DNA from: Amycolatopsis sp. 2-15
Lineage (GTDB): Bacteria > Actinomycetota > Actinomycetes > Mycobacteriales > Pseudonocardiaceae
Length of the DNA stretch: 64,000 bases
Reading direction: 5' to 3'
Assembly: GCF_030285625.1 (NCBI RefSeq)
Contig: NZ_CP127294.1
Location: 7,658,001-7,722,000, forward strand
How positions within the stretch are numbered: the first letter of the stretch is position 1; every line of letters begins with the position of its first letter. A program made the position numbers and the translations under genes. The notes beneath the pieces were generated by a model, which saw only the letters and a program-made list of their open reading frames with translations, did not search any database and had not been told where the DNA came from. Positions 1 through 64,000 of this stretch are shown here, in pieces.

Positions 1-13
1 TCGCTCTGTGGAC

Positions 14-493
14 TCATGCGCGCGTCGCTTTCAGCAGTTCGAACAGGTCGTCCTCCTCGGCGGGCACCAAGAGGATCCGGGCGTGCGGGCGCAGCGAGAA
101 CAGCGCCTCGTTCGCAACCCCGTCCGAGGTCACGACCAGGCCGGCCGTCATGATCCCGCGCACCGTGCAGGCCGCACCGATGGTGGCCGCCGCCTCGGCG
201 TTCTCGCCGGTGGTCGACACCAGCACGACCGTGTTGCTGTCCCTGAGCTCATCGGCGAGCGCCACCCGGTCGCCGGTCATGGTGACCAGCTCGTCGCCGG
301 TGCCGGAAACCGAGTAGAACCGCGCCTGCGCCCACTCCTCGGCGGCGGTTCGCTCGACGATGTCTTTCGCCGCGTCGTCGAGCGCCACCACCCGCGTGTT
401 GCGGGCGGCTGACAACGGGTAATCGATCCGGAATCCCGCTTCCTCGGCCGTCGCCGCGCGGGCACAACTGCTGACCAAACCACGTGACAACAC
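14..493 (-). CDS. hypothetical protein, possible Rossmann-like fold
   Basis: A 159-residue protein, last gene of a minus-strand operon starting with the ferredoxin at 2215. The GTG start at 491-493 lies about 16 bp after the Rieske oxygenase stop, so the genes are probably cotranscribed. Alternating beta/alpha pattern is visible, with stretches such as VVLVSTTGENAEAAATIGAA and ARILLVPAEEDDLFELL that look like a nucleotide- or cofactor-binding Rossmannoid fold. I do not recognise the family and see no catalytic signature. Its position suggests an accessory role for the oxygenase, which is inference. Confidence 0.6.
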   Translation of the reverse strand: MLSRGLVSSCARAATAEEAGFRIDYPLSAARNTRVVALDDAAKDIVERTAAEEWAQARFYSVSGTGDELVTMTGDRVALADELRDSNTVVLVSTTGENAEAAATIGAACTVRGIMTAGLVVTSDGVANEALFSLRPHARILLVPAEEDDLFELLKATRA

Positions 494-509
494 CGCGTTC
501 CTCGCCGTC

Positions 510-1793
510 TCAGACCGTGGTCTGCCGCACGCCCGGCTTGGCGACCATCGCCTCACCGATCCCGTCCACAAAGGACTGGTCGGCCGGCAGCACGACGGCG
601 ACCGAGCGCACCTTCTGGTGCCGGGCCCGGTTGCCCGCCGGCTCGACCCCGTCCTCGGCCAGCGCGAGCGCCGCCTTGCGGAGCTTCTGGCGCGCCTTGA
701 TGATGCCCGCGTCGGTGGCAACGAGACGCTCCTTGGTCCGGTCGACGATCGGCCCCATCGACTCCTGCAGCGACGAGTCCTGCAGCGCGATGCCCTTGAT
801 GCCGGAGTAGGTCTCGCCGCGCCGCTGCGCGTCGCGGTCCATGAGGTAGTCGTTGTCCTTGTTCGCGAGCGGCCGGTAGTTCTCGTCGTTCGCGCTGTGC
901 ACGCCCAGGCCGGCCCGCATGGCCGCGACCTCTTCGCTGTCGAGCTGGCGGGTCGGGTGGTAGTCGAAGCTCCAGGCCCAGCAGTTCTCGTCGTCGATCG
1001 GCACCCAGAAGTGGCCGTGCATCGGGTGGTCGGCACGCGGCGGGACCATGGTGAAGTTCGGCAGCACCCACGGCGTCACCCGCCAGTAGTAGTGCCCCTC
1101 CTCCGCGCTGCGGCGGGCGCCGATGAGCAAGCCGCCCTCGTAGTCGACGACCTCGAAGAACGGCTTCAGGTCCGCGCGGTTGTAGGCGTTGCCCCTCGAG
1201 CCCTTGAACAGCGGGTCGCTGTCGAGGCTGCCCGAGTGCAGGAAGGTGACGTGGCTGGAGTCGATGCCGCCTTCGAGTGCCTGCAGCCAGTTGCACTCCT
1301 GGAAGCGCTTCGACGTGAACGCCTGCCCCTCCGGAACGGTCACGAACTCCCACTCCGGCAGCGGCGGCTGCGCCTCGGGGTCACCGAAGTAGGCCCACAG
1401 CACGTCGCCGCGCTTGATCATCGGATAGGACTTGAGCTTGACGTTGGCGCAGAAGTTGCTGGTCTCGGGCTCGCTCGGGACCTCGATCGCCTGGCCGGTG
1501 TAGTCGTACTTCCAGCCGTGGTACGGGCAGCGCAGGCCGCCGGCCTCGTTGCGGCCGAACCAGAGCGAGACGCCGCGGTGCGCGCAGAACTCGTCCATCA
1601 GACCGTACCGGCCCTCCGAATCGCGGAAGGCGATCAGCCGCTCCGAGAGGATCTTGACCCGCACCGGCGGGCAATCGTTGGCGGGCAGCTCCTCGGCCAG
1701 CAGAACAGGCTGCCAGAAGCGCCGGAACAGAGCGCCCATCTTGGTGCCCGGCCCGGTTTGCGTCAGCAGTTCGTTGATCTCTGTTCGGAGCAC
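510..1793 (-). CDS. Rieske [2Fe-2S] non-heme iron oxygenase, alpha subunit (phthalate 4,5-dioxygenase/LigXa-like)
   Basis: A 427-residue aromatic-ring hydroxylase or demethylase subunit. The Rieske motif C-x-H-(17)-C-x2-H is intact at residues about 69-91 (EFCAHRGVSLWFG through RCPYHGWKYD). The block NWLQALEGGIDSSHVTFLH near residue 170 matches the bridging Asp and iron-binding His region of the phthalate dioxygenase group. Length fits that group. A ferredoxin gene lies directly upstream in the operon, but no reductase gene is nearby, so electrons probably come from a reductase encoded elsewhere. The substrate cannot be read from sequence; an aromatic acid or methoxy-aromatic is typical of the family. 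Confidence 0.9.
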   Translation of the reverse strand: MLRTEINELLTQTGPGTKMGALFRRFWQPVLLAEELPANDCPPVRVKILSERLIAFRDSEGRYGLMDEFCAHRGVSLWFGRNEAGGLRCPYHGWKYDYTGQAIEVPSEPETSNFCANVKLKSYPMIKRGDVLWAYFGDPEAQPPLPEWEFVTVPEGQAFTSKRFQECNWLQALEGGIDSSHVTFLHSGSLDSDPLFKGSRGNAYNRADLKPFFEVVDYEGGLLIGARRSAEEGHYYWRVTPWVLPNFTMVPPRADHPMHGHFWVPIDDENCWAWSFDYHPTRQLDSEEVAAMRAGLGVHSANDENYRPLANKDNDYLMDRDAQRRGETYSGIKGIALQDSSLQESMGPIVDRTKERLVATDAGIIKARQKLRKAALALAEDGVEPAGNRARHQKVRSVAVVLPADQSFVDGIGEAMVAKPGVRQTTV

Positions 1794-1888
1794 GCTGAAG
1801 TCCTTTCACGCCGGCGATCGCGAAGCCGTTATAGGATTGAATATCAGACCATTGAACCACTGGCAATGACGAGTTCCCCGCGCCGAGG

Positions 1889-2215
1889 TCAGACGACCTG
1901 CTCCCCGGGCACGTCCACGGTGAGCCCGTCGAGCTGCGGCGTCACCTCGATCTGACACGAGAGGCGGCTCCCGGCCCGCCGGTCGCCGACCGCGAGATCA
2001 AGGAGGTCGTCCTCCATGTCGCCGACTTCGCCGACCTGATCCCGGTACTCCTCCCGCACCCACACATGGCAGGTGCCACACGAAAGGCAGCCCCCGCACT
2101 CGCCGATGATCCCCGGCACCCCCGCGCGCACGGCCGCGCTCATGACGCTCTCCCCCACGGAGGCGTCGACCGCCCGCTCCTCGCCGGCGTCGTCGACGTA
2201 CACGACCTTCGGCAT
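1889..2215 (-). CDS. 2Fe-2S ferredoxin (adrenodoxin/putidaredoxin type)
   Basis: A 108-residue ferredoxin starting at ATG 2213-2215. The cluster-binding pattern C-x5-C-x2-C is visible in ECGGCLSCGTCHVW (residues about 39-50), with a fourth Cys in RLSCQIEV near residue 86. The segment has an extra Cys between the first and second ligands. It is the first gene of the oxygenase operon, 95 bp upstream of the Rieske gene, and presumably passes electrons to that enzyme. Confidence 0.9.
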   Translation of the reverse strand: MPKVVYVDDAGEERAVDASVGESVMSAAVRAGVPGIIGECGGCLSCGTCHVWVREEYRDQVGEVGDMEDDLLDLAVGDRRAGSRLSCQIEVTPQLDGLTVDVPGEQVV

Positions 2216-2320
2216 GTCCACTCCTAGCCGCTGACTAATGGACTTACCAATATACCGGTTAGCTTCGGGTGCGCAAGACGCCAAGAGCCTGGCGGCCTCC
2301 TGCCGGACGCGGGCAGGCCA

Positions 2321-2930
2321 ATGGACAACTTCGCCCACCGCCGGTTCGCCCAGCGCGACGCCGCCGCGGACCGCGAGAACAGCCAGGTGCTGAGCTTCGT
2401 CACGTTCGCGGTGATGCACATGTATGTCGGCAGCGACGCCGAATGGCTGGCCTACGACGATCCGCTCACCCCCGGCCGGCTCGCGGTGCTGGACCCCGCC
2501 GCGTGCGATCGGCCGGGCGCGCCGATCGGCGACGAGGGCGCGGGCGACCGCCTGGCCGCAGTCACGGGTGTCGGCGCGGCTGGCGGAGCTGCTGACGTCC
2601 GGCGCGGTGCACGTCGCGGTCGATCTCGCGCCGCCGCTGTTCGGTTTCCACGCCACGGCCCACCTGTGTCTCACCGTCACCCCCGGCGACCTCGAGGCCA
2701 CCGGCCGCGCGTTGTCGCTGCACCCGGAAACGACGTTCTCCGCCGCCGTCACCGGCGCGGCCAACCTGCTGATCACCGTCACGTGCCGCGACGGTGAGGC
2801 GCTCTACACCTTCGTGACGACCAAGGTCGGCGTGCTCCCGGCCGTGCGGCAGGTCGAGGTGGTGCCGGTGCTGCGCCGGCTCAAGCAGTCGAGCACGCGG
2901 GTCCACGAGGGGCGCCTGGTGATCGAGTGA
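2321..2930 (+). pseudogene. decayed Lrp/AsnC-family regulator (two-repeat actinobacterial type)
   Basis: Two reading frames together resemble a tandem-repeat AsnC regulator. The 2321 frame holds the end of a first ligand-binding half (MYVGSDAEWLAYDDPLTP) and part of the second helix-turn-helix (GDRLAAVTGV). Around 2570 the similarity moves to another frame, which continues to 2930 as a ligand-binding half (ARLAELLTSGAVHVAVDL onward). The N-terminal helix-turn-helix is missing and the middle one is shortened. It lies divergent to the ferredoxin/Rieske operon, where a regulator of that operon would be expected, so it may be its inactivated former regulator. Confidence 0.65.
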
Positions 2931-3074
2931 GCCGTATCGCCTGGCCCCTCAGGGAACCGACAACGGAATCCCGACGTCTCAGACCGGACGAGTGTTACAT
3001 TACCGGCACGGAATGTCACTCGGCCTCGCCGGTGACCTCCGCCTGGCGAGCGGGACTGCGCGGAAGGAAGCTCT

Positions 3075-3383
3075 GTGGGGTTCGAGGTCGATGTCGAGAA
3101 CATCAGCAACGCCGCGGCCAAGCTCGGCCAGGGGACGCCACCGGCGCTCTCCGCGCCGGGGTCACCGAACGTGGGCGGCACCGATCGGGCCGGTGGCTTC
3201 GCGGGCGACTACGAGGTCTGGCTGCTGACCCGGCAGGAAGATCTGGACGCGGCGCGCCAGCAGGTCGAAAGTCTCGTCGAAACCATCGGCAACGCGGCGA
3301 AGAGTTATGACAGCAGCGACGACGAAGCACGCGGCGTCTTCCTGAAGGCACTGGACAGCGGTTTCGAACGGATCGACCGGTGA
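3075..3383 (+). CDS. small WXG100/EspC-like helical protein, probable type VII secretion partner
   Basis: A 102-residue protein with GTG start preceded by a strong ribosome-binding site (GGAAGGAAG at 3062-3070). It is mostly helical after residue 45, with a glycine/proline-rich loop in the middle. Its stop overlaps the start of the DUF4474 protein by 4 bp, so the two are translationally coupled. Actinobacterial type VII effectors are commonly encoded with such a small helical partner. I do not see a clear WXG tripeptide here, so the assignment rests on size, helicity and context. Confidence 0.65.
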   Translation: MGFEVDVENISNAAAKLGQGTPPALSAPGSPNVGGTDRAGGFAGDYEVWLLTRQEDLDAARQQVESLVETIGNAAKSYDSSDDEARGVFLKALDSGFERIDR

Positions 3384-4699
3384 CGGCGGTGTTCGACAAG
3401 ATCCGTGAGCTCGCTGGCAAAGTGGAAAAGGGCAGCACGACCGAGCTGGACGATCGGGCCCGCGCGTGCAGAGCCACCAAGGAATCGGTGAAGGACGCCA
3501 AGGCGCTGCTGGAGAGCGTCCGCACCCAGCTGAGCGAGAGCTGGCACGGCGGGGCCGGAGAGTCGGCCCTTTCGTCGCTGGACGCCTTCAAGAAGAACCG
3601 CGAGGACCAGGTCGAGGACCTCGAGGAGTCGGCGAAGTCGTTCGAAGTCGCGCGCGACGCGCTGGCCAAGGCGCAGTCCGACGCGAGGAGCCACCGCGAG
3701 GACGCCGAGAAACTGCAGGCGAAGCTCGACAACGTGTGGAACGACCTCTCCCACGGCAAGGGCAACATCGTGTTGGCCTGGGCTCAGGACAAGTTCATCA
3801 AGGCCGAGGCCCTCGTCCTGCTCGCCGATCTGCAGCGGGTGGTCACCACCTACGACGCGGTCCTGCTCGCCGAAGGATTCAAGCTCCGCAACAGAACGGG
3901 CCAGGTGTGGGAGCTCGCCGGCTCCGAGAAACGGAACCCGGCCGAGATCGCGGCGATCATCCTGCGGGAGATCCCCGGCCTCGCCGCCCTCGTCGCGAAG
4001 AACCCGAAGCTCGATCTCGCGCTGCTCAAAGGAGATTGGGACACGATCATGCGCGACCCCGAGGTCGCGCAGAAGATCTACGACTACTTCGGCTTCAAGT
4101 ACGTCGAAAGCGGCGACTTCTACACCACCGGCGAGCACTCGGTGCAGAGCTACCTCGGCTGGCACGACATCTACGACAAGATGGAGAAGCTCATCGGCGC
4201 GGACCTCGACCGCACCAGCGCCCAGGGCGACAACATGGAGTTCACCGACCCCAAGACCGGGAAGCAGTACCGGCTGGAACTGTGGAAGGGCAGCTACGGG
4301 TTCGGCGGCGCGTTCGGCGGCGAAGTCGGGTTCTACACCCGCGACTCGGGGTCCCAGGATCCGTCCGGCTACTTCTCCGCCGCCCAGGGCGACGACCAGA
4401 TCAAGGTGACCCAGCAGATCTACGACAAGCAGAGCGGCAAGGTCTACTTCACCAACGACGGCCAGGGCGCCGACGGCACCGACAAGCGGCACTTCTGGAA
4501 CCTGGCGATCCGCTCCGAGCCGGGCGTGCACCCCGACCAGCTGGGCCAGCGAGCCACCATCGAGGTGCGCGACACCGACATGCGCGACCGGATCTACAAC
4601 GAGATGACGCGCTACGCCGCCGCGCACCCCGAAGAGAACCTCAGCGTCACGAAGGTGTCCGACCACCCGCCCGTGCTCAGCTACGACTGGCAGAAGTGA
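3380..4699 (+). CDS. WXG-containing protein with C-terminal DUF4474 domain, probable type VII secreted effector
   Basis: A 439-residue protein. Residues 1-150 are strongly helical and charged, with a WxG element (SESWHGGAGESAL near residue 55) typical of LXG/WXG-type type VII substrates. The C-terminal half (about residues 235-439) has the DUF4474 signature: YDYFGFKYVESGDFYTTGEH, then the conserved RLELWKGSYGFGGAFGGEVG segment. DUF4474 has no established activity that I know of. No signal peptide is present, consistent with type VII export. The upstream small helical protein is coupled. The reverse-strand gene at 4709-5011 ends 10 bp away. Confidence 0.75.
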   Translation: MTAVFDKIRELAGKVEKGSTTELDDRARACRATKESVKDAKALLESVRTQLSESWHGGAGESALSSLDAFKKNREDQVEDLEESAKSFEVARDALAKAQSDARSHREDAEKLQAKLDNVWNDLSHGKGNIVLAWAQDKFIKAEALVLLADLQRVVTTYDAVLLAEGFKLRNRTGQVWELAGSEKRNPAEIAAIILREIPGLAALVAKNPKLDLALLKGDWDTIMRDPEVAQKIYDYFGFKYVESGDFYTTGEHSVQSYLGWHDIYDKMEKLIGADLDRTSAQGDNMEFTDPKTGKQYRLELWKGSYGFGGAFGGEVGFYTRDSGSQDPSGYFSAAQGDDQIKVTQQIYDKQSGKVYFTNDGQGADGTDKRHFWNLAIRSEPGVHPDQLGQRATIEVRDTDMRDRIYNEMTRYAAAHPEENLSVTKVSDHPPVLSYDWQK

Positions 4700-4708
4700 A
4701 CCGCGGGG

Positions 4709-5011
4709 TCACAACGAGGTCAGCGGCTTGAACTCCCACGGCTCGTCGTCGTCTTCGCGCCTCCCCCGACCTTCACGACTCACACGGCCTTCGCGGCTCC
4801 CCCGCGCCGGAACCTCGCGGTCGGCGAGACCGGCGAACACCTCGGCGGCGTCGATCAGCCCGGCGACCTCGTCGGCGACGCCCCGGCCGTACCGCTCGTC
4901 GACCTCTTCCAGCCCTTCACGCAACACGGCGACCGCGGCGTTCCTAACGCGGGCGCGCAACGTGCGGGCCAGCTCTTCCGCCGTCTCGCCGGCCCGTCTC
5001 GACTCAGTCAT
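4709..5011 (-). CDS. hypothetical 100-residue charged helical protein
   Basis: Starts at ATG 5009-5011; a GTG two codons upstream is an alternative. The first 65 residues are helical ([20 protein letters not shown]). An Arg/Glu/Gly-rich linker follows and the end is acidic-aromatic ([14 protein letters not shown]). It is convergent with the DUF4474 effector gene. Family unknown. A cognate immunity or chaperone role for the effector is possible but has no direct support. Confidence 0.5.
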
Positions 5012-5088
5012 GGCCACACCCTATCCGGCCGGAGCGGGCGAAAAGGCCCATTTCGCACAGCGGACCAGGTGACCCCGCGGCCGCACGG

Positions 5089-5418
5089 TCAGAACACCAG
5101 AACCGGTTTGACCGTCTTCCCGGACGCGGCGTCGGCGGCGGCCTGGTTGATCTCCTCGAAACGGTAGCGGCCCTGGATGCGCTCCAGTGGCAGCGCGCCG
5201 CGGCGGTAGGCGTCCACGAGGAAGGAGACGAACGTCTCCGGCTCGCTGTCGCCGAGGGTCACGCCGCGGATCGTCCGTCCCGGCAGCAGCCTCGGGACGT
5301 CGAAGCTGCCGCGGCTGCCGGTTCGGGGTGCGCCGACGACGGCGCAGCAGCCGCCGACAGCGAGGGCCCCGAGGCGTTCGTCCCGCACCGGCACCACACC
5401 TGTCGTCTCGACGACGTG
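5089..5418 (-). pseudogene. 3' remnant of a zinc-type alcohol dehydrogenase (aryl-alcohol dehydrogenase-like)
   Basis: The minus strand encodes the last ~110 residues of an MDR-family alcohol dehydrogenase: [18 protein letters not shown], a glycine-rich turn [12 protein letters not shown], then a C-terminal block ending [20 protein letters not shown]. The catalytic zinc Cys, the structural zinc lobe and most of the Rossmann fold are absent. Upstream of 5418 the frame continues only as antisense of the aldehyde dehydrogenase remnant, so the gene is cut there. Confidence 0.7.
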
Positions 5419-5430
5419 GGCGGCTCCGCG

Positions 5431-5660
5431 GTCTTCGGTCCGCTGCTGTCCGTCCTCGAGTTCGACACCGAGGACGAGGCCGTGGCGATCGCCAACGGCG
5501 TCGAATACGGCCTGACCGCCGCCGTCTGGATCAACGGCTCCTCCCGCCACTACGTCGGCACCCCGTTCGGCGGGTTCAAGTCCTCCGGCATCGGCCCGAG
5601 GAATGCGTGGAAGAACTGCTGAGCTTCACCGAAACCAAGGCGGTGCACGTCGTGTACCGG
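5431..5660 (+). pseudogene. 3' remnant of an aldehyde dehydrogenase
   Basis: The plus strand encodes a C-terminal ALDH fragment: [20 protein letters not shown] and [13 protein letters not shown] are family blocks. The catalytic Cys and Glu regions are missing. Two further lesions are visible. Between AAVW and INGSS the roughly 20 residues normally separating two similar Val-Trp motifs are gone, probably an in-frame deletion. After GFKSSGIG a one-base shift near 5597 throws the frame off, while the correct C-terminus ([16 protein letters not shown]) continues in another frame. The 5' end is cut at the same place as the divergent alcohol dehydrogenase remnant. Confidence 0.75.
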
Positions 5661-5690
5661 TGGCCACCGGGACAGCGGCGAGGAATTCGC

Positions 5691-5731
5691 AGTCGTGCGG
5701 CCGGGAACGGTGGGTTCCCGGCCGCACGACT
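5691..5731. terminator. 18-bp perfect inverted repeat, probable bidirectional transcription stop
   Basis: Arms 5691-5708 and 5714-5731 are perfectly complementary with a 5-base loop. It sits immediately after the stop of the minus-strand secreted-protein gene (5736) and after the plus-strand aldehyde dehydrogenase remnant. There is no long U tract, as is usual for actinobacterial hairpin terminators. Confidence 0.7.
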
Positions 5732-5735
5732 CGGT

Positions 5736-6026
5736 TCACTGCGCGCCCAGAGCGCAAGCATGCCGCGCGTCGGTGGCGGACACCCCGAGGACTTCCAGGC
5801 CGACTTCGCAGACGGTCGGGAAACCGTGGGCAGCGGTGTTGCAGGCGCTCGTCGACTTCGGGCCGACGATGTATCCGGCCCCCGCCAGATAGAACTCACA
5901 GCTCAACGCCGTCCGCGGAGCGGCCGCGGACGCCGGCGCCGCCGAGGCCGCCGTCGCACCGGCCACACAGAGCGTCCCGGTCGCCAGGACCGCGACTCCG
6001 AGCTTCACCGACAGTGTTTTCGTCAT
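5736..6026 (-). CDS. small secreted protein with signal peptide
   Basis: A 96-residue protein from ATG 6024-6026 with a strong purine-rich ribosome-binding site just upstream. Residues 1-32 form a Sec signal peptide: MTKTLSVK, then a hydrophobic stretch ending ATAASAAPA. The mature part contains four cysteines that could form two disulfides, plus aromatic and glycine residues (LSCEFYLAGAGYIVGPK). No recognised family. Confidence 0.75.
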   Translation of the reverse strand: MTKTLSVKLGVAVLATGTLCVAGATAASAAPASAAAPRTALSCEFYLAGAGYIVGPKSTSACNTAAHGFPTVCEVGLEVLGVSATDARHACALGAQ

Positions 6027-6187
6027 ATCCCTCTCCCCCTGCGGATTGTGTCCGCGCCAGGGTAACCAGAAGCCGCGACAGATCTGTGCGGTTTGCCGAA
6101 AATGACCACGTGCCGCCGAGTTAGAGTGACCGCGCCCGGTCGACACCGGAAACGCAGTGGCCGGCCCGATTCTCGCGGAGGTTCTCG

Positions 6188-6847
6188 ATGCGTAACGGTG
6201 TCCGCAGGGGTCGTGTCGCGCCGCTGCTCGGGGGTGCCGTCGTGGTCATGGCGAGCCTCGCCGGCGGAGGTTGCGGGTCGATTCGCCTGGAGGCGCAGGA
6301 AAACAAGGACACGGTGTCGTTGAGCGCGGCCAAGAACCGCGACAGCGCGGCGCTGCCCTGCGCTCAGATCTTGGCCGCGGTCACCGAGACCGCGACGCTC
6401 ACGCGGCCGCTCGACGGCCGCGCGTTGACGGATCGCTCGACGGGAGCGCCGATCCAGTACTTCGACGGCGCCGCGCTCGCGGCGATCGCCTACCTTCTCG
6501 CGGGTTTCCGATTCGACCGCGACCAGTTCGACACGCAAAGCTCCGCGGCGCCCATGGGCCCGCAAACCCCCGTTGCGTGGAGCCGCGTCTACACCCACGA
6601 CGGTGTCGGCGACCTGGTCGTGACCCAAGCCCTGCCCGGCAGCGGAGTTCTCGACTGGCCCGCGGACGGGACGAGCGGGGTCGGGCGTATGGGCGCCCAG
6701 GTGCGACGCGGCGGGTCCGCGGTCGGGCTGGCGTGGACGGCCGGCGGGTTCGAGTTCGCGGTGTATTCCGAGGCCGGCAACACGCTGACCCAGACCGCGC
6801 TCCCGGTGAGCGAACTGGTCCGCGTCGCGGAGAGCGTCGAACTCTAG
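6188..6847 (+). CDS. putative lipoprotein of unknown function
   Basis: A 219-residue protein with a typical lipoprotein signal: basic N-terminus (MRNGVRRGR), hydrophobic segment and lipobox LAGGGC with acylated Cys29. The mature domain is alpha/beta-like with alternating short strands and several Trp residues. It follows the general layout of actinobacterial DUF-type surface lipoproteins, but I do not recognise the family. It is transcribed divergently from the secreted protein at 5736-6026. Confidence 0.75.
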   Translation: MRNGVRRGRVAPLLGGAVVVMASLAGGGCGSIRLEAQENKDTVSLSAAKNRDSAALPCAQILAAVTETATLTRPLDGRALTDRSTGAPIQYFDGAALAAIAYLLAGFRFDRDQFDTQSSAAPMGPQTPVAWSRVYTHDGVGDLVVTQALPGSGVLDWPADGTSGVGRMGAQVRRGGSAVGLAWTAGGFEFAVYSEAGNTLTQTALPVSELVRVAESVEL

Positions 6848-6921
6848 CTGGGCCACCCACCTTCTTGGGGTGCAACGGAGTGCATTCCCGTTTCCGCATG
6901 CCCTTCGCCTGTCCCGAAAAG

Positions 6922-6957
6922 GTCCGGCCCCGCGACCGGTGGGTCGCAGGGCCGGGG
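6922..6957 (-). terminator. hairpin terminator after the lectin gene
   Basis: A GC-rich interrupted inverted repeat (CCGGCCC..CGACC with GGTCG...GGCCGG) lies just beyond the lectin stop at 6969. On the minus strand it is followed by CCTTTTC, giving a short U run. Confidence 0.6.
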
Positions 6958-6968
6958 TCAGTCAGGCG

Positions 6969-7436
6969 TCACACCGCGTCGATCACCCAGCGGGACGCCA
7001 AACCGATGGTGGACTGGAAAACGACCTGTGCGCCGACCTTTCCGCTGGCGTCCAGGTATTTGCCGCTTTGCGTGTGCCGGATGGAGGTCGGGCTGCTGCC
7101 GGTGGTGGTCCATTTCTGGTAGGCGCCACCGTTGCACGGGTAGGTGTAGACGTCGGTGCCGTTTCCGTCGAGGCACTGGCCCGAGGCCGGGTTGGTGAAG
7201 ATTCCGCCGGCGATGCGCCACACCTGTTTCGCGCTGCGGTCGCAGGTGCCGAGGACGAGGTTGCCCTTGCCGCCGGAGATGTTCACCTGCAGGCAGGAGT
7301 TGCTGCTGTTTCCGTTGATCACCTGGTAGTTGCCCGCGGCCTGGGCGGAGGTCGCCCCGGCGACCAGGAGGGCGGAGCCGAAGGCGACGGCGGCACCCGC
7401 GGCGGCGATTCGCGTGCGGTTTCCCCTGAATTCCAT
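6969..7436 (-). CDS. secreted ricin B-type (beta-trefoil) carbohydrate-binding protein
   Basis: A 155-residue protein. Residues 1-33 are a signal peptide ending TSAQAAG. The mature part is a single ricin B lectin domain with (Q/R)-x-W repeats: KQVWRI, YQKWTT and SRWVI. Cysteines in SCLQV/LGTCD, QCLDG and YPCNG match the family's disulfide-forming pairs. It has no attached catalytic domain. It probably binds polysaccharide outside the cell. The promoter carries three 11-bp-spaced repeats like those at two other promoters in this region, which suggests SARP control together with the sugar importer. Confidence 0.9.
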   Translation of the reverse strand: MEFRGNRTRIAAAGAAVAFGSALLVAGATSAQAAGNYQVINGNSSNSCLQVNISGGKGNLVLGTCDRSAKQVWRIAGGIFTNPASGQCLDGNGTDVYTYPCNGGAYQKWTTTGSSPTSIRHTQSGKYLDASGKVGAQVVFQSTIGLASRWVIDAV

Positions 7437-7499
7437 GGTAACTCCCCTTGCCGTGTCGAGTTTTGTTTTCCGGCCTCAAAAGCAATTTATCGAGCCGTT

Positions 7500-7526
7500 C
7501 TACAAACCCACTACACACGTTCTACA
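7500..7526 (-). promoter_or_regulatory. SARP-type direct repeats upstream of the lectin gene
   Basis: CTACA occurs at 7500, 7511 and 7522 (TGTAG on the minus strand, the direction of the lectin gene), exactly 11 bp apart. About 8 bases after the gene-proximal copy the minus strand reads GATAAATT, a plausible -10 element. SARP activators bind direct repeats spaced one helical turn apart placed just upstream of the -10. The lectin start codon is 64 bp downstream. Confidence 0.65.
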
Positions 7527-7558
7527 GGGCAATTTCCCCAAGAAATGCACGAAAACGA

Positions 7559-7592
7559 CTGTGGGGCCCGAGGAAACCCTCGGGCCCCACAG
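7559..7592 (-). terminator. 15-bp perfect hairpin terminator
   Basis: Arms 7559-7573 and 7578-7592 are perfectly complementary around an AAAC loop, 15 bp past the stop of the minus-strand gene at 7608. On the minus strand the hairpin is followed by GTTTTCG, giving a short U run. Confidence 0.85.
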
Positions 7593-7607
7593 GCCTTCCG
7601 GCTCGGG

Positions 7608-8630
7608 TCAGCTCGGCACCACGAACAGGTGGGTCATCGCCGAGGTGTGGTTGGGCAGCGATCCGTTCACACCGGTTTCGTCGGTGAGGCCCGGGGCCGC
7701 GCCGCCGACGGTGCCGGGGTTGCCGCCCAGGTGGGTGGTCGTCACCTTGGCGCTGAGCTGCGTGCAGCCGGGGTTGACGGGCACCTTGGTGTACAGCGGG
7801 ATGGCGGCGTGGTTGACGCCCCGCACCACGGTTTCCTCGGTCTGGGCCACGGGTGCGCTCGCGCAGTTCGGGCCGCCGGAGGTGGTGACGGTGAGCGTGA
7901 AGCGGGCGGTGGAGTAGTGGATCGTGCTGTCCGGGCTCGCTTCGGGGCCGCGGTGGTACTCGACGTCCGCGATCACGGCGAGGTTCTTGTAGCCCGCGGG
8001 CATCGTCGCGTTGACGATCGGGGCGACGGTGCTCGTGGTGACGGGCAGGTTCCCCACCGGCAGTGACCGTTGCATGGCCGTGCCGTTCACGTCGCCGCCG
8101 ACCGCGGTCGAGGCGAACCGCAGGGTCCCCGCCACGGTCTCCTGGGCCACCGACGGCGAAGTCGAGGCTGTCCGCAGGTACAGCGTGCAGTTCAGCGCGC
8201 CGGTCTTCGAAGCGGTGACGAGGAACCGGTTGACGATCGTGATGTCGCGCAGCGCCGGGTTGGGGTTGGTGGACGGGAGGACGTTCTCCCCCATCACGAC
8301 GTTCGACGCGCCCGCGCCGGAGCAGCGGATCTCGTTGTCGATGAGGTTCGCCTGGTCGGCGTTCCAGGCGCGCAGCTCCGAGTACACGTAGGCGGTCGCG
8401 CCGGCGTCGATCTGCGTGCTGATGGTGGCCAGCGGCACGACCTTCTGGGTCGGCTTCTCGGGCGGGGTCGCTTGCAGGTCGGGCGCGTGGGGCACGCCGG
8501 TGATGACGGTCGGGCCGAAGTCCTGGCTGGTCGCGGCCGGAGCGGCGACCGCCGGGGCGGCACCGAGCCCGGTCAGGGCCACGGCCAGGACAGCGGCGGC
8601 GTACCGGGCCCGCTGTGCGCGGTTTCTCAT
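7608..8630 (-). CDS. large secreted protein of unknown function
   Basis: A 340-residue protein starting at ATG 8628-8630, with GGAGGAACAC just upstream as ribosome-binding site. Residues 1-33 are a signal peptide (AAAVLAVALTGLGAAPAVAAP). The mature protein is beta-rich, Thr/Ser/Val-rich, with four Cys likely in two disulfides, and lacks membrane anchors. I do not recognise the family; it resembles structural or carbohydrate-interacting exoproteins in composition. It is divergent from the SARP regulator, with three 11-bp-spaced repeats between them, and is followed by a strong terminator. Confidence 0.8.
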   Translation of the reverse strand: MRNRAQRARYAAAVLAVALTGLGAAPAVAAPAATSQDFGPTVITGVPHAPDLQATPPEKPTQKVVPLATISTQIDAGATAYVYSELRAWNADQANLIDNEIRCSGAGASNVVMGENVLPSTNPNPALRDITIVNRFLVTASKTGALNCTLYLRTASTSPSVAQETVAGTLRFASTAVGGDVNGTAMQRSLPVGNLPVTTSTVAPIVNATMPAGYKNLAVIADVEYHRGPEASPDSTIHYSTARFTLTVTTSGGPNCASAPVAQTEETVVRGVNHAAIPLYTKVPVNPGCTQLSAKVTTTHLGGNPGTVGGAAPGLTDETGVNGSLPNHTSAMTHLFVVPS

Positions 8631-8797
8631 GTGTTCCTCCGAGGCCAAGGCCGTGGCCTTCCCGGTTGCTCGACGCGGCCGGGCGGCGGACCGTCCCCCT
8701 CGTCGACGGCCCACCACCCGCACCGGAACCACTGGGTCACGAACGGCCGACGCGAATTGGCCGCGTTCGTGAGCCCGGAAGAATCTAGGCAGCCGCC

Positions 8798-8825
8798 CCT
8801 ACACAGTCCCTACACGTCACCTACA
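8798..8825 (-). promoter_or_regulatory. SARP-type direct repeats between the secreted-protein gene and the SARP gene
   Basis: CCTACA occurs at 8798, 8809 and 8820, again exactly 11 bp apart and reading TGTAGG on the minus strand. A TAGATT element lies about 11 bases past the gene-proximal copy on that strand. The site is 168 bp from the start of the minus-strand secreted-protein gene and 81 bp upstream of the SARP start. It could serve the exoprotein, autoregulation or both. Confidence 0.65.
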
Positions 8826-8905
8826 GCGCGGCCCGCGAGGACGAGCGCTGCCGGTGCATTTTCTGCTACGCTGCGTTGTCGTTTGCTCAGCTTGGGCGGG
8901 GAGCT

Positions 8906-11794
8906 GTGGGGGACACCGCGAGGTTCGGGATCTTGGGCCCGCTGCGCGTGACGAACGCCGGCCGGCCGTTGAAGTCCGCGGGGCCGCGGCAGCGGGCACT
9001 GCTCGCCGCGCTGCTGGTGCGTACCCGTCAACCGGTCGGTCTCACCGGTCTCGTCGAGGCGATGTGGGGCGAGTGTCCGCCGAACTCGGCCGTCGCGAAC
9101 GTGCACACCTACGTGAGCCGGCTGCGGCGCGACCTCGCCGAGATCGGTCTCCGGGACCTGCTGGTCACCGACGGTGGCGGGTACCGGCTGCTCGTCGAAC
9201 CCGATCAGCTGGACAGCCACCTGTTCCAGACCGCGGCCGAGGAAGCGCGCACGGCGCTGGCCTCCGGCGACACCGTCAAGGCAGTGGCCGTGTGGGAGGA
9301 CGCGTGGACGGCGTGGCGCGGCGACCCGCTGGAGGACGTCCCCTGCGCCGGGTGGCTGGAAGCCGAGAAGGTACGGCTCGAGCAGACGGCCGCGGCGGCC
9401 CGCGAGGACTTCGCCGACGCTCGCCTGGCGGCCGGCCAGTACAGCACGCTCATCCCCGAGCTGGCGGCGCTGGTGCGGCAGCTGCCGTTGCGGGAGGGCT
9501 TGTGGCAGCGGTTGATGCTCGCCCAGCACCGGGCGGGCCGGCGTGCCGAAGCCCTGGAGACGTATCACGCGCTGCGCGGAGTGCTCGTCGAAGCGCTCGG
9601 CGTCGAGCCGTGCGGCCCGGTGCAGGAGCTGCACCAGGTGATCCTCAGCGGCGAGCCGGCCGAGGCCGACCGCACCGTGCGGCCCATGCAGCTGCCACCC
9701 GACATCGACGATTTCACCGGGCGGGCGGTCGAAACGGCCGAGCTGCGCGGCCTGCTGACCCGGCCGTCGAGGTCGGTGGTCGCCGCCATCACCGGCAAGG
9801 CGGGAGTCGGCAAGACGGCGCTGGCGATCCGGGTGGCGCACGAGGTCGGCGAGCACTTCGCCGGCGGTCAGCTCTACGTCCGGCTGGGCGGTGCCGGATC
9901 GTCGCCGCAGGAACCGGCGACCGTGCTCGCGAACCTGCTCGTGGCGTTCGGCGTGCACCCGCACGCGGTGCCGGAGGACTTCGAGGCCCGCGCCGCGCTG
10001 TTCCGGTCCCAGCTGGCCGCCCGGCAGGTGCTGATCGTGCTCGACGACGTCACGAGCATGGCCCAGGTCCGCCCGCTGCTGCCGGGTTCGGCCGGGTCCG
10101 CCGTGCTCGTCACGAGCCGCGTGCAGCTGGTGGGCGCGCGGACAGTGCACCTCGACGTGCTCGGCCCGGACGACTCGGTGCGGCTGCTGTCGTCGATCGC
10201 CGGCCCGGCGCGGATGACCGCGGAGCCGGACGCCGCCGCCGCGGTCGCCCGCTACTGCGGCAACCTCCCGCTGGCCCTGCGCATCGCCGCGTCGCGCCTG
10301 GCCCGCCGCGGCCAGTGGACCGTCGGACGGCTGGCGGACCGGCTGGCCGACGAGGGCACCCGGCTCAACGAGCTGCGCATCGACGATCTCGAAGCGCGCG
10401 CCAGCCTGGCGTGGAGCTACGAGGGGCTGGACGAGGTGCAGCAGCGGGCGTTCCGGTTGCTGGGCCTGCTCGAGGTGCCCGACTTCCCCGCCTGGGTGGT
10501 CGCCGCGCTGCTGGAGGTGGACCTGGCGGCGGCCGAGGACATCGTCGACAGCCTCGCTGACGTGCACCTGGTGGAGCTCGCCGGCACCGACCCGGCCGGA
10601 CAGGGCCGCTACCGCTTCCACGATCTGCTGCGGGTGTTCGCCCGCGAACGCGCGAATGCCGTCGACTCGCCCGCCGACCGGACCGCGGCGCTTCGCCGTG
10701 CGTTCGGCGCCTGGCTGGAGCGGGCCGTGCGCGCGGAGGCGGGTCTGCCGTGCCGGTTTCTCAAGGTGCGGCTCACCGCCGGGCGACCGGCCGCCGCCGA
10801 GGAGCTGCCGGCCGATCCCCTCACCTGGCTGGACGCCGAGCGGGACGCGCTCGTCGCCGTGGTCGGGCAAGCCCTCGCGCTGGAGCTGACGGCGCTGGGG
10901 TGCGACCTCGCCTGCGCGCTGACCACCTTGTTCGACCTGCGCAGCCACTACGACCTGTGGCGGCACACCCACGAGCTCGCGCTGACGGCGGCCGTCGCCA
11001 CCGGGGCGCGGCGCAGCCGGGCGATCCTGCACCAAGGCCTCGGCGCACTGGCGTTCTACCGGGATCGCTACGGCGAGGCGAGCGAGCACTTCGAGCAGGC
11101 ACAGGGAATCTTCGCCGAGATCGGCGAGATCCGGGGCCACGCCTACTCGAACCTCGGCCTCGGCAGCGTGCACCTCTACCTCGGCAAACACGGCGAGGCG
11201 GCGGCCGAGCTGGGACAGGCGCGAGCCGCCTTCGACCGGTGCGCGGACGCCAGCGGCGAGGCCTTCGCCTTGCAGGCGCTGAGCATCGTCCACCGCAACC
11301 GCGGAAACCTCGAGGAGGCCGCGGGGTGCCTCGACCGCGCGCTGACGACCTTCCGCGGCCTGGGCAGCCGCTACGGCCAGGCCTGTGCGTTGTTCAGCCT
11401 CGGTCTGCACCACCAGGCCCGCGGCGACCGCGAGGCGACCGAGCGCGCGCTGGTCGAAGCCGTCGAGCTGTTCCGCGCGGCCTCCTGCCCGCGGGACGAA
11501 GCGCTGGCGCTGCACGTGCTGGCCGCCACCTGCGCCGCGCACGGCGACGCGGATCGGGCGTCGCAGCTCATGGCCCAGTCGCTGACGGTCTTCTCCCCCG
11601 AGGACGAGAGCGTCGGCAAGGCCTGTGCGCTCTACAGCCTCGGCTGGGTGGCGCACCGCAACCAGCGCCTTGACGAGGCCGCCGCCTGTTTCGACGAGGC
11701 CTCCCGGCTGTTCGAACGGCTCCGCATGCCGCTGCACAACGCCCGGGCCCTCTCCGCGCTGAACGACCTTGGGCTCAGCCTCCCGCGCCGGTGA
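8906..11794 (+). CDS. AfsR/SARP-family transcriptional regulator (OmpR-type HTH, BTAD, NB-ARC, TPR)
   Basis: About 962 residues from GTG 8906-8908; a TTG start 30 bp upstream is less likely. Residues about 1-95 are an OmpR-like winged helix, 100-245 the bacterial transcriptional activation domain, about 270-530 an NB-ARC ATPase with P-loop GKAGVGKTAL near residue 300, and about 680-950 TPR-like repeats. This is the architecture of AfsR-type SARPs, which bind 11-bp-spaced direct repeats. Such repeats occur upstream of the lectin gene, next to this gene, and upstream of the importer operon. The gene is convergent with that operon, overlapping its last gene by 20 bp. Confidence 0.92.
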   Translation: MGDTARFGILGPLRVTNAGRPLKSAGPRQRALLAALLVRTRQPVGLTGLVEAMWGECPPNSAVANVHTYVSRLRRDLAEIGLRDLLVTDGGGYRLLVEPDQLDSHLFQTAAEEARTALASGDTVKAVAVWEDAWTAWRGDPLEDVPCAGWLEAEKVRLEQTAAAAREDFADARLAAGQYSTLIPELAALVRQLPLREGLWQRLMLAQHRAGRRAEALETYHALRGVLVEALGVEPCGPVQELHQVILSGEPAEADRTVRPMQLPPDIDDFTGRAVETAELRGLLTRPSRSVVAAITGKAGVGKTALAIRVAHEVGEHFAGGQLYVRLGGAGSSPQEPATVLANLLVAFGVHPHAVPEDFEARAALFRSQLAARQVLIVLDDVTSMAQVRPLLPGSAGSAVLVTSRVQLVGARTVHLDVLGPDDSVRLLSSIAGPARMTAEPDAAAAVARYCGNLPLALRIAASRLARRGQWTVGRLADRLADEGTRLNELRIDDLEARASLAWSYEGLDEVQQRAFRLLGLLEVPDFPAWVVAALLEVDLAAAEDIVDSLADVHLVELAGTDPAGQGRYRFHDLLRVFARERANAVDSPADRTAALRRAFGAWLERAVRAEAGLPCRFLKVRLTAGRPAAAEELPADPLTWLDAERDALVAVVGQALALELTALGCDLACALTTLFDLRSHYDLWRHTHELALTAAVATGARRSRAILHQGLGALAFYRDRYGEASEHFEQAQGIFAEIGEIRGHAYSNLGLGSVHLYLGKHGEAAAELGQARAAFDRCADASGEAFALQALSIVHRNRGNLEEAAGCLDRALTTFRGLGSRYGQACALFSLGLHHQARGDREATERALVEAVELFRAASCPRDEALALHVLAATCAAHGDADRASQLMAQSLTVFSPEDESVGKACALYSLGWVAHRNQRLDEAAACFDEASRLFERLRMPLHNARALSALNDLGLSLPRR

Positions 11795-12578
11795 AGCTGA
11801 TCGTCTTCGTCAGGTGCCGCTGCAGCACCACGAAGACGAGCAGGCACGGCAGGCCGGTGATCGTGGCGGCGGACATCAGCTCGGCGGCGGTCAGGTTCCC
11901 GGACTCCAAAGTGGACAGTCCGACCGTCAGGGTACGCATCGAGTCGGAGTGCCCGACCACCAGCGGCCACAGGAAGTCGTTCCAGTGCCACAGGAACACG
12001 AACACGGCGAGCGTGGCCAGCACCGGACGGCACAGCGGCAGCACGATGCTCAGGTACACCCGCCAGTCCCCCGCGCCGTCGACCCGCGCGGCGTCGAAGA
12101 CCTCGTCGGGCAGAGCGCGGATGAACTGCCGCAGCAACAGCACGGCCTGGGCGTTGGCCAGTGTCGGGACGATCAGGCCCCAGTAGGTGTCGGACCAGCC
12201 GAGGTAGGCGATCACCACCAGCGACGGCATCAGCAGGGCCTGGAACGGCACCATCATCGTGGACAGCATCGACCACAGCAGCACCTCGCGGCCGGCGAAC
12301 CGTTTCCTGGCCAAGACGTACGCGGCCATCGACGACGAGAGCAGCACGGCCACCACGGACACCACCGAGTAGATCACCGTATTGGCCGTCCAGCGCAGGA
12401 AGCTCCCGGTCGAAAGCACCTCGGCGAGGTTGTCCAGGGTGAGCGAGGTGGGCAGCCGGTACGGGATCGTCGGCGCGTTGCCCGGGGAAAGGGCGACGAC
12501 CAGCATCACCACGAACGGGCCGATCGCCACGAGCGAGGACAAGGTCAGCAGGACGGCCGGCCAGGCACCGCGGCGCAT
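11775..12578 (-). CDS. carbohydrate ABC transporter permease (second subunit, MalG type)
   Basis: A 267-residue inner-membrane subunit with six predicted helices and the EAA loop DAARVDGAGDWRVYLSIVLP. Its ATG shares one base with the stop of the upstream permease (TGATG), implying translational coupling. It ends with FTGAGG and overlaps the 3' end of the SARP gene by 20 bp. No ATPase gene is in the operon; actinobacterial sugar importers often share an MsiK-type ATPase encoded elsewhere. Confidence 0.9.
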   Translation of the reverse strand: MRRGAWPAVLLTLSSLVAIGPFVVMLVVALSPGNAPTIPYRLPTSLTLDNLAEVLSTGSFLRWTANTVIYSVVSVVAVLLSSSMAAYVLARKRFAGREVLLWSMLSTMMVPFQALLMPSLVVIAYLGWSDTYWGLIVPTLANAQAVLLLRQFIRALPDEVFDAARVDGAGDWRVYLSIVLPLCRPVLATLAVFVFLWHWNDFLWPLVVGHSDSMRTLTVGLSTLESGNLTAAELMSAATITGLPCLLVFVVLQRHLTKTISFTGAGG

Positions 12579-13393
12579 CACGGGTTCCGCTCGAACGCCC
12601 GGCGCTGAGTGAGCGACACCAGCAGCACGATGGCCCACAGCGCCACCCCGATCGCGGCGGCGCCACCGACGTCGAAGTATCGGAAACCGTAGTCGTACAC
12701 CGCGTACGCCAGCGTGTAGCTGGCTCGCACCGGGCCGCCGCCCGTCATCACGTACACGGTGTCGAAGACCTGGAAGGCGGCCATGGTCTCCACCACGACG
12801 ACGAAGAACACCGCCGGGCGCAGCGCGGGCAGCAGCACGTGGCGGAAGCGTTGCCACGCGCTCGCGCCGTCCACCTTCGCCGCCTCCAGGCAGTCGGCGG
12901 GGACGTTCCTGATGCCCGCGAACAGAACCAGCATCGCGTAGCCGAAGCCTTTCCAGACGCCGACCACGGCCAATGTCGGCAGCACCAGCGACGGGTGCTG
13001 CAGGAACCCGGTGGGTTCGAGCACCCAGCGCCAGACGACGCCGCTCAACACCAGGCTGGTGGCGTACGGCGCGAACAACGCCGCGCGGAACAGGCCGCGG
13101 CCCCAGGGCACCGCGTGCAGCAGCACCGCGGTGCTCAGCGCCACCGCGACCGTGAGCGGCACGTAGACGGCGACGTAGCCGAGCGTGGTGCTCAGGCTGC
13201 TCAGGAAGATCTCGTCGTGGGCGAGGCTCCGGAAGTTCGCCGCGCCCACGAACCGTGAGCCGCCGCCGGGGTGGTAGTCGGACACGCTCAGGCCCACCGC
13301 GCCCAGCATCGGCAGGAACCGGAACAGGGCGAACAGCACCAGCACGGGGAGCAGGAAGACGAGCACCGTCAACGACTCCCGCCGCCGCGCCAT
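12578..13393 (-). CDS. carbohydrate ABC transporter permease (first subunit, MalF type)
   Basis: A 271-residue membrane protein with six helices and an EAA loop EAAKVDGASAWQRFRHVLLP, which contacts the ATPase in this family. The start follows the basic MARRR. Coupled by one-base overlaps (TGATG) to both the solute-binding-protein gene upstream and the second permease downstream. Confidence 0.9.
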   Translation of the reverse strand: MARRRESLTVLVFLLPVLVLFALFRFLPMLGAVGLSVSDYHPGGGSRFVGAANFRSLAHDEIFLSSLSTTLGYVAVYVPLTVAVALSTAVLLHAVPWGRGLFRAALFAPYATSLVLSGVVWRWVLEPTGFLQHPSLVLPTLAVVGVWKGFGYAMLVLFAGIRNVPADCLEAAKVDGASAWQRFRHVLLPALRPAVFFVVVVETMAAFQVFDTVYVMTGGGPVRASYTLAYAVYDYGFRYFDVGGAAAIGVALWAIVLLVSLTQRRAFERNP

Positions 13394-14628
13394 CAGCTGC
13401 TGCCGAGCAACGCGTCGACCTCCTCGGCGGCGTCGGCGAGCGCCGCCTCCGGGGTCTTCTCGCCGAGCAACGCGGCCTGCAGGTGGGGTGCGAGCAGGCC
13501 CATCACCTTGCGGGCCTGCGGATGGGCGTCGCCGGCCGAAGTGAACGGCAGTGCCTGGGCGAAGCTCTGGTGCACGTTGTCGCTCGCGGGTGGCGCTGGG
13601 TCGGGCCAGGGCGTGAAGAAGCCGGAGCCGGCACAGAGTTCGCCCACCAATGCCGGAGACGTCAGGTAGGCGAGCAGTTCCCGTGCTTCGGCCGGCTTCT
13701 TCGTGCCCCGCAGCAACGACAACGCGCCGGGCGTCCCGAACGTCACCCGGCTCCGGTTCCGCAGCGGTGCGCCGATCGCGGTGTTCCGGGCACCGATCGC
13801 GGCGATGACGTTGCGGGCCGCGGCCTCGGTCATGGCGGGCGACATCGCGGCCCGGCCCGTGGCCACGGCGTCGTCGGCCATCCCGCTGCGCTTGGTCGCC
13901 ACGTCGTCCGGCAGGCCGTGGACGGCTTCGAGGCCGACCAGGAACTTCAGTGCCGACACGCCTTCCGCACCCGCGAACGCGCTTTTCGTGCCGTCGGCGG
14001 TGAACACGTGGCCGCCGGCCTGCCACAGCAGCGGGTAGAAGGTGAGGTTGAGCGGCTCCTCGGTGGAACCTGAGTAGTCGACGATCGGGACGCCCCGCGC
14101 GGCGAGCTTCGGCGCGTCCGCCTCGACCTCGTCCCACGTCCGCGGAAGCTCGGTGATTCCGGCGTCGGCGAAGAGCTTCCGGTTGTACACGGTGGTCGTC
14201 ACGGTCCGGTACAGCGGCACACCGTAGGACTGCCCGTCCACGCGAAGCGCGTCGAGCGCCTGAGGCGAGTACGCGGATGCGCCGCCGACGAGTACGTCGT
14301 CGACCGGTTGCAGCGCCTTTTCGGCGACGTACTGGGGAATCATGTCCGATTGCAGCAGGACGACGTCCGGGCCGTCGCCCGCCATGAGCGCGGCGCCGAG
14401 CTTCTCCTCCCGGCCTGCCCAGGGCTGCAGCTCGATGTCGAGGTCGACGCCGTAGTCGCGTTCGAAGCCGGTCTCGACCTTCTGCCAGAAAGCCCGGCTC
14501 TGCGCCTGGTCCTCGATGACCGGGTACATCCACAACGTCACCGCGTCGCCGCTGCCTTTCCCGCACGCCACAAGGGAAGCGGCGGTCAGCACCAGTACCG
14601 CCGCCGCCTTCGTGGGGCCGGGTCTCAT
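13393..14628 (-). CDS. extracellular sugar-binding lipoprotein of an ABC importer
   Basis: A 411-residue family 1 solute-binding protein. The signal ends in lipobox SLVACG with Cys22 as lipidation site. Typical features follow: VTLWMYPVIEDQA, AAL-type MAGDGPDVVLLQSD, and a Trp-rich ligand face. Its ATG overlaps the stop of the upstream amidohydrolase (ATGA). The sugar is unknown; the lectin and amidohydrolase context suggests a modified or acylated saccharide, which is inference. Confidence 0.9.
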   Translation of the reverse strand: MRPGPTKAAAVLVLTAASLVACGKGSGDAVTLWMYPVIEDQAQSRAFWQKVETGFERDYGVDLDIELQPWAGREEKLGAALMAGDGPDVVLLQSDMIPQYVAEKALQPVDDVLVGGASAYSPQALDALRVDGQSYGVPLYRTVTTTVYNRKLFADAGITELPRTWDEVEADAPKLAARGVPIVDYSGSTEEPLNLTFYPLLWQAGGHVFTADGTKSAFAGAEGVSALKFLVGLEAVHGLPDDVATKRSGMADDAVATGRAAMSPAMTEAAARNVIAAIGARNTAIGAPLRNRSRVTFGTPGALSLLRGTKKPAEARELLAYLTSPALVGELCAGSGFFTPWPDPAPPASDNVHQSFAQALPFTSAGDAHPQARKVMGLLAPHLQAALLGEKTPEAALADAAEEVDALLGSS

Positions 14629-15371
14629 GCGGTCGGGTCCGTCTCGGCTTCGAGGCCGAAGAGACCAGCGGCGTTGCGCCCCATCACGTGGTCGTACTCG
14701 TCGTCGGTGAGGTCGGCCTCCAGCACCACGCCCATCGCGACGGCGGGATCGACCAACGTGCTGTCGGTGCCGAACAGCATCTGCGCGAGCGGAACGCGGT
14801 CCAGCGCGTAGCGGAACCGGCCGCGGTCGGTGATCGAGCAGCACGGTTCGAGGTAGAGCCGGTCACTGCGGCGGGCCGCCTCGACGGCCGTGCGCCACGC
14901 CGGGCCGCCCATGTGCCCGGCGATCACGCGCAGGTCCGGGTAGCGCTCCAGCACGTCCACCAGTCCCAGCACGGTCTCGTCCCACGTGTGGACCAGCACC
15001 GGCAGTCCCGCCTCGGCGGCCAGCCCCAGCGCGTCGCGGACCGCCGCCGACATCAGCGGCTGGCCCGGGTAGGTCGTGTGCACCTTGACCCCGACGAACC
15101 GGCCCGTGGCCCGGTACTTCTCGAGCTCTCGCGCCGCGGCGGCGAGGTCGTTGGGGTTCACCACGACGTAGCCGAGCAGGCGCGGCTGCGTTTCGAGGAC
15201 CTCCGCCAGCCAGCTGTTGCCGGAGACCATGTCGTAGGTGACCGCCTCCGAGGCCGAGACGATCTGCCGGTCGATGCCGTAGCGGTCCATCAACGCGAGG
15301 TTCAGCTCGACGCTCCCCACTTCCGTGCTGAAGAACCAGGGCCCGGCGTGACCGTGGACATCGATGATCAT
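14625..15371 (-). CDS. amidohydrolase-2 family metal-dependent hydrolase
   Basis: A 248-residue TIM-barrel hydrolase. Metal-ligand positions of the amidohydrolase superfamily are present in order: DVHGHAG (H-x-H) at residues 4-10, VKVHTTYPGQP, VLVHTWDE, VIAGHMGG and LFGTDST (Asp). It overlaps both neighbours by 4 bp (ATGA), so it is made with the importer. The reaction may be hydrolysis or decarboxylation of a cyclic or amide substrate; the family does not fix it. Confidence 0.85.
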   Translation of the reverse strand: MIIDVHGHAGPWFFSTEVGSVELNLALMDRYGIDRQIVSASEAVTYDMVSGNSWLAEVLETQPRLLGYVVVNPNDLAAAARELEKYRATGRFVGVKVHTTYPGQPLMSAAVRDALGLAAEAGLPVLVHTWDETVLGLVDVLERYPDLRVIAGHMGGPAWRTAVEAARRSDRLYLEPCCSITDRGRFRYALDRVPLAQMLFGTDSTLVDPAVAMGVVLEADLTDDEYDHVMGRNAAGLFGLEAETDPTA

Positions 15372-16120
15372 GCCGGGTCCGCCAGCCACGCCGCCGCGGT
15401 GCCGCCGGCCACCTGCCGCCATTCCCGGTCGTCGAGCCCGGCCGTGCGCAGTCGCAGGGCCGAAGGCAGGACGTCGTGCAGCGGAGCACGCGACCCGTAG
15501 GCCAGGTGGTGCGCGCCCACCTCCCCCGCGATCCGCTCGATGGAGTCGGGGCCGCACAGCATCCGCGTCGAGGCCACGAACCCCGGCTCACGGCGCGCGA
15601 GCACCACGAAATCCGCCACCCGATAGGCGTGCACGTCGAGGAAACACACCCGCGCGCCCCGGCCGGCGAACGGCCGCCAGAAGCTGCTGAGGTCCCCGCT
15701 CGTGAGCAGCACCATCCCGTGGCCGACCGCGACGTCCACGAGGTGCGCCAGCCCCGGCGAATCCGCCTCGACCCACTGCTCGGGCGGGAAGAGCCGCAGC
15801 AGCCGCACCCCCGACGCGACAAGCCGCTCGATCTCCGCCTCCGCGGTCAGCGCGTCCCGCACGTCGACGGCGCCGACCGGGACGAACCCCGCTCGTTCCC
15901 GGGCCTTGCGCATCTCGTCGTTGCCGGTGCAGGCGTCGAACAAAGCGCTCCGCAACGAACAGACCAGGCCGCGCCGGATCCGGTGTCTCTTGTGGAGCTC
16001 GGCCACCGCCTCCAGCGACGCGTCGAGGCGGCGGCTCGGCACCACGCCGAACAGCACGTCGACGTCGAGGTCGATCTCCTGCCGTTCGACGGGCACCGGT
16101 GGTAAGGGTGATCGGTTCAA
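15368..16120 (-). CDS. amidohydrolase-fold protein with degenerate metal site
   Basis: A 250-residue protein, first in the importer operon, related in fold to the next gene but divergent. The expected H-x-H near the N-terminus is replaced by DVDVLFG, and the later metal positions read LTSGDLS, CFLDVHAY and LAYGSRAP. It therefore probably lacks the usual binuclear or mononuclear metal centre and may form a heteromer with the active paralogue encoded next to it. Start ATG 16118-16120 lies 47 bp from two SARP-type repeats. Confidence 0.7.
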   Translation of the reverse strand: MNRSPLPPVPVERQEIDLDVDVLFGVVPSRRLDASLEAVAELHKRHRIRRGLVCSLRSALFDACTGNDEMRKARERAGFVPVGAVDVRDALTAEAEIERLVASGVRLLRLFPPEQWVEADSPGLAHLVDVAVGHGMVLLTSGDLSSFWRPFAGRGARVCFLDVHAYRVADFVVLARREPGFVASTRMLCGPDSIERIAGEVGAHHLAYGSRAPLHDVLPSALRLRTAGLDDREWRQVAGGTAAAWLADPA

Positions 16121-16166
16121 GCTTTCTCCCCGTCCGTTGCGGATGGGGGCAGCCTGGTGGGTCGTG

Positions 16167-16182
16167 CTACAAGATCGCTACA
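16167..16182 (-). promoter_or_regulatory. SARP-type direct repeats upstream of the importer operon
   Basis: CTACA occurs at 16167 and 16178, 11 bp apart, TGTAG in the direction of the minus-strand operon that begins at 16120. Spacing and orientation match the three-copy sites at 7500 and 8798. No convincing -10 is seen; the repeats lie 47-62 bp from the start codon. Confidence 0.55.
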
Positions 16183-16207
16183 CACGGGTCCGGCCGTGTC
16201 AGCTCGG

Positions 16208-16714
16208 CTAGCGCCCGTACACCGCGGCGGTGAAGCCGGCCTTTGCCGCGAGCGTGACGAGGTCGTCGGCTTGGGTGGCGGGCAGGAGGACGAGGGGGTA
16301 GCAGTCCGACTCGATGTCGAGGACCGCCAGGGCCGTGCCGGTGGTGAGCAGCTGCTTTCCGGCCGTTTCGAGGAATTCGTAGGTGGGCAGGTCGATCTCG
16401 GCGAGGGACTTCCAGAGCTCGTCGGCCGCCGGCGCGGAGCGCAGTGCGAGCAACCGGCCGGAGATCTCGTCGGGCGCTTCCTTCCAGTCGACCTCGGCGA
16501 GCCGGCCGTGGTCGGTGAGGGCGTCGACCAGGGCGATCCACGGCAGGCCTGCGAAGGGTTCGTCGATGCCGCGCTCGTCGAGGCGATCGGCGTGGTCCCG
16601 CAGGTAGGCCTCGGGGTCGTCGTGGGCGGCCAGCGCTCGCTCGGTCACTTGCGGAGCGCTCGGCGCCAGCAGGGTGGCGACCGCCGCGAGGGCGTCACGG
16701 GTCGGGGTGGTCAT
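16208..16714 (-). CDS. DUF6630-like protein of unknown function
   Basis: A 168-residue soluble protein starting at ATG 16712-16714, overlapping the end of the LigB-like gene by 20 bp. Features include WIALVDALTDHGRLAEVDWKE and a C-terminal ALAVLDIESDCYPLVLLPAT stretch, which resembles the DUF6630 family from memory. No catalytic motif is evident. It is the last gene of the run containing the mycofactocin and folP2-like genes, and ends close to the importer operon. Confidence 0.6.
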   Translation of the reverse strand: MTTPTRDALAAVATLLAPSAPQVTERALAAHDDPEAYLRDHADRLDERGIDEPFAGLPWIALVDALTDHGRLAEVDWKEAPDEISGRLLALRSAPAADELWKSLAEIDLPTYEFLETAGKQLLTTGTALAVLDIESDCYPLVLLPATQADDLVTLAAKAGFTAAVYGR

Positions 16715-17429
16715 CGACGTCCTCCGCGGGGGCCGGGTGGTTCAACGCCAGGGATGATCGCACCTCGGCGCGGCCGGGCGTCGCCGAGCCCGGTGTGTCG
16801 GTCGTGCATGGCCAGGTCGCGACGAGGTAGAGGACGCCGAAGGGGTCGTCGATGTAGTGCAGGTGCGGGGTCGCGCGGTTCGGGAAGCGCTGCATGACCG
16901 CGCCGAGGGTGTGGAGGGCGGGGCGGCCCTGGGCTCGCAGGGCGTCGGAGAGGGTGGGGTCCAGGTGGGTCAGGGCGGTGGGGTCGTTCGTTTCGAGGGC
17001 GTGTGTGATGGCGACGTCGAAGGGGACGGCGCGCTCGTCCAGGTAACCCGGAGCCTTGGGGGTGCGGCTGGCGCTGCCGTCGGCCAGGACGAGCAGCGCG
17101 GTGCGTTTTCGGGGGTGGGCGAGGTCGTCGGCGAGGCGGTCGCAGTCGGCGGCGGTCGCGGTGCCGGCGACGGGGTGCCAGTCGAAGTCGCCGCGCCGGC
17201 CGGCTTCGGCCAGGAGACGCCGGGCGACGCGAAGGCTCCAGGGCGGGTCCTCCTCGGCCGGATCACCGCGACCGACAACGTGGAGGTGGTCGGGGCGCCA
17301 AGACAGGAGGGTGTCGAGGGCCTGGTGGCAGGCGGCGCGCAGGTCGGGGATCGGGTCCTGCTGGCCGGAGAGCTCGCGCAGCAACAGCGGCGGGTGGGGG
17401 CAGAGGACGGCGCCGAGGAAGGTGTTCAC
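16695..17429 (-). CDS. class III extradiol dioxygenase (LigB)-like domain protein
   Basis: A 244-residue protein with GTG start at 17427-17429. It has the actinobacterial LigB-like layout: CPHPPLLLREL at the N-terminus, PDHLHVVGRG, ALLVLADGSASRTPKAPGY, and a final YLVATW strand. In many actinobacteria a protein of this kind sits near miaA/dapF; here it follows folP2. True extradiol activity is unproven for this subgroup. The downstream DUF6630-like gene overlaps it. Confidence 0.7.
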   Translation of the reverse strand: MNTFLGAVLCPHPPLLLRELSGQQDPIPDLRAACHQALDTLLSWRPDHLHVVGRGDPAEEDPPWSLRVARRLLAEAGRRGDFDWHPVAGTATAADCDRLADDLAHPRKRTALLVLADGSASRTPKAPGYLDERAVPFDVAITHALETNDPTALTHLDPTLSDALRAQGRPALHTLGAVMQRFPNRATPHLHYIDDPFGVLYLVATWPCTTDTPGSATPGRAEVRSSLALNHPAPAEDVDDHPDP

Positions 17430-17499
17430 CGGGCCGGCCCCCGCTCGGTGCGGCTGGGCGGGGACATGATCGCCGCGACCACGCCCAGCGAAGTGCCCA

Positions 17500-18393
17500 T
17501 CACGCCAACCCCCGCACCGTGCGGCTCGGGGCGCGCAGGCCCATGATCGTCGCGACCATGTCGAGGACCGCGCGGGTTTCCGGGACCTCGTGGACGCGGA
17601 AGACGCGAGCGCCGAGCCAGGCGCAGAGGGCGGTGGCGGCGAGGGTGCCGGTGAGGCGCTCCCCCACGGGCAGGTCGAGGGTCTCGCCGACGAAGTCCTT
17701 GTTGGACAGCGACACCAGCACCGGGCGGCCCACCGCGGCCAGTTCGCCGAGCCGTCGGGTGATTTCGAGCGAGTGCCAGGTGTTCTTGCCGAAGTCGTGG
17801 GCGGGGTCCAGCAGGATGCCCGCCGGGTCGACGCCGAGTCTTTCCGCGCGGTCGGCCAGCGCGGTCGTGTACTCGACGACGTCGGCCATCACGTCCGGGT
17901 AGTCGACGCGGTGCGGGCGGGTCCGGGGGCGGGCGCCGCCGGTGTGGGTGCAGACCAGGCCGACGCCGGCCTGCGCAGCCACCGCGGCCAAGTCCGGGTC
18001 GTAGCCGCCCCAGGCGTCGTTGATGAGGTCCGCCCCGGCAGCACAGGCTTCACGTGCGACCTCGGCGCGCCAGGTGTCCACGCTGATCACGACGCCGGGG
18101 TGCTCGGCGCGCACGTTGCCGACGAAGTCGACGATCCGGCGGATCTCCTCGGCGACGGTGACCTCTTCGCCGGGAGCCGCCTTCACCCCGCCGATGTCGA
18201 CGATCTCCGCGCCCTCGGCCACGACCTGCCGCACCCGGTCGTAGGCGGCCTGCTCGTCCCAGGTGGCGCCCTTGTCGTAGAAGGAGTCCGGGGTGCGGTT
18301 GACGATCGCCATGGTGAGGAACTCCTCGCCCGTGAACTCGTGCCTGCCCAGCCGGATCGCCGGCGCGCGGTCAGCGAGCGGTGACGCGGACAT
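17500..18393 (-). CDS. folP2: dihydropteroate synthase-like protein (FolP2 type)
   Basis: A 297-residue TIM-barrel pterin-binding protein. Recognisable DHPS blocks are MAIVNRTPDSFYDKGATW, EGAEIVDIGGVKAAPGEEV, ISVDTWRAEVAREA, DPAHDFGKNTWHS and PVLVSLSNKDFVGE. The VNRTPDSFYDKG and DIGGVKA forms match mycobacterial FolP2 rather than FolP1; FolP2 proteins are generally regarded as poor or inactive dihydropteroate synthases. The ATG (18391-18393) lies inside the end of mftD, overlapping by 23 bp, which ties it to mycofactocin expression. Whether it makes folate or acts on another heterocycle is open. Confidence 0.85.
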   Translation of the reverse strand: MSASPLADRAPAIRLGRHEFTGEEFLTMAIVNRTPDSFYDKGATWDEQAAYDRVRQVVAEGAEIVDIGGVKAAPGEEVTVAEEIRRIVDFVGNVRAEHPGVVISVDTWRAEVAREACAAGADLINDAWGGYDPDLAAVAAQAGVGLVCTHTGGARPRTRPHRVDYPDVMADVVEYTTALADRAERLGVDPAGILLDPAHDFGKNTWHSLEITRRLGELAAVGRPVLVSLSNKDFVGETLDLPVGERLTGTLAATALCAWLGARVFRVHEVPETRAVLDMVATIMGLRAPSRTVRGLA

Positions 18394-19564
18394 CGGAACC
18401 CAGAGCGTGGCCGAACCCCTCCGGCACCACGACGTCCTCACGGCTGAGGTCGTGGACCGAACGGTGGCCGAGAGCGAGCAGGGTGGAGTCGATGCCGTTG
18501 CGCAGGACGTCGAGGACGTTCTCAACGCCGGCCTGGCCGCCGGCGGCGAGGCCCCAGAGGTAGGCGCGGCCGATGAGCACGGCGCGGGCGCCCAACGCCA
18601 GCGCCTTGACGACGTCGCTGCCGCGGCGGATGCCGCCGTCGAGCAGGACTTCCACGTCGGAACCGACGGCGTCGGCGATCGCGGGCAGGGCGCGGATGGT
18701 GGCGGGGGTGCCGTCGAGGTTGTTGCCGCCGTGGTTGGACACGGAGATGGCGCTGACCCCGGCGTCGACGGCGCGGCGGGCCTCGTCGACGCGGATCACG
18801 CCCTTGAGCAGGAACGGCCCGTCCCACTGCTCGCGCAGCCAGCGCACGTCATCCCACGTGGGCGGCGTGGTCTGCATCCATTGGCCGTACGCGCCGAAGA
18901 AGGTGGGCGCGATGCCGCCGGGCGGGGTCATGTTGGGCACGGACAGGTCGGGCAGGCGGCGGGTGCGGGCATAGCGGTAGAGCCAGCGCGGGTGCCTGAG
19001 GCTCTCCGGCGCGAACCGGAGCAGCTCGCGCGGGGTGAGCTTGTCGGGGATGTGCGGGCTGCCCCAGTCGCGGCTGTGGGAGAAGGACCAGTCGAGGGTG
19101 AGGATGATGCCGACGGCTCCGGCGGTGCGGGCGCGGTCGAGGCGCTGGAGGATGTCGTCGCGGGTCCCGGTCCAGTAGACCTGGAAGTAGGTGTTCGGGT
19201 TGGCGGCGACAACCTCCTCGATCGGCTTGCTGCCGAACGACGACAGGCCCACCGACGTCCCCCGCGCGGCCGCGGCGCGGGCCACCGCGACCTCACCGTC
19301 GGGGTGCACGGCCTGCACACCGGTCGGGGAGATGAGCACGGGCAGCGACACTTCCCGGCCGAGCACGGTCGTGGCGAGCTCCCGCTGCGCGAAGTGGCCG
19401 GCGGTGCGCGGGGCGAACCGCAGCTCGTCGAACGCGCCGAGGTTGTCCTGGAGGGTGAGGCCCTTCTCGGACCCGGCGATGAGGGCCGAGTAGACGGAAC
19501 CGGGCAGGCGTTTTTTGGCCCTGCGCTGGGCTTCGGCGACGGATTCGAACCACGTGTTGCTCAT
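18371..19564 (-). CDS. mftD: mycofactocin maturase MftD (FMN-dependent alpha-hydroxy-acid dehydrogenase family)
   Basis: A 397-residue flavoprotein of the lactate/glycolate oxidase fold. FMN-site blocks include LPVLISPTGVQAVHPDGE, PFLLKGVIRVDEAR (catalytic-type Lys), SVSNHGGNNLDGTPAT (His/Asn/Gly/Gly) and LLDGGIRRGSDVVKALALGA. MftD converts the MftE product AHDP to premycofactocin by oxidative deamination. ATG overlaps the mftF stop (ATGA). In the common cluster order mftD follows mftC; here it comes last before folP2. Confidence 0.95.
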   Translation of the reverse strand: MSNTWFESVAEAQRRAKKRLPGSVYSALIAGSEKGLTLQDNLGAFDELRFAPRTAGHFAQRELATTVLGREVSLPVLISPTGVQAVHPDGEVAVARAAAARGTSVGLSSFGSKPIEEVVAANPNTYFQVYWTGTRDDILQRLDRARTAGAVGIILTLDWSFSHSRDWGSPHIPDKLTPRELLRFAPESLRHPRWLYRYARTRRLPDLSVPNMTPPGGIAPTFFGAYGQWMQTTPPTWDDVRWLREQWDGPFLLKGVIRVDEARRAVDAGVSAISVSNHGGNNLDGTPATIRALPAIADAVGSDVEVLLDGGIRRGSDVVKALALGARAVLIGRAYLWGLAAGGQAGVENVLDVLRNGIDSTLLALGHRSVHDLSREDVVVPEGFGHALGSDVRVTAR

Positions 19565-20982
19565 CGGTTTTCCTTGCGGTCGATGCGGAGCGGACGCCAC
19601 GCGACGCGGGGACGCAGGGGCGCGGCCGTGCGGTGGGTGAGGCAGCCGGCCCAGACGCCGGCACCGTAGGCGAGGTCGTCGGCGACCGCGGCGGCGCTGT
19701 AGCGCACCGGGTCGAGGTCGGGGCGGCGGGTGAGCCAGCCCGCCACCGGCGGGCCGAGGAGCAGCGACGCGGCGGCGAGGCGATGCCGGCCGCCGGCGAG
19801 CAACACGGCCGCCAGGGCCGGTGCGGCGTACTGCGTGGTGTAGCGGCCGGCGCCGAGCCAGGTCTGGTGGACGGCGGTGGCCATGGCGCGGGTGACGCCA
19901 TCGGCGGGAATGTCGCCCTGCCGCAGGGTTTTGCGCATGCTCAGCACCGCTCCGGCGAACCCGGCGGCGGCGAGGAGTGGTTTCCTGGCGAGCAGGCCCG
20001 CGACGGTGAGCGTGGGCCAGGGGTGCAGGACCAGCGGTGCCATCGCGTCCGGATGCCGCTGGGTCAACGGCGCGGCGGAAGTGCCGTAGCGGAAGCGGCG
20101 GGACAGCAGCCCGCGCCAGGTGGTGGGTTCCTCGTGCTCGATGTGGACGGACGGGTCGTAGCGCACCCGCAGGCCGGCCGCGTGCAGCCGCCAGACGAGG
20201 TCGACGTCCTCCCCGACCCGCATGGCCGGGTCGAACACCGCTCCACCCCGGGCCACCGCCTCCAGGGCGGCGCGGCGGGCCACGAGGGCGGCGGTCGGAA
20301 CGTAGGACACACGAGTCCCGGGCGCGACGCGGGCTTGCTGTTCGCCGAGATCGAGACTGCCGGCGGCGCGGGTGTAGCGGCCGGCCGTGGTATCGGGCGC
20401 GAGCGGGCGGATCCGCGGTGCCACCGCGGCGAGCAGCGGGTCCGCGAAGTGGGCGGCGAGCCGGTCTGTCCATTCGGGACCGGGAACGCAGTCGCTGTCG
20501 AGGAAGGCGACGAGCTCGGTGGCGACGTGACCGAGCGCGGTGTTGCGCGCGGCGGCGGGACCACCGTTGACGTCGCGGCGCACCAGCTTCGCGCCGTGCG
20601 CGGCTGCCACGGCGGCGATCGCGGCCGCGTCGGCGGAAGCGTCGTCGACGACCAGCACGGGGTGGGCGCCGTCGAGCCCGGCCAGGCACCTCGCGAGCTC
20701 GGCAGCACGGTCGTGCACCGGGACGACGACGGTGAGATCCGCCGGCTCACTCACCGGCGGCGGCACGGGATGGGCGAGGCCGGCATCGGTGAACCGGCGC
20801 GCGAGCGCACCGGACGCGGGTGAGTCGACGGGCCCGTTTTCGAGGGTGCGCCAGGCTCTCTGGCCGGCGGCGGTCAGGCGCAGTACCCGGGCTGGGGAGC
20901 CGCCGAACCAGAGGGAGTCGGTGAGCTGCTTGGTACCGGGGTCGAGGGCGACACGAAAGCCGTGTGGCAAAGGCTTGGTCAC
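19561..20982 (-). CDS. mftF: mycofactocin glycosyltransferase MftF
   Basis: A 473-residue family 2 glycosyltransferase. Residues about 1-75 are a small N-terminal domain that looks PqqD/RRE-like (WFGGSPARVLRLTAAG). The GT2 domain has TVVVPVHDRA, VLVVDDASAD, FLDSDCVPGP (the D-x-D metal motif) and GEDVDLVWRLHAAG. Hydrophobic segments near the C-terminus suggest membrane association. MftF adds a glucose chain to premycofactocin. GTG start at 20980-20982; the sequence immediately upstream is a degraded tandem copy of this gene's start. Confidence 0.93.
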   Translation of the reverse strand: MTKPLPHGFRVALDPGTKQLTDSLWFGGSPARVLRLTAAGQRAWRTLENGPVDSPASGALARRFTDAGLAHPVPPPVSEPADLTVVVPVHDRAAELARCLAGLDGAHPVLVVDDASADAAAIAAVAAAHGAKLVRRDVNGGPAAARNTALGHVATELVAFLDSDCVPGPEWTDRLAAHFADPLLAAVAPRIRPLAPDTTAGRYTRAAGSLDLGEQQARVAPGTRVSYVPTAALVARRAALEAVARGGAVFDPAMRVGEDVDLVWRLHAAGLRVRYDPSVHIEHEEPTTWRGLLSRRFRYGTSAAPLTQRHPDAMAPLVLHPWPTLTVAGLLARKPLLAAAGFAGAVLSMRKTLRQGDIPADGVTRAMATAVHQTWLGAGRYTTQYAAPALAAVLLAGGRHRLAAASLLLGPPVAGWLTRRPDLDPVRYSAAAVADDLAYGAGVWAGCLTHRTAAPLRPRVAWRPLRIDRKENR

Positions 20983-21109
20983 AGGGCCAAACCTCCATCC
21001 GCAACCGGGGAGCCACCGAACCGCCGGAAATCGGCGGGTTGTTTGGTGTCCGGGTCGAGCGTGGCGCGGAAGCCGTGCAGCGCAATGGTCACAGGGCCAA
21101 ACCTCCGTC
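20894..21109. repeat. imperfect 110-bp tandem duplication spanning the SDR end and the mftF start
   Basis: The stretch around 20894-20999 (mftF codons about 27 to 1 and the preceding GGTTTGGCCCTGTGA) is repeated around 21004-21109 with a period of 110 bp. Copy two begins at the true end of the SDR gene (GGLAL and stop) and encodes HGFRATLDPDTKQ...FGGSP, compared with HGFRVALDPGTKQ...FGGSP in MftF. It then runs into a second GGLAL stop just before the genuine mftF start. A 37-codon ORF from GTG 21090-21092 to the stop at 20979 results. Confidence 0.9.
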
Positions 21110-21868
21110 CACCGGCACGACCGAGCCCGTCATCCCGCTGCTGTCCGGGCCGGCGAGGAACGCCAGGACCGCGGCGACCTCGGTCGGGTCCAGCAGCCGG
21201 GCCATCGGTTGCTGCGGGGCGAACGCGGCGGCCGCGGGCAGGTCGTAGAGCCGGGCGCTTTCGGCCAGGATCGGCGTGTCCGTGGAGCCCGGGCTGACGG
21301 CGTTGGCGGTCACCCCGGAGTCGCCCAGTTCGACGCCGAGCGCGCGCACGAGGCCGGCGACGCCGGCTTTGGCGGCGCAGTACGCGGCGAGCATGGGCAA
21401 CCCGCGCGTCGCCGCGGCGGAGGCCACGGCGAGGAATCGGCCGGAACGGGGCGCGGGGCGTCGGAGCAGCGCGGGGATCGCCGCGCGGGCGAGGTTGACG
21501 ACGCCGCGCAGGTCGGTGTCGAGCACGGCATCTTCCTGGGCCTCCGGCACTTCCCACAGCGGAACGCCACCGGCGATGACCCCGGCCGCCGCGATGGCCG
21601 CGTCGAGGCCGCCCCAGCGGTCCTCGGCTTCGGTGACGGCGGAGGCCAGCGCGGCCCGGTCCCGAACGTCCAGGACGCGCGCGACGACGTTCGGGTGGTC
21701 GGCCACAGTGGACAGTTCGGCGAGGGTGCCCATCCCGTAGGGCAGGGCCGGGTCGTCGGCGGCGAGGTCGACGGCCAGCACCGCCCACCCCAGGTCGGCC
21801 AGCCTCCGAGTGGTCGCGGCGCCGATGCCGCGTGCGGCGCCGGTGACGAGGGCGACACGGGGGCTCAC
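21089..21868 (-). CDS. mycofactocin-coupled short-chain dehydrogenase/reductase
   Basis: A 259-residue SDR. Cofactor motif TGAARGIG at residues 10-17, a catalytic Ser region (AVASAAATRG), active-site Y-x3-K in AAYCAAKAG, and NAVSPGSTDTP after it. Position inside the mft operon, with GTG start overlapping the mftE stop (GTGA), points to the group whose tightly bound nicotinamide is thought to be recycled by mycofactocin. Substrate unknown; alcohols are typical of the group. Confidence 0.88.
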   Translation of the reverse strand: MSPRVALVTGAARGIGAATTRRLADLGWAVLAVDLAADDPALPYGMGTLAELSTVADHPNVVARVLDVRDRAALASAVTEAEDRWGGLDAAIAAAGVIAGGVPLWEVPEAQEDAVLDTDLRGVVNLARAAIPALLRRPAPRSGRFLAVASAAATRGLPMLAAYCAAKAGVAGLVRALGVELGDSGVTANAVSPGSTDTPILAESARLYDLPAAAAFAPQQPMARLLDPTEVAAVLAFLAGPDSSGMTGSVVPVDGGLAL

Positions 21869-22554
21869 AGCGCCACCGCCGGGAGCCAGGCCGAGACGTG
21901 TGCGAGGAGCTGGGCGGTCAGCGAAGCCAGCAGCGTGTGGCCTTCGGCCGCCGTGGCGCCGGTCGGGTCGCCGAGGACGCCGGTGTCGGTCACGGCCCGC
22001 ACGCCCCCGGATCGCAGCAGTGGCAGCACTTCGCGCAACGGACGCCGGTCCCCCACGACCGCCCGCTCCATGTGCACCGCGGCCGGCCGCAACACGAGCT
22101 GCAGAGCGGTCTCCGGCGCGCCCGCGTGGGGTTCGCCGTTCCAGCGCGGCTGGAAGACGGAGACTTCGCGGGATTCCGACCTCAGTGTGGCGACGGCGCG
22201 GGCGACCGGTTCCGCGTTACCGCCGTGCGCGGACACGAACAGCACCCGGCCGAACGTGCCCGTGGCCGAGCGGCCCAGTTCGACCAGGAGCAGCTCGGTC
22301 GCGGCCTGCCCGATGGACAGCGTGCCGGCGAAACCGGCGTGTTCGCCGCTGGAACCGTAGGGAACGGCGGGCGCGACCAGCACGTCCGGCCAAGCAGTCG
22401 CCAGCGCGTCGCACAGGGCGAGTGCGATGTCGGTGTCCGTGGACAGCGGCAGGTGCGGACCGTGCTGCTCGGTCGCACCGACCGGCACCGCGAGGACGGC
22501 GCCCGCCGCGGCCCGCCGCGCGACCTCCGGGAACGGCAAGTCGGACAGGTGCAT
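21865..22554 (-). CDS. mftE: mycofactocin peptidase MftE (creatininase family)
   Basis: A 229-residue metal-dependent amidase. Creatininase-family ligands are seen in VPVGATEQHGPHLPLSTD (Glu, His, Asp), SAHGGN (His) and GEPHAGAPETAL (Glu). MftE cleaves the modified MftA C-terminus to release AHDP. It begins 2 bp after the mftC stop. Length fits the family. Confidence 0.93.
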   Translation of the reverse strand: MHLSDLPFPEVARRAAAGAVLAVPVGATEQHGPHLPLSTDTDIALALCDALATAWPDVLVAPAVPYGSSGEHAGFAGTLSIGQAATELLLVELGRSATGTFGRVLFVSAHGGNAEPVARAVATLRSESREVSVFQPRWNGEPHAGAPETALQLVLRPAAVHMERAVVGDRRPLREVLPLLRSGGVRAVTDTGVLGDPTGATAAEGHTLLASLTAQLLAHVSAWLPAVAL

Positions 22555-22555
22555 C

Positions 22556-23752
22556 TCAGTGCCCGAACCCGGCCAGCGGGCTCTCGTCGCAGGCCCGCTC
22601 GGGCGGGCGGCGCAGGCCGATCGTGACGGGCACCGGACCGCTCCGGCGCGGAGCCGGGGCGCCGCGGTGCGAGTGATCCAGCGACGGCTTCGGCGCGCTG
22701 CCCGGCGCGACCCCGGCCAGTGCCAGCTCCCCCTGCCCCCGCACGCATTCCGGGTCGGGGCCGTCGAGCGGCAGGCCGGTGAAGAACTTCGCCGCCATGC
22801 AGCCGCCGCGGCAGGAGTCGTACGCGGAGCACGACGTGCACGCGCCTCCGGTCTGGGGGCTGCGCAGCTCGGTGAACAGCTCCGAATCCCGCCACACGGG
22901 GGCGAACCCGCCGTCGGAGCGGATGTTGCCGGCGAGGAACGTGTCGTGGATGGCGAACGGGCATGCGTAGACGTCGCCGACCGGGTCGACCAGGCACACC
23001 ACGCGCCCGGCGCCGCACAGGTTCAGCCCCGGCAGGCCGCCGTCGCCGTAACCGGCGAGGTGGAAGAACGAGTCGCCGGTGAGCACGTTGTCGCCGTTCG
23101 CGACGAGCCAGTCGTAGAGCTCGCGCTGCTGGGCGGCCGTCGGGTGCAGCTCGTCCCAGACGTCCGCGCCACGGCCCGAAGGACGCAGCCGGGTCAGGCG
23201 CAGCTGGGCGCCGTACCGATCGGCGATGGCCTTGAACGCGTCGAGCTGCCCGGCGTTCTGCCGGGTGACCACCACGGACACCTTGAAGTCCGCGAAACCC
23301 GCGTCCCGCAAGCGTTCCATGGCCCGGACCGCGGTGCGGTACGAGCCGGGGCCGCGGACGGCGTCGTTCACTTCCTCGGTGGCACCGTCGAGGGAGATCT
23401 GCACGTCGACGTAGTCGCTCGCGGCGAGCTTGGCCGCCACCTCGTCGGTGATCTTGATGCCGTTGGTGGAGAACTTCACGCCCACGTGGTGCTCGGTCGC
23501 GTAGTCGACGAGCTCCCAGAAGTCCGGGCGCACCGTCGGCTCGCCGCCGCCGATGTTCACGTAGAACACCTGCATCCGCTCGAACTCGTCGATCAGCGCC
23601 TTGCACTCGGCGGTCGTCAGCTCGCGCGGGTCCCGTCGCCCGGACGAGGACAGGCAGTGCACGCACGACAGGTTGCACGCGTAGGTGAGCTCCCACGTCA
23701 GGCAGATCGGCGCGTCGAGCCCGTATTGGAACTCCTCCACCAGCGACATCAC
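22556..23752 (-). CDS. mftC: mycofactocin radical SAM maturase MftC
   Basis: A 398-residue radical SAM/SPASM enzyme. The S-adenosylmethionine cluster motif CNLSCVHC gives Cys26, Cys30 and Cys33, followed by YVNIGGGEPT. The SPASM region has CGAG, CPFAIHD and CTSCSAYDSCRGGCMAAKFF. MftC oxidatively decarboxylates the MftA C-terminal Tyr and forms the Val-Tyr crosslink. Start is GTG 23752 or ATG 23749; both overlap the end of mftB. The last ~60 residues form a Pro/Arg-rich tail longer than expected. Confidence 0.95.
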   Translation of the reverse strand: MMSLVEEFQYGLDAPICLTWELTYACNLSCVHCLSSSGRRDPRELTTAECKALIDEFERMQVFYVNIGGGEPTVRPDFWELVDYATEHHVGVKFSTNGIKITDEVAAKLAASDYVDVQISLDGATEEVNDAVRGPGSYRTAVRAMERLRDAGFADFKVSVVVTRQNAGQLDAFKAIADRYGAQLRLTRLRPSGRGADVWDELHPTAAQQRELYDWLVANGDNVLTGDSFFHLAGYGDGGLPGLNLCGAGRVVCLVDPVGDVYACPFAIHDTFLAGNIRSDGGFAPVWRDSELFTELRSPQTGGACTSCSAYDSCRGGCMAAKFFTGLPLDGPDPECVRGQGELALAGVAPGSAPKPSLDHSHRGAPAPRRSGPVPVTIGLRRPPERACDESPLAGFGH

Positions 23753-24036
23753 ACACTCCTCGGGCGGATCATCCGCGACGCGGCCAGCGTGGCCAGCGCA
23801 CCGCGGTAACGGGACAGCTCGGCCGGGGCCACGCCGGCTTCCGCGCAGGCCGCGCGGGCGGTCGCGTGGGCCGGCAGCGCTCGCACGACGGCCAGCAGCG
23901 TCGGGTTCTTCAGGAAGGACAGGCGGCGCGTGCCGAAGTGGTACAGCAGCGCGCCGAACCGCTCGGGCCGGACGGACACCTGGGCGTCGAGCTCCCAGGC
24001 GCCGTCCAGCTCGAACGGCGCGGGATCAGTAGACAC
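23749..24036 (-). CDS. mftB: mycofactocin precursor-binding protein MftB (RRE/PqqD-like)
   Basis: A 95-residue winged-helix RiPP recognition element, seen in SVRPERFGALLYHFGTRRLSFLKNP and a C-terminal helix (LSRYRGALATLAASRMI). It presents MftA to MftC. Its GTG start at 24034-24036 lies inside the last codons of mftA (11-bp overlap), and its stop overlaps mftC, so the three proteins are made together. Confidence 0.92.
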   Translation of the reverse strand: MSTDPAPFELDGAWELDAQVSVRPERFGALLYHFGTRRLSFLKNPTLLAVVRALPAHATARAACAEAGVAPAELSRYRGALATLAASRMIRPRSV

Positions 24037-24121
24037 CGCACATTCCGTCGATCGAGACCTCTTCGACCAGCAGGTCCTCGGCCACGTCCGTGGCCTCCAC
24101 CTCGGTGGTGGTGTCGTCCAT
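24026..24121 (-). CDS. mftA: mycofactocin precursor peptide MftA
   Basis: A 31-residue peptide from ATG 24119-24121 (preceded by GAAGGAGG-like sequence) to TGA 24026-24028. It has an acidic leader (TEVEATDVAEDLLVEE) and the diagnostic C-terminus VSIDGMCGVY. The final Val-Tyr is the core converted to the cofactor. It is first in the operon, opposite mftR. Confidence 0.97.
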   Translation of the reverse strand: MDDTTTEVEATDVAEDLLVEEVSIDGMCGVY

Positions 24122-24138
24122 CAGGGCCTCCTTCGATT

Positions 24139-24187
24139 TTCGTCACCTCGCGACGAATATCGGGGAGAGTAACGTCACCGCGTGACG
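24139..24187. promoter_or_regulatory. mftA/mftR intergenic operators (two dyads)
   Basis: Two inverted repeats lie between the divergent mftA and mftR genes: TTCGTC-(7)-GACGAA at 24139-24157 and the perfect CGTCAC-CGC-GTGACG at 24173-24187. Both share the GTCAC or CGTC/GACG core. They are placed where a TetR-type regulator could control both promoters; MftR is the obvious candidate. Confidence 0.65.
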
Positions 24188-24218
24188 AAAGACAAGTCTC
24201 CCGACGAACGGTCACCCG

Positions 24219-24866
24219 ATGAGCACTGATGCCCCCGCCCCTCGCGCCTCCCGTCGCGGCCGGCCGCCGGGCACGAGCGCCCGCGAGCTGGAGGTGATCG
24301 CCCTCAAGCTGTTCACCGAGCAGGGTTTCCACGGGACCACGGTCGAGGAGATCGCGTCCGCGGCCGGCGTCACCAAGCGCACGTTCTTCCGCTACTACGA
24401 CACCAAAGCCGACGTGCTGTGGAACGAGTTCGACCACGAGGTGGCCACGATCCGCTCGCTGCTCGCCGCGGTGCCCGAAGACCTGCCCGTGATGGCGGCC
24501 GTGCGCCGCGCCGTGCTCCAGGCCAACCACTACAGCGCCGAGGACGTGCCGGAGCTGCGCAAGCGCATGAGCCTGATCAGCACCGTCCCCGACCTCGCCG
24601 CCAGCGCCACCATCCACTACGACGCCTGGGAACGCGCCGTCGCCGATTTCGTCGCCCGGCGCACGGGCCAGCCCACGGACTCGCTCTACCCGCTCACCGT
24701 CGGCCGCTCGGTGCTCGCCACCTGCCGTGCCGCCTACGAGCGCTGGTCCGCGCGCGCCGACGCCGACCTCACGGTGTACCTGGATGCCGCGCTGAAAGCC
24801 CTGGCCGCCGGGTTCGCCGACCCCGTGCTGACCACCGAACCCGACCCGCCGGCCGAACACCTGTGA
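24219..24866 (+). CDS. mftR: TetR-family regulator MftR
   Basis: A 215-residue repressor. Residues 15-65 hold the TetR DNA-binding helices (RELEVIALKLFTEQGFHGTT...GVTKRTFFRYYDTKADVLW). The C-terminal helical domain would bind an effector; mycobacterial MftR is reported to respond to acyl-CoAs. It starts 98 bp from the divergent mftA, with two dyads between, and ends 53 bp before the decarboxylase fusion gene. Confidence 0.92.
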   Translation: MSTDAPAPRASRRGRPPGTSARELEVIALKLFTEQGFHGTTVEEIASAAGVTKRTFFRYYDTKADVLWNEFDHEVATIRSLLAAVPEDLPVMAAVRRAVLQANHYSAEDVPELRKRMSLISTVPDLAASATIHYDAWERAVADFVARRTGQPTDSLYPLTVGRSVLATCRAAYERWSARADADLTVYLDAALKALAAGFADPVLTTEPDPPAEHL

Positions 24867-24919
24867 GACGCCCCGAATCCGGTCCGGCACCAGCGGAAAC
24901 ACCCCTATACTCGGCGCCT

Positions 24920-26440
24920 GTGATCGACGTCCGAACCCCGGCGCCGGAACGAGCTCGGGCGTTCCTGGACGACCGGAGACCCCCGACGCCCTGCCTCGTG
25001 ATCGACCTCGACGCGGTGCGGGAAAGCCACGACCGGCTGCGCGAGGCGCTGCCCGAAGCGCGGATGTACTACGCGGTGAAGGCGAACCCAGCACCGGAGA
25101 TCGTGCGATTGCTCGTCCGGGCCGACGCGGGCTTCGACGTCGCCGGCCGCGAGGAGATCGAGCTCTGCCTGGCCCAGGGCGCTCGCCCCGAGCTGATCTC
25201 GTACGGCAACACCGTGAAAAAGGCGCGCGACATCGCGTTCGCGTTCCGGGCCGGGGTTCGCCGGTTCACCTTCGACAGCGCCGAGGACCTCGCCAACCTC
25301 GCCGAGCACGCACCCGGGTCGACGGTGTCGTGCCGGGTGCTCGTGGACAGCTCCGGCTCGCAGACCCCGTTCGGCCAGAAGTTCGGCTGTGCCCCGGAGA
25401 TGGCAGTGGACCTGCTCACGCACGCCGCCGCCCTCGGGCTGGACCCGGAAGGCGTCGCGTTCCACGTCGGCTCCCAGCACCTCGACCCGCGGGCGTGGGA
25501 GGCCGGGATCGCCACCGCCGCGGGGGTCACGCGTGAGGTGGCGGCGCGCGGTATCACGTTGCGCGGCTTGAACATCGGCGGCGGGCTGCCGAGCCGGTAC
25601 ACGACCACTCCCCCGCCGCTCGCCGACTATGCGGCGGCCATCCGCGCGTCGATCGCCCGGCACTTCTCCGTGGCGCCAGACCTCGCGTTCGAGCCCGGCC
25701 GGGCGGTGGTGGCCGACGCCGGGCTGATCCGCAGCGAGGTCGTGCTGGTGTCGCGCAAGTCCGCGACCGACGAGAAGCGCTGGGTGTACCTGGACATCGG
25801 CCGGTACGGCGGGCTGGCCGAGACGGAGAACGAGGCCATCGCCTACCGCCTGGAGACCGCGTACGACGGAACTCCCGACGGCCCGGTCATCGTCGCCGGC
25901 CCCACGTGCGACGGCGACGACGTGCTCTACCAACGCACGCCGTACCGCCTGCCACTCGGGTTGACGGCCGGTGACCACGTCGACATCCTGAGCGCCGGCG
26001 CCTACACGCAGAGCTACTCGTCGGTGTCGTTCAACGGGTTCCCGCCGTTGAAGACGTACTTCGTCGGCGGAGAGCCCGAGGAGATCGGCGAGTTCGCCGG
26101 CCGGCACGTGCTCGCGGAGTTCTCGGGCGTGGCGGCCGAGCTGCTCGACGACGTCGAATTCCTGTGCGAGAGCTTGGAACGCGCGTTGCGCAAGGCCGGT
26201 GCGACCGTGCGCGAGGTGACGTCGACGCGATTCGACCCGCAGGGGGTGACCGTGGTCGCGTTGCTGTCGGAGTCGCACGCGTCGATCCACTCCTACCCCG
26301 AGCGCGGGTCGGTGTTCGTCGACGTGTTCACCTGCGGGCGCCGCGCGGACCCCGAACTGGCCGTGCAGCTGCTGCAGGACATGCTCGGCGCGACGGCGGC
26401 CCGGACCAGCACCATCCACAGAGGACAGGACACACGGTGA
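24920..26440 (+). CDS. fusion of PLP-dependent ornithine/lysine-type decarboxylase and S-adenosylmethionine decarboxylase (SpeD)
   Basis: A 506-residue protein from GTG 24920. Residues 1-385 are a fold-III (alanine-racemase-like) basic amino acid decarboxylase: MYYAVKANPAPE carries the PLP lysine, VAFHVGSQ and LNIGGGLPSRY bind phosphate, and GPTCDGDDVLY is the active-site Cys-Asp motif. Residues about 393-506 are a class I SpeD: the processing site ESHASIHSYPE gives the pyruvoyl-forming Ser, and VFVDVFTCG the catalytic Cys. One polypeptide could supply putrescine and decarboxylated AdoMet. Its stop overlaps the spermidine synthase start (GTGA). Confidence 0.92.
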   Translation: MIDVRTPAPERARAFLDDRRPPTPCLVIDLDAVRESHDRLREALPEARMYYAVKANPAPEIVRLLVRADAGFDVAGREEIELCLAQGARPELISYGNTVKKARDIAFAFRAGVRRFTFDSAEDLANLAEHAPGSTVSCRVLVDSSGSQTPFGQKFGCAPEMAVDLLTHAAALGLDPEGVAFHVGSQHLDPRAWEAGIATAAGVTREVAARGITLRGLNIGGGLPSRYTTTPPPLADYAAAIRASIARHFSVAPDLAFEPGRAVVADAGLIRSEVVLVSRKSATDEKRWVYLDIGRYGGLAETENEAIAYRLETAYDGTPDGPVIVAGPTCDGDDVLYQRTPYRLPLGLTAGDHVDILSAGAYTQSYSSVSFNGFPPLKTYFVGGEPEEIGEFAGRHVLAEFSGVAAELLDDVEFLCESLERALRKAGATVREVTSTRFDPQGVTVVALLSESHASIHSYPERGSVFVDVFTCGRRADPELAVQLLQDMLGATAARTSTIHRGQDTR

Positions 26441-27270
26441 ACATCACGGAACCGGTCGGCGCCGGCCTGACGCGGGTCTGGCAGGTCTCGGACGTGCTCG
26501 TCGACACCCGCACCGAGTACCAGCACTTGGTGATCGGCAAGACCGCGCAGGGCATCTCGTTGTTCTGCGACGACGAGCGGCAGAGCACCGAGCTGAGCCA
26601 GCTCGTCTACCACGAGGCCCTGCTCGTGCCCGCGCTGCTGCTGGCCGCCGAGGTGAACCGCGTGCTGGTCGTCGGGTCGAGCGAAGGCGTGGCGAGTCAG
26701 CTCGCGGTGCAGGCGGGGGCGTCGGTCGTCGACCACGTGGACATCGACGCCCAAGCGGTGCGGCTGTGCGCCCACCACCTGCCCTACGGCTACTCGGCCA
26801 AGGAACTGGCCGCCGCCGAGCGTGGCGACGGCGCGATCCGAGTGCACTACGCCGACGGCTGGGAGTTCATCCGCTCCGCGACCGAGAAGTACGACATCGT
26901 GGTGGTCGACCTGCCCGACGAGCAGGACGGCACCGACGCGCAGCACAACCGGTTGTACGGCACGGATTTCCTGCGGCTGTGCCGGAATCTGCTCACCCCC
27001 GGCGGGGTGGTGGCGTACCAGGGTGGCTGCCCGACGCTGTGGCGCAACTCGACGCTCGTGAAGTGCTGGCAGCGGTTCACGGAGACCTTCGCCGCACCGG
27101 TCTACTTCGGCTCGGACGAACACGAGTGGGCGTTCCTCTTCGGCACCGGGCTCGACGCGCCCGTGGACACCATGGTGCGCCGCTGGGCGAACCTGCCGTA
27201 CCGCCCGGAGACGATCGACGAGCCGACCCTGCGCGGAGCGACGGTGCCGCCACTCAGTCTCCGTCGCTGA
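26437..27270 (+). CDS. speE: spermidine synthase-like aminopropyltransferase
   Basis: A 277-residue protein with GTG start overlapping the decarboxylase stop by 4 bp. Family blocks include ISLFCDDERQSTELSQLVYHEAL, VNRVLVVGSSEGVASQL (AdoMet-type Gly-rich loop), VDIDAQAV and VVVDLPDEQDGTD. The usual G-G-G-(E/D)-G loop reads GSSEG. It would transfer aminopropyl groups from the SpeD product to the diamine, giving a two-gene polyamine pathway. It converges with the lyase gene, overlapping by 17 bp. Confidence 0.85.
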   Translation: MNITEPVGAGLTRVWQVSDVLVDTRTEYQHLVIGKTAQGISLFCDDERQSTELSQLVYHEALLVPALLLAAEVNRVLVVGSSEGVASQLAVQAGASVVDHVDIDAQAVRLCAHHLPYGYSAKELAAAERGDGAIRVHYADGWEFIRSATEKYDIVVVDLPDEQDGTDAQHNRLYGTDFLRLCRNLLTPGGVVAYQGGCPTLWRNSTLVKCWQRFTETFAAPVYFGSDEHEWAFLFGTGLDAPVDTMVRRWANLPYRPETIDEPTLRGATVPPLSLRR

Positions 27271-28081
27271 TCGGCTGGTGCTCCCCCGCCCGCGCGAGGA
27301 GGCGCTGGGCGCGCAGGACCACCGGCCGGTCGATCATCTGTCCCTCGTGGACGGACACGGAACCGTCGCCCGCGGCGGCGAGGATCGCCCGGGCCCAGCG
27401 AACGTCCTCTTCGGACGGAGAGAAACCCTGGTGCACCGCGGCGATCTGACGCGGGTGCAGGCACAGCTTCGCGGAGAACCCGAGGGTCACCGCCTCCGCC
27501 AGATCCGCGTCGAGGATCGCACTGTCGTCGAGCGCGGTCGTCACCCCGTCGATCGGGGCCGGGCAGCCAGTAGCCGCGGCGGCCAGGACCACCGCGGAGC
27601 GGGCGTAGCGCAGCGCGGTGTGCGAGGCGTGGTCGACGCCAAGCTGCGCGGCGAGGTCGACGCTGCCGAAGGCGGCCCGGACCACACCGGGCACGGCGCA
27701 GACCGCCGCCGCGCCGACGATCCCGGCCGCCGATTCGAGCAGCGGGATCAGCGCGGTGCCCGCTGGGAGCGAGCGCGCGACCTCGGTGAGCCCGGGGGCG
27801 TCCTCGGCTTTGGGGACCATCACGGCCGCCGCACCGACCGCGGCGATGTCGGCTTCGAACCACGGCGTGCCCGGCGCGTTGATCCGCACGACGGCCGGGT
27901 GACCGGCCGCCAGCCAGTCGCGCACGTGGCCCCGGGCCGTGGCCTTGTGGCCGGCGCCGACGGCGTCCTCCAGGTCCAGCACCACGACGTCGGCGCCACT
28001 GGCCTCGGCCTTGGCGAAGCGGTCCGGGCGGTGCCCCGGCACGAACAGGAACGACCGCGCGGTCGCGAGGCGCTCGTTCAC
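27254..28081 (-). CDS. HpcH/HpaI-family CoA-ester lyase (citramalyl/malyl-CoA lyase-like, CitE type)
   Basis: A 275-residue TIM-barrel lyase with GTG start at 28079-28081. CitE features are visible: SFLFVPGHRPDRF, VVVLDLEDAVG (Mg2+ Glu-Asp), VRINAPGTPWFEAD, VMVPKAED, ALIPLLESAAGI and AAFGSVDLAAQLG. Together with the preceding MaoC and acyl-CoA dehydrogenase genes it resembles the mycobacterial Rv2498c-Rv2500c unit, where the lyase acts on hydroxyacyl-CoA such as citramalyl-CoA. Coupled to the MaoC gene by a 4-bp overlap. Confidence 0.88.
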   Translation of the reverse strand: MNERLATARSFLFVPGHRPDRFAKAEASGADVVVLDLEDAVGAGHKATARGHVRDWLAAGHPAVVRINAPGTPWFEADIAAVGAAAVMVPKAEDAPGLTEVARSLPAGTALIPLLESAAGIVGAAAVCAVPGVVRAAFGSVDLAAQLGVDHASHTALRYARSAVVLAAAATGCPAPIDGVTTALDDSAILDADLAEAVTLGFSAKLCLHPRQIAAVHQGFSPSEEDVRWARAILAAAGDGSVSVHEGQMIDRPVVLRAQRLLARAGEHQPISDGD

Positions 28082-28869
28082 GGCGAGGTCCGCAACGTGC
28101 CGGTCGCGGTCTGCCGGCCGAACACGTCCCGCACGGACGTGGCCCCGGAGTCCGCCCGGACGATCAGGCCCTGGTGGTCGAACAGCGGGGCGACCAGCCG
28201 GTAGTCGAAGACCGCGTCGCCGTGGCCGCCGCGCGCCCGGGCCGCCTCGGCCATGGCGAGCACCTGCAGTGGCCCGTGCGTCAGCAGGCCGGGATAGCCC
28301 TCGACGTCGCGGGCGTAGTCGCGGTCGTAGTGGATGCGGTGGGCATTGAACGTCAAGGCCGAGAAGCGGAACAGCAAGGTCGGCGTGACGTCGATCGACC
28401 ACTCGTCCTGCGCGGCCGGCACGACCGGGCCGTCCGCGGTCGTCGTCGGACCGCCGAGCGGCCGGTAGACGATGTCCTGTTCCTCGTCGACCACGACCTG
28501 GCCGCCCTGCACGATCTGGTGGCCCACGACGACGAACGTCAACGGGCCGGACCGCCCCCGCTTGTCCTGTGTGGACACTACGGAAGAGCGCCGGGTCGCG
28601 GGCTCGCCGCAGCGCAACACGCCCCGCGTGCGGACGCGGCCGCCCGCCCACATGCGGCGCCGGCCCGGGGCCGGTGGGGCGACGACCGTGTTGCGGACCG
28701 GGTGCCCATCGAGCCCCAGATCAGCCTGGGCCGGGTGGTCCAGCAGGTAGAGCCAGTGCCACAGGAAGGGAAGTCCCGCGCCGCCGGCCAGATCGGGCAC
28801 GGGGACGTCCAGCAGCGCGCCCAGGGCCTCGGCCGGCCCGGGCACCAGGAGTTCGGTTCGCTCGGTCAT
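28078..28869 (-). CDS. MaoC/FAS1-type dehydratase (mesaconyl- or itaconyl-CoA hydratase-like)
   Basis: A 263-residue double hot-dog protein. The C-terminal half has the R-hydratase signature FNAHRIHYDRDYARDVEGYP followed by GLLTHGPLQ. The N-terminal half keeps the hot-dog fold (LPFLWHWLYLLDHPAQADLG). Length and layout match mesaconyl-C4-CoA hydratases. In the operon it would hydrate an unsaturated C4-C6 acyl-CoA between the dehydrogenase and the lyase. Confidence 0.85.
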   Translation of the reverse strand: MTERTELLVPGPAEALGALLDVPVPDLAGGAGLPFLWHWLYLLDHPAQADLGLDGHPVRNTVVAPPAPGRRRMWAGGRVRTRGVLRCGEPATRRSSVVSTQDKRGRSGPLTFVVVGHQIVQGGQVVVDEEQDIVYRPLGGPTTTADGPVVPAAQDEWSIDVTPTLLFRFSALTFNAHRIHYDRDYARDVEGYPGLLTHGPLQVLAMAEAARARGGHGDAVFDYRLVAPLFDHQGLIVRADSGATSVRDVFGRQTATGTLRTSP

Positions 28870-28870
28870 C

Positions 28871-30031
28871 TCACCTCGACTGGATCCGGTGCCGCGCGAC
28901 GAGCTGGCGGGCGATCACCGTCCGCTGGATCTCGTTGGTACCTTCGCCGACGATCATCAGCGGCGCGTCACGGAAGTAGCGCTCGACGTCGAACTCCGTC
29001 GAGTAACCGTAGCCGCCGTGGATGCGCACGGCGTTGAGCGCGACCTCCATGGCCGTCTCCGACGCGAACAGCTTCGCCATCCCCGCTTCCAGGTCGGCGC
29101 GCTCCCCCGAGTCGTAGCGGCGGGCGGCGAAGTGCACGAGCTGGCGCGCCGCTTCCAGCTTGGTGGCCATGTCGGCGAGGTAGTTGCCGATGGATTGGTG
29201 CTGCCAGATCGGCCGGCCGAAGGTTTCGCGCTCCTGCGCGTACCGCAGCGAATCCTCCAGCGCCGCGCGGCCGACGCCGAGCGCCCGGCAGGCGACCTGG
29301 ATGCGGCCGATCTCCAGCCCTCGCATCATCTGCGAGAAACCGGCGCCTTCGGTGCCGCCCAGCAGCCGGGACGCCGGCACGCGGAAGTCGTCGAACGTCA
29401 GCTCGCAGCTCTCCACACCCTTGTAACCGAGCTTGGGCAGATCACGCGACACGTGGAACCCGGCACCGGGCTCGGCCAGCAGGATACTGATGCCGCGGTG
29501 CGCCGGCTCGGCGGCGGGGTCGGTTTTGCACAGCAACGCGACAAGGCCGGACTTGCGCGCGTTGGTGATCCACGTCTTCGAGCCGTTGACGACGTACTCG
29601 TCGCCGGCGCGGCGCGCAGTCGTGCGCAGAGCCTGCAGGTCGGAGCCGCCGCCGGGTTCGGTGAGCGCCATGGTGGCGCGCAGCTCGCCGGTGGCCATCC
29701 GGGGCAGGTAGGCGTCCTGCTGCTCGCGCGTGCCGTAGGCGACGAGCAGCTTCGCCACCACGGTGTGGCCGCCCATCGCGCCCGCGAGGCTCATCCAGCC
29801 GCGGGCCAGCTCTTCGGTGATCGCCGCGTAGCACCGGGCGGAGACCTGCGCCTCGCCCCAAGGCTCGGGGATCGCGAGGCCGAACACGCCCATCGCCTTC
29901 ATCTGCTCGATGAGCCGCTCGGGGTAGGTGTCGGCGTGCTCCAGCTCCTGGGCGACGGGCCGGACCTCGTTGTGGACGAACTCCGCCACCACCGCGACGA
30001 TCGCGGCTTCGTCCTCTGCCAGCCCGTCCAT
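28871..30031 (-). CDS. acyl-CoA dehydrogenase
   Basis: A 386-residue FAD enzyme; ATG 30029-30031 was chosen because the region upstream lacks the family's N-terminal pattern and there is a divergent regulator nearby. Signatures: ATMALTEPGGGSDLQALRTTA (FAD/substrate loop), a mid-domain beta segment, GRPIWQHQSIGNYLADMATK, and RIHGGYGYSTEFDVERYFRD with MIVGEGTNEIQR; the catalytic Glu is in EGTNEIQ. First gene of a three-gene acyl-CoA degradation unit, divergent from a LysR gene. Confidence 0.92.
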   Translation of the reverse strand: MDGLAEDEAAIVAVVAEFVHNEVRPVAQELEHADTYPERLIEQMKAMGVFGLAIPEPWGEAQVSARCYAAITEELARGWMSLAGAMGGHTVVAKLLVAYGTREQQDAYLPRMATGELRATMALTEPGGGSDLQALRTTARRAGDEYVVNGSKTWITNARKSGLVALLCKTDPAAEPAHRGISILLAEPGAGFHVSRDLPKLGYKGVESCELTFDDFRVPASRLLGGTEGAGFSQMMRGLEIGRIQVACRALGVGRAALEDSLRYAQERETFGRPIWQHQSIGNYLADMATKLEAARQLVHFAARRYDSGERADLEAGMAKLFASETAMEVALNAVRIHGGYGYSTEFDVERYFRDAPLMIVGEGTNEIQRTVIARQLVARHRIQSR

Positions 30032-30117
30032 CGGACTATCATCGAACAGAATATCCGCAGGACGGAAATAGCAGTTCGTGATGCCACCATCTGTGGCCGG
30101 CATGCCCGGGGAGCGCC

Positions 30118-31053
30118 GTGGACCTCAAGCAGCTCAAAGCCCTCGTCACCGTGGCCGAGGTCGGCAGCGTGACGCGGGCCGCGGAGCTGCTGCACCTGGT
30201 CCAGCCGGCCGTGACCCGGCAGATCCGGACGCTGGAACACGAGCTCGGCACCACGCTGTTCGAGCGCACGCGCCAGGGCATGCGGCCCACCGAGGCCGGA
30301 GCGCGCCTCGTCGAGCGGGCCCGGCGGGCGCTCACCGAGCTCGACCGGGCGCGCGCGGAACTGGCGCCGGCGGGCGGGACCGTGACCGGCATCGTCACGG
30401 TGGGCCTGCTCGAGAGCGCCGCGGAGCTGCTGGCGGAGCCCTTGGTGTCGACGGTGCTGCGCGAGCACCCGGGCATCGAGCTGCGCGTGCTGGCCGCCTA
30501 CTCCGGGCACCTGCAGCAGTGGCTCGACGACGGTGACCTCGACCTGAGCCTGTTGTACAACCTGACCAGCACGCCGTCGTTGAACGTCACCCCGGTGGCC
30601 CGCGAGCAGCTGTGGGCCGTGGCGCCGGCCGCAGCCGGGCTCCGCCCGGACCGGCCCGTGCCGCTCGCCGTCGCGGCCGAGCACCCACTCGTCATGCCGG
30701 CGCCCGGGCACGGTCTGCACACGCTGATCACGACCACGGCGTCGCGGGCGGAGGTCGAGCTCGACGTCGCGATCCAGACGAATTCGATGCCGCTGCAGAA
30801 GCAGCTCGTGCGGGCCGGGCACGGCTGGACGATCCTGCCCGCCGTCGGCATCGCCGGCGATCTGGACGCGGGAACGCTGAGTGCGGCGCCGCTGTGCACG
30901 CCCGAGGTGTGGCGGTCGGTCGTGCTGGGCGTGCCGCGCAGCGGGCGCACGTCAGCGGCGGTGGAGGTGGTCGCGCGGGAGCTGATGGAGCAGGTGCGGG
31001 CGGCTGTCCACAGTGGCCGGTGGCCGTCGGCTCGGCTGCCGGAGGGGCGGTGA
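30118..31053 (+). CDS. LysR-family transcriptional regulator
   Basis: A 311-residue regulator with GTG start. N-terminal helix-turn-helix LKALVTVAEVGSVTRAAELL continues with VQPAVTRQIRTLEHELGTTLFERT. The C-terminal part is the periplasmic-binding-like effector domain. It diverges from the acyl-CoA dehydrogenase operon with an 86-bp intergenic region, so it very probably controls that operon, perhaps sensing an acyl-CoA or the parent acid. Confidence 0.92.
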   Translation: MDLKQLKALVTVAEVGSVTRAAELLHLVQPAVTRQIRTLEHELGTTLFERTRQGMRPTEAGARLVERARRALTELDRARAELAPAGGTVTGIVTVGLLESAAELLAEPLVSTVLREHPGIELRVLAAYSGHLQQWLDDGDLDLSLLYNLTSTPSLNVTPVAREQLWAVAPAAAGLRPDRPVPLAVAAEHPLVMPAPGHGLHTLITTTASRAEVELDVAIQTNSMPLQKQLVRAGHGWTILPAVGIAGDLDAGTLSAAPLCTPEVWRSVVLGVPRSGRTSAAVEVVARELMEQVRAAVHSGRWPSARLPEGR

Positions 31054-31159
31054 GCAGCCGGTGCGCTCTCGGCGACGTGGTCCAGGAGTGCGTAAGGGTC
31101 CTCTGGTATCTCCTTGACCCCTCGGTCCGACAATCTTGACACTATTTTGCGATGGATTC

Positions 31160-31412
31160 GCCTGTTCGCGCGGATGGCGTTGGGCGGGTCGGCCACGACA
31201 GCGGCAGCCTGATCCTTGCCGAGGAGGCTGCACGGGTCCGAGTCGAACCCGGCCAGGTCGACTGGTCGGTCGACCTGGGCGAGCGGCAGTGGCGCACCGG
31301 TTTGCGCCGCAGCCGGCGGCTGGAAGAGAACTCGTTTCGGTGTTGACGGCCCGCACCCATCGAGCAGGCCTGCCGCAATAACCACGAGCCCGAACGACGC
31401 CAGTGCCCTCAT
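31160..31412 (-). pseudogene. 5' fragment of a DUF3558-like lipoprotein
   Basis: From ATG 31410-31412 a signal with lipobox LLDGCG leads into a DUF3558-like start (VDLAGFDSDPCSLLGKDQAA). After about residue 80 the sequence (IRANRRIHRKIVSRL) no longer resembles the family, and the frame runs on through the antisense of the LysR gene. The C-terminal two thirds are missing. DUF3558 lipoproteins are typical of Pseudonocardiaceae and relatives. Confidence 0.6.
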
Positions 31413-31508
31413 CCCGGGGTCGCCGGCGGCTCGATGCGCCACTGCTTCCCGTCGTCCATTCCGGAGTGCCGGGCAGCTCGCATCCCGCTCCCCCTCCGAG
31501 GGCCGAGA

Positions 31509-31730
31509 TCAGACTTGGGCGAGCTTCCGCCCCGAAGCAACCACCTGCGCCGCACCGCATCGGGCGCACATCACCGCGCGCCGAGCCCGGCTGGCGACCA
31601 GGACGCCAGGCGCCGAAGCCTCGAACTCCTCGACCACCGCGTGGGACCGGCACGTGGCGCCTCCACAGTGGACACAGCAGCCGATCGCCGGGGCGGTCGC
31701 GTCGTTTTCGGTGCAGTCGATACAGATCAC
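31509..31730 (-). CDS. small DUF2180-like zinc-binding protein
   Basis: A 73-residue protein; GTG 31728-31730 has GGAGAA at proper distance. Cysteine/histidine pairs CIDC, CCVHC and CRSHAV, then CARC, form two probable zinc knuckles. DUF2180 proteins look like this. Function unknown. The longer upstream reading frame starts without a ribosome-binding site and is not favoured. Confidence 0.65.
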   Translation of the reverse strand: MICIDCTENDATAPAIGCCVHCGGATCRSHAVVEEFEASAPGVLVASRARRAVMCARCGAAQVVASGRKLAQV

Positions 31731-31880
31731 AGCGGTTTCTCCGGTCCAGAGTGGTGCCACGGGGCGGCCCGGCCGGTCTCGACATCCGAGGGCAGGGGGC
31801 GGAGGTTCACTCCCGTGGTGAGGTGCCTTCAGCCTCGCGCCTAAATTTGATCCAGCCAAGAAAAGGCGGGTTGTCCTCCG

Positions 31881-32747
31881 TCACAGCAGATTCGCGACGA
31901 CGTCGGGCAGCAGGCGGAGGAACGCGCGCACCGCCGCGCTCTCGTAGGCGCCGGCGCGGCGGAGCAGGACGACGGTCCGCGCGGGAAAGCCGGGGTCGAG
32001 CGGGATTGTCGTGAGGTCGGGGTGGTCGTGGGCCAGGACGTCGGGCAGAACCGTCGCGACCGGGGTCCGCCGCACGATTTCCAGCAGTGCCTGGATCGAG
32101 TGGGCTTCCACGGTGATCCGCGGATTGATGCCGTGCTGCGCGAAGTACGCGTCGATGTGGGTGCGGGTGACGAAGTCGCGGGTGAGCAGCGCGAGTTCCC
32201 GGTCTTCGACCGCGGCGGCCGTGACCGCGCGGCCGCGAACCAGGCTCAGCGTCTCCTCGAACAGCGCGGTGGCACCGATGCCCGGGGTCGCGCTGTCGCC
32301 GAACCCGATGCCTGCGTCGAGGTCGTCGGCGAGCACGCGGGCCTCGATCTCGTCCTGCGCGCGCTCTTCGATCGTGAGGGTCACGCCCGGGTGACGCGTG
32401 CGCAGCTCGGCCGCCAGCGGGCCGACGAGGTAGCTGGTGAACGTCGGCGTCGTCGCCAGGCGCAGGTGGCCGCGGGAGAGGTCCTGCACGTCGTGCACGG
32501 CGCGTTCGCCGGAGTCCAGGTCGCGCAACGCCGCCCGGACGTGGCGCACGTAGGCCTCGCCGGCGTCGGTGGGCCGCACCGCGCGGCCGGTGCGGTCCAG
32601 CAGCTGCACCCCCAGCGTACGTTCGAGCTGCTTGATCTGCTGCGACAACGTCGGCTGCGAGACGTGCAGCTCCTCGGCGGCGCGGGTGAAACTGCCGCAC
32701 TCGACCACGGCGAGCAGGTAGCGCAGGTGACGCAGTTCCGGTGCCAT
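31881..32747 (-). CDS. CynR-like LysR-family regulator
   Basis: A 288-residue LysR protein starting ATG 32745-32747. Helix-turn-helix LLAVVECGSFTRAAEELH continues with VSQPTLSQQIKQLERTLGVQLLDRT; the C-terminal half is an effector domain (LRLATTPTFTSYLVGPLAAE). Divergent transcription from carbonic anhydrase-cyanase genes matches the cynR-cynTS layout, so cyanate is the likely inducer. Confidence 0.88.
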   Translation of the reverse strand: MAPELRHLRYLLAVVECGSFTRAAEELHVSQPTLSQQIKQLERTLGVQLLDRTGRAVRPTDAGEAYVRHVRAALRDLDSGERAVHDVQDLSRGHLRLATTPTFTSYLVGPLAAELRTRHPGVTLTIEERAQDEIEARVLADDLDAGIGFGDSATPGIGATALFEETLSLVRGRAVTAAAVEDRELALLTRDFVTRTHIDAYFAQHGINPRITVEAHSIQALLEIVRRTPVATVLPDVLAHDHPDLTTIPLDPGFPARTVVLLRRAGAYESAAVRAFLRLLPDVVANLL

Positions 32748-32756
32748 GAAACCGAG

Positions 32757-32805
32757 TATAGGTGCGAGCAATAGGACTCATCGGATCTGCGACTTGGCGC
32801 CTATA
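32757..32805. promoter_or_regulatory. candidate CynR operator
   Basis: TATAGGTGC at 32757-32765 and GCGCCTATA at 32797-32805 form an 8-of-9 dyad across the 114-bp divergent promoter region. A second AATAGG lies between them. LysR regulators typically bind extended dyads of this size next to their own gene. Confidence 0.45.
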
Positions 32806-32861
32806 CAGCCACGTCAGGCATCGTGAAAGGAGCGAAGCAGCCCACCACGGAGGTGATTCGA

Positions 32862-33431
32862 ATGCAGGACACGACCGAAGGCGTCCGGCACTTTCAGCAG
32901 GACGTCTACCCGCGCAAAGCGCGATTGTTCGAGCACCTGGCCACCCACCACGAGCCGGGCACGCTGTTCATCGGCTGTTCCGACGCGCGGGTCGTGCCGG
33001 AGCTCATCACCAGCAGCGAGCCCGGTGAGCTGTTCGTGATCCGCACCGCCGGCAACCTGGTCCCCGCCTACCACCCCGGCGCGGACCCGGTCACCGCCAG
33101 CATCGAGTACGCCGTCGCCGCCCTGGGCGTCACCGACGTCATCGTCTGCGGGCACAGCGCCTGCGGGGCGATGACGGCCCTGGCCGAGAACCACGACCTC
33201 TCGGCCACCCCCGCCGTCGCCGGCTGGCTCGAACAGGCCGATGCCTCCCAGGCCCGGGTGAAAACCCCGGGCGACGTAGCGGAACTGGTGCGCCAGAACG
33301 TGCTCGCCCAGCTGGCCACGCTGGCGACCCACCCCTCGGTCGCCCGCGGCCTCGCCACGCGGACGCTCAGTCTCCACGGCTGGGTCTTCGACATCGCCAC
33401 CGGCCGCGTCGACGTCCTCGACGCGGCCTGA
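32862..33431 (+). CDS. cynT: beta-class carbonic anhydrase (CynT type)
   Basis: A 189-residue enzyme from ATG 32862 with a perfect GGAGGT ribosome-binding site. Zinc ligands and dyad are seen in [13 protein letters not shown] (Cys, Asp-Arg) and [12 protein letters not shown] (His, Cys). In cyn operons carbonic anhydrase supplies bicarbonate so that cyanase is not starved as CO2 escapes. It is 29 bp upstream of cynS. Confidence 0.95.
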
Positions 33432-33460
33432 AACCCCACCACGGAAAGGAAACCCGTCCC

Positions 33461-33931
33461 ATGCTGCACACCCAGCTCGACCCGACCGCCCGCGAAGCCC
33501 TCGCCGTCGCCGCGGTCGAGGCCAAGACCCGCAAGGACCTGTCCTGGCAGCAGATCGCCGACGCCGCCGGGCTTTCGGTCGCCTTCGTCACTGCCGCCGT
33601 GCTCGGCCAGCACCCCCTGCCCGAGCCGTCGGCCCGGGCGGTCGCCGAACTGCTGGACCTCGACGCCGACGCCGTGACTCTCCTGCAAGCCGTGCCCACC
33701 CGCGGCTCGATCCCCGGCGGCGTGCCCACCGACCCGACGATCTACCGCTTCTACGAGATGATCCAGGTCTACGGCACCACCCTCAAAGCCCTCGTCCACG
33801 AACAGTTCGGCGACGGCATCATCAGCGCGATCAACTTCAAGCTCGACGTGCGCAAGGAAGCCGACCCCGAGGGCGGCGAGCGGGCCGTGATCACGCTCAA
33901 CGGCAAGTACCTGCCGACCAAGCCGTTCTGA
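33461..33931 (+). CDS. cynS: cyanase (cyanate hydratase)
   Basis: A 156-residue protein with the catalytic triad at the classical positions: Arg96 and Glu99 in IYRFYEMIQ and Ser122 in [12 protein letters not shown]. The N-terminal domain is helical and HTH-like ([20 protein letters not shown]). It decomposes cyanate with bicarbonate to ammonia and CO2. Confidence 0.97.
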
Positions 33932-33980
33932 CCCGTCCGATGTAGACGATCCCGCTCCGCGTCGCTCCGAGGAAGGCCTG

Positions 33981-34967
33981 GTGTCGAAACCGATGTCCGA
34001 TCCGCTCGGCGAGGTGCGGAAACCCTTTCCCCTCAACCTGTTCGGTGTCGCCTTCGGACTGTCGGGCCTGGCCGGAACCTGGACGGCCGCCGCCGGCACC
34101 ACGGCCGCGATCACCACCGCCTGGTGGCTGGTCGCGGCCGCGGTCTGGCTGGGCAGCGCGCTGCGCTACGGCCTCGCCGCCCGGACCGCGCGTCGGATGC
34201 TCGACGACCACGCCCACCCCGTACTGGGCCCCTTCGCCGCGCTCGTGCCCATCACGGGAATGCTGCTCGGCAGCCAGCTTTCCCGGTTCGCGCCGCAAGC
34301 CGGACGCGTGATGGTGCTCGCCATGTTCACCGCCGCCACCACGATCGGCGTCCGGTACCTGACCAGAGCGCTGACCGGCCGTTACGATCTCGACAGCATG
34401 CACGCCGGCCACCTGCTCCCCACCGTCGCCGCCGGACTGATCGGCGGCCAGTCACTCGCCACCGTCGGCCTCCACGACGCCGCCCTCGCGGCCTTCGCCG
34501 TCGGCATGCTGATGTGGGTGCTCCTTGGCGCCGCGATCCTCGCGCGCCTCGCGTTCCGGCCGCCGCTGCCCGACGCGCTGGTCCCCACGCTCGCGATCTT
34601 CGCCGCCCCGCCGGCCGTCGCGGGCAACGCGTGGTTCACCCTCAACGGCGGTGTCCCCGACCTGCTCGAACACGCGCTGCTCGGCGTGTTCGCGCTGTTC
34701 TTCCTGTCCCAGCTGACGTTGCTCCCCCGCTACGCCCGGCTGCCGTTCACCCACGGGTTCTGGGCGCTGACCTTCACCATCGCGGCCGGCGGCACCTACG
34801 GCATCCACTGGCTCACCGTCACCCACGTCGGCGGCGCGACCACGTGGATCGTCCTCGCCGTCTCGACGACGCTCATCGCCTCGATCGCCGCGCGGTCGAT
34901 CACGCTCGCGATCTCCGGCGCCGGCCTGAAGCCCGCAGTCAGGGCGACTTCGCAAATGTGGCCGTGA
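33981..34967 (+). CDS. TDT/SLAC1-family membrane transporter
   Basis: A 328-residue membrane protein with about ten hydrophobic helices arranged as in the tellurite-resistance/dicarboxylate transporter (TehA/SLAC1) family; FALFFLSQLTLLPRYARLPFTHGFWALTF is typical. GTG start 49 bp after cynS, so it probably belongs to the cyanate operon and may move an anion such as cyanate, bicarbonate or nitrite-like ions. Substrate is inference. Confidence 0.8.
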   Translation: MSKPMSDPLGEVRKPFPLNLFGVAFGLSGLAGTWTAAAGTTAAITTAWWLVAAAVWLGSALRYGLAARTARRMLDDHAHPVLGPFAALVPITGMLLGSQLSRFAPQAGRVMVLAMFTAATTIGVRYLTRALTGRYDLDSMHAGHLLPTVAAGLIGGQSLATVGLHDAALAAFAVGMLMWVLLGAAILARLAFRPPLPDALVPTLAIFAAPPAVAGNAWFTLNGGVPDLLEHALLGVFALFFLSQLTLLPRYARLPFTHGFWALTFTIAAGGTYGIHWLTVTHVGGATTWIVLAVSTTLIASIAARSITLAISGAGLKPAVRATSQMWP

Positions 34968-35422
34968 TCACGAGATTGCCGCGACAGCAGATTCACGGGC
35001 CGCCAGTGAATCGATTCCGGCGAAAATTGAGTCGCTCCCACATGGCGTTTCGCATCCTTCGCTGACATCGTCGAACGGGTGAGCTCGTACGCATCGGCCA
35101 TCCTGTCGCGAACCCAGGACGGACTACTCATTTCGCCAAACGTGTCGCAAAGGGTTCCCACAGTGCCCGATCGACCCTTCCGGGACCGTCTTGTGGTGCA
35201 ACTGATGACCTCACGAGCCCATTGAGCCGCCTTCGCCCAGACAGTTTCGGCATTTCACCAGCACCGAGACTTATTTCCGGCACCGGCTTGACCTACATCA
35301 CGTTCACCCATACTGGCAGGCCGGTTTTCGCGCGGTACCATCACGTGGCGCGCATTACGTGCATTGGCACCGCGATTTTCCTTCTGCGGCAGAACAGTCG
35401 ACCGACAACCCGGAGAAATCAC
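34968..35422. other. 455-bp region without a convincing gene
   Basis: GC content drops compared with neighbours. Short reading frames on both strands lack codon bias. A minus-strand stretch at about 34980-35125 (beginning MSSPSWVRDRMADAYELTRS) could be a gene remnant, but I cannot assign it. The end of the region carries the promoter and ribosome-binding site of the carboxylase remnant. Confidence 0.5.
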
Positions 35423-36085
35423 GTGACAGTGCACGAAGAGGCAATCCGTGCGCGCCAAAAGGACACCGCTCTGTGGTTCGCCGAGTCCATGAGCGAGCTG
35501 CATCGCCGGCAGGCCGAGAAAGCGGCCCGCGAGCCGCACGGCGCCACCAAGCAGCACCAGGCCGGCAAGCGCTCGGCCCGCGAGCGCGTGCACCCCCTGC
35601 TCGATCCGGGGTCCTTCACCGAAGTCGGCTCACTCCTGCGCCAACGCGTCGGTGGGGACCGGCCCTGGGGTGACGCGGTGGTCACCGGTCACGGCACCGT
35701 CGACGGGCGTGAGGTGTGCGTGTTCGCGCAGGACTTCCCGGTGTTCGGCGGGACGCTCGGGGAGGCGGTCTGCGAGAAGGTCGTGCGGCTGATGGACTGG
35801 GCCGCCGAAGCGGGCGCGCCCGTGATCGGGATCAACGACAGCGCGGGCGGGCGCATCCAGGAGGGTGTGGTCGCGCAGGCGCTCTACGGCGGGATCTTCC
35901 GGCGCAACGTGCGGCTGTCCGGCGTCGTGCCGCAGATCTCCCTGGTGCTCGGCCCAAACCTCGTCGTGACCGTGCTGGTCAGCCTGGTGACGCGACCGCC
36001 GGCCGCGGCGGCGATCGACGCCGGGACCGGGGACAGCGCTCCGGCCGAGGACCGGGAGCCCGTCGGTGAGGCCGCGCTGCACTGA
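35423..36085 (+). pseudogene. chimera of an acyl-CoA carboxylase beta-subunit N-terminus and a sodium/solute symporter tail
   Basis: GTG 35423 starts a good PccB-type N-terminal half: KQHQAGKRSARERVHPLLDPGSF, FAQDFPVFGGTLGE and IGINDSAGGRIQEGV (the first acyl-CoA site). At SLVLGP (about 35957) the family sequence would continue with the glycine-rich CAGGAVYSPA. Instead it reads NLVVTVLVSLVTRPP and ends after a short charged tail, like the last helix and tail of an SSS-family symporter. The join is in frame. Carboxylase activity is not expected because the second half of the crotonase fold is absent. Confidence 0.65.
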
Positions 36086-36103
36086 TGAACGCTCCGGACA
36101 CCT

Positions 36104-36133
36104 TCCGGCCCCGGGCACACGCCCGGGGCCGGA
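36104..36133. terminator. 13-bp perfect hairpin terminator
   Basis: Arms 36104-36116 and 36121-36133 pair perfectly around an ACAC loop, 18 bp past the stop of the chimeric gene and ahead of the XRE-cupin gene. Confidence 0.75.
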
Positions 36134-36173
36134 CACACCGCGGCCCGGCCGGCCGGCAGACGATAATGGCCGG

Positions 36174-36710
36174 ATGACCATGACTCGGATTCGTGAGTTC
36201 CGCACCCTCCGGGGCTTGACCGTCCGCGAGCTGGCGGACCGGGCCTCGGTGTCCACCGGGCTGATCAGCCAGGTCGAACGCGGCGTCACCGACCCGAGCC
36301 TGGAGACCATGCGGCGGATCGCCGAGGTGCTCGAGGTGCCGCTGTTCAGCCTCTTCCAGGACGGCGAGCACGATACCGTCGCCGTCATCCGGCGCGAGAA
36401 TCGCTACCGCATCTCCTCGCCGCACCACGCGATCACCTACACCCGCGCCTCCCCCGGCGGCGCGAAGCTCGAGGTGCTCGAAGGCCTGCTGGAGCCGGGC
36501 TCGGTCTCGGCGGACACGCTGCGCTCGCACCCGTCGGAAGAGTGCGTCGTCGTGCTCACCGGCCGCCTGACCGTCGAGGTCGGGGACCAGGTGCACGAGC
36601 TGAAAACGGGCGACAGCTGCCACTTCGACTCGAACATCCCCCACCGCTTCCGCAACCAGGGCCGGACGAGCGCGCGGTTCATGGTGAGTGTGACGCCGCC
36701 GAGCTACTGA
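36174..36710 (+). CDS. XRE-family regulator with cupin sensor domain
   Basis: A 178-residue protein. Residues 3-57 are an XRE helix-turn-helix (LRGLTVRELADRASVSTGLI, SQVERGVTDPSLETM). Residues 95-178 are a small cupin with SHPSEECVVVLTGRLTVEVG and HFDSNIPHRFRNQG. This type senses small ligands and often governs amino acid or polyamine metabolism. The start of the GNAT gene is 14 bp downstream, so it may be in one operon. Confidence 0.88.
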   Translation: MTMTRIREFRTLRGLTVRELADRASVSTGLISQVERGVTDPSLETMRRIAEVLEVPLFSLFQDGEHDTVAVIRRENRYRISSPHHAITYTRASPGGAKLEVLEGLLEPGSVSADTLRSHPSEECVVVLTGRLTVEVGDQVHELKTGDSCHFDSNIPHRFRNQGRTSARFMVSVTPPSY

Positions 36711-36724
36711 CGAAGGGCTCGCGC

Positions 36725-37717
36725 GTGGAGATCGAACCGCTCGACCCGGCGTCGGCCGGCCGCTCGGTTCTCGAGGGCGTCCACGAGGTCGTCTCGGCCG
36801 CCGACCGGCTCGACAAGCCGGGCGCCCCACCGGTGACGTTCGAGACGGCCATCGGCCGGCTCGAGAACCCGCAGCCGAGCCTCGGCCGCGTCCTGCGCTG
36901 GGTGGCACGCCGGGACGGGCGCGTCGTCGGGCTGGCCGCGCTGTATTTTCCGGAAGCCGAGAACAGCCATCTCGCAATCCTGGAGCTGACCGTCCACCCC
37001 GATGCCCGTCGTGACCGCGTCGGCACCGCCGTCCTGCGTGCGCTCACGCCGGAACTGCATGAGCGCACGGTGCTGGAGTGCTGGAACGTCACCAAGGGCG
37101 GCGCCGGCGCCGCTTTCGGCACGGCGCTCGGCTTCGAGGTGGTCGACGAGACGGTGTTCCAGGCGTTGTCGATCGGTGCCGCCGACCGCTCCGCGTGGAA
37201 AGTCTCGCCGGCGGCCGGATATCGCTTGCGCACCTGGCAGGACAGCGCCCCGGAGGAGCTGGTGGCCTCCTACGCCCAGGCGCGCCGCGCGATCGCGGAC
37301 AGCCCGTTCGGCCGCTCGGCGTACCGCTTTCCGAGGTGGACCGCCGATCGCGTCCGCGAGTCCGAGGCCGACCGCCGCCGGCGCGGGATCGACCACCGGG
37401 TGGTCGCGGTCGTACAGCGGGATTCGGGGCGGGTCGTGGGCTTCACGGAACTGCAGCTGTACCCGCATCGCCACGACCTCGGCTACCAGGGCGACACCGC
37501 GGTGCTGGCCGCGCACCGCGGGCGCGGACTGGGCTTCTGCGTGAAGGCGGCCATGCTGCGCCGACTTGTCGCCGAGCGCCCCGAAGTCGAGGAGGTCATC
37601 ACCTCGACCGCGGCGGCGAACCCGTACATGGTCAACGTGAACCTCGCCCTCGGCTACCGCACCACGCGGGAAACGGTGATCCTCGCCCAGAACAAGCTCG
37701 CGCGCGGCCGGGCCTAG
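36725..37717 (+). CDS. double-domain GNAT N-acetyltransferase
   Basis: A 330-residue protein with two GNAT repeats, as in mycothiol synthase-like enzymes. Domain 1 (about 1-160) has LELTVHPDARRDRVGTAVLRAL. Domain 2 (about 165-330) has GDTAVLAAHRGRGLGFCVKAAML, the better acetyl-CoA site, and the end TAAANPYMVNVNLALGYRTT. GTG start 14 bp after the XRE-cupin gene. Substrate unknown. It converges with the VOC gene, sharing 4 bp. Confidence 0.85.
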   Translation: MEIEPLDPASAGRSVLEGVHEVVSAADRLDKPGAPPVTFETAIGRLENPQPSLGRVLRWVARRDGRVVGLAALYFPEAENSHLAILELTVHPDARRDRVGTAVLRALTPELHERTVLECWNVTKGGAGAAFGTALGFEVVDETVFQALSIGAADRSAWKVSPAAGYRLRTWQDSAPEELVASYAQARRAIADSPFGRSAYRFPRWTADRVRESEADRRRRGIDHRVVAVVQRDSGRVVGFTELQLYPHRHDLGYQGDTAVLAAHRGRGLGFCVKAAMLRRLVAERPEVEEVITSTAAANPYMVNVNLALGYRTTRETVILAQNKLARGRA

Positions 37718-38064
37718 CGGTCGATGGCCCGCGGGTGATGCGGTTCGTAGATCCCCACCCGGCTGCCGCCCGGGAGCCGGAAGCCGCTCAACCGGCCCCA
37801 CCGCTCTTCTTCGACCGGCGCGCACGCGACGTCGGCGGCGGTCAGCTCGGCCAGCGTCGCGTCCAGGTCGTCACACATGAGGTACAGCTCGTGGGATGGC
37901 GGGCCGTCGGCAGGGTGGACGGCGAGTTCGGCGGGCGGGAGTGCGAAGATCAGCCAGCCGCCGCCGGCGTCGACGTGGGGGAAGGCGAGCACGTCGCGGA
38001 GGAAGGCGCGGTCCGCTTCGGCGTCGTGACTGGAGACGATCACGTGGGCTCCGCTGATGGGCAT
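37714..38064 (-). CDS. VOC (glyoxalase/bleomycin-resistance) superfamily protein
   Basis: A 116-residue single-repeat VOC protein starting ATG 38062-38064. Pattern GAHVIVSSHDAEADRAFLRD, LAVHPADGPPSHELYLMCDD, and RLSGFRLPGGSRVGIYEPHH is typical. Start is 50 bp after the stop of the SbnA-like gene, so it may be the last gene of the diaminopropionate operon. A self-resistance role is possible but unsupported. Confidence 0.8.
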   Translation of the reverse strand: MPISGAHVIVSSHDAEADRAFLRDVLAFPHVDAGGGWLIFALPPAELAVHPADGPPSHELYLMCDDLDATLAELTAADVACAPVEEERWGRLSGFRLPGGSRVGIYEPHHPRAIDR

Positions 38065-38113
38065 GCGGTCACTGTCGCACACCCCCGCACCGGAAGCCGG
38101 GCCCCGCGAAAGA

Positions 38114-39100
38114 TCAGTCCGGCAGGAAGCCCGCGATCAGATCGTCGTGGGCGAGCACGTCGTCGCCGTAGAGGTCCTGGAGCCAGTTCGTCTGGTAGAT
38201 CGTGTCGAGGTAGCGCTCGCCGAGGTCCGGCGCGATGGCGACGGCGGTGAGGTCGTGCCCGTCGTGCTCGGGGAGCCAGCGCATGGCACCGCTGACGACG
38301 GTGCCGGTGGAGCCGCCGAAGAGGAACCCCCTGCGGGCCAGGCGGTGGCAGCTGCGGATGGTGTCGGCCTCCTCGACGAGGATCACCTCGTCGACATAGG
38401 ACTCGTCGAGCAGCGCCGGCCGGACACTCGTGCCGAGGCCGGGGATCATCCGGCGGCGCGGCGCGCCGCCGAAGGTCACGGAGCCGGCGCTGTCCACCGC
38501 GACGATGTGGACCGGCCTGGGCCACTCGCGGAAGAAGCGGGCGCAACCCATGAGCGTGCCCGTGGTGCCTGCGCCGACGAACAGCACGTCGAGTTTCGGG
38601 AACTGGCGGGCGATCTCCGGCGCCGTGGTCCGGTAGTGCGCCTTCCAGTTGCCCGGATTCGCGTACTGGTTGAGCCAGACGTAACGCTCGTCGGTGGCGC
38701 ACAGCTCACGCACCAGCGCGAGCCGCGCGCCCAGGAAACCGCCGTCGGCGGCGGGCTCCGCGATGATGTGCACCCGGCTGCCCAGCGCCTCCATCAGGCG
38801 CCTGCTGGCCAGGTTGCAGCGCGAGTCCGTGACGCAGAGGAACCGGTAGCCCTTGCTGGCGGCGACCATGCTGAGCGCCACCCCGAGGTTGCCCGACGAC
38901 GATTCGACCAAGATCGAGTCCCGCGTCAGGAGTCCCTGCCACTCGGCGGCCTCGACCATCTCGGTCGCGGCCTTGAGCTTGATCGACCCGGCGAAGTTGA
39001 ACCCCTCGCACTTGAGGAACAGCGAGTGCCCGAAGATCGACTCGAGGTCGACGTAGAGCTCTTCCTCGTTGAAGTCCGTGGGATCGGATATCACGGTCAC
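38114..39100 (-). CDS. sbnA: SbnA-like PLP enzyme, N-(2-amino-2-carboxyethyl)-glutamate synthase for L-2,3-diaminopropionate
   Basis: A 328-residue cysteine-synthase-fold protein. The PLP lysine lies in GFNFAGSIKLKAA, the Asn loop in ESSSGNLGVAL and the phosphate loop in FVGAGTTGTLMG. SbnA joins O-phosphoserine and glutamate to give ACEGA, which SbnB oxidises to 2,3-diaminopropionate. It is adjacent to the SbnB-like gene in the same operon, supporting this assignment over plain cysteine synthase. Confidence 0.9.
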   Translation of the reverse strand: MTVISDPTDFNEEELYVDLESIFGHSLFLKCEGFNFAGSIKLKAATEMVEAAEWQGLLTRDSILVESSSGNLGVALSMVAASKGYRFLCVTDSRCNLASRRLMEALGSRVHIIAEPAADGGFLGARLALVRELCATDERYVWLNQYANPGNWKAHYRTTAPEIARQFPKLDVLFVGAGTTGTLMGCARFFREWPRPVHIVAVDSAGSVTFGGAPRRRMIPGLGTSVRPALLDESYVDEVILVEEADTIRSCHRLARRGFLFGGSTGTVVSGAMRWLPEHDGHDLTAVAIAPDLGERYLDTIYQTNWLQDLYGDDVLAHDDLIAGFLPD

Positions 39101-39124
39101 GATGACCCCCTCCCTGGTTTCTCG

Positions 39125-40195
39125 TCAGCCGTAGCGGCGCAGTTCGTGGAAGAAGTCCGGGATGACGGTCAGCTCGCCGGCCCGGACCACCTCGTCGTAG
39201 ACGTACTTGCCCACCGCGAGGTCGAGGACCCCGAGCCCGAACGGCGAGAACACCACGGGCCGGTCGGTCGGCACTGGGACCCGTCCGGCCAGGACGTCGT
39301 CCAGCGTGCCGTCGAGGAACTCGCGCCCGCCGGTGAGCTGCTCGGCCAGGTGCGGCGACGTGCCGGCCTTCAGGCAGTGCTCGACGTCGTCGACGAAGTT
39401 GGCCGTGCTCAGCAGCAGCTCCGGCGCGAGGTCGCGCAGGGAAACGTGCAGCACCACCGGATCGTGGTCGAACCACGACCGTTCGGACACGTGCGGCCGG
39501 CCCGCGACGGTGGCGAACACGACCAGGTCGCTCGAGGAGATCAGCGACTCCGCCGACTCGTGGACCGTGATCCGCCCGCCCGTTCCCGTCCGCTCGAGGT
39601 ACCCGCGGAACCCCGCGCCGCTCTCGGGCGACAAGTCGTGCACGCCGATTTCGGCGAACTCCCAGCCGGTGCCGGCCAGGAAGGTGTGGATGTAGCGGGC
39701 GATGAGCCCGGTCCCGACGAACCCGACACGGGTCGGCCGCGCCCGGCCCCGGCTGAGCGCCGCCGCGGCGCACGCGGCCAGCGCGGCGGTGCGCGTGGCG
39801 CTGATGATCGAGCTTTCCAGGCACGCGAACGGGTATCCGGTGTCGTGGTCGTTGAGGATCAGGACCGCGGACGCCCGGGGAAGGCCGGAAGCGACGTTCT
39901 CCGGGAAGCTCGAGATCCACTTGAGACCGTCCACGCGCACCTGTCCGCCGATCGAGGCCGGCAGCGCGATGATCCGGGACGCCGGACGGTCGGGGAATCG
40001 CAGGAAGTACGACGGCGGGTTCACCGTGTCGCCCGCGCTGTGCAGCCGGTAGGTGGCCTCGACCAGGTCCACGATCTCCTGCTCGCGCCCCGCGAGCGTG
40101 TGCCGGACCTGACCGCCGCCGATCACGGCGAACGGGGGCACCGCGGCCGGCCCGTCGGCTTCGGCGCGGGCCGGGGTGGGTCGGATCGCCGTCAT
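39125..40195 (-). CDS. sbnB: SbnB-like dehydrogenase of the ornithine cyclodeaminase family (2,3-diaminopropionate formation)
   Basis: A 356-residue NAD-dependent enzyme starting ATG 40193-40195. Features: GDTVNPPSYFLRFPD, GLKWISSFPENVASGLPRAS, Rossmann GFVGTGLIARYIHTF, LVVFATVAGRP and PFGLGVLDLAVGKYVYDEV. This matches SbnB, which oxidatively hydrolyses ACEGA to diaminopropionate and 2-oxoglutarate. Overlaps the dioxygenase stop by 4 bp. Confidence 0.9.
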   Translation of the reverse strand: MTAIRPTPARAEADGPAAVPPFAVIGGGQVRHTLAGREQEIVDLVEATYRLHSAGDTVNPPSYFLRFPDRPASRIIALPASIGGQVRVDGLKWISSFPENVASGLPRASAVLILNDHDTGYPFACLESSIISATRTAALAACAAAALSRGRARPTRVGFVGTGLIARYIHTFLAGTGWEFAEIGVHDLSPESGAGFRGYLERTGTGGRITVHESAESLISSSDLVVFATVAGRPHVSERSWFDHDPVVLHVSLRDLAPELLLSTANFVDDVEHCLKAGTSPHLAEQLTGGREFLDGTLDDVLAGRVPVPTDRPVVFSPFGLGVLDLAVGKYVYDEVVRAGELTVIPDFFHELRRYG

Positions 40196-41196
40196 CTCGC
40201 ACCTGCGTCCGCGCTCGGCACCAGGTCGGCAAGCCGCACCGGATCGGCCAGCCCCACGAGCACCTCGCGGGGCCCTTCGAAGGGCTCGCGGCTGTGCGCG
40301 GTCCGGATGTTGTCCACCAGCATCAGGTCCCCGGCCTGCCACGGCTCGCGCGCGGTGTTGGCCTCGTAGACACGGTTGAGCAGCGCCACCACGTCCTCGC
40401 CGATCGGGTCGCCGCCCCCGAAGCGGGTGTTGAACGGCAGCGCGTCGGCGCCGTAGACGTCGACCAGGTACTCGCGGATCTCGGGATCCATGGTCCACTC
40501 GTTGAGGAACGCGACCTGGTTGAACCAGCAGCGCCGGCCGGTGACCGGGTGGGGCACGATCGCGCTGCGCCGCTGCCGGGTCCGCAAACCGCCGTCGGGC
40601 TGCCACTCGAACTCGATCGCGTGGGCGCGGCAGTAGTTCTCGATCTCCGCCCGGTCGTCGGTGCCGAACGACTCGGCGACCGTCGCGCCGATCTCGTTGT
40701 TGTAGCTGCGGGTGAGCAGCCAGCCCTCCTGCTCGAACCGGCGGACGAGGTCCGCGGGCAGCGCGTCGAGCACGGTCGGCGAGTCGGACACGGCCGTGGC
40801 GCCGCCTTCGGTGGGCGCGCCGAGGCAGGCGAACAGCAGCAGGCCGGGGAACTCGAGCCGGTAGCTCAGCTCGTGGTGCATGCACATCGGCTGGTTCGCC
40901 GGCCACGCCGACGACGAGTACACCCCGGCCGGGTAGACCTCGCGCGCCGCGAAGGCCTCGCGATCCTTCATGAGGGCGCCGGCGAGCCGCTCGAACACGA
41001 CGGCGACATCGGCGGGGCCGCTCAGCCCGAGGCCGCGCACGAGCACGCAGCCGTGTTCGGCGACAGCAGCGCGCAGCGGGTCGCGGTGTTCACTCGCCCA
41101 GGCCGGCGCACCGGCACCCGGTTCGGCCGGCAGCAACGGCACGCCACCCGGGCTCAGCCGCACTTCGGCGAGCGATGCCGACGTTGAGGAAACCAT
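40192..41196 (-). CDS. TauD/TfdA-type Fe(II)/2-oxoglutarate dioxygenase (SyrP-like)
   Basis: A 334-residue oxygenase. Iron ligands are in MCMHHELSYRLEFPG (His-x-Glu) and the distal His in NIRTAHSREPFEGPRE, with the Arg that binds 2-oxoglutarate. SyrP-type enzymes hydroxylate amino acids bound to NRPS carrier domains, so hydroxylation of diaminopropionate on the neighbouring NRPS is a reasonable proposal. Its own 2-oxoglutarate is a by-product of SbnB. The gene is 22 bp from the NRPS stop, with a good ribosome-binding site. Confidence 0.88.
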   Translation of the reverse strand: MVSSTSASLAEVRLSPGGVPLLPAEPGAGAPAWASEHRDPLRAAVAEHGCVLVRGLGLSGPADVAVVFERLAGALMKDREAFAAREVYPAGVYSSSAWPANQPMCMHHELSYRLEFPGLLLFACLGAPTEGGATAVSDSPTVLDALPADLVRRFEQEGWLLTRSYNNEIGATVAESFGTDDRAEIENYCRAHAIEFEWQPDGGLRTRQRRSAIVPHPVTGRRCWFNQVAFLNEWTMDPEIREYLVDVYGADALPFNTRFGGGDPIGEDVVALLNRVYEANTAREPWQAGDLMLVDNIRTAHSREPFEGPREVLVGLADPVRLADLVPSADAGAR

Positions 41197-41218
41197 CTCT
41201 TGTCCTTTCGGCTTGAAG

Positions 41219-44200
41219 TCACGTGACAGGCACCGGCTCGACGGCGCGCAGCACGATCCGCGCGGTCTCGGCCGGGTTGGTGCGGGGGAAGTAGTGGCCG
41301 CCGCCGGCGATCGCCCGCACCTCGACGTGCTCGGCCAGCAGCCGCCATTCGCGGTGGCGGTCGCGGAAGTCCACGGTGATCGGGTCGTCGTCCGCGGCGA
41401 CGACGGTGACCGGCGTGGTCAGCTTCGCCGCCGGCGGGTTCGCCAGCGCGGAGGCGAGGTAGCTGTGCGCGGACACGCAGTCGTGCCGGAACGCCGCGCC
41501 GACCTGCTCGGCCCGCTGCGCGTCGAGCCCGCCGAGCGCGGGGTCGCCGCTGTCCGCGGCCAGCTCCGCGGCGATCGCGGAGTCGCTCAACCGGCCCAGC
41601 TCGCTGATCGAGGCGCGCCGTTCGTCGGCGTCGCCGAGCAGCTGCGCGCCCAGGAACAGCCGCCGCACGTCCACCCCGCGCCCGGCGAGCCGCCGGGCCG
41701 TCTCGAAGGCGAACGCGGCCCCCGAGGAATGGCCCCACAGCAGCACACGCTTCGGGGCGAGGTGCTCGATTTCCGCCACGACCTGGTCGATGACCCGCAC
41801 CATCGGCGCGAACGCCTCGCGGTCGGCGGCCAGGTCGTGTCCGGGCAGCTCCACGGCGTACACCGCGAGCCCGCTGTCCCGCAGCGCCGACGCCAGCGGC
41901 CGGAAGTTCACCGAGTTGCCCCCGGCGTGCGGGAAACAGACGAGCACGGCGTCCGGCGCTCCGACCGGGTCGGTGAGCGGCTGCAGCAGCCCACCGGCCT
42001 CGTCGCCGGCCCGGTCTTCGAGCAGCGCGGCCTGGTCGGCGAGCACCGGGTGCCGGGTGATCTCGGCGAGCGACACCGCGCGGTCCAGCGCAACGGCCAG
42101 CTTCACCGCCGAAAGCGATGTGCCGCCCCGGTCGAAGAAGTGGTCGCGCCGGCCGATCTTCTCCGGCGCGAGGCCGAGCACGCCGGCCCACGCGGCCGCC
42201 AGCCGCTGCTCGGCGGGTGTCGCCGGAACGTCGTGGTCTTCTTCGGCCCCTTCGAGCTCCGTCGCCAACGCGGTCAGCACCAACTTGTCGATCTTGCCGT
42301 TGGCGGTCAAGGGAAGCTGCTCTCGCCGGTGGAGCGCCGACGGGACCATGTAAGCGGGCAGCGAGCGGCTCAGCTCGGCGCGCAGCGTCTCGTCGGGCAG
42401 CGCCTCGGCGGCGGAATAGAACGCCACCAGGTGCTTGCCCTGGCCGTCCCGCTCGGCGACCACCACGGCGCCGTCGCCGACCCCGGGCACGCGCAGCAGC
42501 GCGTTCTCGACCTCGCCGATCTCGATCCGGAAGCCGGAGATCTTCACCTGGCTGTCGCGGCGGCCCAGGAACTCCAGCCGGCCCCCGGGCAGCCAGCGGC
42601 CACGGTCCCCGCTGCGGTAGAGCCGCTCGCCCGCCCGGTGCGGATCGGGCAGGAACGCCGCGCGGGTGCGCGCGAGGTCGTTCACGTACCCGCGGCCCAC
42701 GCACACGCCGGAGAACACGATCTCGCCGGGCGCGCCCAGCGGCACCGGCTGCAGGTGCTCGTCGACGACGTAGACGTGCACGTTGTTCACGGGCCGCCCG
42801 AGCGGGACCCGGCCGGCGTCCGGTGGCCGGTCCATGACCTCGTGGTTGGTGTCGTCGGAGGTCTCGGTGAGGCCGTAGGCGTTGACCAGCCTGACCTCCG
42901 GGTACGCCGCGAACCAGCGCTGCACCAGCTCCTTCTTCAGCGCCTCGCCGGTCACCGACACGCACCGCAGGTCCGGCAGCGGGCGCGGATGGCTCTCCAC
43001 AAAGGACAGCACGGCTTCCAGATAGGACGGGACGACCTGCGCCACCGCGACCCGGCCCCGGGCGATCCGGTCGACGAACCGCTCGGCGTCGAGGATCACC
43101 TCCTGCTCGACGATCGACGTCCGCCCGCCGACGAGCAGCGGCGCCAGCAGCTGCCACAACGAGATGTCGAAACACTGGGGCGCGGTCTGCGCCACGACCT
43201 GTCCCTCGGTGATCCCCAGGTCGTCGATCTTGGCGTGCAGGTGGTTCAGCATCCCCGCGTGCTCGCACATCGCGCCCTTGGGCTCACCGGTGGAGCCGGA
43301 GGTGAAGTAGATGTAGGCGAGCTGGCGTGGCGTCACGTCGATCCCGAGGTCGGTGGTGGACCGGTGCTCGGCGCAGGCCACCTCGACGTGCAGCCGCACC
43401 ACGCCGGGCAGCAACGCCAGCGCGTGGTCCAGCGTCTCGCCGGCGCCGCGTTCGGTCAGCACCAGTTCGCAGCCGGCCTGCCGCAGAGTCTTCGCGATCC
43501 GCTCGGGCGGGAAGCGCGGTTCGACCGGCAGGTACACGCCGCCGGCCTTGAACACGGCGAGCACGGCGGCGAGCCAGCCGAGGTTGCGCTCGGTCACCAC
43601 CGCCACGACGCTCTCGCGGCGCAGCCCCCGCGCGAGCAGCGCCCGCGCCAGCCGGTTGGCCCGCTCGTTGAGCTCGCGGTAGGTCCACGCGCGCTCGCCG
43701 TGCACGGCCGCGAGCCTGTCCGGATGCCGCCGCACCCGTTGCTCGAACAGCTCGTGCACCCGCAGGTCGGGCAGCGCCCGCCGCGGGCCGGCGAGCCCCT
43801 CGAGCTGGAACCGCAACTCGTCGGGTGCGAGCAGGCTCTGCGGCGAGTGCTCGGTGTCCGGGGCCGCCACCAGCCGCGCGAGCGCGGCGACGTGGTAGCC
43901 GGCGATCCGGGCCGCGGCGGCCGCGTCGAGCACGTCGGCGCGGTAGCGCACGTTGAGGCGCCGGCCGCGGTTCGCGAACCCGACGCGCAGCACCGACGTC
44001 CCCGTGAGCTCACCGTCGCCGGAGGGGTCGAACACGATCTCTGTGACCGGGCCGGGCACACCCAGGTCGCGCCGCAGCTCGTCCACCGGGAAAAACCGGT
44101 GGGCCAGCAACTGCGACTCGGCCCGGTACGTCTCGGTCACCAGGTCCCGCCACGTGTCCGGTTCCGTCGTCAGGCGGCACGGCACCGGTTCGCCGGCCTG

Positions 44201-44464
44201 CGCTGCATAGCCGGTCACGACCTCGCGCTCACCGGTCAGCGCCGCGAGCACCTTGGCGTGCGCGGCGAGCAGCACCGCGCTGCCCGGAATCCCCAGCTCC
44301 CGCGCCAGCCGGCGCACGCCCGCCGCCACCGGGGCGGGCAGCCGCACGGTCGTCGTCCCCGCTCCGGTGTCCGAACCCGAGGTCCAGCGCGGCACCGTCG
44401 TGGCCCCGCCGGCCACGAGCACGTCACGCCAGAACCGGAAGTCGGCTCTCGGTAGCTCCTCCAT
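41219..44464 (-). CDS. non-ribosomal peptide synthetase: partial condensation-adenylation-carrier-thioesterase
   Basis: A 1081-residue protein with a GAGGAGGGG ribosome-binding site. Residues 1-210 resemble only the C-terminal lobe of a condensation domain, with no HHxxxDG motif. Adenylation spans about 235-735: YFTSGSTGEPKG (386-397), FDISLWQLL (432-440), NAYGLTETSDD (528-538), and Lys in NGKIDK. The carrier Ser is S783 (DRGGTSL). The thioesterase spans about 835-1075, with GHSSG (Ser913) and a late GGGHYF His. By-eye alignment to GrsA gives a pocket code D-I-W-Q-S-T-A-D-D; acidic residues fit a basic side chain such as diaminopropionate, but this is tentative. Confidence 0.9.
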   Translation of the reverse strand: MEELPRADFRFWRDVLVAGGATTVPRWTSGSDTGAGTTTVRLPAPVAAGVRRLARELGIPGSAVLLAAHAKVLAALTGEREVVTGYAAQAGEPVPCRLTTEPDTWRDLVTETYRAESQLLAHRFFPVDELRRDLGVPGPVTEIVFDPSGDGELTGTSVLRVGFANRGRRLNVRYRADVLDAAAAARIAGYHVAALARLVAAPDTEHSPQSLLAPDELRFQLEGLAGPRRALPDLRVHELFEQRVRRHPDRLAAVHGERAWTYRELNERANRLARALLARGLRRESVVAVVTERNLGWLAAVLAVFKAGGVYLPVEPRFPPERIAKTLRQAGCELVLTERGAGETLDHALALLPGVVRLHVEVACAEHRSTTDLGIDVTPRQLAYIYFTSGSTGEPKGAMCEHAGMLNHLHAKIDDLGITEGQVVAQTAPQCFDISLWQLLAPLLVGGRTSIVEQEVILDAERFVDRIARGRVAVAQVVPSYLEAVLSFVESHPRPLPDLRCVSVTGEALKKELVQRWFAAYPEVRLVNAYGLTETSDDTNHEVMDRPPDAGRVPLGRPVNNVHVYVVDEHLQPVPLGAPGEIVFSGVCVGRGYVNDLARTRAAFLPDPHRAGERLYRSGDRGRWLPGGRLEFLGRRDSQVKISGFRIEIGEVENALLRVPGVGDGAVVVAERDGQGKHLVAFYSAAEALPDETLRAELSRSLPAYMVPSALHRREQLPLTANGKIDKLVLTALATELEGAEEDHDVPATPAEQRLAAAWAGVLGLAPEKIGRRDHFFDRGGTSLSAVKLAVALDRAVSLAEITRHPVLADQAALLEDRAGDEAGGLLQPLTDPVGAPDAVLVCFPHAGGNSVNFRPLASALRDSGLAVYAVELPGHDLAADREAFAPMVRVIDQVVAEIEHLAPKRVLLWGHSSGAAFAFETARRLAGRGVDVRRLFLGAQLLGDADERRASISELGRLSDSAIAAELAADSGDPALGGLDAQRAEQVGAAFRHDCVSAHSYLASALANPPAAKLTTPVTVVAADDDPITVDFRDRHREWRLLAEHVEVRAIAGGGHYFPRTNPAETARIVLRAVEPVPVT

Positions 44465-44476
44465 GTGTTCCCCTCC

Positions 44477-47329
44477 TCACCGTGGCCACGGGCTCGGCCG
44501 CCACGTTCCGTCGGCGATGATCGCCTTTCCGTTGTGTCCGTCCGGGCCGCGGCGCCGCGGGCTGGGCCGCCGTTTTCCGTTGGTGACGGCGAATTGCTCG
44601 ATCGGCCTGCCGTTGTGCCCTTCCCGTCGCCGGTGCCGGCCGGCGCGGGCCAGACCGTCGGCTTCACGGCCGGGCCGGATCTCCCGGGCCGGGTTGCCCT
44701 CCCACCGGGTGTGCGGCGGTACGTCCTCGCCCTTCATCAGGAAGGAGTCGGCCGCGAGCACCGAACCCTCGCCCATCGTCGCTCCGTAGTGGACCCACGC
44801 GCCGACCCCGACGGTGCTGCGCGCGCCGACGACGATGCGGTCGGCCTTGAAGGCACCGTCCTCCTGGGAATGGCATTGCACGTGCGAGCCGACGTTGAGA
44901 GTGGCCTCGTCGCCGAACGTCACGAGCGTCTTCTCCGGCATCGCCGCGCCGTCGTCGAACACGCGCTTTCCCACCTTGACCCCGAGCATCCGCCAGGCCA
45001 GGTTCTTGAACGGGGTGCCGTTGAGGGCCTGGACGTACACCGTGGACGCCGCCGCCTTCCAGAACCGCTCGTGGCGCCAGAAGCGGCGGTCGTAGATCGA
45101 GCAGTACAGCGGCCGCAGCGGGTGGATCACGATGGACGCCCGTTCCACCAGCGTGAAATAGACGGAGCTGAACAGCAGCGCGGCGACCGAGGCCAGCGCC
45201 ACCGCCGAGACCCCGAAGCGCGGGTAGAGCGCCGCCGAGGCCCAGCCGAGCAACGTGATCCCGCAGAAGTAGAGCCAGCGCACCAGCAGGAACATCACCG
45301 CGGTGCCGGCGTTGTGCCGGTTCTTCGCGGCCAGCCGGCGGCGGAACTCGTCGCCGCCGCGCAGGTGGTCGAACTGGTGATCGCGGGCCACCGTGCGCGG
45401 GATCTCGAAGCTCGGCGAGCCCAGGAGCCCGACATTCTCACGGACGGGGCCGTCGACGGGCACCAGGACCTTGGTCGCGAGCAGGCAGTTTTCCCCCGTC
45501 CGCCCCTGGGAGGGGTAGACGATCACGTTGCCGAGGAAGTTGTGCGCGCCGATGGCCGCCCGGGAAACCTTGAAGGACGTGCTGGAGTAGTCGGCGTTCA
45601 CGACCGAGAGACCGTCCGCCACCATCGTGCCGCTGCCGACGGAACTCTGGTACGGCGTCTCGTGCTTGATCGCCGTGCCGAAGTTCGAGCCGGTCTGCTC
45701 GACGTCGGGCATCCGGTAGCCGAGGTAACGCAGGTAGTGCACGATCGCGGAGCTGTCGCCGAACACGGTCATGAAGAACTTGAGGTTGGTGATCAGCCGG
45801 ATCGCCCGCAGGATCGAGTAGCGCAGGGTGTACAGGCGGTAGACCTTGTCCGGCTTGAGCGCGAGGCTGAGCACGCGCGGGACGACCGCGATGAAGAGCA
45901 GCCCGAGCAACGAGACTCCGAAGAAGATCACGAACGTGACCACCAGCGCGCTGCCGTAGAACGCCCAGCTGCCGAACGAGACCGTGGGGGCCCCGAGCAC
46001 CGTGCCGAGCCGCGGGACCTTCGCGATGAGCAGGTCCACACCGCCGACCGCCAGCGGCAGGTACACGAGCAGCGTGGTCAGCAGCTGCGAGACGCCGTAG
46101 GAGAACCGGCGCACCCGGCCGCAGCGCGCGGGCCCGACCCCGCGGTAGTCCGCCTCCGCGCGCAGCGCCGGCGAACCGTGCCAGCGCTCGCCGGCCGGCA
46201 CCGCCTGCCCGGGGTGCAGCGACGACACGTGCCCCAGCTGGGAGCCGTCGCCCATCGATGTGCCGATGTCGAGCACCGACAGCTCACCCACGAACACGTC
46301 CTTGCCGAGCGTCACCGAACCGGTCTGGAGCACGCCCGCCTCGGCCCGGTAGCCGGTGAAGAACGAGTCCTTCCGGATCACCGAGCCTTCGCCGATCGTG
46401 AGCAGGTCGGTGCACACGGGCACATTGCGCGAGAAGATCGCGACGCCCGGGCCGATCTTCGCGCCCAGCGCCTTCAGGTACAGCACGTACAGCGGCGAGC
46501 CCAGGAACAGCAGCGCCACCGGATTCCGCTGTACCAGCGTCTTGACGAGCCAGAACCGGAAGTAGGCGGGCGTCCACACACGAATCCGCTGTGGCTTCCA
46601 CCGGCCGACGAGCACCCACTTCGCCACGACCGGCAGCAGGCACAGCCCGATCAGGCTCGCACCGCCGAACAGCACGAGCCGCAGGTAGACCTCCAGCAGG
46701 TTCGCCGAGGCGTACACCCACGAAGCACCGCGTACCACCAGGAGTGCGGCGAGATAGGAATAACCCAGGAAAGTCACGAACTGGAGCAGTCCGCAGAGGA
46801 CGTACGCGACCGCGCCGGCGCGGGGCCGGTCAGCGGCCTGCGCCGGGGTCTGTTCTGTCTCCTGTTCCCGGGCTTGTGCTTCGGCCTGTTCTCCGGCCTC
46901 CGGATCCGCCTCGGCGGGCTCGTCGTCGGTGAGCGCGGTCGCGAGACTCCGCGCGGTCGGGTTGGCGTAGACGTCTTTCATCGACGCCGATGGCACGTCC
47001 GCCCGCTTGCGGACCCGCGCACAGAAGTGCGCCATCACCAGCGAGTTCGCGCCCAGGTCGTCGAAGAAGTGGCTCTCGGCCGACACCTGGTCGACCTTCG
47101 CCACGTCCGCGAGCACCTCGGTGTAGACGCGCTCGGTGCGATCGGGAGTGATGGCGTGCCGGCCACTCCCCCGTCGAGATTCTGCCCAGTTGCCCGTCAG
47201 GAATTCGTCACTTTTCCCCAGGCCCCGGGCTTGGTTCTTCCCACCTGTATTCTCCCGCCTCCACGTCCCCGACCGGCCGGACGTACCGGCATCGTCTCGG
47301 GGCCGTTCGCCACCCACTGTAATCCCCAC
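44477..47329 (-). CDS. carrier protein fused to Pls-type membrane tandem domains (NRPS terminal-domain family)
   Basis: A 950-residue membrane protein. Residues about 60-135 are a carrier domain with phosphopantetheine Ser96 in FFDDLGANSL. An acidic linker follows, then six to eight hydrophobic segments separating three cytosolic domains with hexapeptide-like turns (IGPGVAIFSRNVPVCTDLLT, TLGKDVFVGELSVLDIGTSM, TLNVGSHVQCHSQEDGAFKA). This is the layout after the adenylation domain of epsilon-poly-lysine synthetase (Pls), where these domains join amino acids. No adenylation domain is present here. The last 45 residues are a basic, repetitive tail. It is the first gene of the operon, 12 bp ahead of the NRPS gene. 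Confidence 0.85.
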   Translation of the reverse strand: MGITVGGERPRDDAGTSGRSGTWRRENTGGKNQARGLGKSDEFLTGNWAESRRGSGRHAITPDRTERVYTEVLADVAKVDQVSAESHFFDDLGANSLVMAHFCARVRKRADVPSASMKDVYANPTARSLATALTDDEPAEADPEAGEQAEAQAREQETEQTPAQAADRPRAGAVAYVLCGLLQFVTFLGYSYLAALLVVRGASWVYASANLLEVYLRLVLFGGASLIGLCLLPVVAKWVLVGRWKPQRIRVWTPAYFRFWLVKTLVQRNPVALLFLGSPLYVLYLKALGAKIGPGVAIFSRNVPVCTDLLTIGEGSVIRKDSFFTGYRAEAGVLQTGSVTLGKDVFVGELSVLDIGTSMGDGSQLGHVSSLHPGQAVPAGERWHGSPALRAEADYRGVGPARCGRVRRFSYGVSQLLTTLLVYLPLAVGGVDLLIAKVPRLGTVLGAPTVSFGSWAFYGSALVVTFVIFFGVSLLGLLFIAVVPRVLSLALKPDKVYRLYTLRYSILRAIRLITNLKFFMTVFGDSSAIVHYLRYLGYRMPDVEQTGSNFGTAIKHETPYQSSVGSGTMVADGLSVVNADYSSTSFKVSRAAIGAHNFLGNVIVYPSQGRTGENCLLATKVLVPVDGPVRENVGLLGSPSFEIPRTVARDHQFDHLRGGDEFRRRLAAKNRHNAGTAVMFLLVRWLYFCGITLLGWASAALYPRFGVSAVALASVAALLFSSVYFTLVERASIVIHPLRPLYCSIYDRRFWRHERFWKAAASTVYVQALNGTPFKNLAWRMLGVKVGKRVFDDGAAMPEKTLVTFGDEATLNVGSHVQCHSQEDGAFKADRIVVGARSTVGVGAWVHYGATMGEGSVLAADSFLMKGEDVPPHTRWEGNPAREIRPGREADGLARAGRHRRREGHNGRPIEQFAVTNGKRRPSPRRRGPDGHNGKAIIADGTWRPSPWPR

Positions 47330-47790
47330 CGGCGTGCCGTCGACCCCGAAACAGTCCTTACGGGCACATTACGTCGCCCGGTCCGGAGTTCTCCCGAGAA
47401 CGTCTTCCGAGGTAGCGGAGAATTTCGGCGACAACCGGGCCGGACGGGCAGCGGGGCGGACAATCTTTTTGATCCACCAGGTGGTTCGCACACTGTGCCG
47501 AGTTCGTCGCGTCGGGTGCAAGATCAGGACCAGGCCTGGCTGGGAAGCGTTTCCCGACCGGGCCGTTACAATGATTCTCGATTTGTTTTTCAAGCGACAA
47601 CGGCGGTTCGATCATTCACCATCGCGAAGTTGATCTTTACTGTCCGTCACCGACGAGTCTGCGCGAGGAGGAAACGGGGGGCGAAATACTCCAACCCGCC
47701 GGAGTCGCGCTATTCGCGGCGTTGCACGAATGTGATCCGAGGCTCTCCCGGGCACCCGGAGAACCCGTTGTGTCCGCCGTGGACACTTGC
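47330..47790. other. 461-bp intergenic region upstream of the diaminopropionate operon
   Basis: Lower GC than neighbours, with AT-rich stretches around 47460-47480, 47570-47600 and 47620-47640. No reading frame has convincing codon bias. It lies between the start of the operon and the 3' end of the decayed oxidoreductase gene, so it probably contains the operon promoter. I see no terminator hairpin or clear operator. Confidence 0.5.
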
Positions 47791-48750
47791 CTACGAGGTC
47801 AACAGCACCACGCGTCCGCGTACCTGGCCGCGTTCCAGGCGGCGGTGGGTGTCCGCGGCGTCCGCGAGGGGTGCGGTGCTCCACCCGGCGAGGGCACAAG
47901 GCGCCCGCGGCGAAGCGGGGGTTCAGGGCCGCGGCGGCGTCGGCGAGCTCGGTGACCGTCGCGTTGGAGATGGCGAAGCCGAGGACCGAGCGGTCGTGCA
48001 TGTACAGCTCGCCGGCCGGCAGCACGGGCCGGCTGCGGGCGCCGGCGAGCAGCACGATGCGGCCGCGCCAGGCCAGCAGGCGCACCGCCGCCTCCCGGTC
48101 GTTGCGGCCCGCGGTGTCGACGAAAAGATCGACGGGCCCGACCGACGCGAGCTTGCCGGGCAGCCGCTCGTCACGGTAGTCGAACGCGTCGGCGGCGCCC
48201 AGGTCACGGCAGTGGCCGAGGTCGGCGGCCGCCGCCGTCGCGAAGACCCGGGCGCCCGCCGCGGCCGCCAGTTCGATCAGCGCACCGCCGACGTTCCCGC
48301 CACCGCCGGCCACCAGCACCGTCTCGCCGGGCAGTACGCGGCCGAAGGTGACCAGGGCGAGGTACGCGGTTGCGGCCGGGTGCGTCATCGCGACGACGGC
48401 GAACGGGTCGGCGCCGTCGGGCACGCGGTAGAGCCGGTCGGCGGGCACCACCGCGCGTTCGGCCGCCGCGCCCTGTCGCCCCGCGTGGCCGAGGCTGTTG
48501 CACCACACCCACTCACCGGCCCGGAATCCGTGGGCGTCCGCGGCGACGCGGCCGACGAGGTCCCGTCCGAGCACCAGCGGCAGGGGGCCTCCGTCACGTA
48601 CAGTCCGGAGCGGACAAGGGTGTCGACGGGATTCACCGAGGTCGCAACGACATCCACCGCGACCTCACCCGGGCCGGCCAGGCGCTCGGGCAGCTCGCCG
48701 AGGCGGATCTCCGCCACGCCACCGAGCCGTTCGACGTAGGCCGCACGCAC
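47791..48750 (-). pseudogene. NADPH:quinone oxidoreductase (MDR family), frameshifted
   Basis: The gene begins at GTG 48748-48750 (VRAAYVERLGGVAEIRLGEL, SVNPVDTLVRSGLYVTE). Near 48585 the frame shifts: PLPLVLGRDLVGRVA and the Rossmann loop VLVAGGGGNVGGALIELAAA continue in another frame. Near 47890 a second shift occurs and the C-terminus ADTHRRLERGQVRGRVVLLT ends at the stop at 47791. All three pieces fit one protein of the zinc-less MDR type. Two independent shifts make a real pseudogene more likely than a sequencing error. Confidence 0.8.
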
Positions 48751-48787
48751 TTTTCTCCTTCCGAAGGGGTACCGCTGCCGACGCGGG

Positions 48788-49249
48788 TCAAGACCGGCTT
48801 TCCAGCTCCACAGCTCCGGCGAAGTGGAACGCCGTGATGTCCAGCCGGTGGCGGAGGTAGAACCGGTGCGCGTGGGGGTTGGCGACACCGGAGTCGAGCT
48901 CCAGGCGGACGCAGCCGCCTCGCCGGCCCAGTGTCTTCAGCTCGCGCATCAACCGGGCGCCGACGCCGCGTGACCGCGCGGCCTCGTCGGTAACCAGGTC
49001 GTCGACGAACAGGACACGGCCCCGGCTGGTGACGAGCGTGCGGTACCCGGCGGCGGCCAGCGGCCGCCCGAACGGCGAGTAGGCGATGAGGTACCGCAGC
49101 CCCTGCTCGTGCCCTTCGGTCACGAGCTCCTTGAACTGTTCGCCGGACAACGCGGGCCGCAGCCGCAGCAGCAGCGGCAGCAAGTCCTCCGTCACCCGTG
49201 GATCGTCGGCCGGTCCCAGCTCCCGGAAAATCAGCTCGGCTTCGCCCAT
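48788..49249 (-). CDS. GNAT-family N-acetyltransferase
   Basis: A 153-residue single GNAT domain, start ATG 49247-49249 with GAGGAG upstream. Acetyl-CoA site: DDLVTDEAARSRGVGARLMREL. The end ANPHAHRFYLRHRLDITAFHF is typical of the family. The longer upstream reading frame lacks conserved sequence. It follows the alpha/beta hydrolase and precedes the broken oxidoreductase. Confidence 0.88.
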   Translation of the reverse strand: MGEAELIFRELGPADDPRVTEDLLPLLLRLRPALSGEQFKELVTEGHEQGLRYLIAYSPFGRPLAAAGYRTLVTSRGRVLFVDDLVTDEAARSRGVGARLMRELKTLGRRGGCVRLELDSGVANPHAHRFYLRHRLDITAFHFAGAVELESRS

Positions 49250-49311
49250 GCGACCTGCAGCTCCTCGCTCTTCCAGCCCACCCGGCGCCCGGGTGGGGAC
49301 GTCGAATCCGA

Positions 49312-50043
49312 TCAGTCCCGGCCCGCGAGCTCGAGCTTGTTCGCCAGCAGGGCCGGGTTGGTTAACATGACCTCGTGTGAACCTTCGAGCGTCACCAGCC
49401 GGAACGTGCCGAGCCGGCGGGCGTTGGCCAGATAGCCGTGCTCGGGGTCGCCCGGCGGAAGCGCCGAGTCCTCGCCGCACAGGACATAGCTGCGGGGAAC
49501 GTCGGCCGACGCGTAGAACTTCGTGAGATCCAGCTTCTCCACAGTCGGAACGAGGGGTTCCGGGGTGAGCATCTCGTAGGTCTCCCGGGCGCGGGCCAGA
49601 TCGGCGTCGCCGATGAACGCGTCGCGCCAGACCTCGAACGGCAGCATCACCGTGTTGTCGCCCGACTGTGCGGCCAGGATCGGGAACAGCTCCTGGTAGG
49701 CGGCCGGGGCGTTGTCCAGCACGCGCGTCCCGTTCGCGGGGACGAAGGCGTTCAGGAACACCAGCCGCCGCACCTTGTCGGGCACGCGCTCGGCGACGCG
49801 GGCGATGACGCTGCCGCCCCAGCTGTGTCCCACGAGGACGAAGCCGGCGAGGTCGTGCCGATCGACGTAGTCCGTGATCGAGGCCACCCAGCCGTCATGG
49901 GTCACCTCCCGCGGCGCCCCGGCGCCGTGGCCGGCGACCGTCGGGCGGTGTACTTCGTGGCCGCGCTCCCGCAGGTACCCGGGGACATCGTCCGACGACG
50001 ACCCGTCGTGCCAAGAACCGTGCACGAGAACAAAAACTGACAC
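49312..50043 (-). CDS. alpha/beta hydrolase
   Basis: A 243-residue esterase-like protein. Oxyanion region LVHGSWHDG, nucleophile elbow LVGHSWGG with Ser, acid in CGEDSALPP and His in LEGSHEVML complete a catalytic triad. It belongs to the small salicylate-esterase/methylesterase-like group of hydrolases. Natural substrate unknown. Confidence 0.88.
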   Translation of the reverse strand: MSVFVLVHGSWHDGSSSDDVPGYLRERGHEVHRPTVAGHGAGAPREVTHDGWVASITDYVDRHDLAGFVLVGHSWGGSVIARVAERVPDKVRRLVFLNAFVPANGTRVLDNAPAAYQELFPILAAQSGDNTVMLPFEVWRDAFIGDADLARARETYEMLTPEPLVPTVEKLDLTKFYASADVPRSYVLCGEDSALPPGDPEHGYLANARRLGTFRLVTLEGSHEVMLTNPALLANKLELAGRD

Positions 50044-50069
50044 CCCGGCTCCTTCAGCGAATCGCGCGG

Positions 50070-50410
50070 CTACACGCCGGCTTCGGACGCGGCCTCGGCG
50101 AGGCCGTAGTTGCGCAGCCAGCCCTCGCGGACCTCGGCCTCCGGCACGTGATCCACGGTGCAGGCAGCCGACAGCAGCTCGGCCGCCTCGTTGACCGCGA
50201 TCTTCACGGCTGGTGGCGCAGGTTCTCCACGGTCTGCGGAGACGCGATGTCCATGAAGATCAGGTGTTCGGCGTCGAGCACGCGCACCGAACCCTTGGGC
50301 GAGACGTTGGGAGTCCCGTCAGGACGGACGGACGCGACGAACATCAGCTTCGCGGCTTCGATGACGTCGGTCATCTCTTGGCTGATCTTGGGCACAGCAA
50401 CGCTCCTCAT
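50070..50410 (-). pseudogene. pyridoxamine-5'-phosphate-oxidase-fold protein, internally deleted
   Basis: The start (ATG 50408-50410) gives a good flavin-reductase-like N-terminus: AAKLMFVASVRPDGTPNVSP and FMDIASPQTVENLRH. Then the frame hits a stop at about 50204. In another frame the C-terminus continues (ACTVDHVPEAEVREGWLRNY, GLAEA) to a stop at 50070. The central ~50 residues are missing. Confidence 0.7.
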
Positions 50411-50679
50411 CACGTATCTCTTCGGCCTGCCCGACACTCAACCGCGTGCCGGTTCGGCGAGGGGCGGAATTCTTGTGGGCAGAACCAAGCTAACCGGATT
50501 CCGGTGCCGGTACCTGGTCCACTTCCCCACCGGCTCGGTGGACCGGTCGCCGCGGAACCGTTCTGCACACAAGAATTCCGGGCCACGACCGGAGGCCGCG
50601 AGGTTGGGGTCCTCGGTCGATGAAGTCTGGATCTGCTACATCCAGGATGTGAACCCTCCAGACCATTCGAAGCCCGACC

Positions 50680-50850
50680 GACAAGCAATGGCTGCGCCTA
50701 CTGCGTCGACGTCCACACGCGCGACGCCCGCGAGCACGGCGAAGAGGAGAGCCGGATCGACGCCCTTGCGGTGTCGCGCGAATCGCCGGAGTTCTCCGGC
50801 GAGGAACACGCGGCACTCGAACTCGCGGAGGCCATGACGCTCGTGCGCGC
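50680..50850 (+). pseudogene. fragment of a carboxymuconolactone decarboxylase (AhpD-like) protein
   Basis: The core NGCAYCVDVHTRDAREHGEE holds the C-x2-C-x3-H motif of the AhpD/CMD family, followed by RIDALAVSRESPEFSGEEHA and LELAEAMTLV. No upstream part or continuing C-terminus of the family is present. After about 50850 the frame becomes hydrophobic sequence that I cannot assign. Confidence 0.7.
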
Positions 50851-51084
50851 CTCGCGCTACGGCATCGGGTTCACCCTCGCGGTGATCGTCCCCGGGCTGT
50901 ACTCGTTGCTGCTCGTCGGGCTCGGAAAGTCATCCCGTACGAGTACGGCGTGGTGGTCCTGCCGGCCATCGGCGCCGTGTGCGGCGCTGTCCTCGGCGGT
51001 GGCGGTGAGGTGGGCGACCCACTCGGGAAGGCGGTCGCGCCGGTACCGGGCGGTGGGCATGGCGGTCGAGATCGCCGCCGGCCG

Positions 51085-51588
51085 CTGAGCTGGGCGCGCA
51101 CCGGAGTCGAGACCCCGGTGTACCGCTCCCCCGGCGAACGCGCCGCTGCCATCGAGACCGGCGCCGCCCGCCCCGACCTGCGCCGCTGGGTCGCCGCCTC
51201 CGCCGCCGACCTCGCGGAGGCGGCCGGCGCGATGCTCGCCGCCGCGTGGGCGGCCGAGGTCGTCACGGCACAGGGCCGCACCGTCGCCGCCGGGGAGACG
51301 GCGTGGCTGCGGGCGCGCGAGACCTGCGTCCACGCCGTCGATCTCGGGGCCGGCACGACGTTCGACGACCTGCCCGACGGGTTCCTCGCGGTGCTGGTCG
51401 ACGACATCGCCGCGTGGCGCTCGGCCCGGCCGGCACCCGCGATCCGGCTCACCACCCCGTGCACCGACCACGAGATCACCGGCGACGGCACGCCGGTTTC
51501 CGTCGACCTGCCGCTCGCGACGGCCGCCGCCTGGCTGGCCGGGCGGCACCACGAGGCCGGTTTGCCCACCCTGCCGAACTGGATGTGA
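51085..51588 (+). pseudogene. N-terminally truncated mycothiol-dependent maleylpyruvate isomerase
   Basis: From LSWARTGVETPVYRSPGERA to the stop the sequence follows the MDMPI family: TAWLRARETCVHAVDLGAGT and LPLATAAAWLAGRHHEAGLP. The first ~60 residues, including the usual N-terminal His ligands of the four-helix domain, are not recognisable. The stop is 11 bp from the FAD-monooxygenase start, so the two once formed an operon, as expected for gentisate-pathway genes. Confidence 0.75.
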
Positions 51589-51598
51589 GGAGACGACG

Positions 51599-52815
51599 AT
51601 GATCGATTCGATCGTGCCCACCGTTCCCGACGTCGACGCCGACGTCGACGCCGTCGTGGTCGGGGGCGGGATCGGCGGGCTCGGCACCGCGCTGGCACCG
51701 GCCCGCTCGGGGCGCGCGGTGCGCGTCCTGGAGCAGGCGGCGGAGTTCGGCGAAGTCGGGGCCGGGCTGCAGATGGCCCCGAACGCGACGCGGGTCCTGC
51801 GGGACTGGGACCTGCTCGACGAAGTCGTCGACCACGGCGTCCGCCCGCGGCGGCTCGTCATGCGCGACGCGCTCGACGGCAGCGAGCTCACCCACCTCGA
51901 CCTCGCGCTCGCCGACGCCGAACGTCGCTACGGCGCGCCGTACGTCGTGATCCACCGCAGCGACCCGCACGCCATCCTCGTGCGGGCCTGCCGCGACGCC
52001 GGCGTCGATCTCGTCACCGGCGCGACCGTCACCGGCGTGGAGAACGATCCGGACTGCGCGACGGCCGTCGGCGAGCACCGCCGCGGCACGGGCCACGTCG
52101 TGATCGCGGCCGACGGTCTCCGGTTCGGCCTGCGCCGCCGGCTCAGCTCCGACGAACCCGTCAGCTCCGCCTACGTCGCCTACCGCGGCGCCGTCCCGCT
52201 CGCCGACCTCCCGGACACCGCCGGCCTCGCCCTCGGGGACGTGACCGTCCACGTCGGACCGGGGTGCCACCTCGTCCGATACCCCCTGCGCCGCGGCGAA
52301 ATGCTCAACACTGTCGCCGTGTTCCGCTCCCCCGGAGCCTCGCCGGAGAGCACGACTGGGGCACGCCCGACGAGCTCGACACGGCGTTCGCCGCCACGGG
52401 TGAGCCGGTCCGCGCCGACCTTCCGCACCCGTGGCGGGACCGCTGGTGGCGCATGTACGACCGCGAGCCGATCGGCACCTGGGTCGACGGCCGCCTCGCC
52501 CTCACCGGCGACGCCGCCCACCCCATGCTCCAGTACCTCGCCCAGGGCGCCTGCCAGGCGCTCGAGGACGCCGCCGGGCTCGTCGAGCAAGCCGACAAGC
52601 ACGTCACCGGATCCGGCACGGACTGGGACCCGGCCTTGCGGGACTATGCCGCGGCCCGGGCCGTGCGCACCGCGCGTGTCCAGCGCACCGCGCGGGACTG
52701 GGGCGACCTCTGGCACTGCGACGGCCTGTTCCGCGCCACCCGCAACGCGCTGCTGCGCGACCGCGCCGCGAACGACTACCGCTGGGTGGACTGGCTCTAC
52801 GGGCGCAACGCGTAG
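51599..52815 (+). pseudogene. FAD-dependent 3-hydroxybenzoate 6-hydroxylase-like monooxygenase, frameshifted
   Basis: ATG 51599 with GAGGAGACGACG upstream. The N-terminal part has the FAD motif VVVGGGIGGLGTALAPARSG, EVGAGLQMAPNATRV and the DG motif VIAADGLRFGLR. At about 52335, in a CCCCC run, the frame changes. SLAGEHDWGTPDEL, the GD motif LALTGDAAHPMLQYLAQGAC and the C-terminus NDYRWVDWLYGRNA lie in the next frame. All other conserved motifs are intact, so a single indel explains the break and a sequencing error is possible. Ring hydroxylation to gentisate would be its role. Confidence 0.8.
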
Positions 52816-53137
52816 GTGATCCGGCCCGCGCCGGACGAACTCGGCCGGCTCGCCCTGGTTTCGAGACGACAACCGCCGCGACCGGCCACTGTGGACATAG
52901 CCACGGCATGGCCGACGTGGCGTCCGAATCGAGAGCTCCTGGAAAGCAAAGCCCCCAACCGGCGAACTCATCACCAACTTCACCGGGGGTTCGAAAGGAT
53001 TTTTTGCGGCGCCGCAACCACATCGCCTTCCCGAGCCGGCGGCGATCGGTGCGACGACTCCCGTGGTCAGGGACGTGCGCAGCCTGGCAACCGTGCCTAG
53101 ACTGGGCCGGGCCGGTCGGTGACACAACCTGGAACGA
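52816..53137. other. 322-bp intergenic region
   Basis: No convincing reading frame. It follows the broken monooxygenase gene and holds the promoter region of the GAF-LytTR regulator. I see no strong hairpin or direct-repeat operator. Confidence 0.5.
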
Positions 53138-54661
53138 GTGACGACGCCACGGACGCGTGAGGCAGTGGCCGGTCCGCTGCAAGCCAGACCAGGCCCGGAC
53201 GAAGGGGAACCGGTACGGGCCGCTTGCCGTCGGGCGTCGGTGATGGACCAGAGGTGGTTCCGCACCATGAACGAGGCGCATCGGTTCGATCCGAAGGCGG
53301 CGGGCCCCGCCGGCAGCGCCGTGTTCGCGGCCTGGGAGCGGTTCGTGCAGGGCGAGGACCAGGTCCCCGGCGTCCGGCCGGTGGTGGCGATCTCCTGGCA
53401 CCGGTGCCGGGAGCAGTACCGGGTGGATCCGCACCTGACCGAGGCCCCGGTCGCCGTCGCCGAGCGCAGTCCCACGCCCGAACACGATGTCGTCTTCGCC
53501 GAGCTGGGTTTCCGCGCCGCCTCGGTGGCCCACCAGATGGGAAGCCTGCCCGGCGTCGTCAGCGTCACCGACGCGGCCGGACGGATCCTCGGCGACTGGG
53601 GCGACCCGGGCACGCTCGCCCGAGCCGCCGACCTCAACCTGGCGCCCTGGTTCTGCTGGTCCGAATGCGCGGCGGGCACGAACGGCATGGGTACGGCGCT
53701 CGAGGCGCACGGCCCGGTGCTGATCAGCGGCGCGGAGCACTGGTGCCAGGCGTTCCACAACTGGGTCGGCGCGGGCATCGCGGTGCGTGACGTGGTGACC
53801 GGGGAGCCGATCGGCGGCCTGAACCTCTCGTGCTGGCGCAGCCAACTCCCCCCGTCCGCGGGCGGGTGGCTGACGAAGGCGGTCGCCCAGACCCAGAGCG
53901 CGCTGAAGCGGCGCGCCCGCGACAGCGGCGCCGAGCTGCTCGCGGCCTACACCCAGGCAAGCGTCCGCTCCAGCACACCGCTCGCCGCGGTCGACACCGC
54001 GGGCAAGGCGGTGATCGCGGACGACACGGCGAGTGTGCTCATGGGCGTCCCGGCTTCGACCCCGGCAATCGACTCGACGCTGCGCTGGAACCCCGGGCTC
54101 CCGGAACTGATCGCAGCCGCTCGGCACGCCAGCAAGCAGGCAGCCCACAACCCCGACTGGGTCGGCTCGACGCAGATCTTCACCCACCTCGCCGACGAGC
54201 CGACCGCGATCAGCATCCGGCCCGTCTTCTCCTCCGCTCGGCTGATCGGGCACCTGGTTTCGTTCGGCGTCTCAAACGGGGTACAGCTGCCCCAGGCGGA
54301 GGCGGCCGCGAGCCCTCGCGTGCGGCCGCGCCGGGTGGTCGGGATGCGGGACAGCCGGATGGTGCTGCTGCACCTGCCGGAAGTCTCCTTCGCGGAATCG
54401 GAGGGCAACGACGTGTGGCTGTCCACCGCGCAGGGGCGCTTGCGAGCCGCTTCGCCGAGCCTGGACAAGCTCGACACCGAACTGGCGGAGGCCGGCTTTC
54501 TGCGGGTGCACCGCCGGTATGTGGTCAACCTCAGCCGCATCCGGGAGATCGAGCGCGGCCACAAGGGCGAGCTGCGGCTCGTCATGGACGGCCGCGCGAA
54601 CGAGATGGTGCCGGTCTCCCGCCGCAACGCTCCGGCCGTGCGCCGCGCGCTGGATCTCTGA
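53138..54661 (+). CDS. GAF-domain transcription factor with LytTR DNA-binding domain
   Basis: Up to 507 residues from GTG 53138; ATG 53243 or 53267 are possible shorter starts. Residues about 70-270 look like the sensory half of AcoR-type activators, including the GAF signature WFCWSECAAGTNGMGTALEAHGP. There is no AAA+ domain. The C-terminus (about 395-505) is a LytTR domain: VSFAESEGNDVWLSTAQGRL and GFLRVHRRYVVNLSRIREIE. AcoR-like GAF joined to LytTR is an uncommon pairing. The gene precedes katG by 39 bp in the same direction, so it may control katG or be cotranscribed with it. Confidence 0.85.
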   Translation: MTTPRTREAVAGPLQARPGPDEGEPVRAACRRASVMDQRWFRTMNEAHRFDPKAAGPAGSAVFAAWERFVQGEDQVPGVRPVVAISWHRCREQYRVDPHLTEAPVAVAERSPTPEHDVVFAELGFRAASVAHQMGSLPGVVSVTDAAGRILGDWGDPGTLARAADLNLAPWFCWSECAAGTNGMGTALEAHGPVLISGAEHWCQAFHNWVGAGIAVRDVVTGEPIGGLNLSCWRSQLPPSAGGWLTKAVAQTQSALKRRARDSGAELLAAYTQASVRSSTPLAAVDTAGKAVIADDTASVLMGVPASTPAIDSTLRWNPGLPELIAAARHASKQAAHNPDWVGSTQIFTHLADEPTAISIRPVFSSARLIGHLVSFGVSNGVQLPQAEAAASPRVRPRRVVGMRDSRMVLLHLPEVSFAESEGNDVWLSTAQGRLRAASPSLDKLDTELAEAGFLRVHRRYVVNLSRIREIERGHKGELRLVMDGRANEMVPVSRRNAPAVRRALDL

Positions 54662-56953
<2,292 letters not shown>

Positions 56954-57307
56954 TCCGGCCGCGTTCTCGGCCGGCCGAGTTTTTCACCGGGGGCCGCCGG
57001 CCGGGCTCGGGACAGGTTTCGGGTGAGCCGCCCGCTGCCCGACGGGGCCGAATCGAGTGCGAACGGTCGTCGATTCGAGGTGAACGGCGCGCGCCGGCCC
57101 GCACGTCCGCTGCGCTTGTCGGCGTGTTTTCTCCGGCGTAGCGTGCCTATCGAGGGCCGATTTCGGGTCGGACGACGGACGACGCGGGGAAAATTGATCG
57201 AATTCTGAATAATTTCCGTGCGGGAATGCGCGTCACCGCGCCCGAGCACCTTCGATGCGACCGATGCGAAGTCGGTACGAAGATCGGGATGAGGAAGGTG
57301 AAAGCCG
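56954..57307. other. 354-bp intergenic region between katG and the PQQ module
   Basis: No reading frame has coding character. GC is somewhat lower near 57170-57230 (TGAATAATTTCC), where the promoter of the PQQ operon is likely. No clear hairpin follows katG. Confidence 0.5.
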
Positions 57308-57769
57308 ATGACGACAGCGCCAGAACGGACCGACTTGTTCAAAGAGCTCGGGCTGGACGTGCAAAACCACGCAACGCTGGGCCGTGTGCTCGGTACCGGA
57401 AAGATCGAGCGAGCCAGCGAGGGATCGGATGGCCGCATGCAGGCCACCATTCGCATCAACGAGGACGAGCTGATGTGGGATCCCTCGATTCTCGTGATGC
57501 CCCACGGCGGGGATATCGACCTCGAGCTCATCAACGACGACAAGAACACCCACTGCGCGCTCCTGCCGAGCAATGGCGACCGCAAATTCATCTGGCTGGT
57601 GAATCATTCGCGTGGCCGGGCGACGCTCAACCTCGACGGCCCGGGTTACTACTGGTTCTGCTCGCCCACCGGCAACGACGAGGGCCGTGGGCTGACCGGG
57701 GCCATCGTCGTCCTGGGCGACGCGCCGCCGGAGGCCCGGTTGGACCGACCCGACCAGCCGCAACCGTAG
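57308..57769 (+). CDS. cupredoxin-like PQQ-associated protein (MSMEG_3727-like)
   Basis: A 153-residue protein with AGGAAGG ribosome-binding site. The beta-sandwich has cupredoxin-style NDDKNTHCALLPSN and a C-terminal loop YYWFCSPTGNDEGRG. The usual type 1 copper ligands (Cys-x-x-x-x-His-x-x-x-x-Met) are not complete, since the His after the Cys is absent. No signal peptide or membrane helix is present. It is encoded 13 bp ahead of the PQQ dehydrogenase. The resemblance to a mycobacterial PQQ-associated family is from memory. Confidence 0.75.
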   Translation: MTTAPERTDLFKELGLDVQNHATLGRVLGTGKIERASEGSDGRMQATIRINEDELMWDPSILVMPHGGDIDLELINDDKNTHCALLPSNGDRKFIWLVNHSRGRATLNLDGPGYYWFCSPTGNDEGRGLTGAIVVLGDAPPEARLDRPDQPQP

Positions 57770-57782
57770 GAAGGAGGAGGAC

Positions 57783-59489
57783 ATGACGACCTCGGAAGAC
57801 TACGTCGACGCCGGTGAGGCCATCGACCAGGGAAACCTGAGCTACAAGATGCCAGGCGGGGATCTCGCTCCGCCGGTCACGGCCGGCGTGAACTACGAGC
57901 GCATCCTCAACGCCCGCAACGAACCGCACAACTGGCTGACCTACTACGGCGCCTACGACGGGCAGCGCTACAGCCCGCTGGACCAGATCAACACCGACAA
58001 CGTCAAGCGTCTCGCTCCCGCCTGGGTGTTCCAGGCCGGCACGACCGGCCTGATCGCGGGCGCGTCGACCTACTCGTTCGAAGCCGCCCCGATCGTCGTC
58101 GACGGGATCATGTTCGTGACCGGCTGGGACGGCTGGATCTGGGCCCTGGACGCGAAAACAGGGGTGGAGATCTGGCGGTACAAGCACGCCGTGCCGTTCG
58201 ACGTTTCGCTGTGCTGCGGCAACGTCAACCGCGGATGCGCCGTCGCGCAGGGCAAGGTCTTCTTCGTCACGGCGAACGCCCGGCTCCTCGCGCTCGACGC
58301 GACCAGTGGGAAAATGGTGTGGACCAAGACCTACGGCGACGTACGGGCCGGTGAGAGCGCCACCGTCGCGCCACTGGTCGTGAAGAACATGGTCATCGTG
58401 GGCAGTTCCGGCGGCGAGTTCGGCGTGCGCGGTCACCTCGACGCGTTCGACCTCGAATCCGGCGAGCACCAGTGGCGCTGCTACATGGTGCCGAAGCCCG
58501 GGGAACCGGGCTCCGAGACCTGGCCCGCCGACGGCGAAGCCTGGGCGCGCGGCGGTGCGAACTGCTGGCTCACCAGCACGTTCGACCCGGAGACCAACCT
58601 GCTCTACGTCGGTACCGGCAACCCGGCGCCCGACTTCGACGGCGAGGTCCGGGAAGGCGACAACCTCTACACCGACAGTATCGTCGCCGTCGACGTGGAC
58701 AGCGGGCAGATCCGCTGGCACCACCAGTGCACGCCGCACGACCTGTGGGACTACGACAGCATCGCCGAGTGCATCCTGTTCGAGAAGGACGGCCGCAAGC
58801 TGCTCGGGCACTTCGACAAGAACGGCTACTTCTACGTTCTCGATCGCACCAACGGCGAGCTGATTCAGGTCACCCCGTTCGTGGACCGCATCACCTGGGG
58901 CGCGGTCACTCGCGACGGCCGGGTCACGGCCAAGCTGTACCCCGAGAAGGAGGGCGAACCGGTCCACTTCTACCCGGGTCCGGCCGGCGCGAAGGAATGG
59001 ACCCACGCGTCCTACAGCCCGAAGACCGGGCTCTTCTACGTCCCGGTCCAGGACACCGGGGCCACGGCCACCCGGCGCCGCCGGGAGTTCAAGGAGAGCA
59101 TCCCGTATTGGGGCGCCGGGGTTCAGGTGGACGCCGAGGACATGACCGGGTCGGTCAGCGCGTTCGACGGCAACGGCGAGGAGAAGTGGCGCTGGCGCAA
59201 CGAACTGCCGATGTGCGCCTCGACGCTGGCCACCGGCGGCGACCTGGTGTTCGCCGGCGAAGCCACCGGCGAGTTCAACGCGCTCGACGCGCGCACCGGA
59301 GAGCAGCTCTGGCAGTTCCAGTGCGGAAGCGGCCACCACAGCAGCCCGACCACGTACACGGTCGACGGGCGGCAGTACGTCGCCGTGCCCGTCGGCTGGG
59401 GCGGGTGGGCCGAGGGATTCCTCCCCGGCATGCTGGGTGCGGGGCACGGAAGCGCCCTGTTCGTCTTCGCCCTCCCGGAATCAACGTGA
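57783..59489 (+). CDS. PQQ-dependent alcohol dehydrogenase (methanol/ethanol dehydrogenase family)
   Basis: A 568-residue eight-bladed beta-propeller with AGGAAGGAGG upstream. Vicinal cysteines Cys144-Cys145 (SLCCGNVNRG) form the characteristic disulfide. Tryptophan-docking repeats such as LDAKTGVEIWRYK, LDATSGKMVWTKT and LDARTGEQLWQFQ recur. The catalytic region reads CTPHDLWDYDSI: Asp323 is the likely base and Asp325, two residues on, is the position occupied by Asp in lanthanide-using XoxF/PedH-type enzymes. No signal peptide is seen, unlike most relatives. pqqA-E follow in the same operon. Confidence 0.92.
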   Translation: MTTSEDYVDAGEAIDQGNLSYKMPGGDLAPPVTAGVNYERILNARNEPHNWLTYYGAYDGQRYSPLDQINTDNVKRLAPAWVFQAGTTGLIAGASTYSFEAAPIVVDGIMFVTGWDGWIWALDAKTGVEIWRYKHAVPFDVSLCCGNVNRGCAVAQGKVFFVTANARLLALDATSGKMVWTKTYGDVRAGESATVAPLVVKNMVIVGSSGGEFGVRGHLDAFDLESGEHQWRCYMVPKPGEPGSETWPADGEAWARGGANCWLTSTFDPETNLLYVGTGNPAPDFDGEVREGDNLYTDSIVAVDVDSGQIRWHHQCTPHDLWDYDSIAECILFEKDGRKLLGHFDKNGYFYVLDRTNGELIQVTPFVDRITWGAVTRDGRVTAKLYPEKEGEPVHFYPGPAGAKEWTHASYSPKTGLFYVPVQDTGATATRRRREFKESIPYWGAGVQVDAEDMTGSVSAFDGNGEEKWRWRNELPMCASTLATGGDLVFAGEATGEFNALDARTGEQLWQFQCGSGHHSSPTTYTVDGRQYVAVPVGWGGWAEGFLPGMLGAGHGSALFVFALPEST

Positions 59490-59534
59490 CGCTTCAGGAG
59501 AACCCGCCGCGATGCGGGCAGAGGAGGTGAGTCC

Positions 59535-59630
59535 ATGGAGTCTCGACTCGATGTGTGGGAGACGCCCGAGTTCGACGAGATCGGAGTCGCGCCCGAGGTG
59601 ACCATGTACATCGCTCAGCTGGACGACTAG
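59535..59630 (+). CDS. pqqA: PQQ precursor peptide PqqA
   Basis: A 31-residue peptide from ATG 59535 to TAG 59628-59630 with AGAGGAGGTGAG as ribosome-binding site. The crosslinked pair is in PEVTMYIAQ, with Glu-x3-Tyr as required for PQQ formation. It lies 45 bp after the PQQ dehydrogenase gene. A 17-bp perfect tandem repeat covers its final codons and stop. Confidence 0.95.
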   Translation: MESRLDVWETPEFDEIGVAPEVTMYIAQLDD

Positions 59631-59647
59631 CTCAGCTGGACGACTAG
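59614..59647. repeat. 17-bp perfect tandem duplication over the pqqA stop
   Basis: CTCAGCTGGACGACTAG occurs at 59614-59630 and again at 59631-59647. The first copy encodes the last PqqA residues and the stop; the second is untranslated and carries a second TAG. Confidence 0.97.
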
Positions 59648-59719
59648 AGGATGTGGGTGGCGCCGGGCTTCGGCCCGGCGCCCTCCGCCCGCTCGGACGA
59701 CCACGGACGGAGTGCCGGG

Positions 59720-60610
59720 ATGTGGCTGCGGGTACTGGGCTCGGCTGCGGGAGGCGGCTCCCCGCAGTGGAACTGCGGCTGCCCGGTCTGCACCGCCGTC
59801 CGGTCCGGGGCCGGACCCCCGCGCACGCAGTCCTCGGTCGCGGTGAGCGCCGAGGGCCGGTCGTGGTTCCTGATCAACGCCTCGCCCGACGTCCGCACCC
59901 AGATCGAGGCGTTCCCCAGGCTGTGGCCGCGAGACGGGGACCGCACCTCACCGCTGGAGGCGGTGCTGCTCACCGATGCCGAGCTGGACCACACCCTGGG
60001 GTTGCTGCTGCTGCGCGAGGCCCGCGGTCTGCGGCTGCACGCCACGCCGGCGGTGCACAAGACGTTGCGCGACGGCTCGGGGCTGCTCCGCACGCTGGAG
60101 CTCTACTGTCCGGTCGACTGGCGAGCGGTGGTCCCCGGCGCCGACGTGCCGCTGGCCGACGGGCTGTCCTGCCGGGCGTTCGACGTGCCCACCACGAAGC
60201 GGGACCGCTTCGGCTCCGGTGCGGACCACGGTCGCGTGGTGGGCTATCGGTTGACCGATGAACGCAGCGGACGGCATCTGGTCTACCTGCCGGGGGTGCA
60301 GGCGCTGACCCCGGCGCTGCGCGCGGAGATCGCGGGCTGTGACTGCCTGCTGATCGACGGGACCTGCTGGCGTGACGACGAACTGGTGCGGCTCGGCCTG
60401 GCCGGCAAGACGTCGCGCGAGATGGGTCACCAGCCCCTCGACGGCCCGCACGGCACGCTGGCGCAGCTGAAGTCGCTGAACGTCGGGCGGGTGATCTTCG
60501 TGCACCTGAACAACACCAACCCCGTCCTGCTGGAAGACACGGCCGAGCGGCGCCGGGTGGCGGCCGCCGGCATGGAGGTGGCCGTGGACGGACTCGAGGT
60601 CGAGGTGTAG
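59720..60610 (+). CDS. pqqB: PQQ biosynthesis protein PqqB (metallo-beta-lactamase fold)
   Basis: A 296-residue protein from ATG 59720; a longer upstream reading frame lacks conserved sequence. Blocks: LRVLGSAAGGGSPQWNCGCPVC (two zinc Cys), FLINASPDVRTQIE, LTDAELDHTLGLLLLREA, VYLPGVQALTP, LIDGTCWRDDELV and FVHLNNTNPVL. PqqB is thought to hydroxylate a tyrosine-derived intermediate. It stops 3 bp before pqqC. Confidence 0.96.
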   Translation: MWLRVLGSAAGGGSPQWNCGCPVCTAVRSGAGPPRTQSSVAVSAEGRSWFLINASPDVRTQIEAFPRLWPRDGDRTSPLEAVLLTDAELDHTLGLLLLREARGLRLHATPAVHKTLRDGSGLLRTLELYCPVDWRAVVPGADVPLADGLSCRAFDVPTTKRDRFGSGADHGRVVGYRLTDERSGRHLVYLPGVQALTPALRAEIAGCDCLLIDGTCWRDDELVRLGLAGKTSREMGHQPLDGPHGTLAQLKSLNVGRVIFVHLNNTNPVLLEDTAERRRVAAAGMEVAVDGLEVEV

Positions 60611-60613
60611 CGC

Positions 60614-61306
60614 ATGACAACGACAACCGGGATCACCGACGAGTTCGTCGAGACGTTGCGGGCCCACTCGCGCCGCTACCACGACCAGCACCCGTTCCAC
60701 GTCCGGATGAACGCGGGCCGGCTGAGCCGCGCACAGATCCGGGGCTGGGTGGCCAACCGGTTCTACTACCAGGAGAACATCCCCCGCAAAGACGCCGCGA
60801 TCCTCGCCAACTGTCCCGATCTCGAAGTCCGCCGCCGCTGGATCCGCCGGATCCTCGACCACGACGGCCGCCACGCCGGGGAGGGCGGTATCGAGGCGTG
60901 GCTGCGGCTCGGCGAGGCCGCCGGGCTCACCCGCGAAGAAGTCCTGGACCACCGGCACCTGGTCCCGGGCGTGCGGTTCGCGGTCGACGCCTACGTGAAC
61001 TTCACCCGGACCCGCCCGTGGGTGGAGGCGGTCGCGTCGTCGCTCACCGAGCTGTTCGCCCCCGACCTGATGGCCGAGCGGCTGGCGGCGTTCGAGCGGT
61101 GGTACCCGTGGATCGCGCCCGAGGGCCTCGCCTACTTCCGCGCCCGCCTCGACCAGGCCCCGCGCGACTGCGAGCACGCCCTCGAAGTGGTCACCGCGCA
61201 CTGCCGGTCCGCCGAGTCCCAGGCCCGCGCCGTCGACGCGCTGTCGTTCAAGTGCGATGTCCTGTGGAGCCTGATGGACGCGATCGATCGAACCTACCCG
61301 GAGTGA
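60614..61306 (+). CDS. pqqC: pyrroloquinoline-quinone synthase PqqC
   Basis: A 230-residue helical oxidase. Blocks [39 protein letters not shown] and [20 protein letters not shown] are characteristic. It completes ring closure and eight-electron oxidation to PQQ with O2. pqqD begins 5 bp downstream. Confidence 0.97.
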
Positions 61307-61311
61307 GCGCC

Positions 61312-61605
61312 ATGGACTCGACGACCCGACCCGAAGTGTCCACGTCGGACCGACCGCGGCTGGCGCGCCACGTCCGGCTGGCGTTCAACCCGGCCCGGCA
61401 GCAGCACGTGCTGCAACTGCCCGAGACCGTGGTGGTGCTGAACGCCAGCGGCGCGGCCATCCTCGAGCTGTGCGACGGGCGGCGCACGGTGGCCGAGATC
61501 GTGGCCGAGCTGGGCGCGCGGTACGAGAGCGTCCCCGACGACGAGGTGCGGCGGTTCCTGACCCGGCTCGTCGCCCGGCGCTGTGTGGAGCCGGCCGATG
61601 GATAG
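61312..61605 (+). CDS. pqqD: PqqD peptide chaperone (RRE)
   Basis: A 97-residue winged-helix RiPP recognition element: RLARHVRLAFNPARQQHVLQ, VVVLNASGAAILELCDGRRT, IVAELGARYES and FLTRLVARRCVEP. It presents PqqA to PqqE. Its end overlaps the pqqE start by 8 bp. Confidence 0.95.
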   Translation: MDSTTRPEVSTSDRPRLARHVRLAFNPARQQHVLQLPETVVVLNASGAAILELCDGRRTVAEIVAELGARYESVPDDEVRRFLTRLVARRCVEPADG

Positions 61606-62692
61606 CCCCTTCGGACTGCTGGCCGAGCTCACCTACCGCTGCCCACTGGCCTGCTCGTACTGCTCCAACCCGCTGAACCTCGCCGACTACACCGACGAGC
61701 TGGCGACGGTCGAGTGGCGGCGTGTGCTGGCCGAAGCGGCTGAGCTGGGGGTGCTGCAGTGTCACCTGTCCGGCGGGGAACCGTTGCTGCGCCGCGACTT
61801 GGTGGAGATCGTGGCACAGGCCCACGAGCTCGGCCTCTACACCAACCTCGTGACCAGCGCACTCGGGCTCTCGCGGCCGAGAGCGGAGCAACTGCGGGCC
61901 GCCGGTCTGGACCACGTGCAGATCAGCGTCCAGGCCGATGAACCCGCGGTGTCCGACCGGATCGCCGGGACCCCGTCCTTCGGCCGCAAGATCGAGGCCA
62001 TGGGCGTGGTCAAGGAACTGGGGTGGCCGCTCACCGTGAACGTGGTGCTGCACCGGCAGAACATCGACCGCGTCGCCGACGTGCTCGATCTGGCCGAACA
62101 GGTGGGCGCCGACCGGGTGGAGCTGGCCAACACCCAGTACTACGGCTGGGCGTTGCGCAACCGGGCCGCGCTGCTGCCGAGCCGGGACCAGCTCGACGCG
62201 GCCGAGGTCGTCGTGCGGGCCGCCCGCGAGCGGCTGCGGGATCGCATGGACGTCCTCTACGTCCTGCCCGACTACTACAGCCGCTATCCGAAGCCCTGCA
62301 TGGGCGGCTGGGCGTCCCGCCAGCTGACCGTGACGCCGAACGGCGACGTCCTGCCGTGCCCCGCCGCCCAATCCCTGCCGTTGCCGCGGGCGAGCGTGCG
62401 GGAGGACTCGCTGGCGCGGATCTGGGCCGAGGCCCCCGTGATGACCGCGTTCCGGGGGACGGACTGGATGCCGGATCCCTGCCGCGGCTGCGATCGGCGG
62501 GAACTGGACTTCGGCGGCTGCCGCTGCCAGGCGTTCCAGCTCACCGGCGACGCGGCACGCACCGACCCGGTGTGCCACCTCTCGCCCGACCACGACCTCG
62601 TGGCCCGGGTGGTCGAGACCGCGAACGCCGATTCGCGGACCGATCTTCCGTTGCTCCCCCGGCCGCACCGCGCCGGCCGTGCCCGCTCGTGA
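61598..62692 (+). CDS. pqqE: PqqA peptide cyclase PqqE (radical SAM)
   Basis: A 364-residue radical SAM/SPASM enzyme. AdoMet cluster Cys15, Cys19 and Cys22 in YRCPLACSYCSNPL, then HLSGGEPLLRRDLVEIV. SPASM cysteines lie in KPCMGGW, LPCPAAQSL, PCRGCDRRE and GGCRCQAF. It forms the Glu-Tyr carbon-carbon bond in PqqA. The gene ends 3 bp before the convergent exchanger gene. Confidence 0.97.
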   Translation: MDSPFGLLAELTYRCPLACSYCSNPLNLADYTDELATVEWRRVLAEAAELGVLQCHLSGGEPLLRRDLVEIVAQAHELGLYTNLVTSALGLSRPRAEQLRAAGLDHVQISVQADEPAVSDRIAGTPSFGRKIEAMGVVKELGWPLTVNVVLHRQNIDRVADVLDLAEQVGADRVELANTQYYGWALRNRAALLPSRDQLDAAEVVVRAARERLRDRMDVLYVLPDYYSRYPKPCMGGWASRQLTVTPNGDVLPCPAAQSLPLPRASVREDSLARIWAEAPVMTAFRGTDWMPDPCRGCDRRELDFGGCRCQAFQLTGDAARTDPVCHLSPDHDLVARVVETANADSRTDLPLLPRPHRAGRARS

Positions 62693-62695
62693 CGC

Positions 62696-63766
62696 TCAAT
62701 CCGTTTCGATCGGTGCTCCGCCGAACACGGTGAAGCTGACGGCCCAGTAGGCGATGTAGAGCGCGAGCAGCACGAACCCGTGCCAGCGCCGGAGCCGGCG
62801 GGTGGCGAGGAAGTACGCCGCGAGCGCGGTCATGCCGACGAGGACCGGGAGGTGCCAGGAAAGCACGTTCCCGTCGACGTCGATGCTGCCGCCGGCGAGC
62901 AGGATTATGCCGAGCTTCGCGGTCACGCCGAAGACGACGCTGCCGATGACGTTGCCGACCCCGAGCTCGGGCGCGCCTTTGCGGGTGGGTTCGACGGTCA
63001 GGAAGATGTCTTCGAGCGTGAGCACGAGGGTGGCGATCGTCGCGCCGAAGAGCGCACCCTGGATGTGGTAATCCTCCAGGATGCCCTTGGTGCCGTAGCT
63101 GGTGATGGCGGCGCCGGCGACGAGGCCCGCCAGCGCCAGCACGGCCAGCGCGATCGCGGCCCAGCCGGGAATCGGGCGCTCCTTGTCGAACGGCATCGTC
63201 ACGACGAACGGCGGCTTGTCGGTGGGCACGTCGGCGGGGCTTCGCGGCGTCGCGTCGCCGGTCGCGCTCGTACTGGGTCCCGCCCCGACTTCCAGCTTCT
63301 CGAGGATCTCGGCGTTGCGGAAGACCGGCGTGCTCCGCTTGAGCTCCCGGGTGGCCACGTAGCCGATGAAGAGCACGAACAGCAGCACGAGCACCACACC
63401 GTAGATCGGCGTGAGCGGCGCGAAGACGATGAACGGGATCAGCACCAACGGCGAGGCGGCGAACAGCACGAGGTAGGGGCGCGGAATGTTCACCTTCGTC
63501 GGCGAAACGATCGCAGCCAGGGCGAGCACTATTCCGATCATCGAGATGGCCGTGCCGAATACGGTCCCGAGCGCGACGTCACCGAGATCTTCCACGTTCA
63601 GCGCCACTCCGAGCGCGACGTCGTCGAATTCGATCCCGGTGAAGACGATCGCGAGCAGGAATATGGAGACACGCAGGCCGGCCGCCGCACCGACGAGGTA
63701 GGTGATCAGCTTCTCCGCGCTGTAGATCAGCAATGCCGCACCAGCGAAGAAAATCACTATCGACAT
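62696..63766 (-). CDS. sodium/calcium exchanger-family membrane protein (YrbG/CaCA-like)
   Basis: A 356-residue protein with about ten membrane helices in two halves separated by a hydrophilic loop (about 165-210). Repeat motifs correspond to alpha-repeats: FTGIEFDDVALGVALNVEDLG in half one and ATLVLTLEDIFLTVEPTRKG in half two. ATG 63764-63766 follows AAAGGAA. It converges with pqqE. Cation selectivity is unknown; the neighbour PQQ enzyme needs a Ca or lanthanide ion, which may or may not be related. Confidence 0.8.
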   Translation of the reverse strand: MSIVIFFAGAALLIYSAEKLITYLVGAAAGLRVSIFLLAIVFTGIEFDDVALGVALNVEDLGDVALGTVFGTAISMIGIVLALAAIVSPTKVNIPRPYLVLFAASPLVLIPFIVFAPLTPIYGVVLVLLFVLFIGYVATRELKRSTPVFRNAEILEKLEVGAGPSTSATGDATPRSPADVPTDKPPFVVTMPFDKERPIPGWAAIALAVLALAGLVAGAAITSYGTKGILEDYHIQGALFGATIATLVLTLEDIFLTVEPTRKGAPELGVGNVIGSVVFGVTAKLGIILLAGGSIDVDGNVLSWHLPVLVGMTALAAYFLATRRLRRWHGFVLLALYIAYWAVSFTVFGGAPIETD

Positions 63767-64000
63767 AGTACCGGCGTTCCTTTCCGAGAGGGCCGAAAAG
63801 GTCAGTGCTCGGGTCGACCGACAGCCAGTCACTGCCCCCGGCATCCGATCGTCGCAGGTCGCCGTCGATTCGGCTATGCCCACTCACCCCCGTGAAATTG
63901 TGGGGACCAATGTGCCCGTTCGGCGGCGGAATTCACCGGATTCCGCTGTCGCCGGCCGCATTGTCGATGGGGCCGCCAGGACCCGCGTTCCCTGGTGGCA
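63767..64000. other. 234-bp end region without a recognised gene
   Basis: Upstream of the exchanger gene; contains its promoter. Short frames lack coding character. Confidence 0.5.

Follow-up and report, generated by a model that had tools for sequence, protein, structure and literature searches.

A tight five-gene operon on the minus strand (47329 to 38114) of the 64,000-nucleotide stretch of the Amycolatopsis sp. 2-15 genome analyzed here (the window) appears to build a cationic polymer of 2,3-diaminopropionate (Dap), using a Pls-like enzyme that is served by a separate activating protein. Its 950-residue membrane protein and the partner non-ribosomal peptide synthetase (NRPS) are probably a split variant of the Pls/PosA cationic homopolymer synthetases, and a homopolymer is the predicted product. 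We also have reasonable confidence in the reading as a whole, namely a split Pls/PosA relative that would be adenylated in trans and dedicated to Dap. Gene content, motifs, conservation, gene fusion, domain damage and co-occurrence were read from sequence; from these we infer Dap as the substrate, loading in trans and polymerization.

The 950-residue protein (44477..47329, minus strand) is a Pls-type membrane protein that lacks an adenylation (A) domain. A carrier (T) domain stands first (PF00550 at residues 71–133, with Ser96), directly before a polymerase region at residues 178–881 that matches TIGR02353 over positions 1–695 of 695 (729.7 bits, cut-off 423), and hydropathy gives eight candidate membrane segments, mostly in three groups. 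A profile search of this protein gave no AMP-binding match, and the A domain is encoded by the next gene (41219..44464, minus strand). Pfam and NCBIfam matches lay out the product of that gene, an NRPS of 1081 residues, as a half condensation domain (Cx, about residues 1–225), an A domain (236–735), a carrier (Ser783) and a thioesterase (TE; Ser913 and His1057). Cx, which a fold match supports, is the C-terminal lobe of a condensation (C) domain only; a complete C domain and the HHxxxD(G) motif are absent from this NRPS. The remaining genes, all on the minus strand, encode a TauD/SyrP-like Fe(II)/2-oxoglutarate dioxygenase of 334 residues (40192..41196, PF02668; TauD below), an SbnB-type Dap synthesis dehydrogenase of 356 residues (39125..40195; TIGR03944, 409.5 bits vs a cut-off of 327), and an SbnA-type pyridoxal phosphate-dependent Dap synthase of 328 residues (38114..39100; TIGR03945, 390.3 bits vs a cut-off of 350). 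In other words, Dap synthesis of the SbnA/SbnB type, as in PDAP biosynthesis, is present with both profiles above cut-off. These matches confirm the operon as an earlier note had described it, including the partial C domain without HHxxxDG and the placing of the A domain on another protein than the membrane region.

As read from the genomes scanned, the split arrangement is one that recurs across many actinobacteria. A species-genome scan with the 950-residue protein found 158 relatives, and the 80 best (L021–L100) were retained. When 200 genomes of the family were searched with the NRPS, 48 had matches, and L001–L020 were drawn from the best of these. Ten same-genus genomes had no NRPS module among the matches listed, which makes its occurrence within the genus patchy. 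The strict E-value was passed by 4012 of 8000 scored NRPS candidates and by 5600 of 8000 TauD candidates, which are protein-level counts, apart from gene order. Neighbors were counted in L021–L100 only, where 40 loci have a cassette A domain; 28 of these have flanks of 7.5 kb or more on each side of the polymerase, and the 12 with shorter flanks were left out. SbnA was found in all 28 cassettes, SbnB in 26 (undetected in L039 and L057), TauD in 27 (undetected in L057) and a TE in six. Sixteen loci carry a fused A-T-polymerase protein, and 11 of them have such flanks (five shorter ones were left out). SbnA, SbnB and TauD were found in none of these 11; their neighbors include a class III aminotransferase (10/11) and an amino-acid kinase (5/11), a content that fits diaminobutyrate supply. 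In a search for extra tailoring genes or exporters, neighbor clustering gave no further gene common to most cassettes.

Fusion, damaged cis A domains and genome co-occurrence all favor activation in trans. At L078, from a Verrucomicrobiales metagenome-assembled genome, Cx-A-T and polymerase share a single open frame, accompanied by SbnB and SbnA; no TauD or TE was found at this locus. In a quick polymerase tree without bootstrap, one branch (SH-aLRT 95) separates the fused proteins from the rest, and L078 falls among the split proteins and those of the T3 loci (described below), although its own branch is long and the forks there are open.

In addition to the trans module, seven Pseudonocardia loci (L031, L033, L037, L042, L066, L067 and L085) carry a cis A domain ahead of the carrier, and this cis A domain is damaged in all seven. 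An eighth locus, L133 in the genome of L064, carries the same lesions as L066, bringing the damaged Pseudonocardia loci to eight of the eight examined. In L031, L033 and L042, 87–101 residues separate motif A7 from the carrier serine, compared with 164–172 residues in those 11 of the 16 fused loci in which the motif was directly found; because of this shortening, much of the C-terminal subdomain must be gone. L037 has a proline-rich stretch in the same interval and a frame broken upstream, and in L066, L067 and L085 the A3 P-loop is gone and Arg replaces the A10 Lys. A3, A8 and the A10 Lys are intact in all 16 fused A domains outside the cassettes. Across 74 near-invariant A-domain columns, which were chosen on the intact domains themselves, the fused domains retain 71–74 and the first seven damaged ones 39–59. 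Column retention alone was rejected as proof of damage, because intact distant A domains are also low (58 in the lysine-type L102, 49–50 in the T3 ligases), and the argument therefore rests on the motif lesions. It should be mentioned that the polymerase regions of L066 and L067 are identical, and that the contig of L031 ends inside the Cx of its module, ahead of any module A domain.

Seventeen loci are orphans, that is, they have an A-less polymerase with no A domain found nearby (two of them, L021 and L064, have short flanks). The module was found elsewhere in the genome in 14 of the 14 orphan genomes tested and in four of four T3 genomes. It was found in none of the first three fused-locus genomes tested, and in two of 12 further ones: G208, the genome that contains L031 as well, and G227, where an A-less polymerase adjoins the module. 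Thus 13 of the 15 fused-locus genomes lack the module, and A-less copies occur in both of the remaining ones. In these 13 genomes, all 26 above-cut-off polymerase matches lie in frames of at least 1290 residues, as fused proteins by frame length; one extra match is a 430-residue fragment below the cut-off. Most orphans are additional copies in genomes that also carry a full cassette, so the orphan result is one of co-occurrence and not a proof of loading. Conversely, the orphans were rejected as counter-evidence, since the readable ones are extra copies in module-holding genomes. One genome has 15 TIGR02353 matches.

The mechanism that we propose is as follows. SbnA and SbnB would make L-2,3-diaminopropionate, which the A domain of the soluble Cx-A-T(-TE) protein would adenylate and load onto its own carrier and, directly or by transfer, onto the Ser96 carrier of the membrane protein. 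Oligomer formation from these Dap units would then fall to the C1-C2-C3 membrane region, with no conventional condensation domain involved, and TauD would oxidize Dap units, on a carrier or within the chain. Where a TE is present, it would be accessory (proofreading or carrier-to-carrier transfer) and not a general means of release.

Where TauD may act is suggested by the T3 loci. The window TauD keeps its iron ligands (His-His-Glu at 107–109 and His301), and the H-x-E motif and distal His are present in all 62 aligned rows, in which the window copy is counted twice. Its predicted model matches TauD folds generally (the nearest is At3g21360), so a reading of the reaction from the fold was rejected; 9yut matches TauD by sequence and is not among the fold matches listed. 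At the T3 loci the Cx-A-T module is deleted or decayed, and a TIGR03098 ligase and a free carrier stand in its place (761 and 756 bits for the two ligases tested, cut-off 592). L101, in the window's own genome, has a Cx remnant with in-frame stops, and in L055 Cx is joined to the second half of a T domain. TauD is kept in five of five T3 loci and in L101, and the T3 TauD proteins beside the polymerase are about 70–72% identical. Because TauD is kept after the loss of Cx-A-T, its substrate site is probably the polymerase carrier or chain. No Dap genes lie near the T3 loci, which keep TauD and the polymerase; an A-less polymerase therefore does not always go with Dap, which counts against our reading. 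Interface C domains are described as docking sites for stand-alone hydroxylases. Cx and TauD usually occur together, except at the T3 loci (TauD with Cx-A-T decayed or deleted) and L078 (Cx with no TauD found), and these exceptions weaken the idea that Cx is such a dock for TauD.

The same loci bear on the strongest rival explanation, in which TauD would oxidize Dap on the Cx-A-T carrier, perhaps docked on the half C domain, so that only the oxidized residue is passed on and the membrane protein makes a short, defined molecule. The combination of an A-T protein, an Fe/2-oxoglutarate enzyme and carrier transfer has a precedent of the syringomycin type; the accessible part of PMC8949500 touches on this type of system. 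TauD is present in 27 of the 28 cassettes, and the window NRPS has a TE that could carry out the transfer. On the contrary, no TE was found in 22 of the 28 long-flank relatives, TauD stays beside the polymerase at the T3 loci even though Cx-A-T is lost, and L078 has Cx with no TauD nearby. We consider this explanation unlikely. The interpretation in the earlier note, which had offered either a trans-acting A domain serving a Pls-type polymerase or an oligomer finished by a thioesterase, is supported in part: the former gains support from L078, the damaged cis A domains and genome co-occurrence, and the latter fails as a general feature on the TE count, TE being rejected as the common means of release.

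Still less likely is activation of some other residue by the A domain, with Dap used elsewhere. Sixty cassette A domains were compared, including the window copy (L001) and the Verrucomicrobiales fusion. The ten-residue code of the window, DIWQSTADDK, occurs in 50 of them, with DIWQSTTDDK in five, DIWQSTVDDK in two and DIWQATADDK in one; two codes miss the last position, where the contig ends. All 16 fused relatives have DFECLSVVTK, and the contrast between the window code and this PDAP/PDAB-type DFEC speaks against our main reading. For PDAP/PDAB synthetases, the accessible part of PMC10522769 gives Phe as the second code residue and a conserved Glu as the third, and Pls/PosA-type codes have Ala, Met or Phe and then Glu in the sources at hand; such a PDAP-type pocket is not found in the window, which has Ile and Trp. 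The window pocket resembles diaminobutyrate-type codes such as DVWQMIGDDK, which the available text of PMC12283262 gives among its diaminobutyrate codes, and there the two Dap codes have 80% identity with the diaminobutyrate codes. Because of this resemblance the substrate is likely to be a diamino acid, and the linked SbnA/SbnB genes would narrow it to Dap. In favor of another residue are that the code was matched to no assayed Dap domain and that the best solved-structure match around the pocket, 9n1u, has an unstated substrate (our literature search found no paper naming 9N1U or 9N1V). Against it, almost all cassettes contain SbnA and SbnB, and the cassettes examined showed no other intact A domain. 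With 568 bits, linear gramicidin synthetase seemed a high-scoring match, but this score was rejected as the sum of two A domains, singly about 266 and 301.

The least probable rival, that the membrane protein is a single-step aminoacyltransferase placing Dap on another molecule, has the hexapeptide acyltransferase-like repeats of the polymerase region in its favor, and we hold it to be very improbable because the full TIGR02353 region and the fused-invariant columns are retained and fused family members make polymers (PMC4668381, PMC10522769 and PMC8117764, in the parts consulted). We aligned 83 polymerase regions (81 long enough of 97 matches, plus L101 and L102), in which 50 columns are invariant across 17 fused proteins. 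The window protein matches 49 of these 50, and retention is 96.4% in 35 split proteins, 98.3% in seven with a damaged A domain, 94.3% in six T3 proteins, 96.9% in 17 orphans and 96% in L078.

Characterized cationic homopolymer synthetases are single chains with cis activation, as far as the accessible text of PMC4668381, PMC10522769 and PMC8117764 goes. Among the closest is PDAPs of Streptomyces albulus PD-1, a single-chain A-T-C1C2C3 enzyme with NjxA/NjxB. Like the window it has Dap supply of the SbnA/SbnB type and a carrier that precedes the Pls membrane region, but its Dap genes are not close to pdaps, and TauD, the half C domain and TE are lacking in that account (PMC4668381, in part). Pls for epsilon-poly-lysine, PosA for delta-poly-ornithine and the poly-diaminobutyrate synthetases share the TIGR02353 region with the window (PMC10522769 and PMC8117764, same limit), whereas their A domain is on the same chain and that of the window is on a separate protein. 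As a point against our reading, the window TE and TauD lack a counterpart among the known homopolymer synthetases. The dapdiamide pathway (DdaA–DdaI), like the window, combines Dap synthesis, an A-T-TE type NRPS and an Fe/2-oxoglutarate oxygenase. It uses fumaramoyl ligases, none of which was seen in the five-gene operon, and to our knowledge it has no Pls-type membrane protein.

Loading of Dap in trans is itself known. In capreomycin biosynthesis, CmnA-A1 loads Dap onto the A-less carrier of CmnI, so that, as in our proposal, the A domain of one NRPS protein charges the carrier of another; unlike the window, CmnI has a canonical C domain with HHxxxD, makes a defined peptide and has no membrane polymerase (PMC12400406, accessible part). 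In albicidin, ramoplanin and enduracidin, inactive A domains are complemented in trans by A-T proteins, much as we propose for the Pseudonocardia loci, although these are modular assembly lines and not Pls-type polymerases (PMC8949500, accessible part). Trans rescue of dead A domains is thus known as well, and the aspect that may be new is the split Pls-type arrangement. Neither a split Pls nor, in the portions seen, such an oxygenase for the Pls-type class is described among the papers listed, in a search largely without subscription journals.

We tentatively suggest, as a possible but doubtful generalization, that many Pls-type polymerases, as a large class, have uncoupled monomer activation from polymerization: the cis A domain decayed, a trans Cx-A-T module took over, and at the T3 loci a TIGR03098-type ligase with a free carrier followed, while polymerase and TauD stayed. 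One trans A domain may then feed several polymerases, and TauD would yield an oxidized cationic homopolymer, of which we know of no example. A comb-like Dap polymer (Takehara 2021), cited in the available part of PMC10522769, is a product to compare. Because the loading enzyme can be changed with the membrane part untouched, a family with trans activation and remnants of lost cis domains offers a direct way to probe substrate acceptance by C1-C2-C3. The same family suggests that many Dap-based cationic products are still unexplored in Streptomyces, Amycolatopsis, Pseudonocardia and Arthrobacter. Some cassettes (L129, L132) stand without an adjacent polymerase, which speaks against the reading as a whole; among the 28 long-flank cassettes, a phosphopantetheinyl transferase gene lies near six and a LuxE-like gene near seven.

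In the genome of Amycolatopsis sp. 2-15 itself, a second Pls-type membrane polymerase lacking an adenylation domain in the same chain lies at about 6211-12900 of locus L101 (C1:7262001-7282000, C1 being a contig of this genome). This locus is of the T3 kind: besides tandem carriers with the polymerase and a decayed remnant of the half C domain (Cx) with stops, it encodes the TauD dioxygenase, a ligase of the TIGR03098 type, and a free-standing carrier protein. In a third locus, L102 (C1:5586001-5600000), a fused A-T-polymerase of 1320 aa is encoded at 4554-8513, and its ten-residue specificity code, DAESIGTVVK, is of the lysine type. Because this fused protein is present besides the copies without an adenylation domain, the genome has three Pls-type polymerases.

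At two further loci, L129 and L132, the Cx-A-T module is grouped with TauD, SbnB, and SbnA, and the polymerase is absent alongside. Among the Arthrobacter-type loci (L071, L072, L083, L087-L090, and L096), tblastn showed three to four tandem carrier domains on the polymerases, and in several a LuxE-like gene follows SbnB. The genome of Pseudonocardia alaniniphila (G208), the source of L031, L060, and L075, has 15 TIGR02353 matches, several of them in frames too short to hold a fused adenylation domain.

Elsewhere in the window, genes for a carbonic anhydrase, a cyanate lyase, and a SLAC1-type channel form a row at 32823-34967. A PF00141 peroxidase of 750 aa is encoded at 54701-56953 and, further on, a PQQ-type beta-propeller dehydrogenase at 57783-59489.
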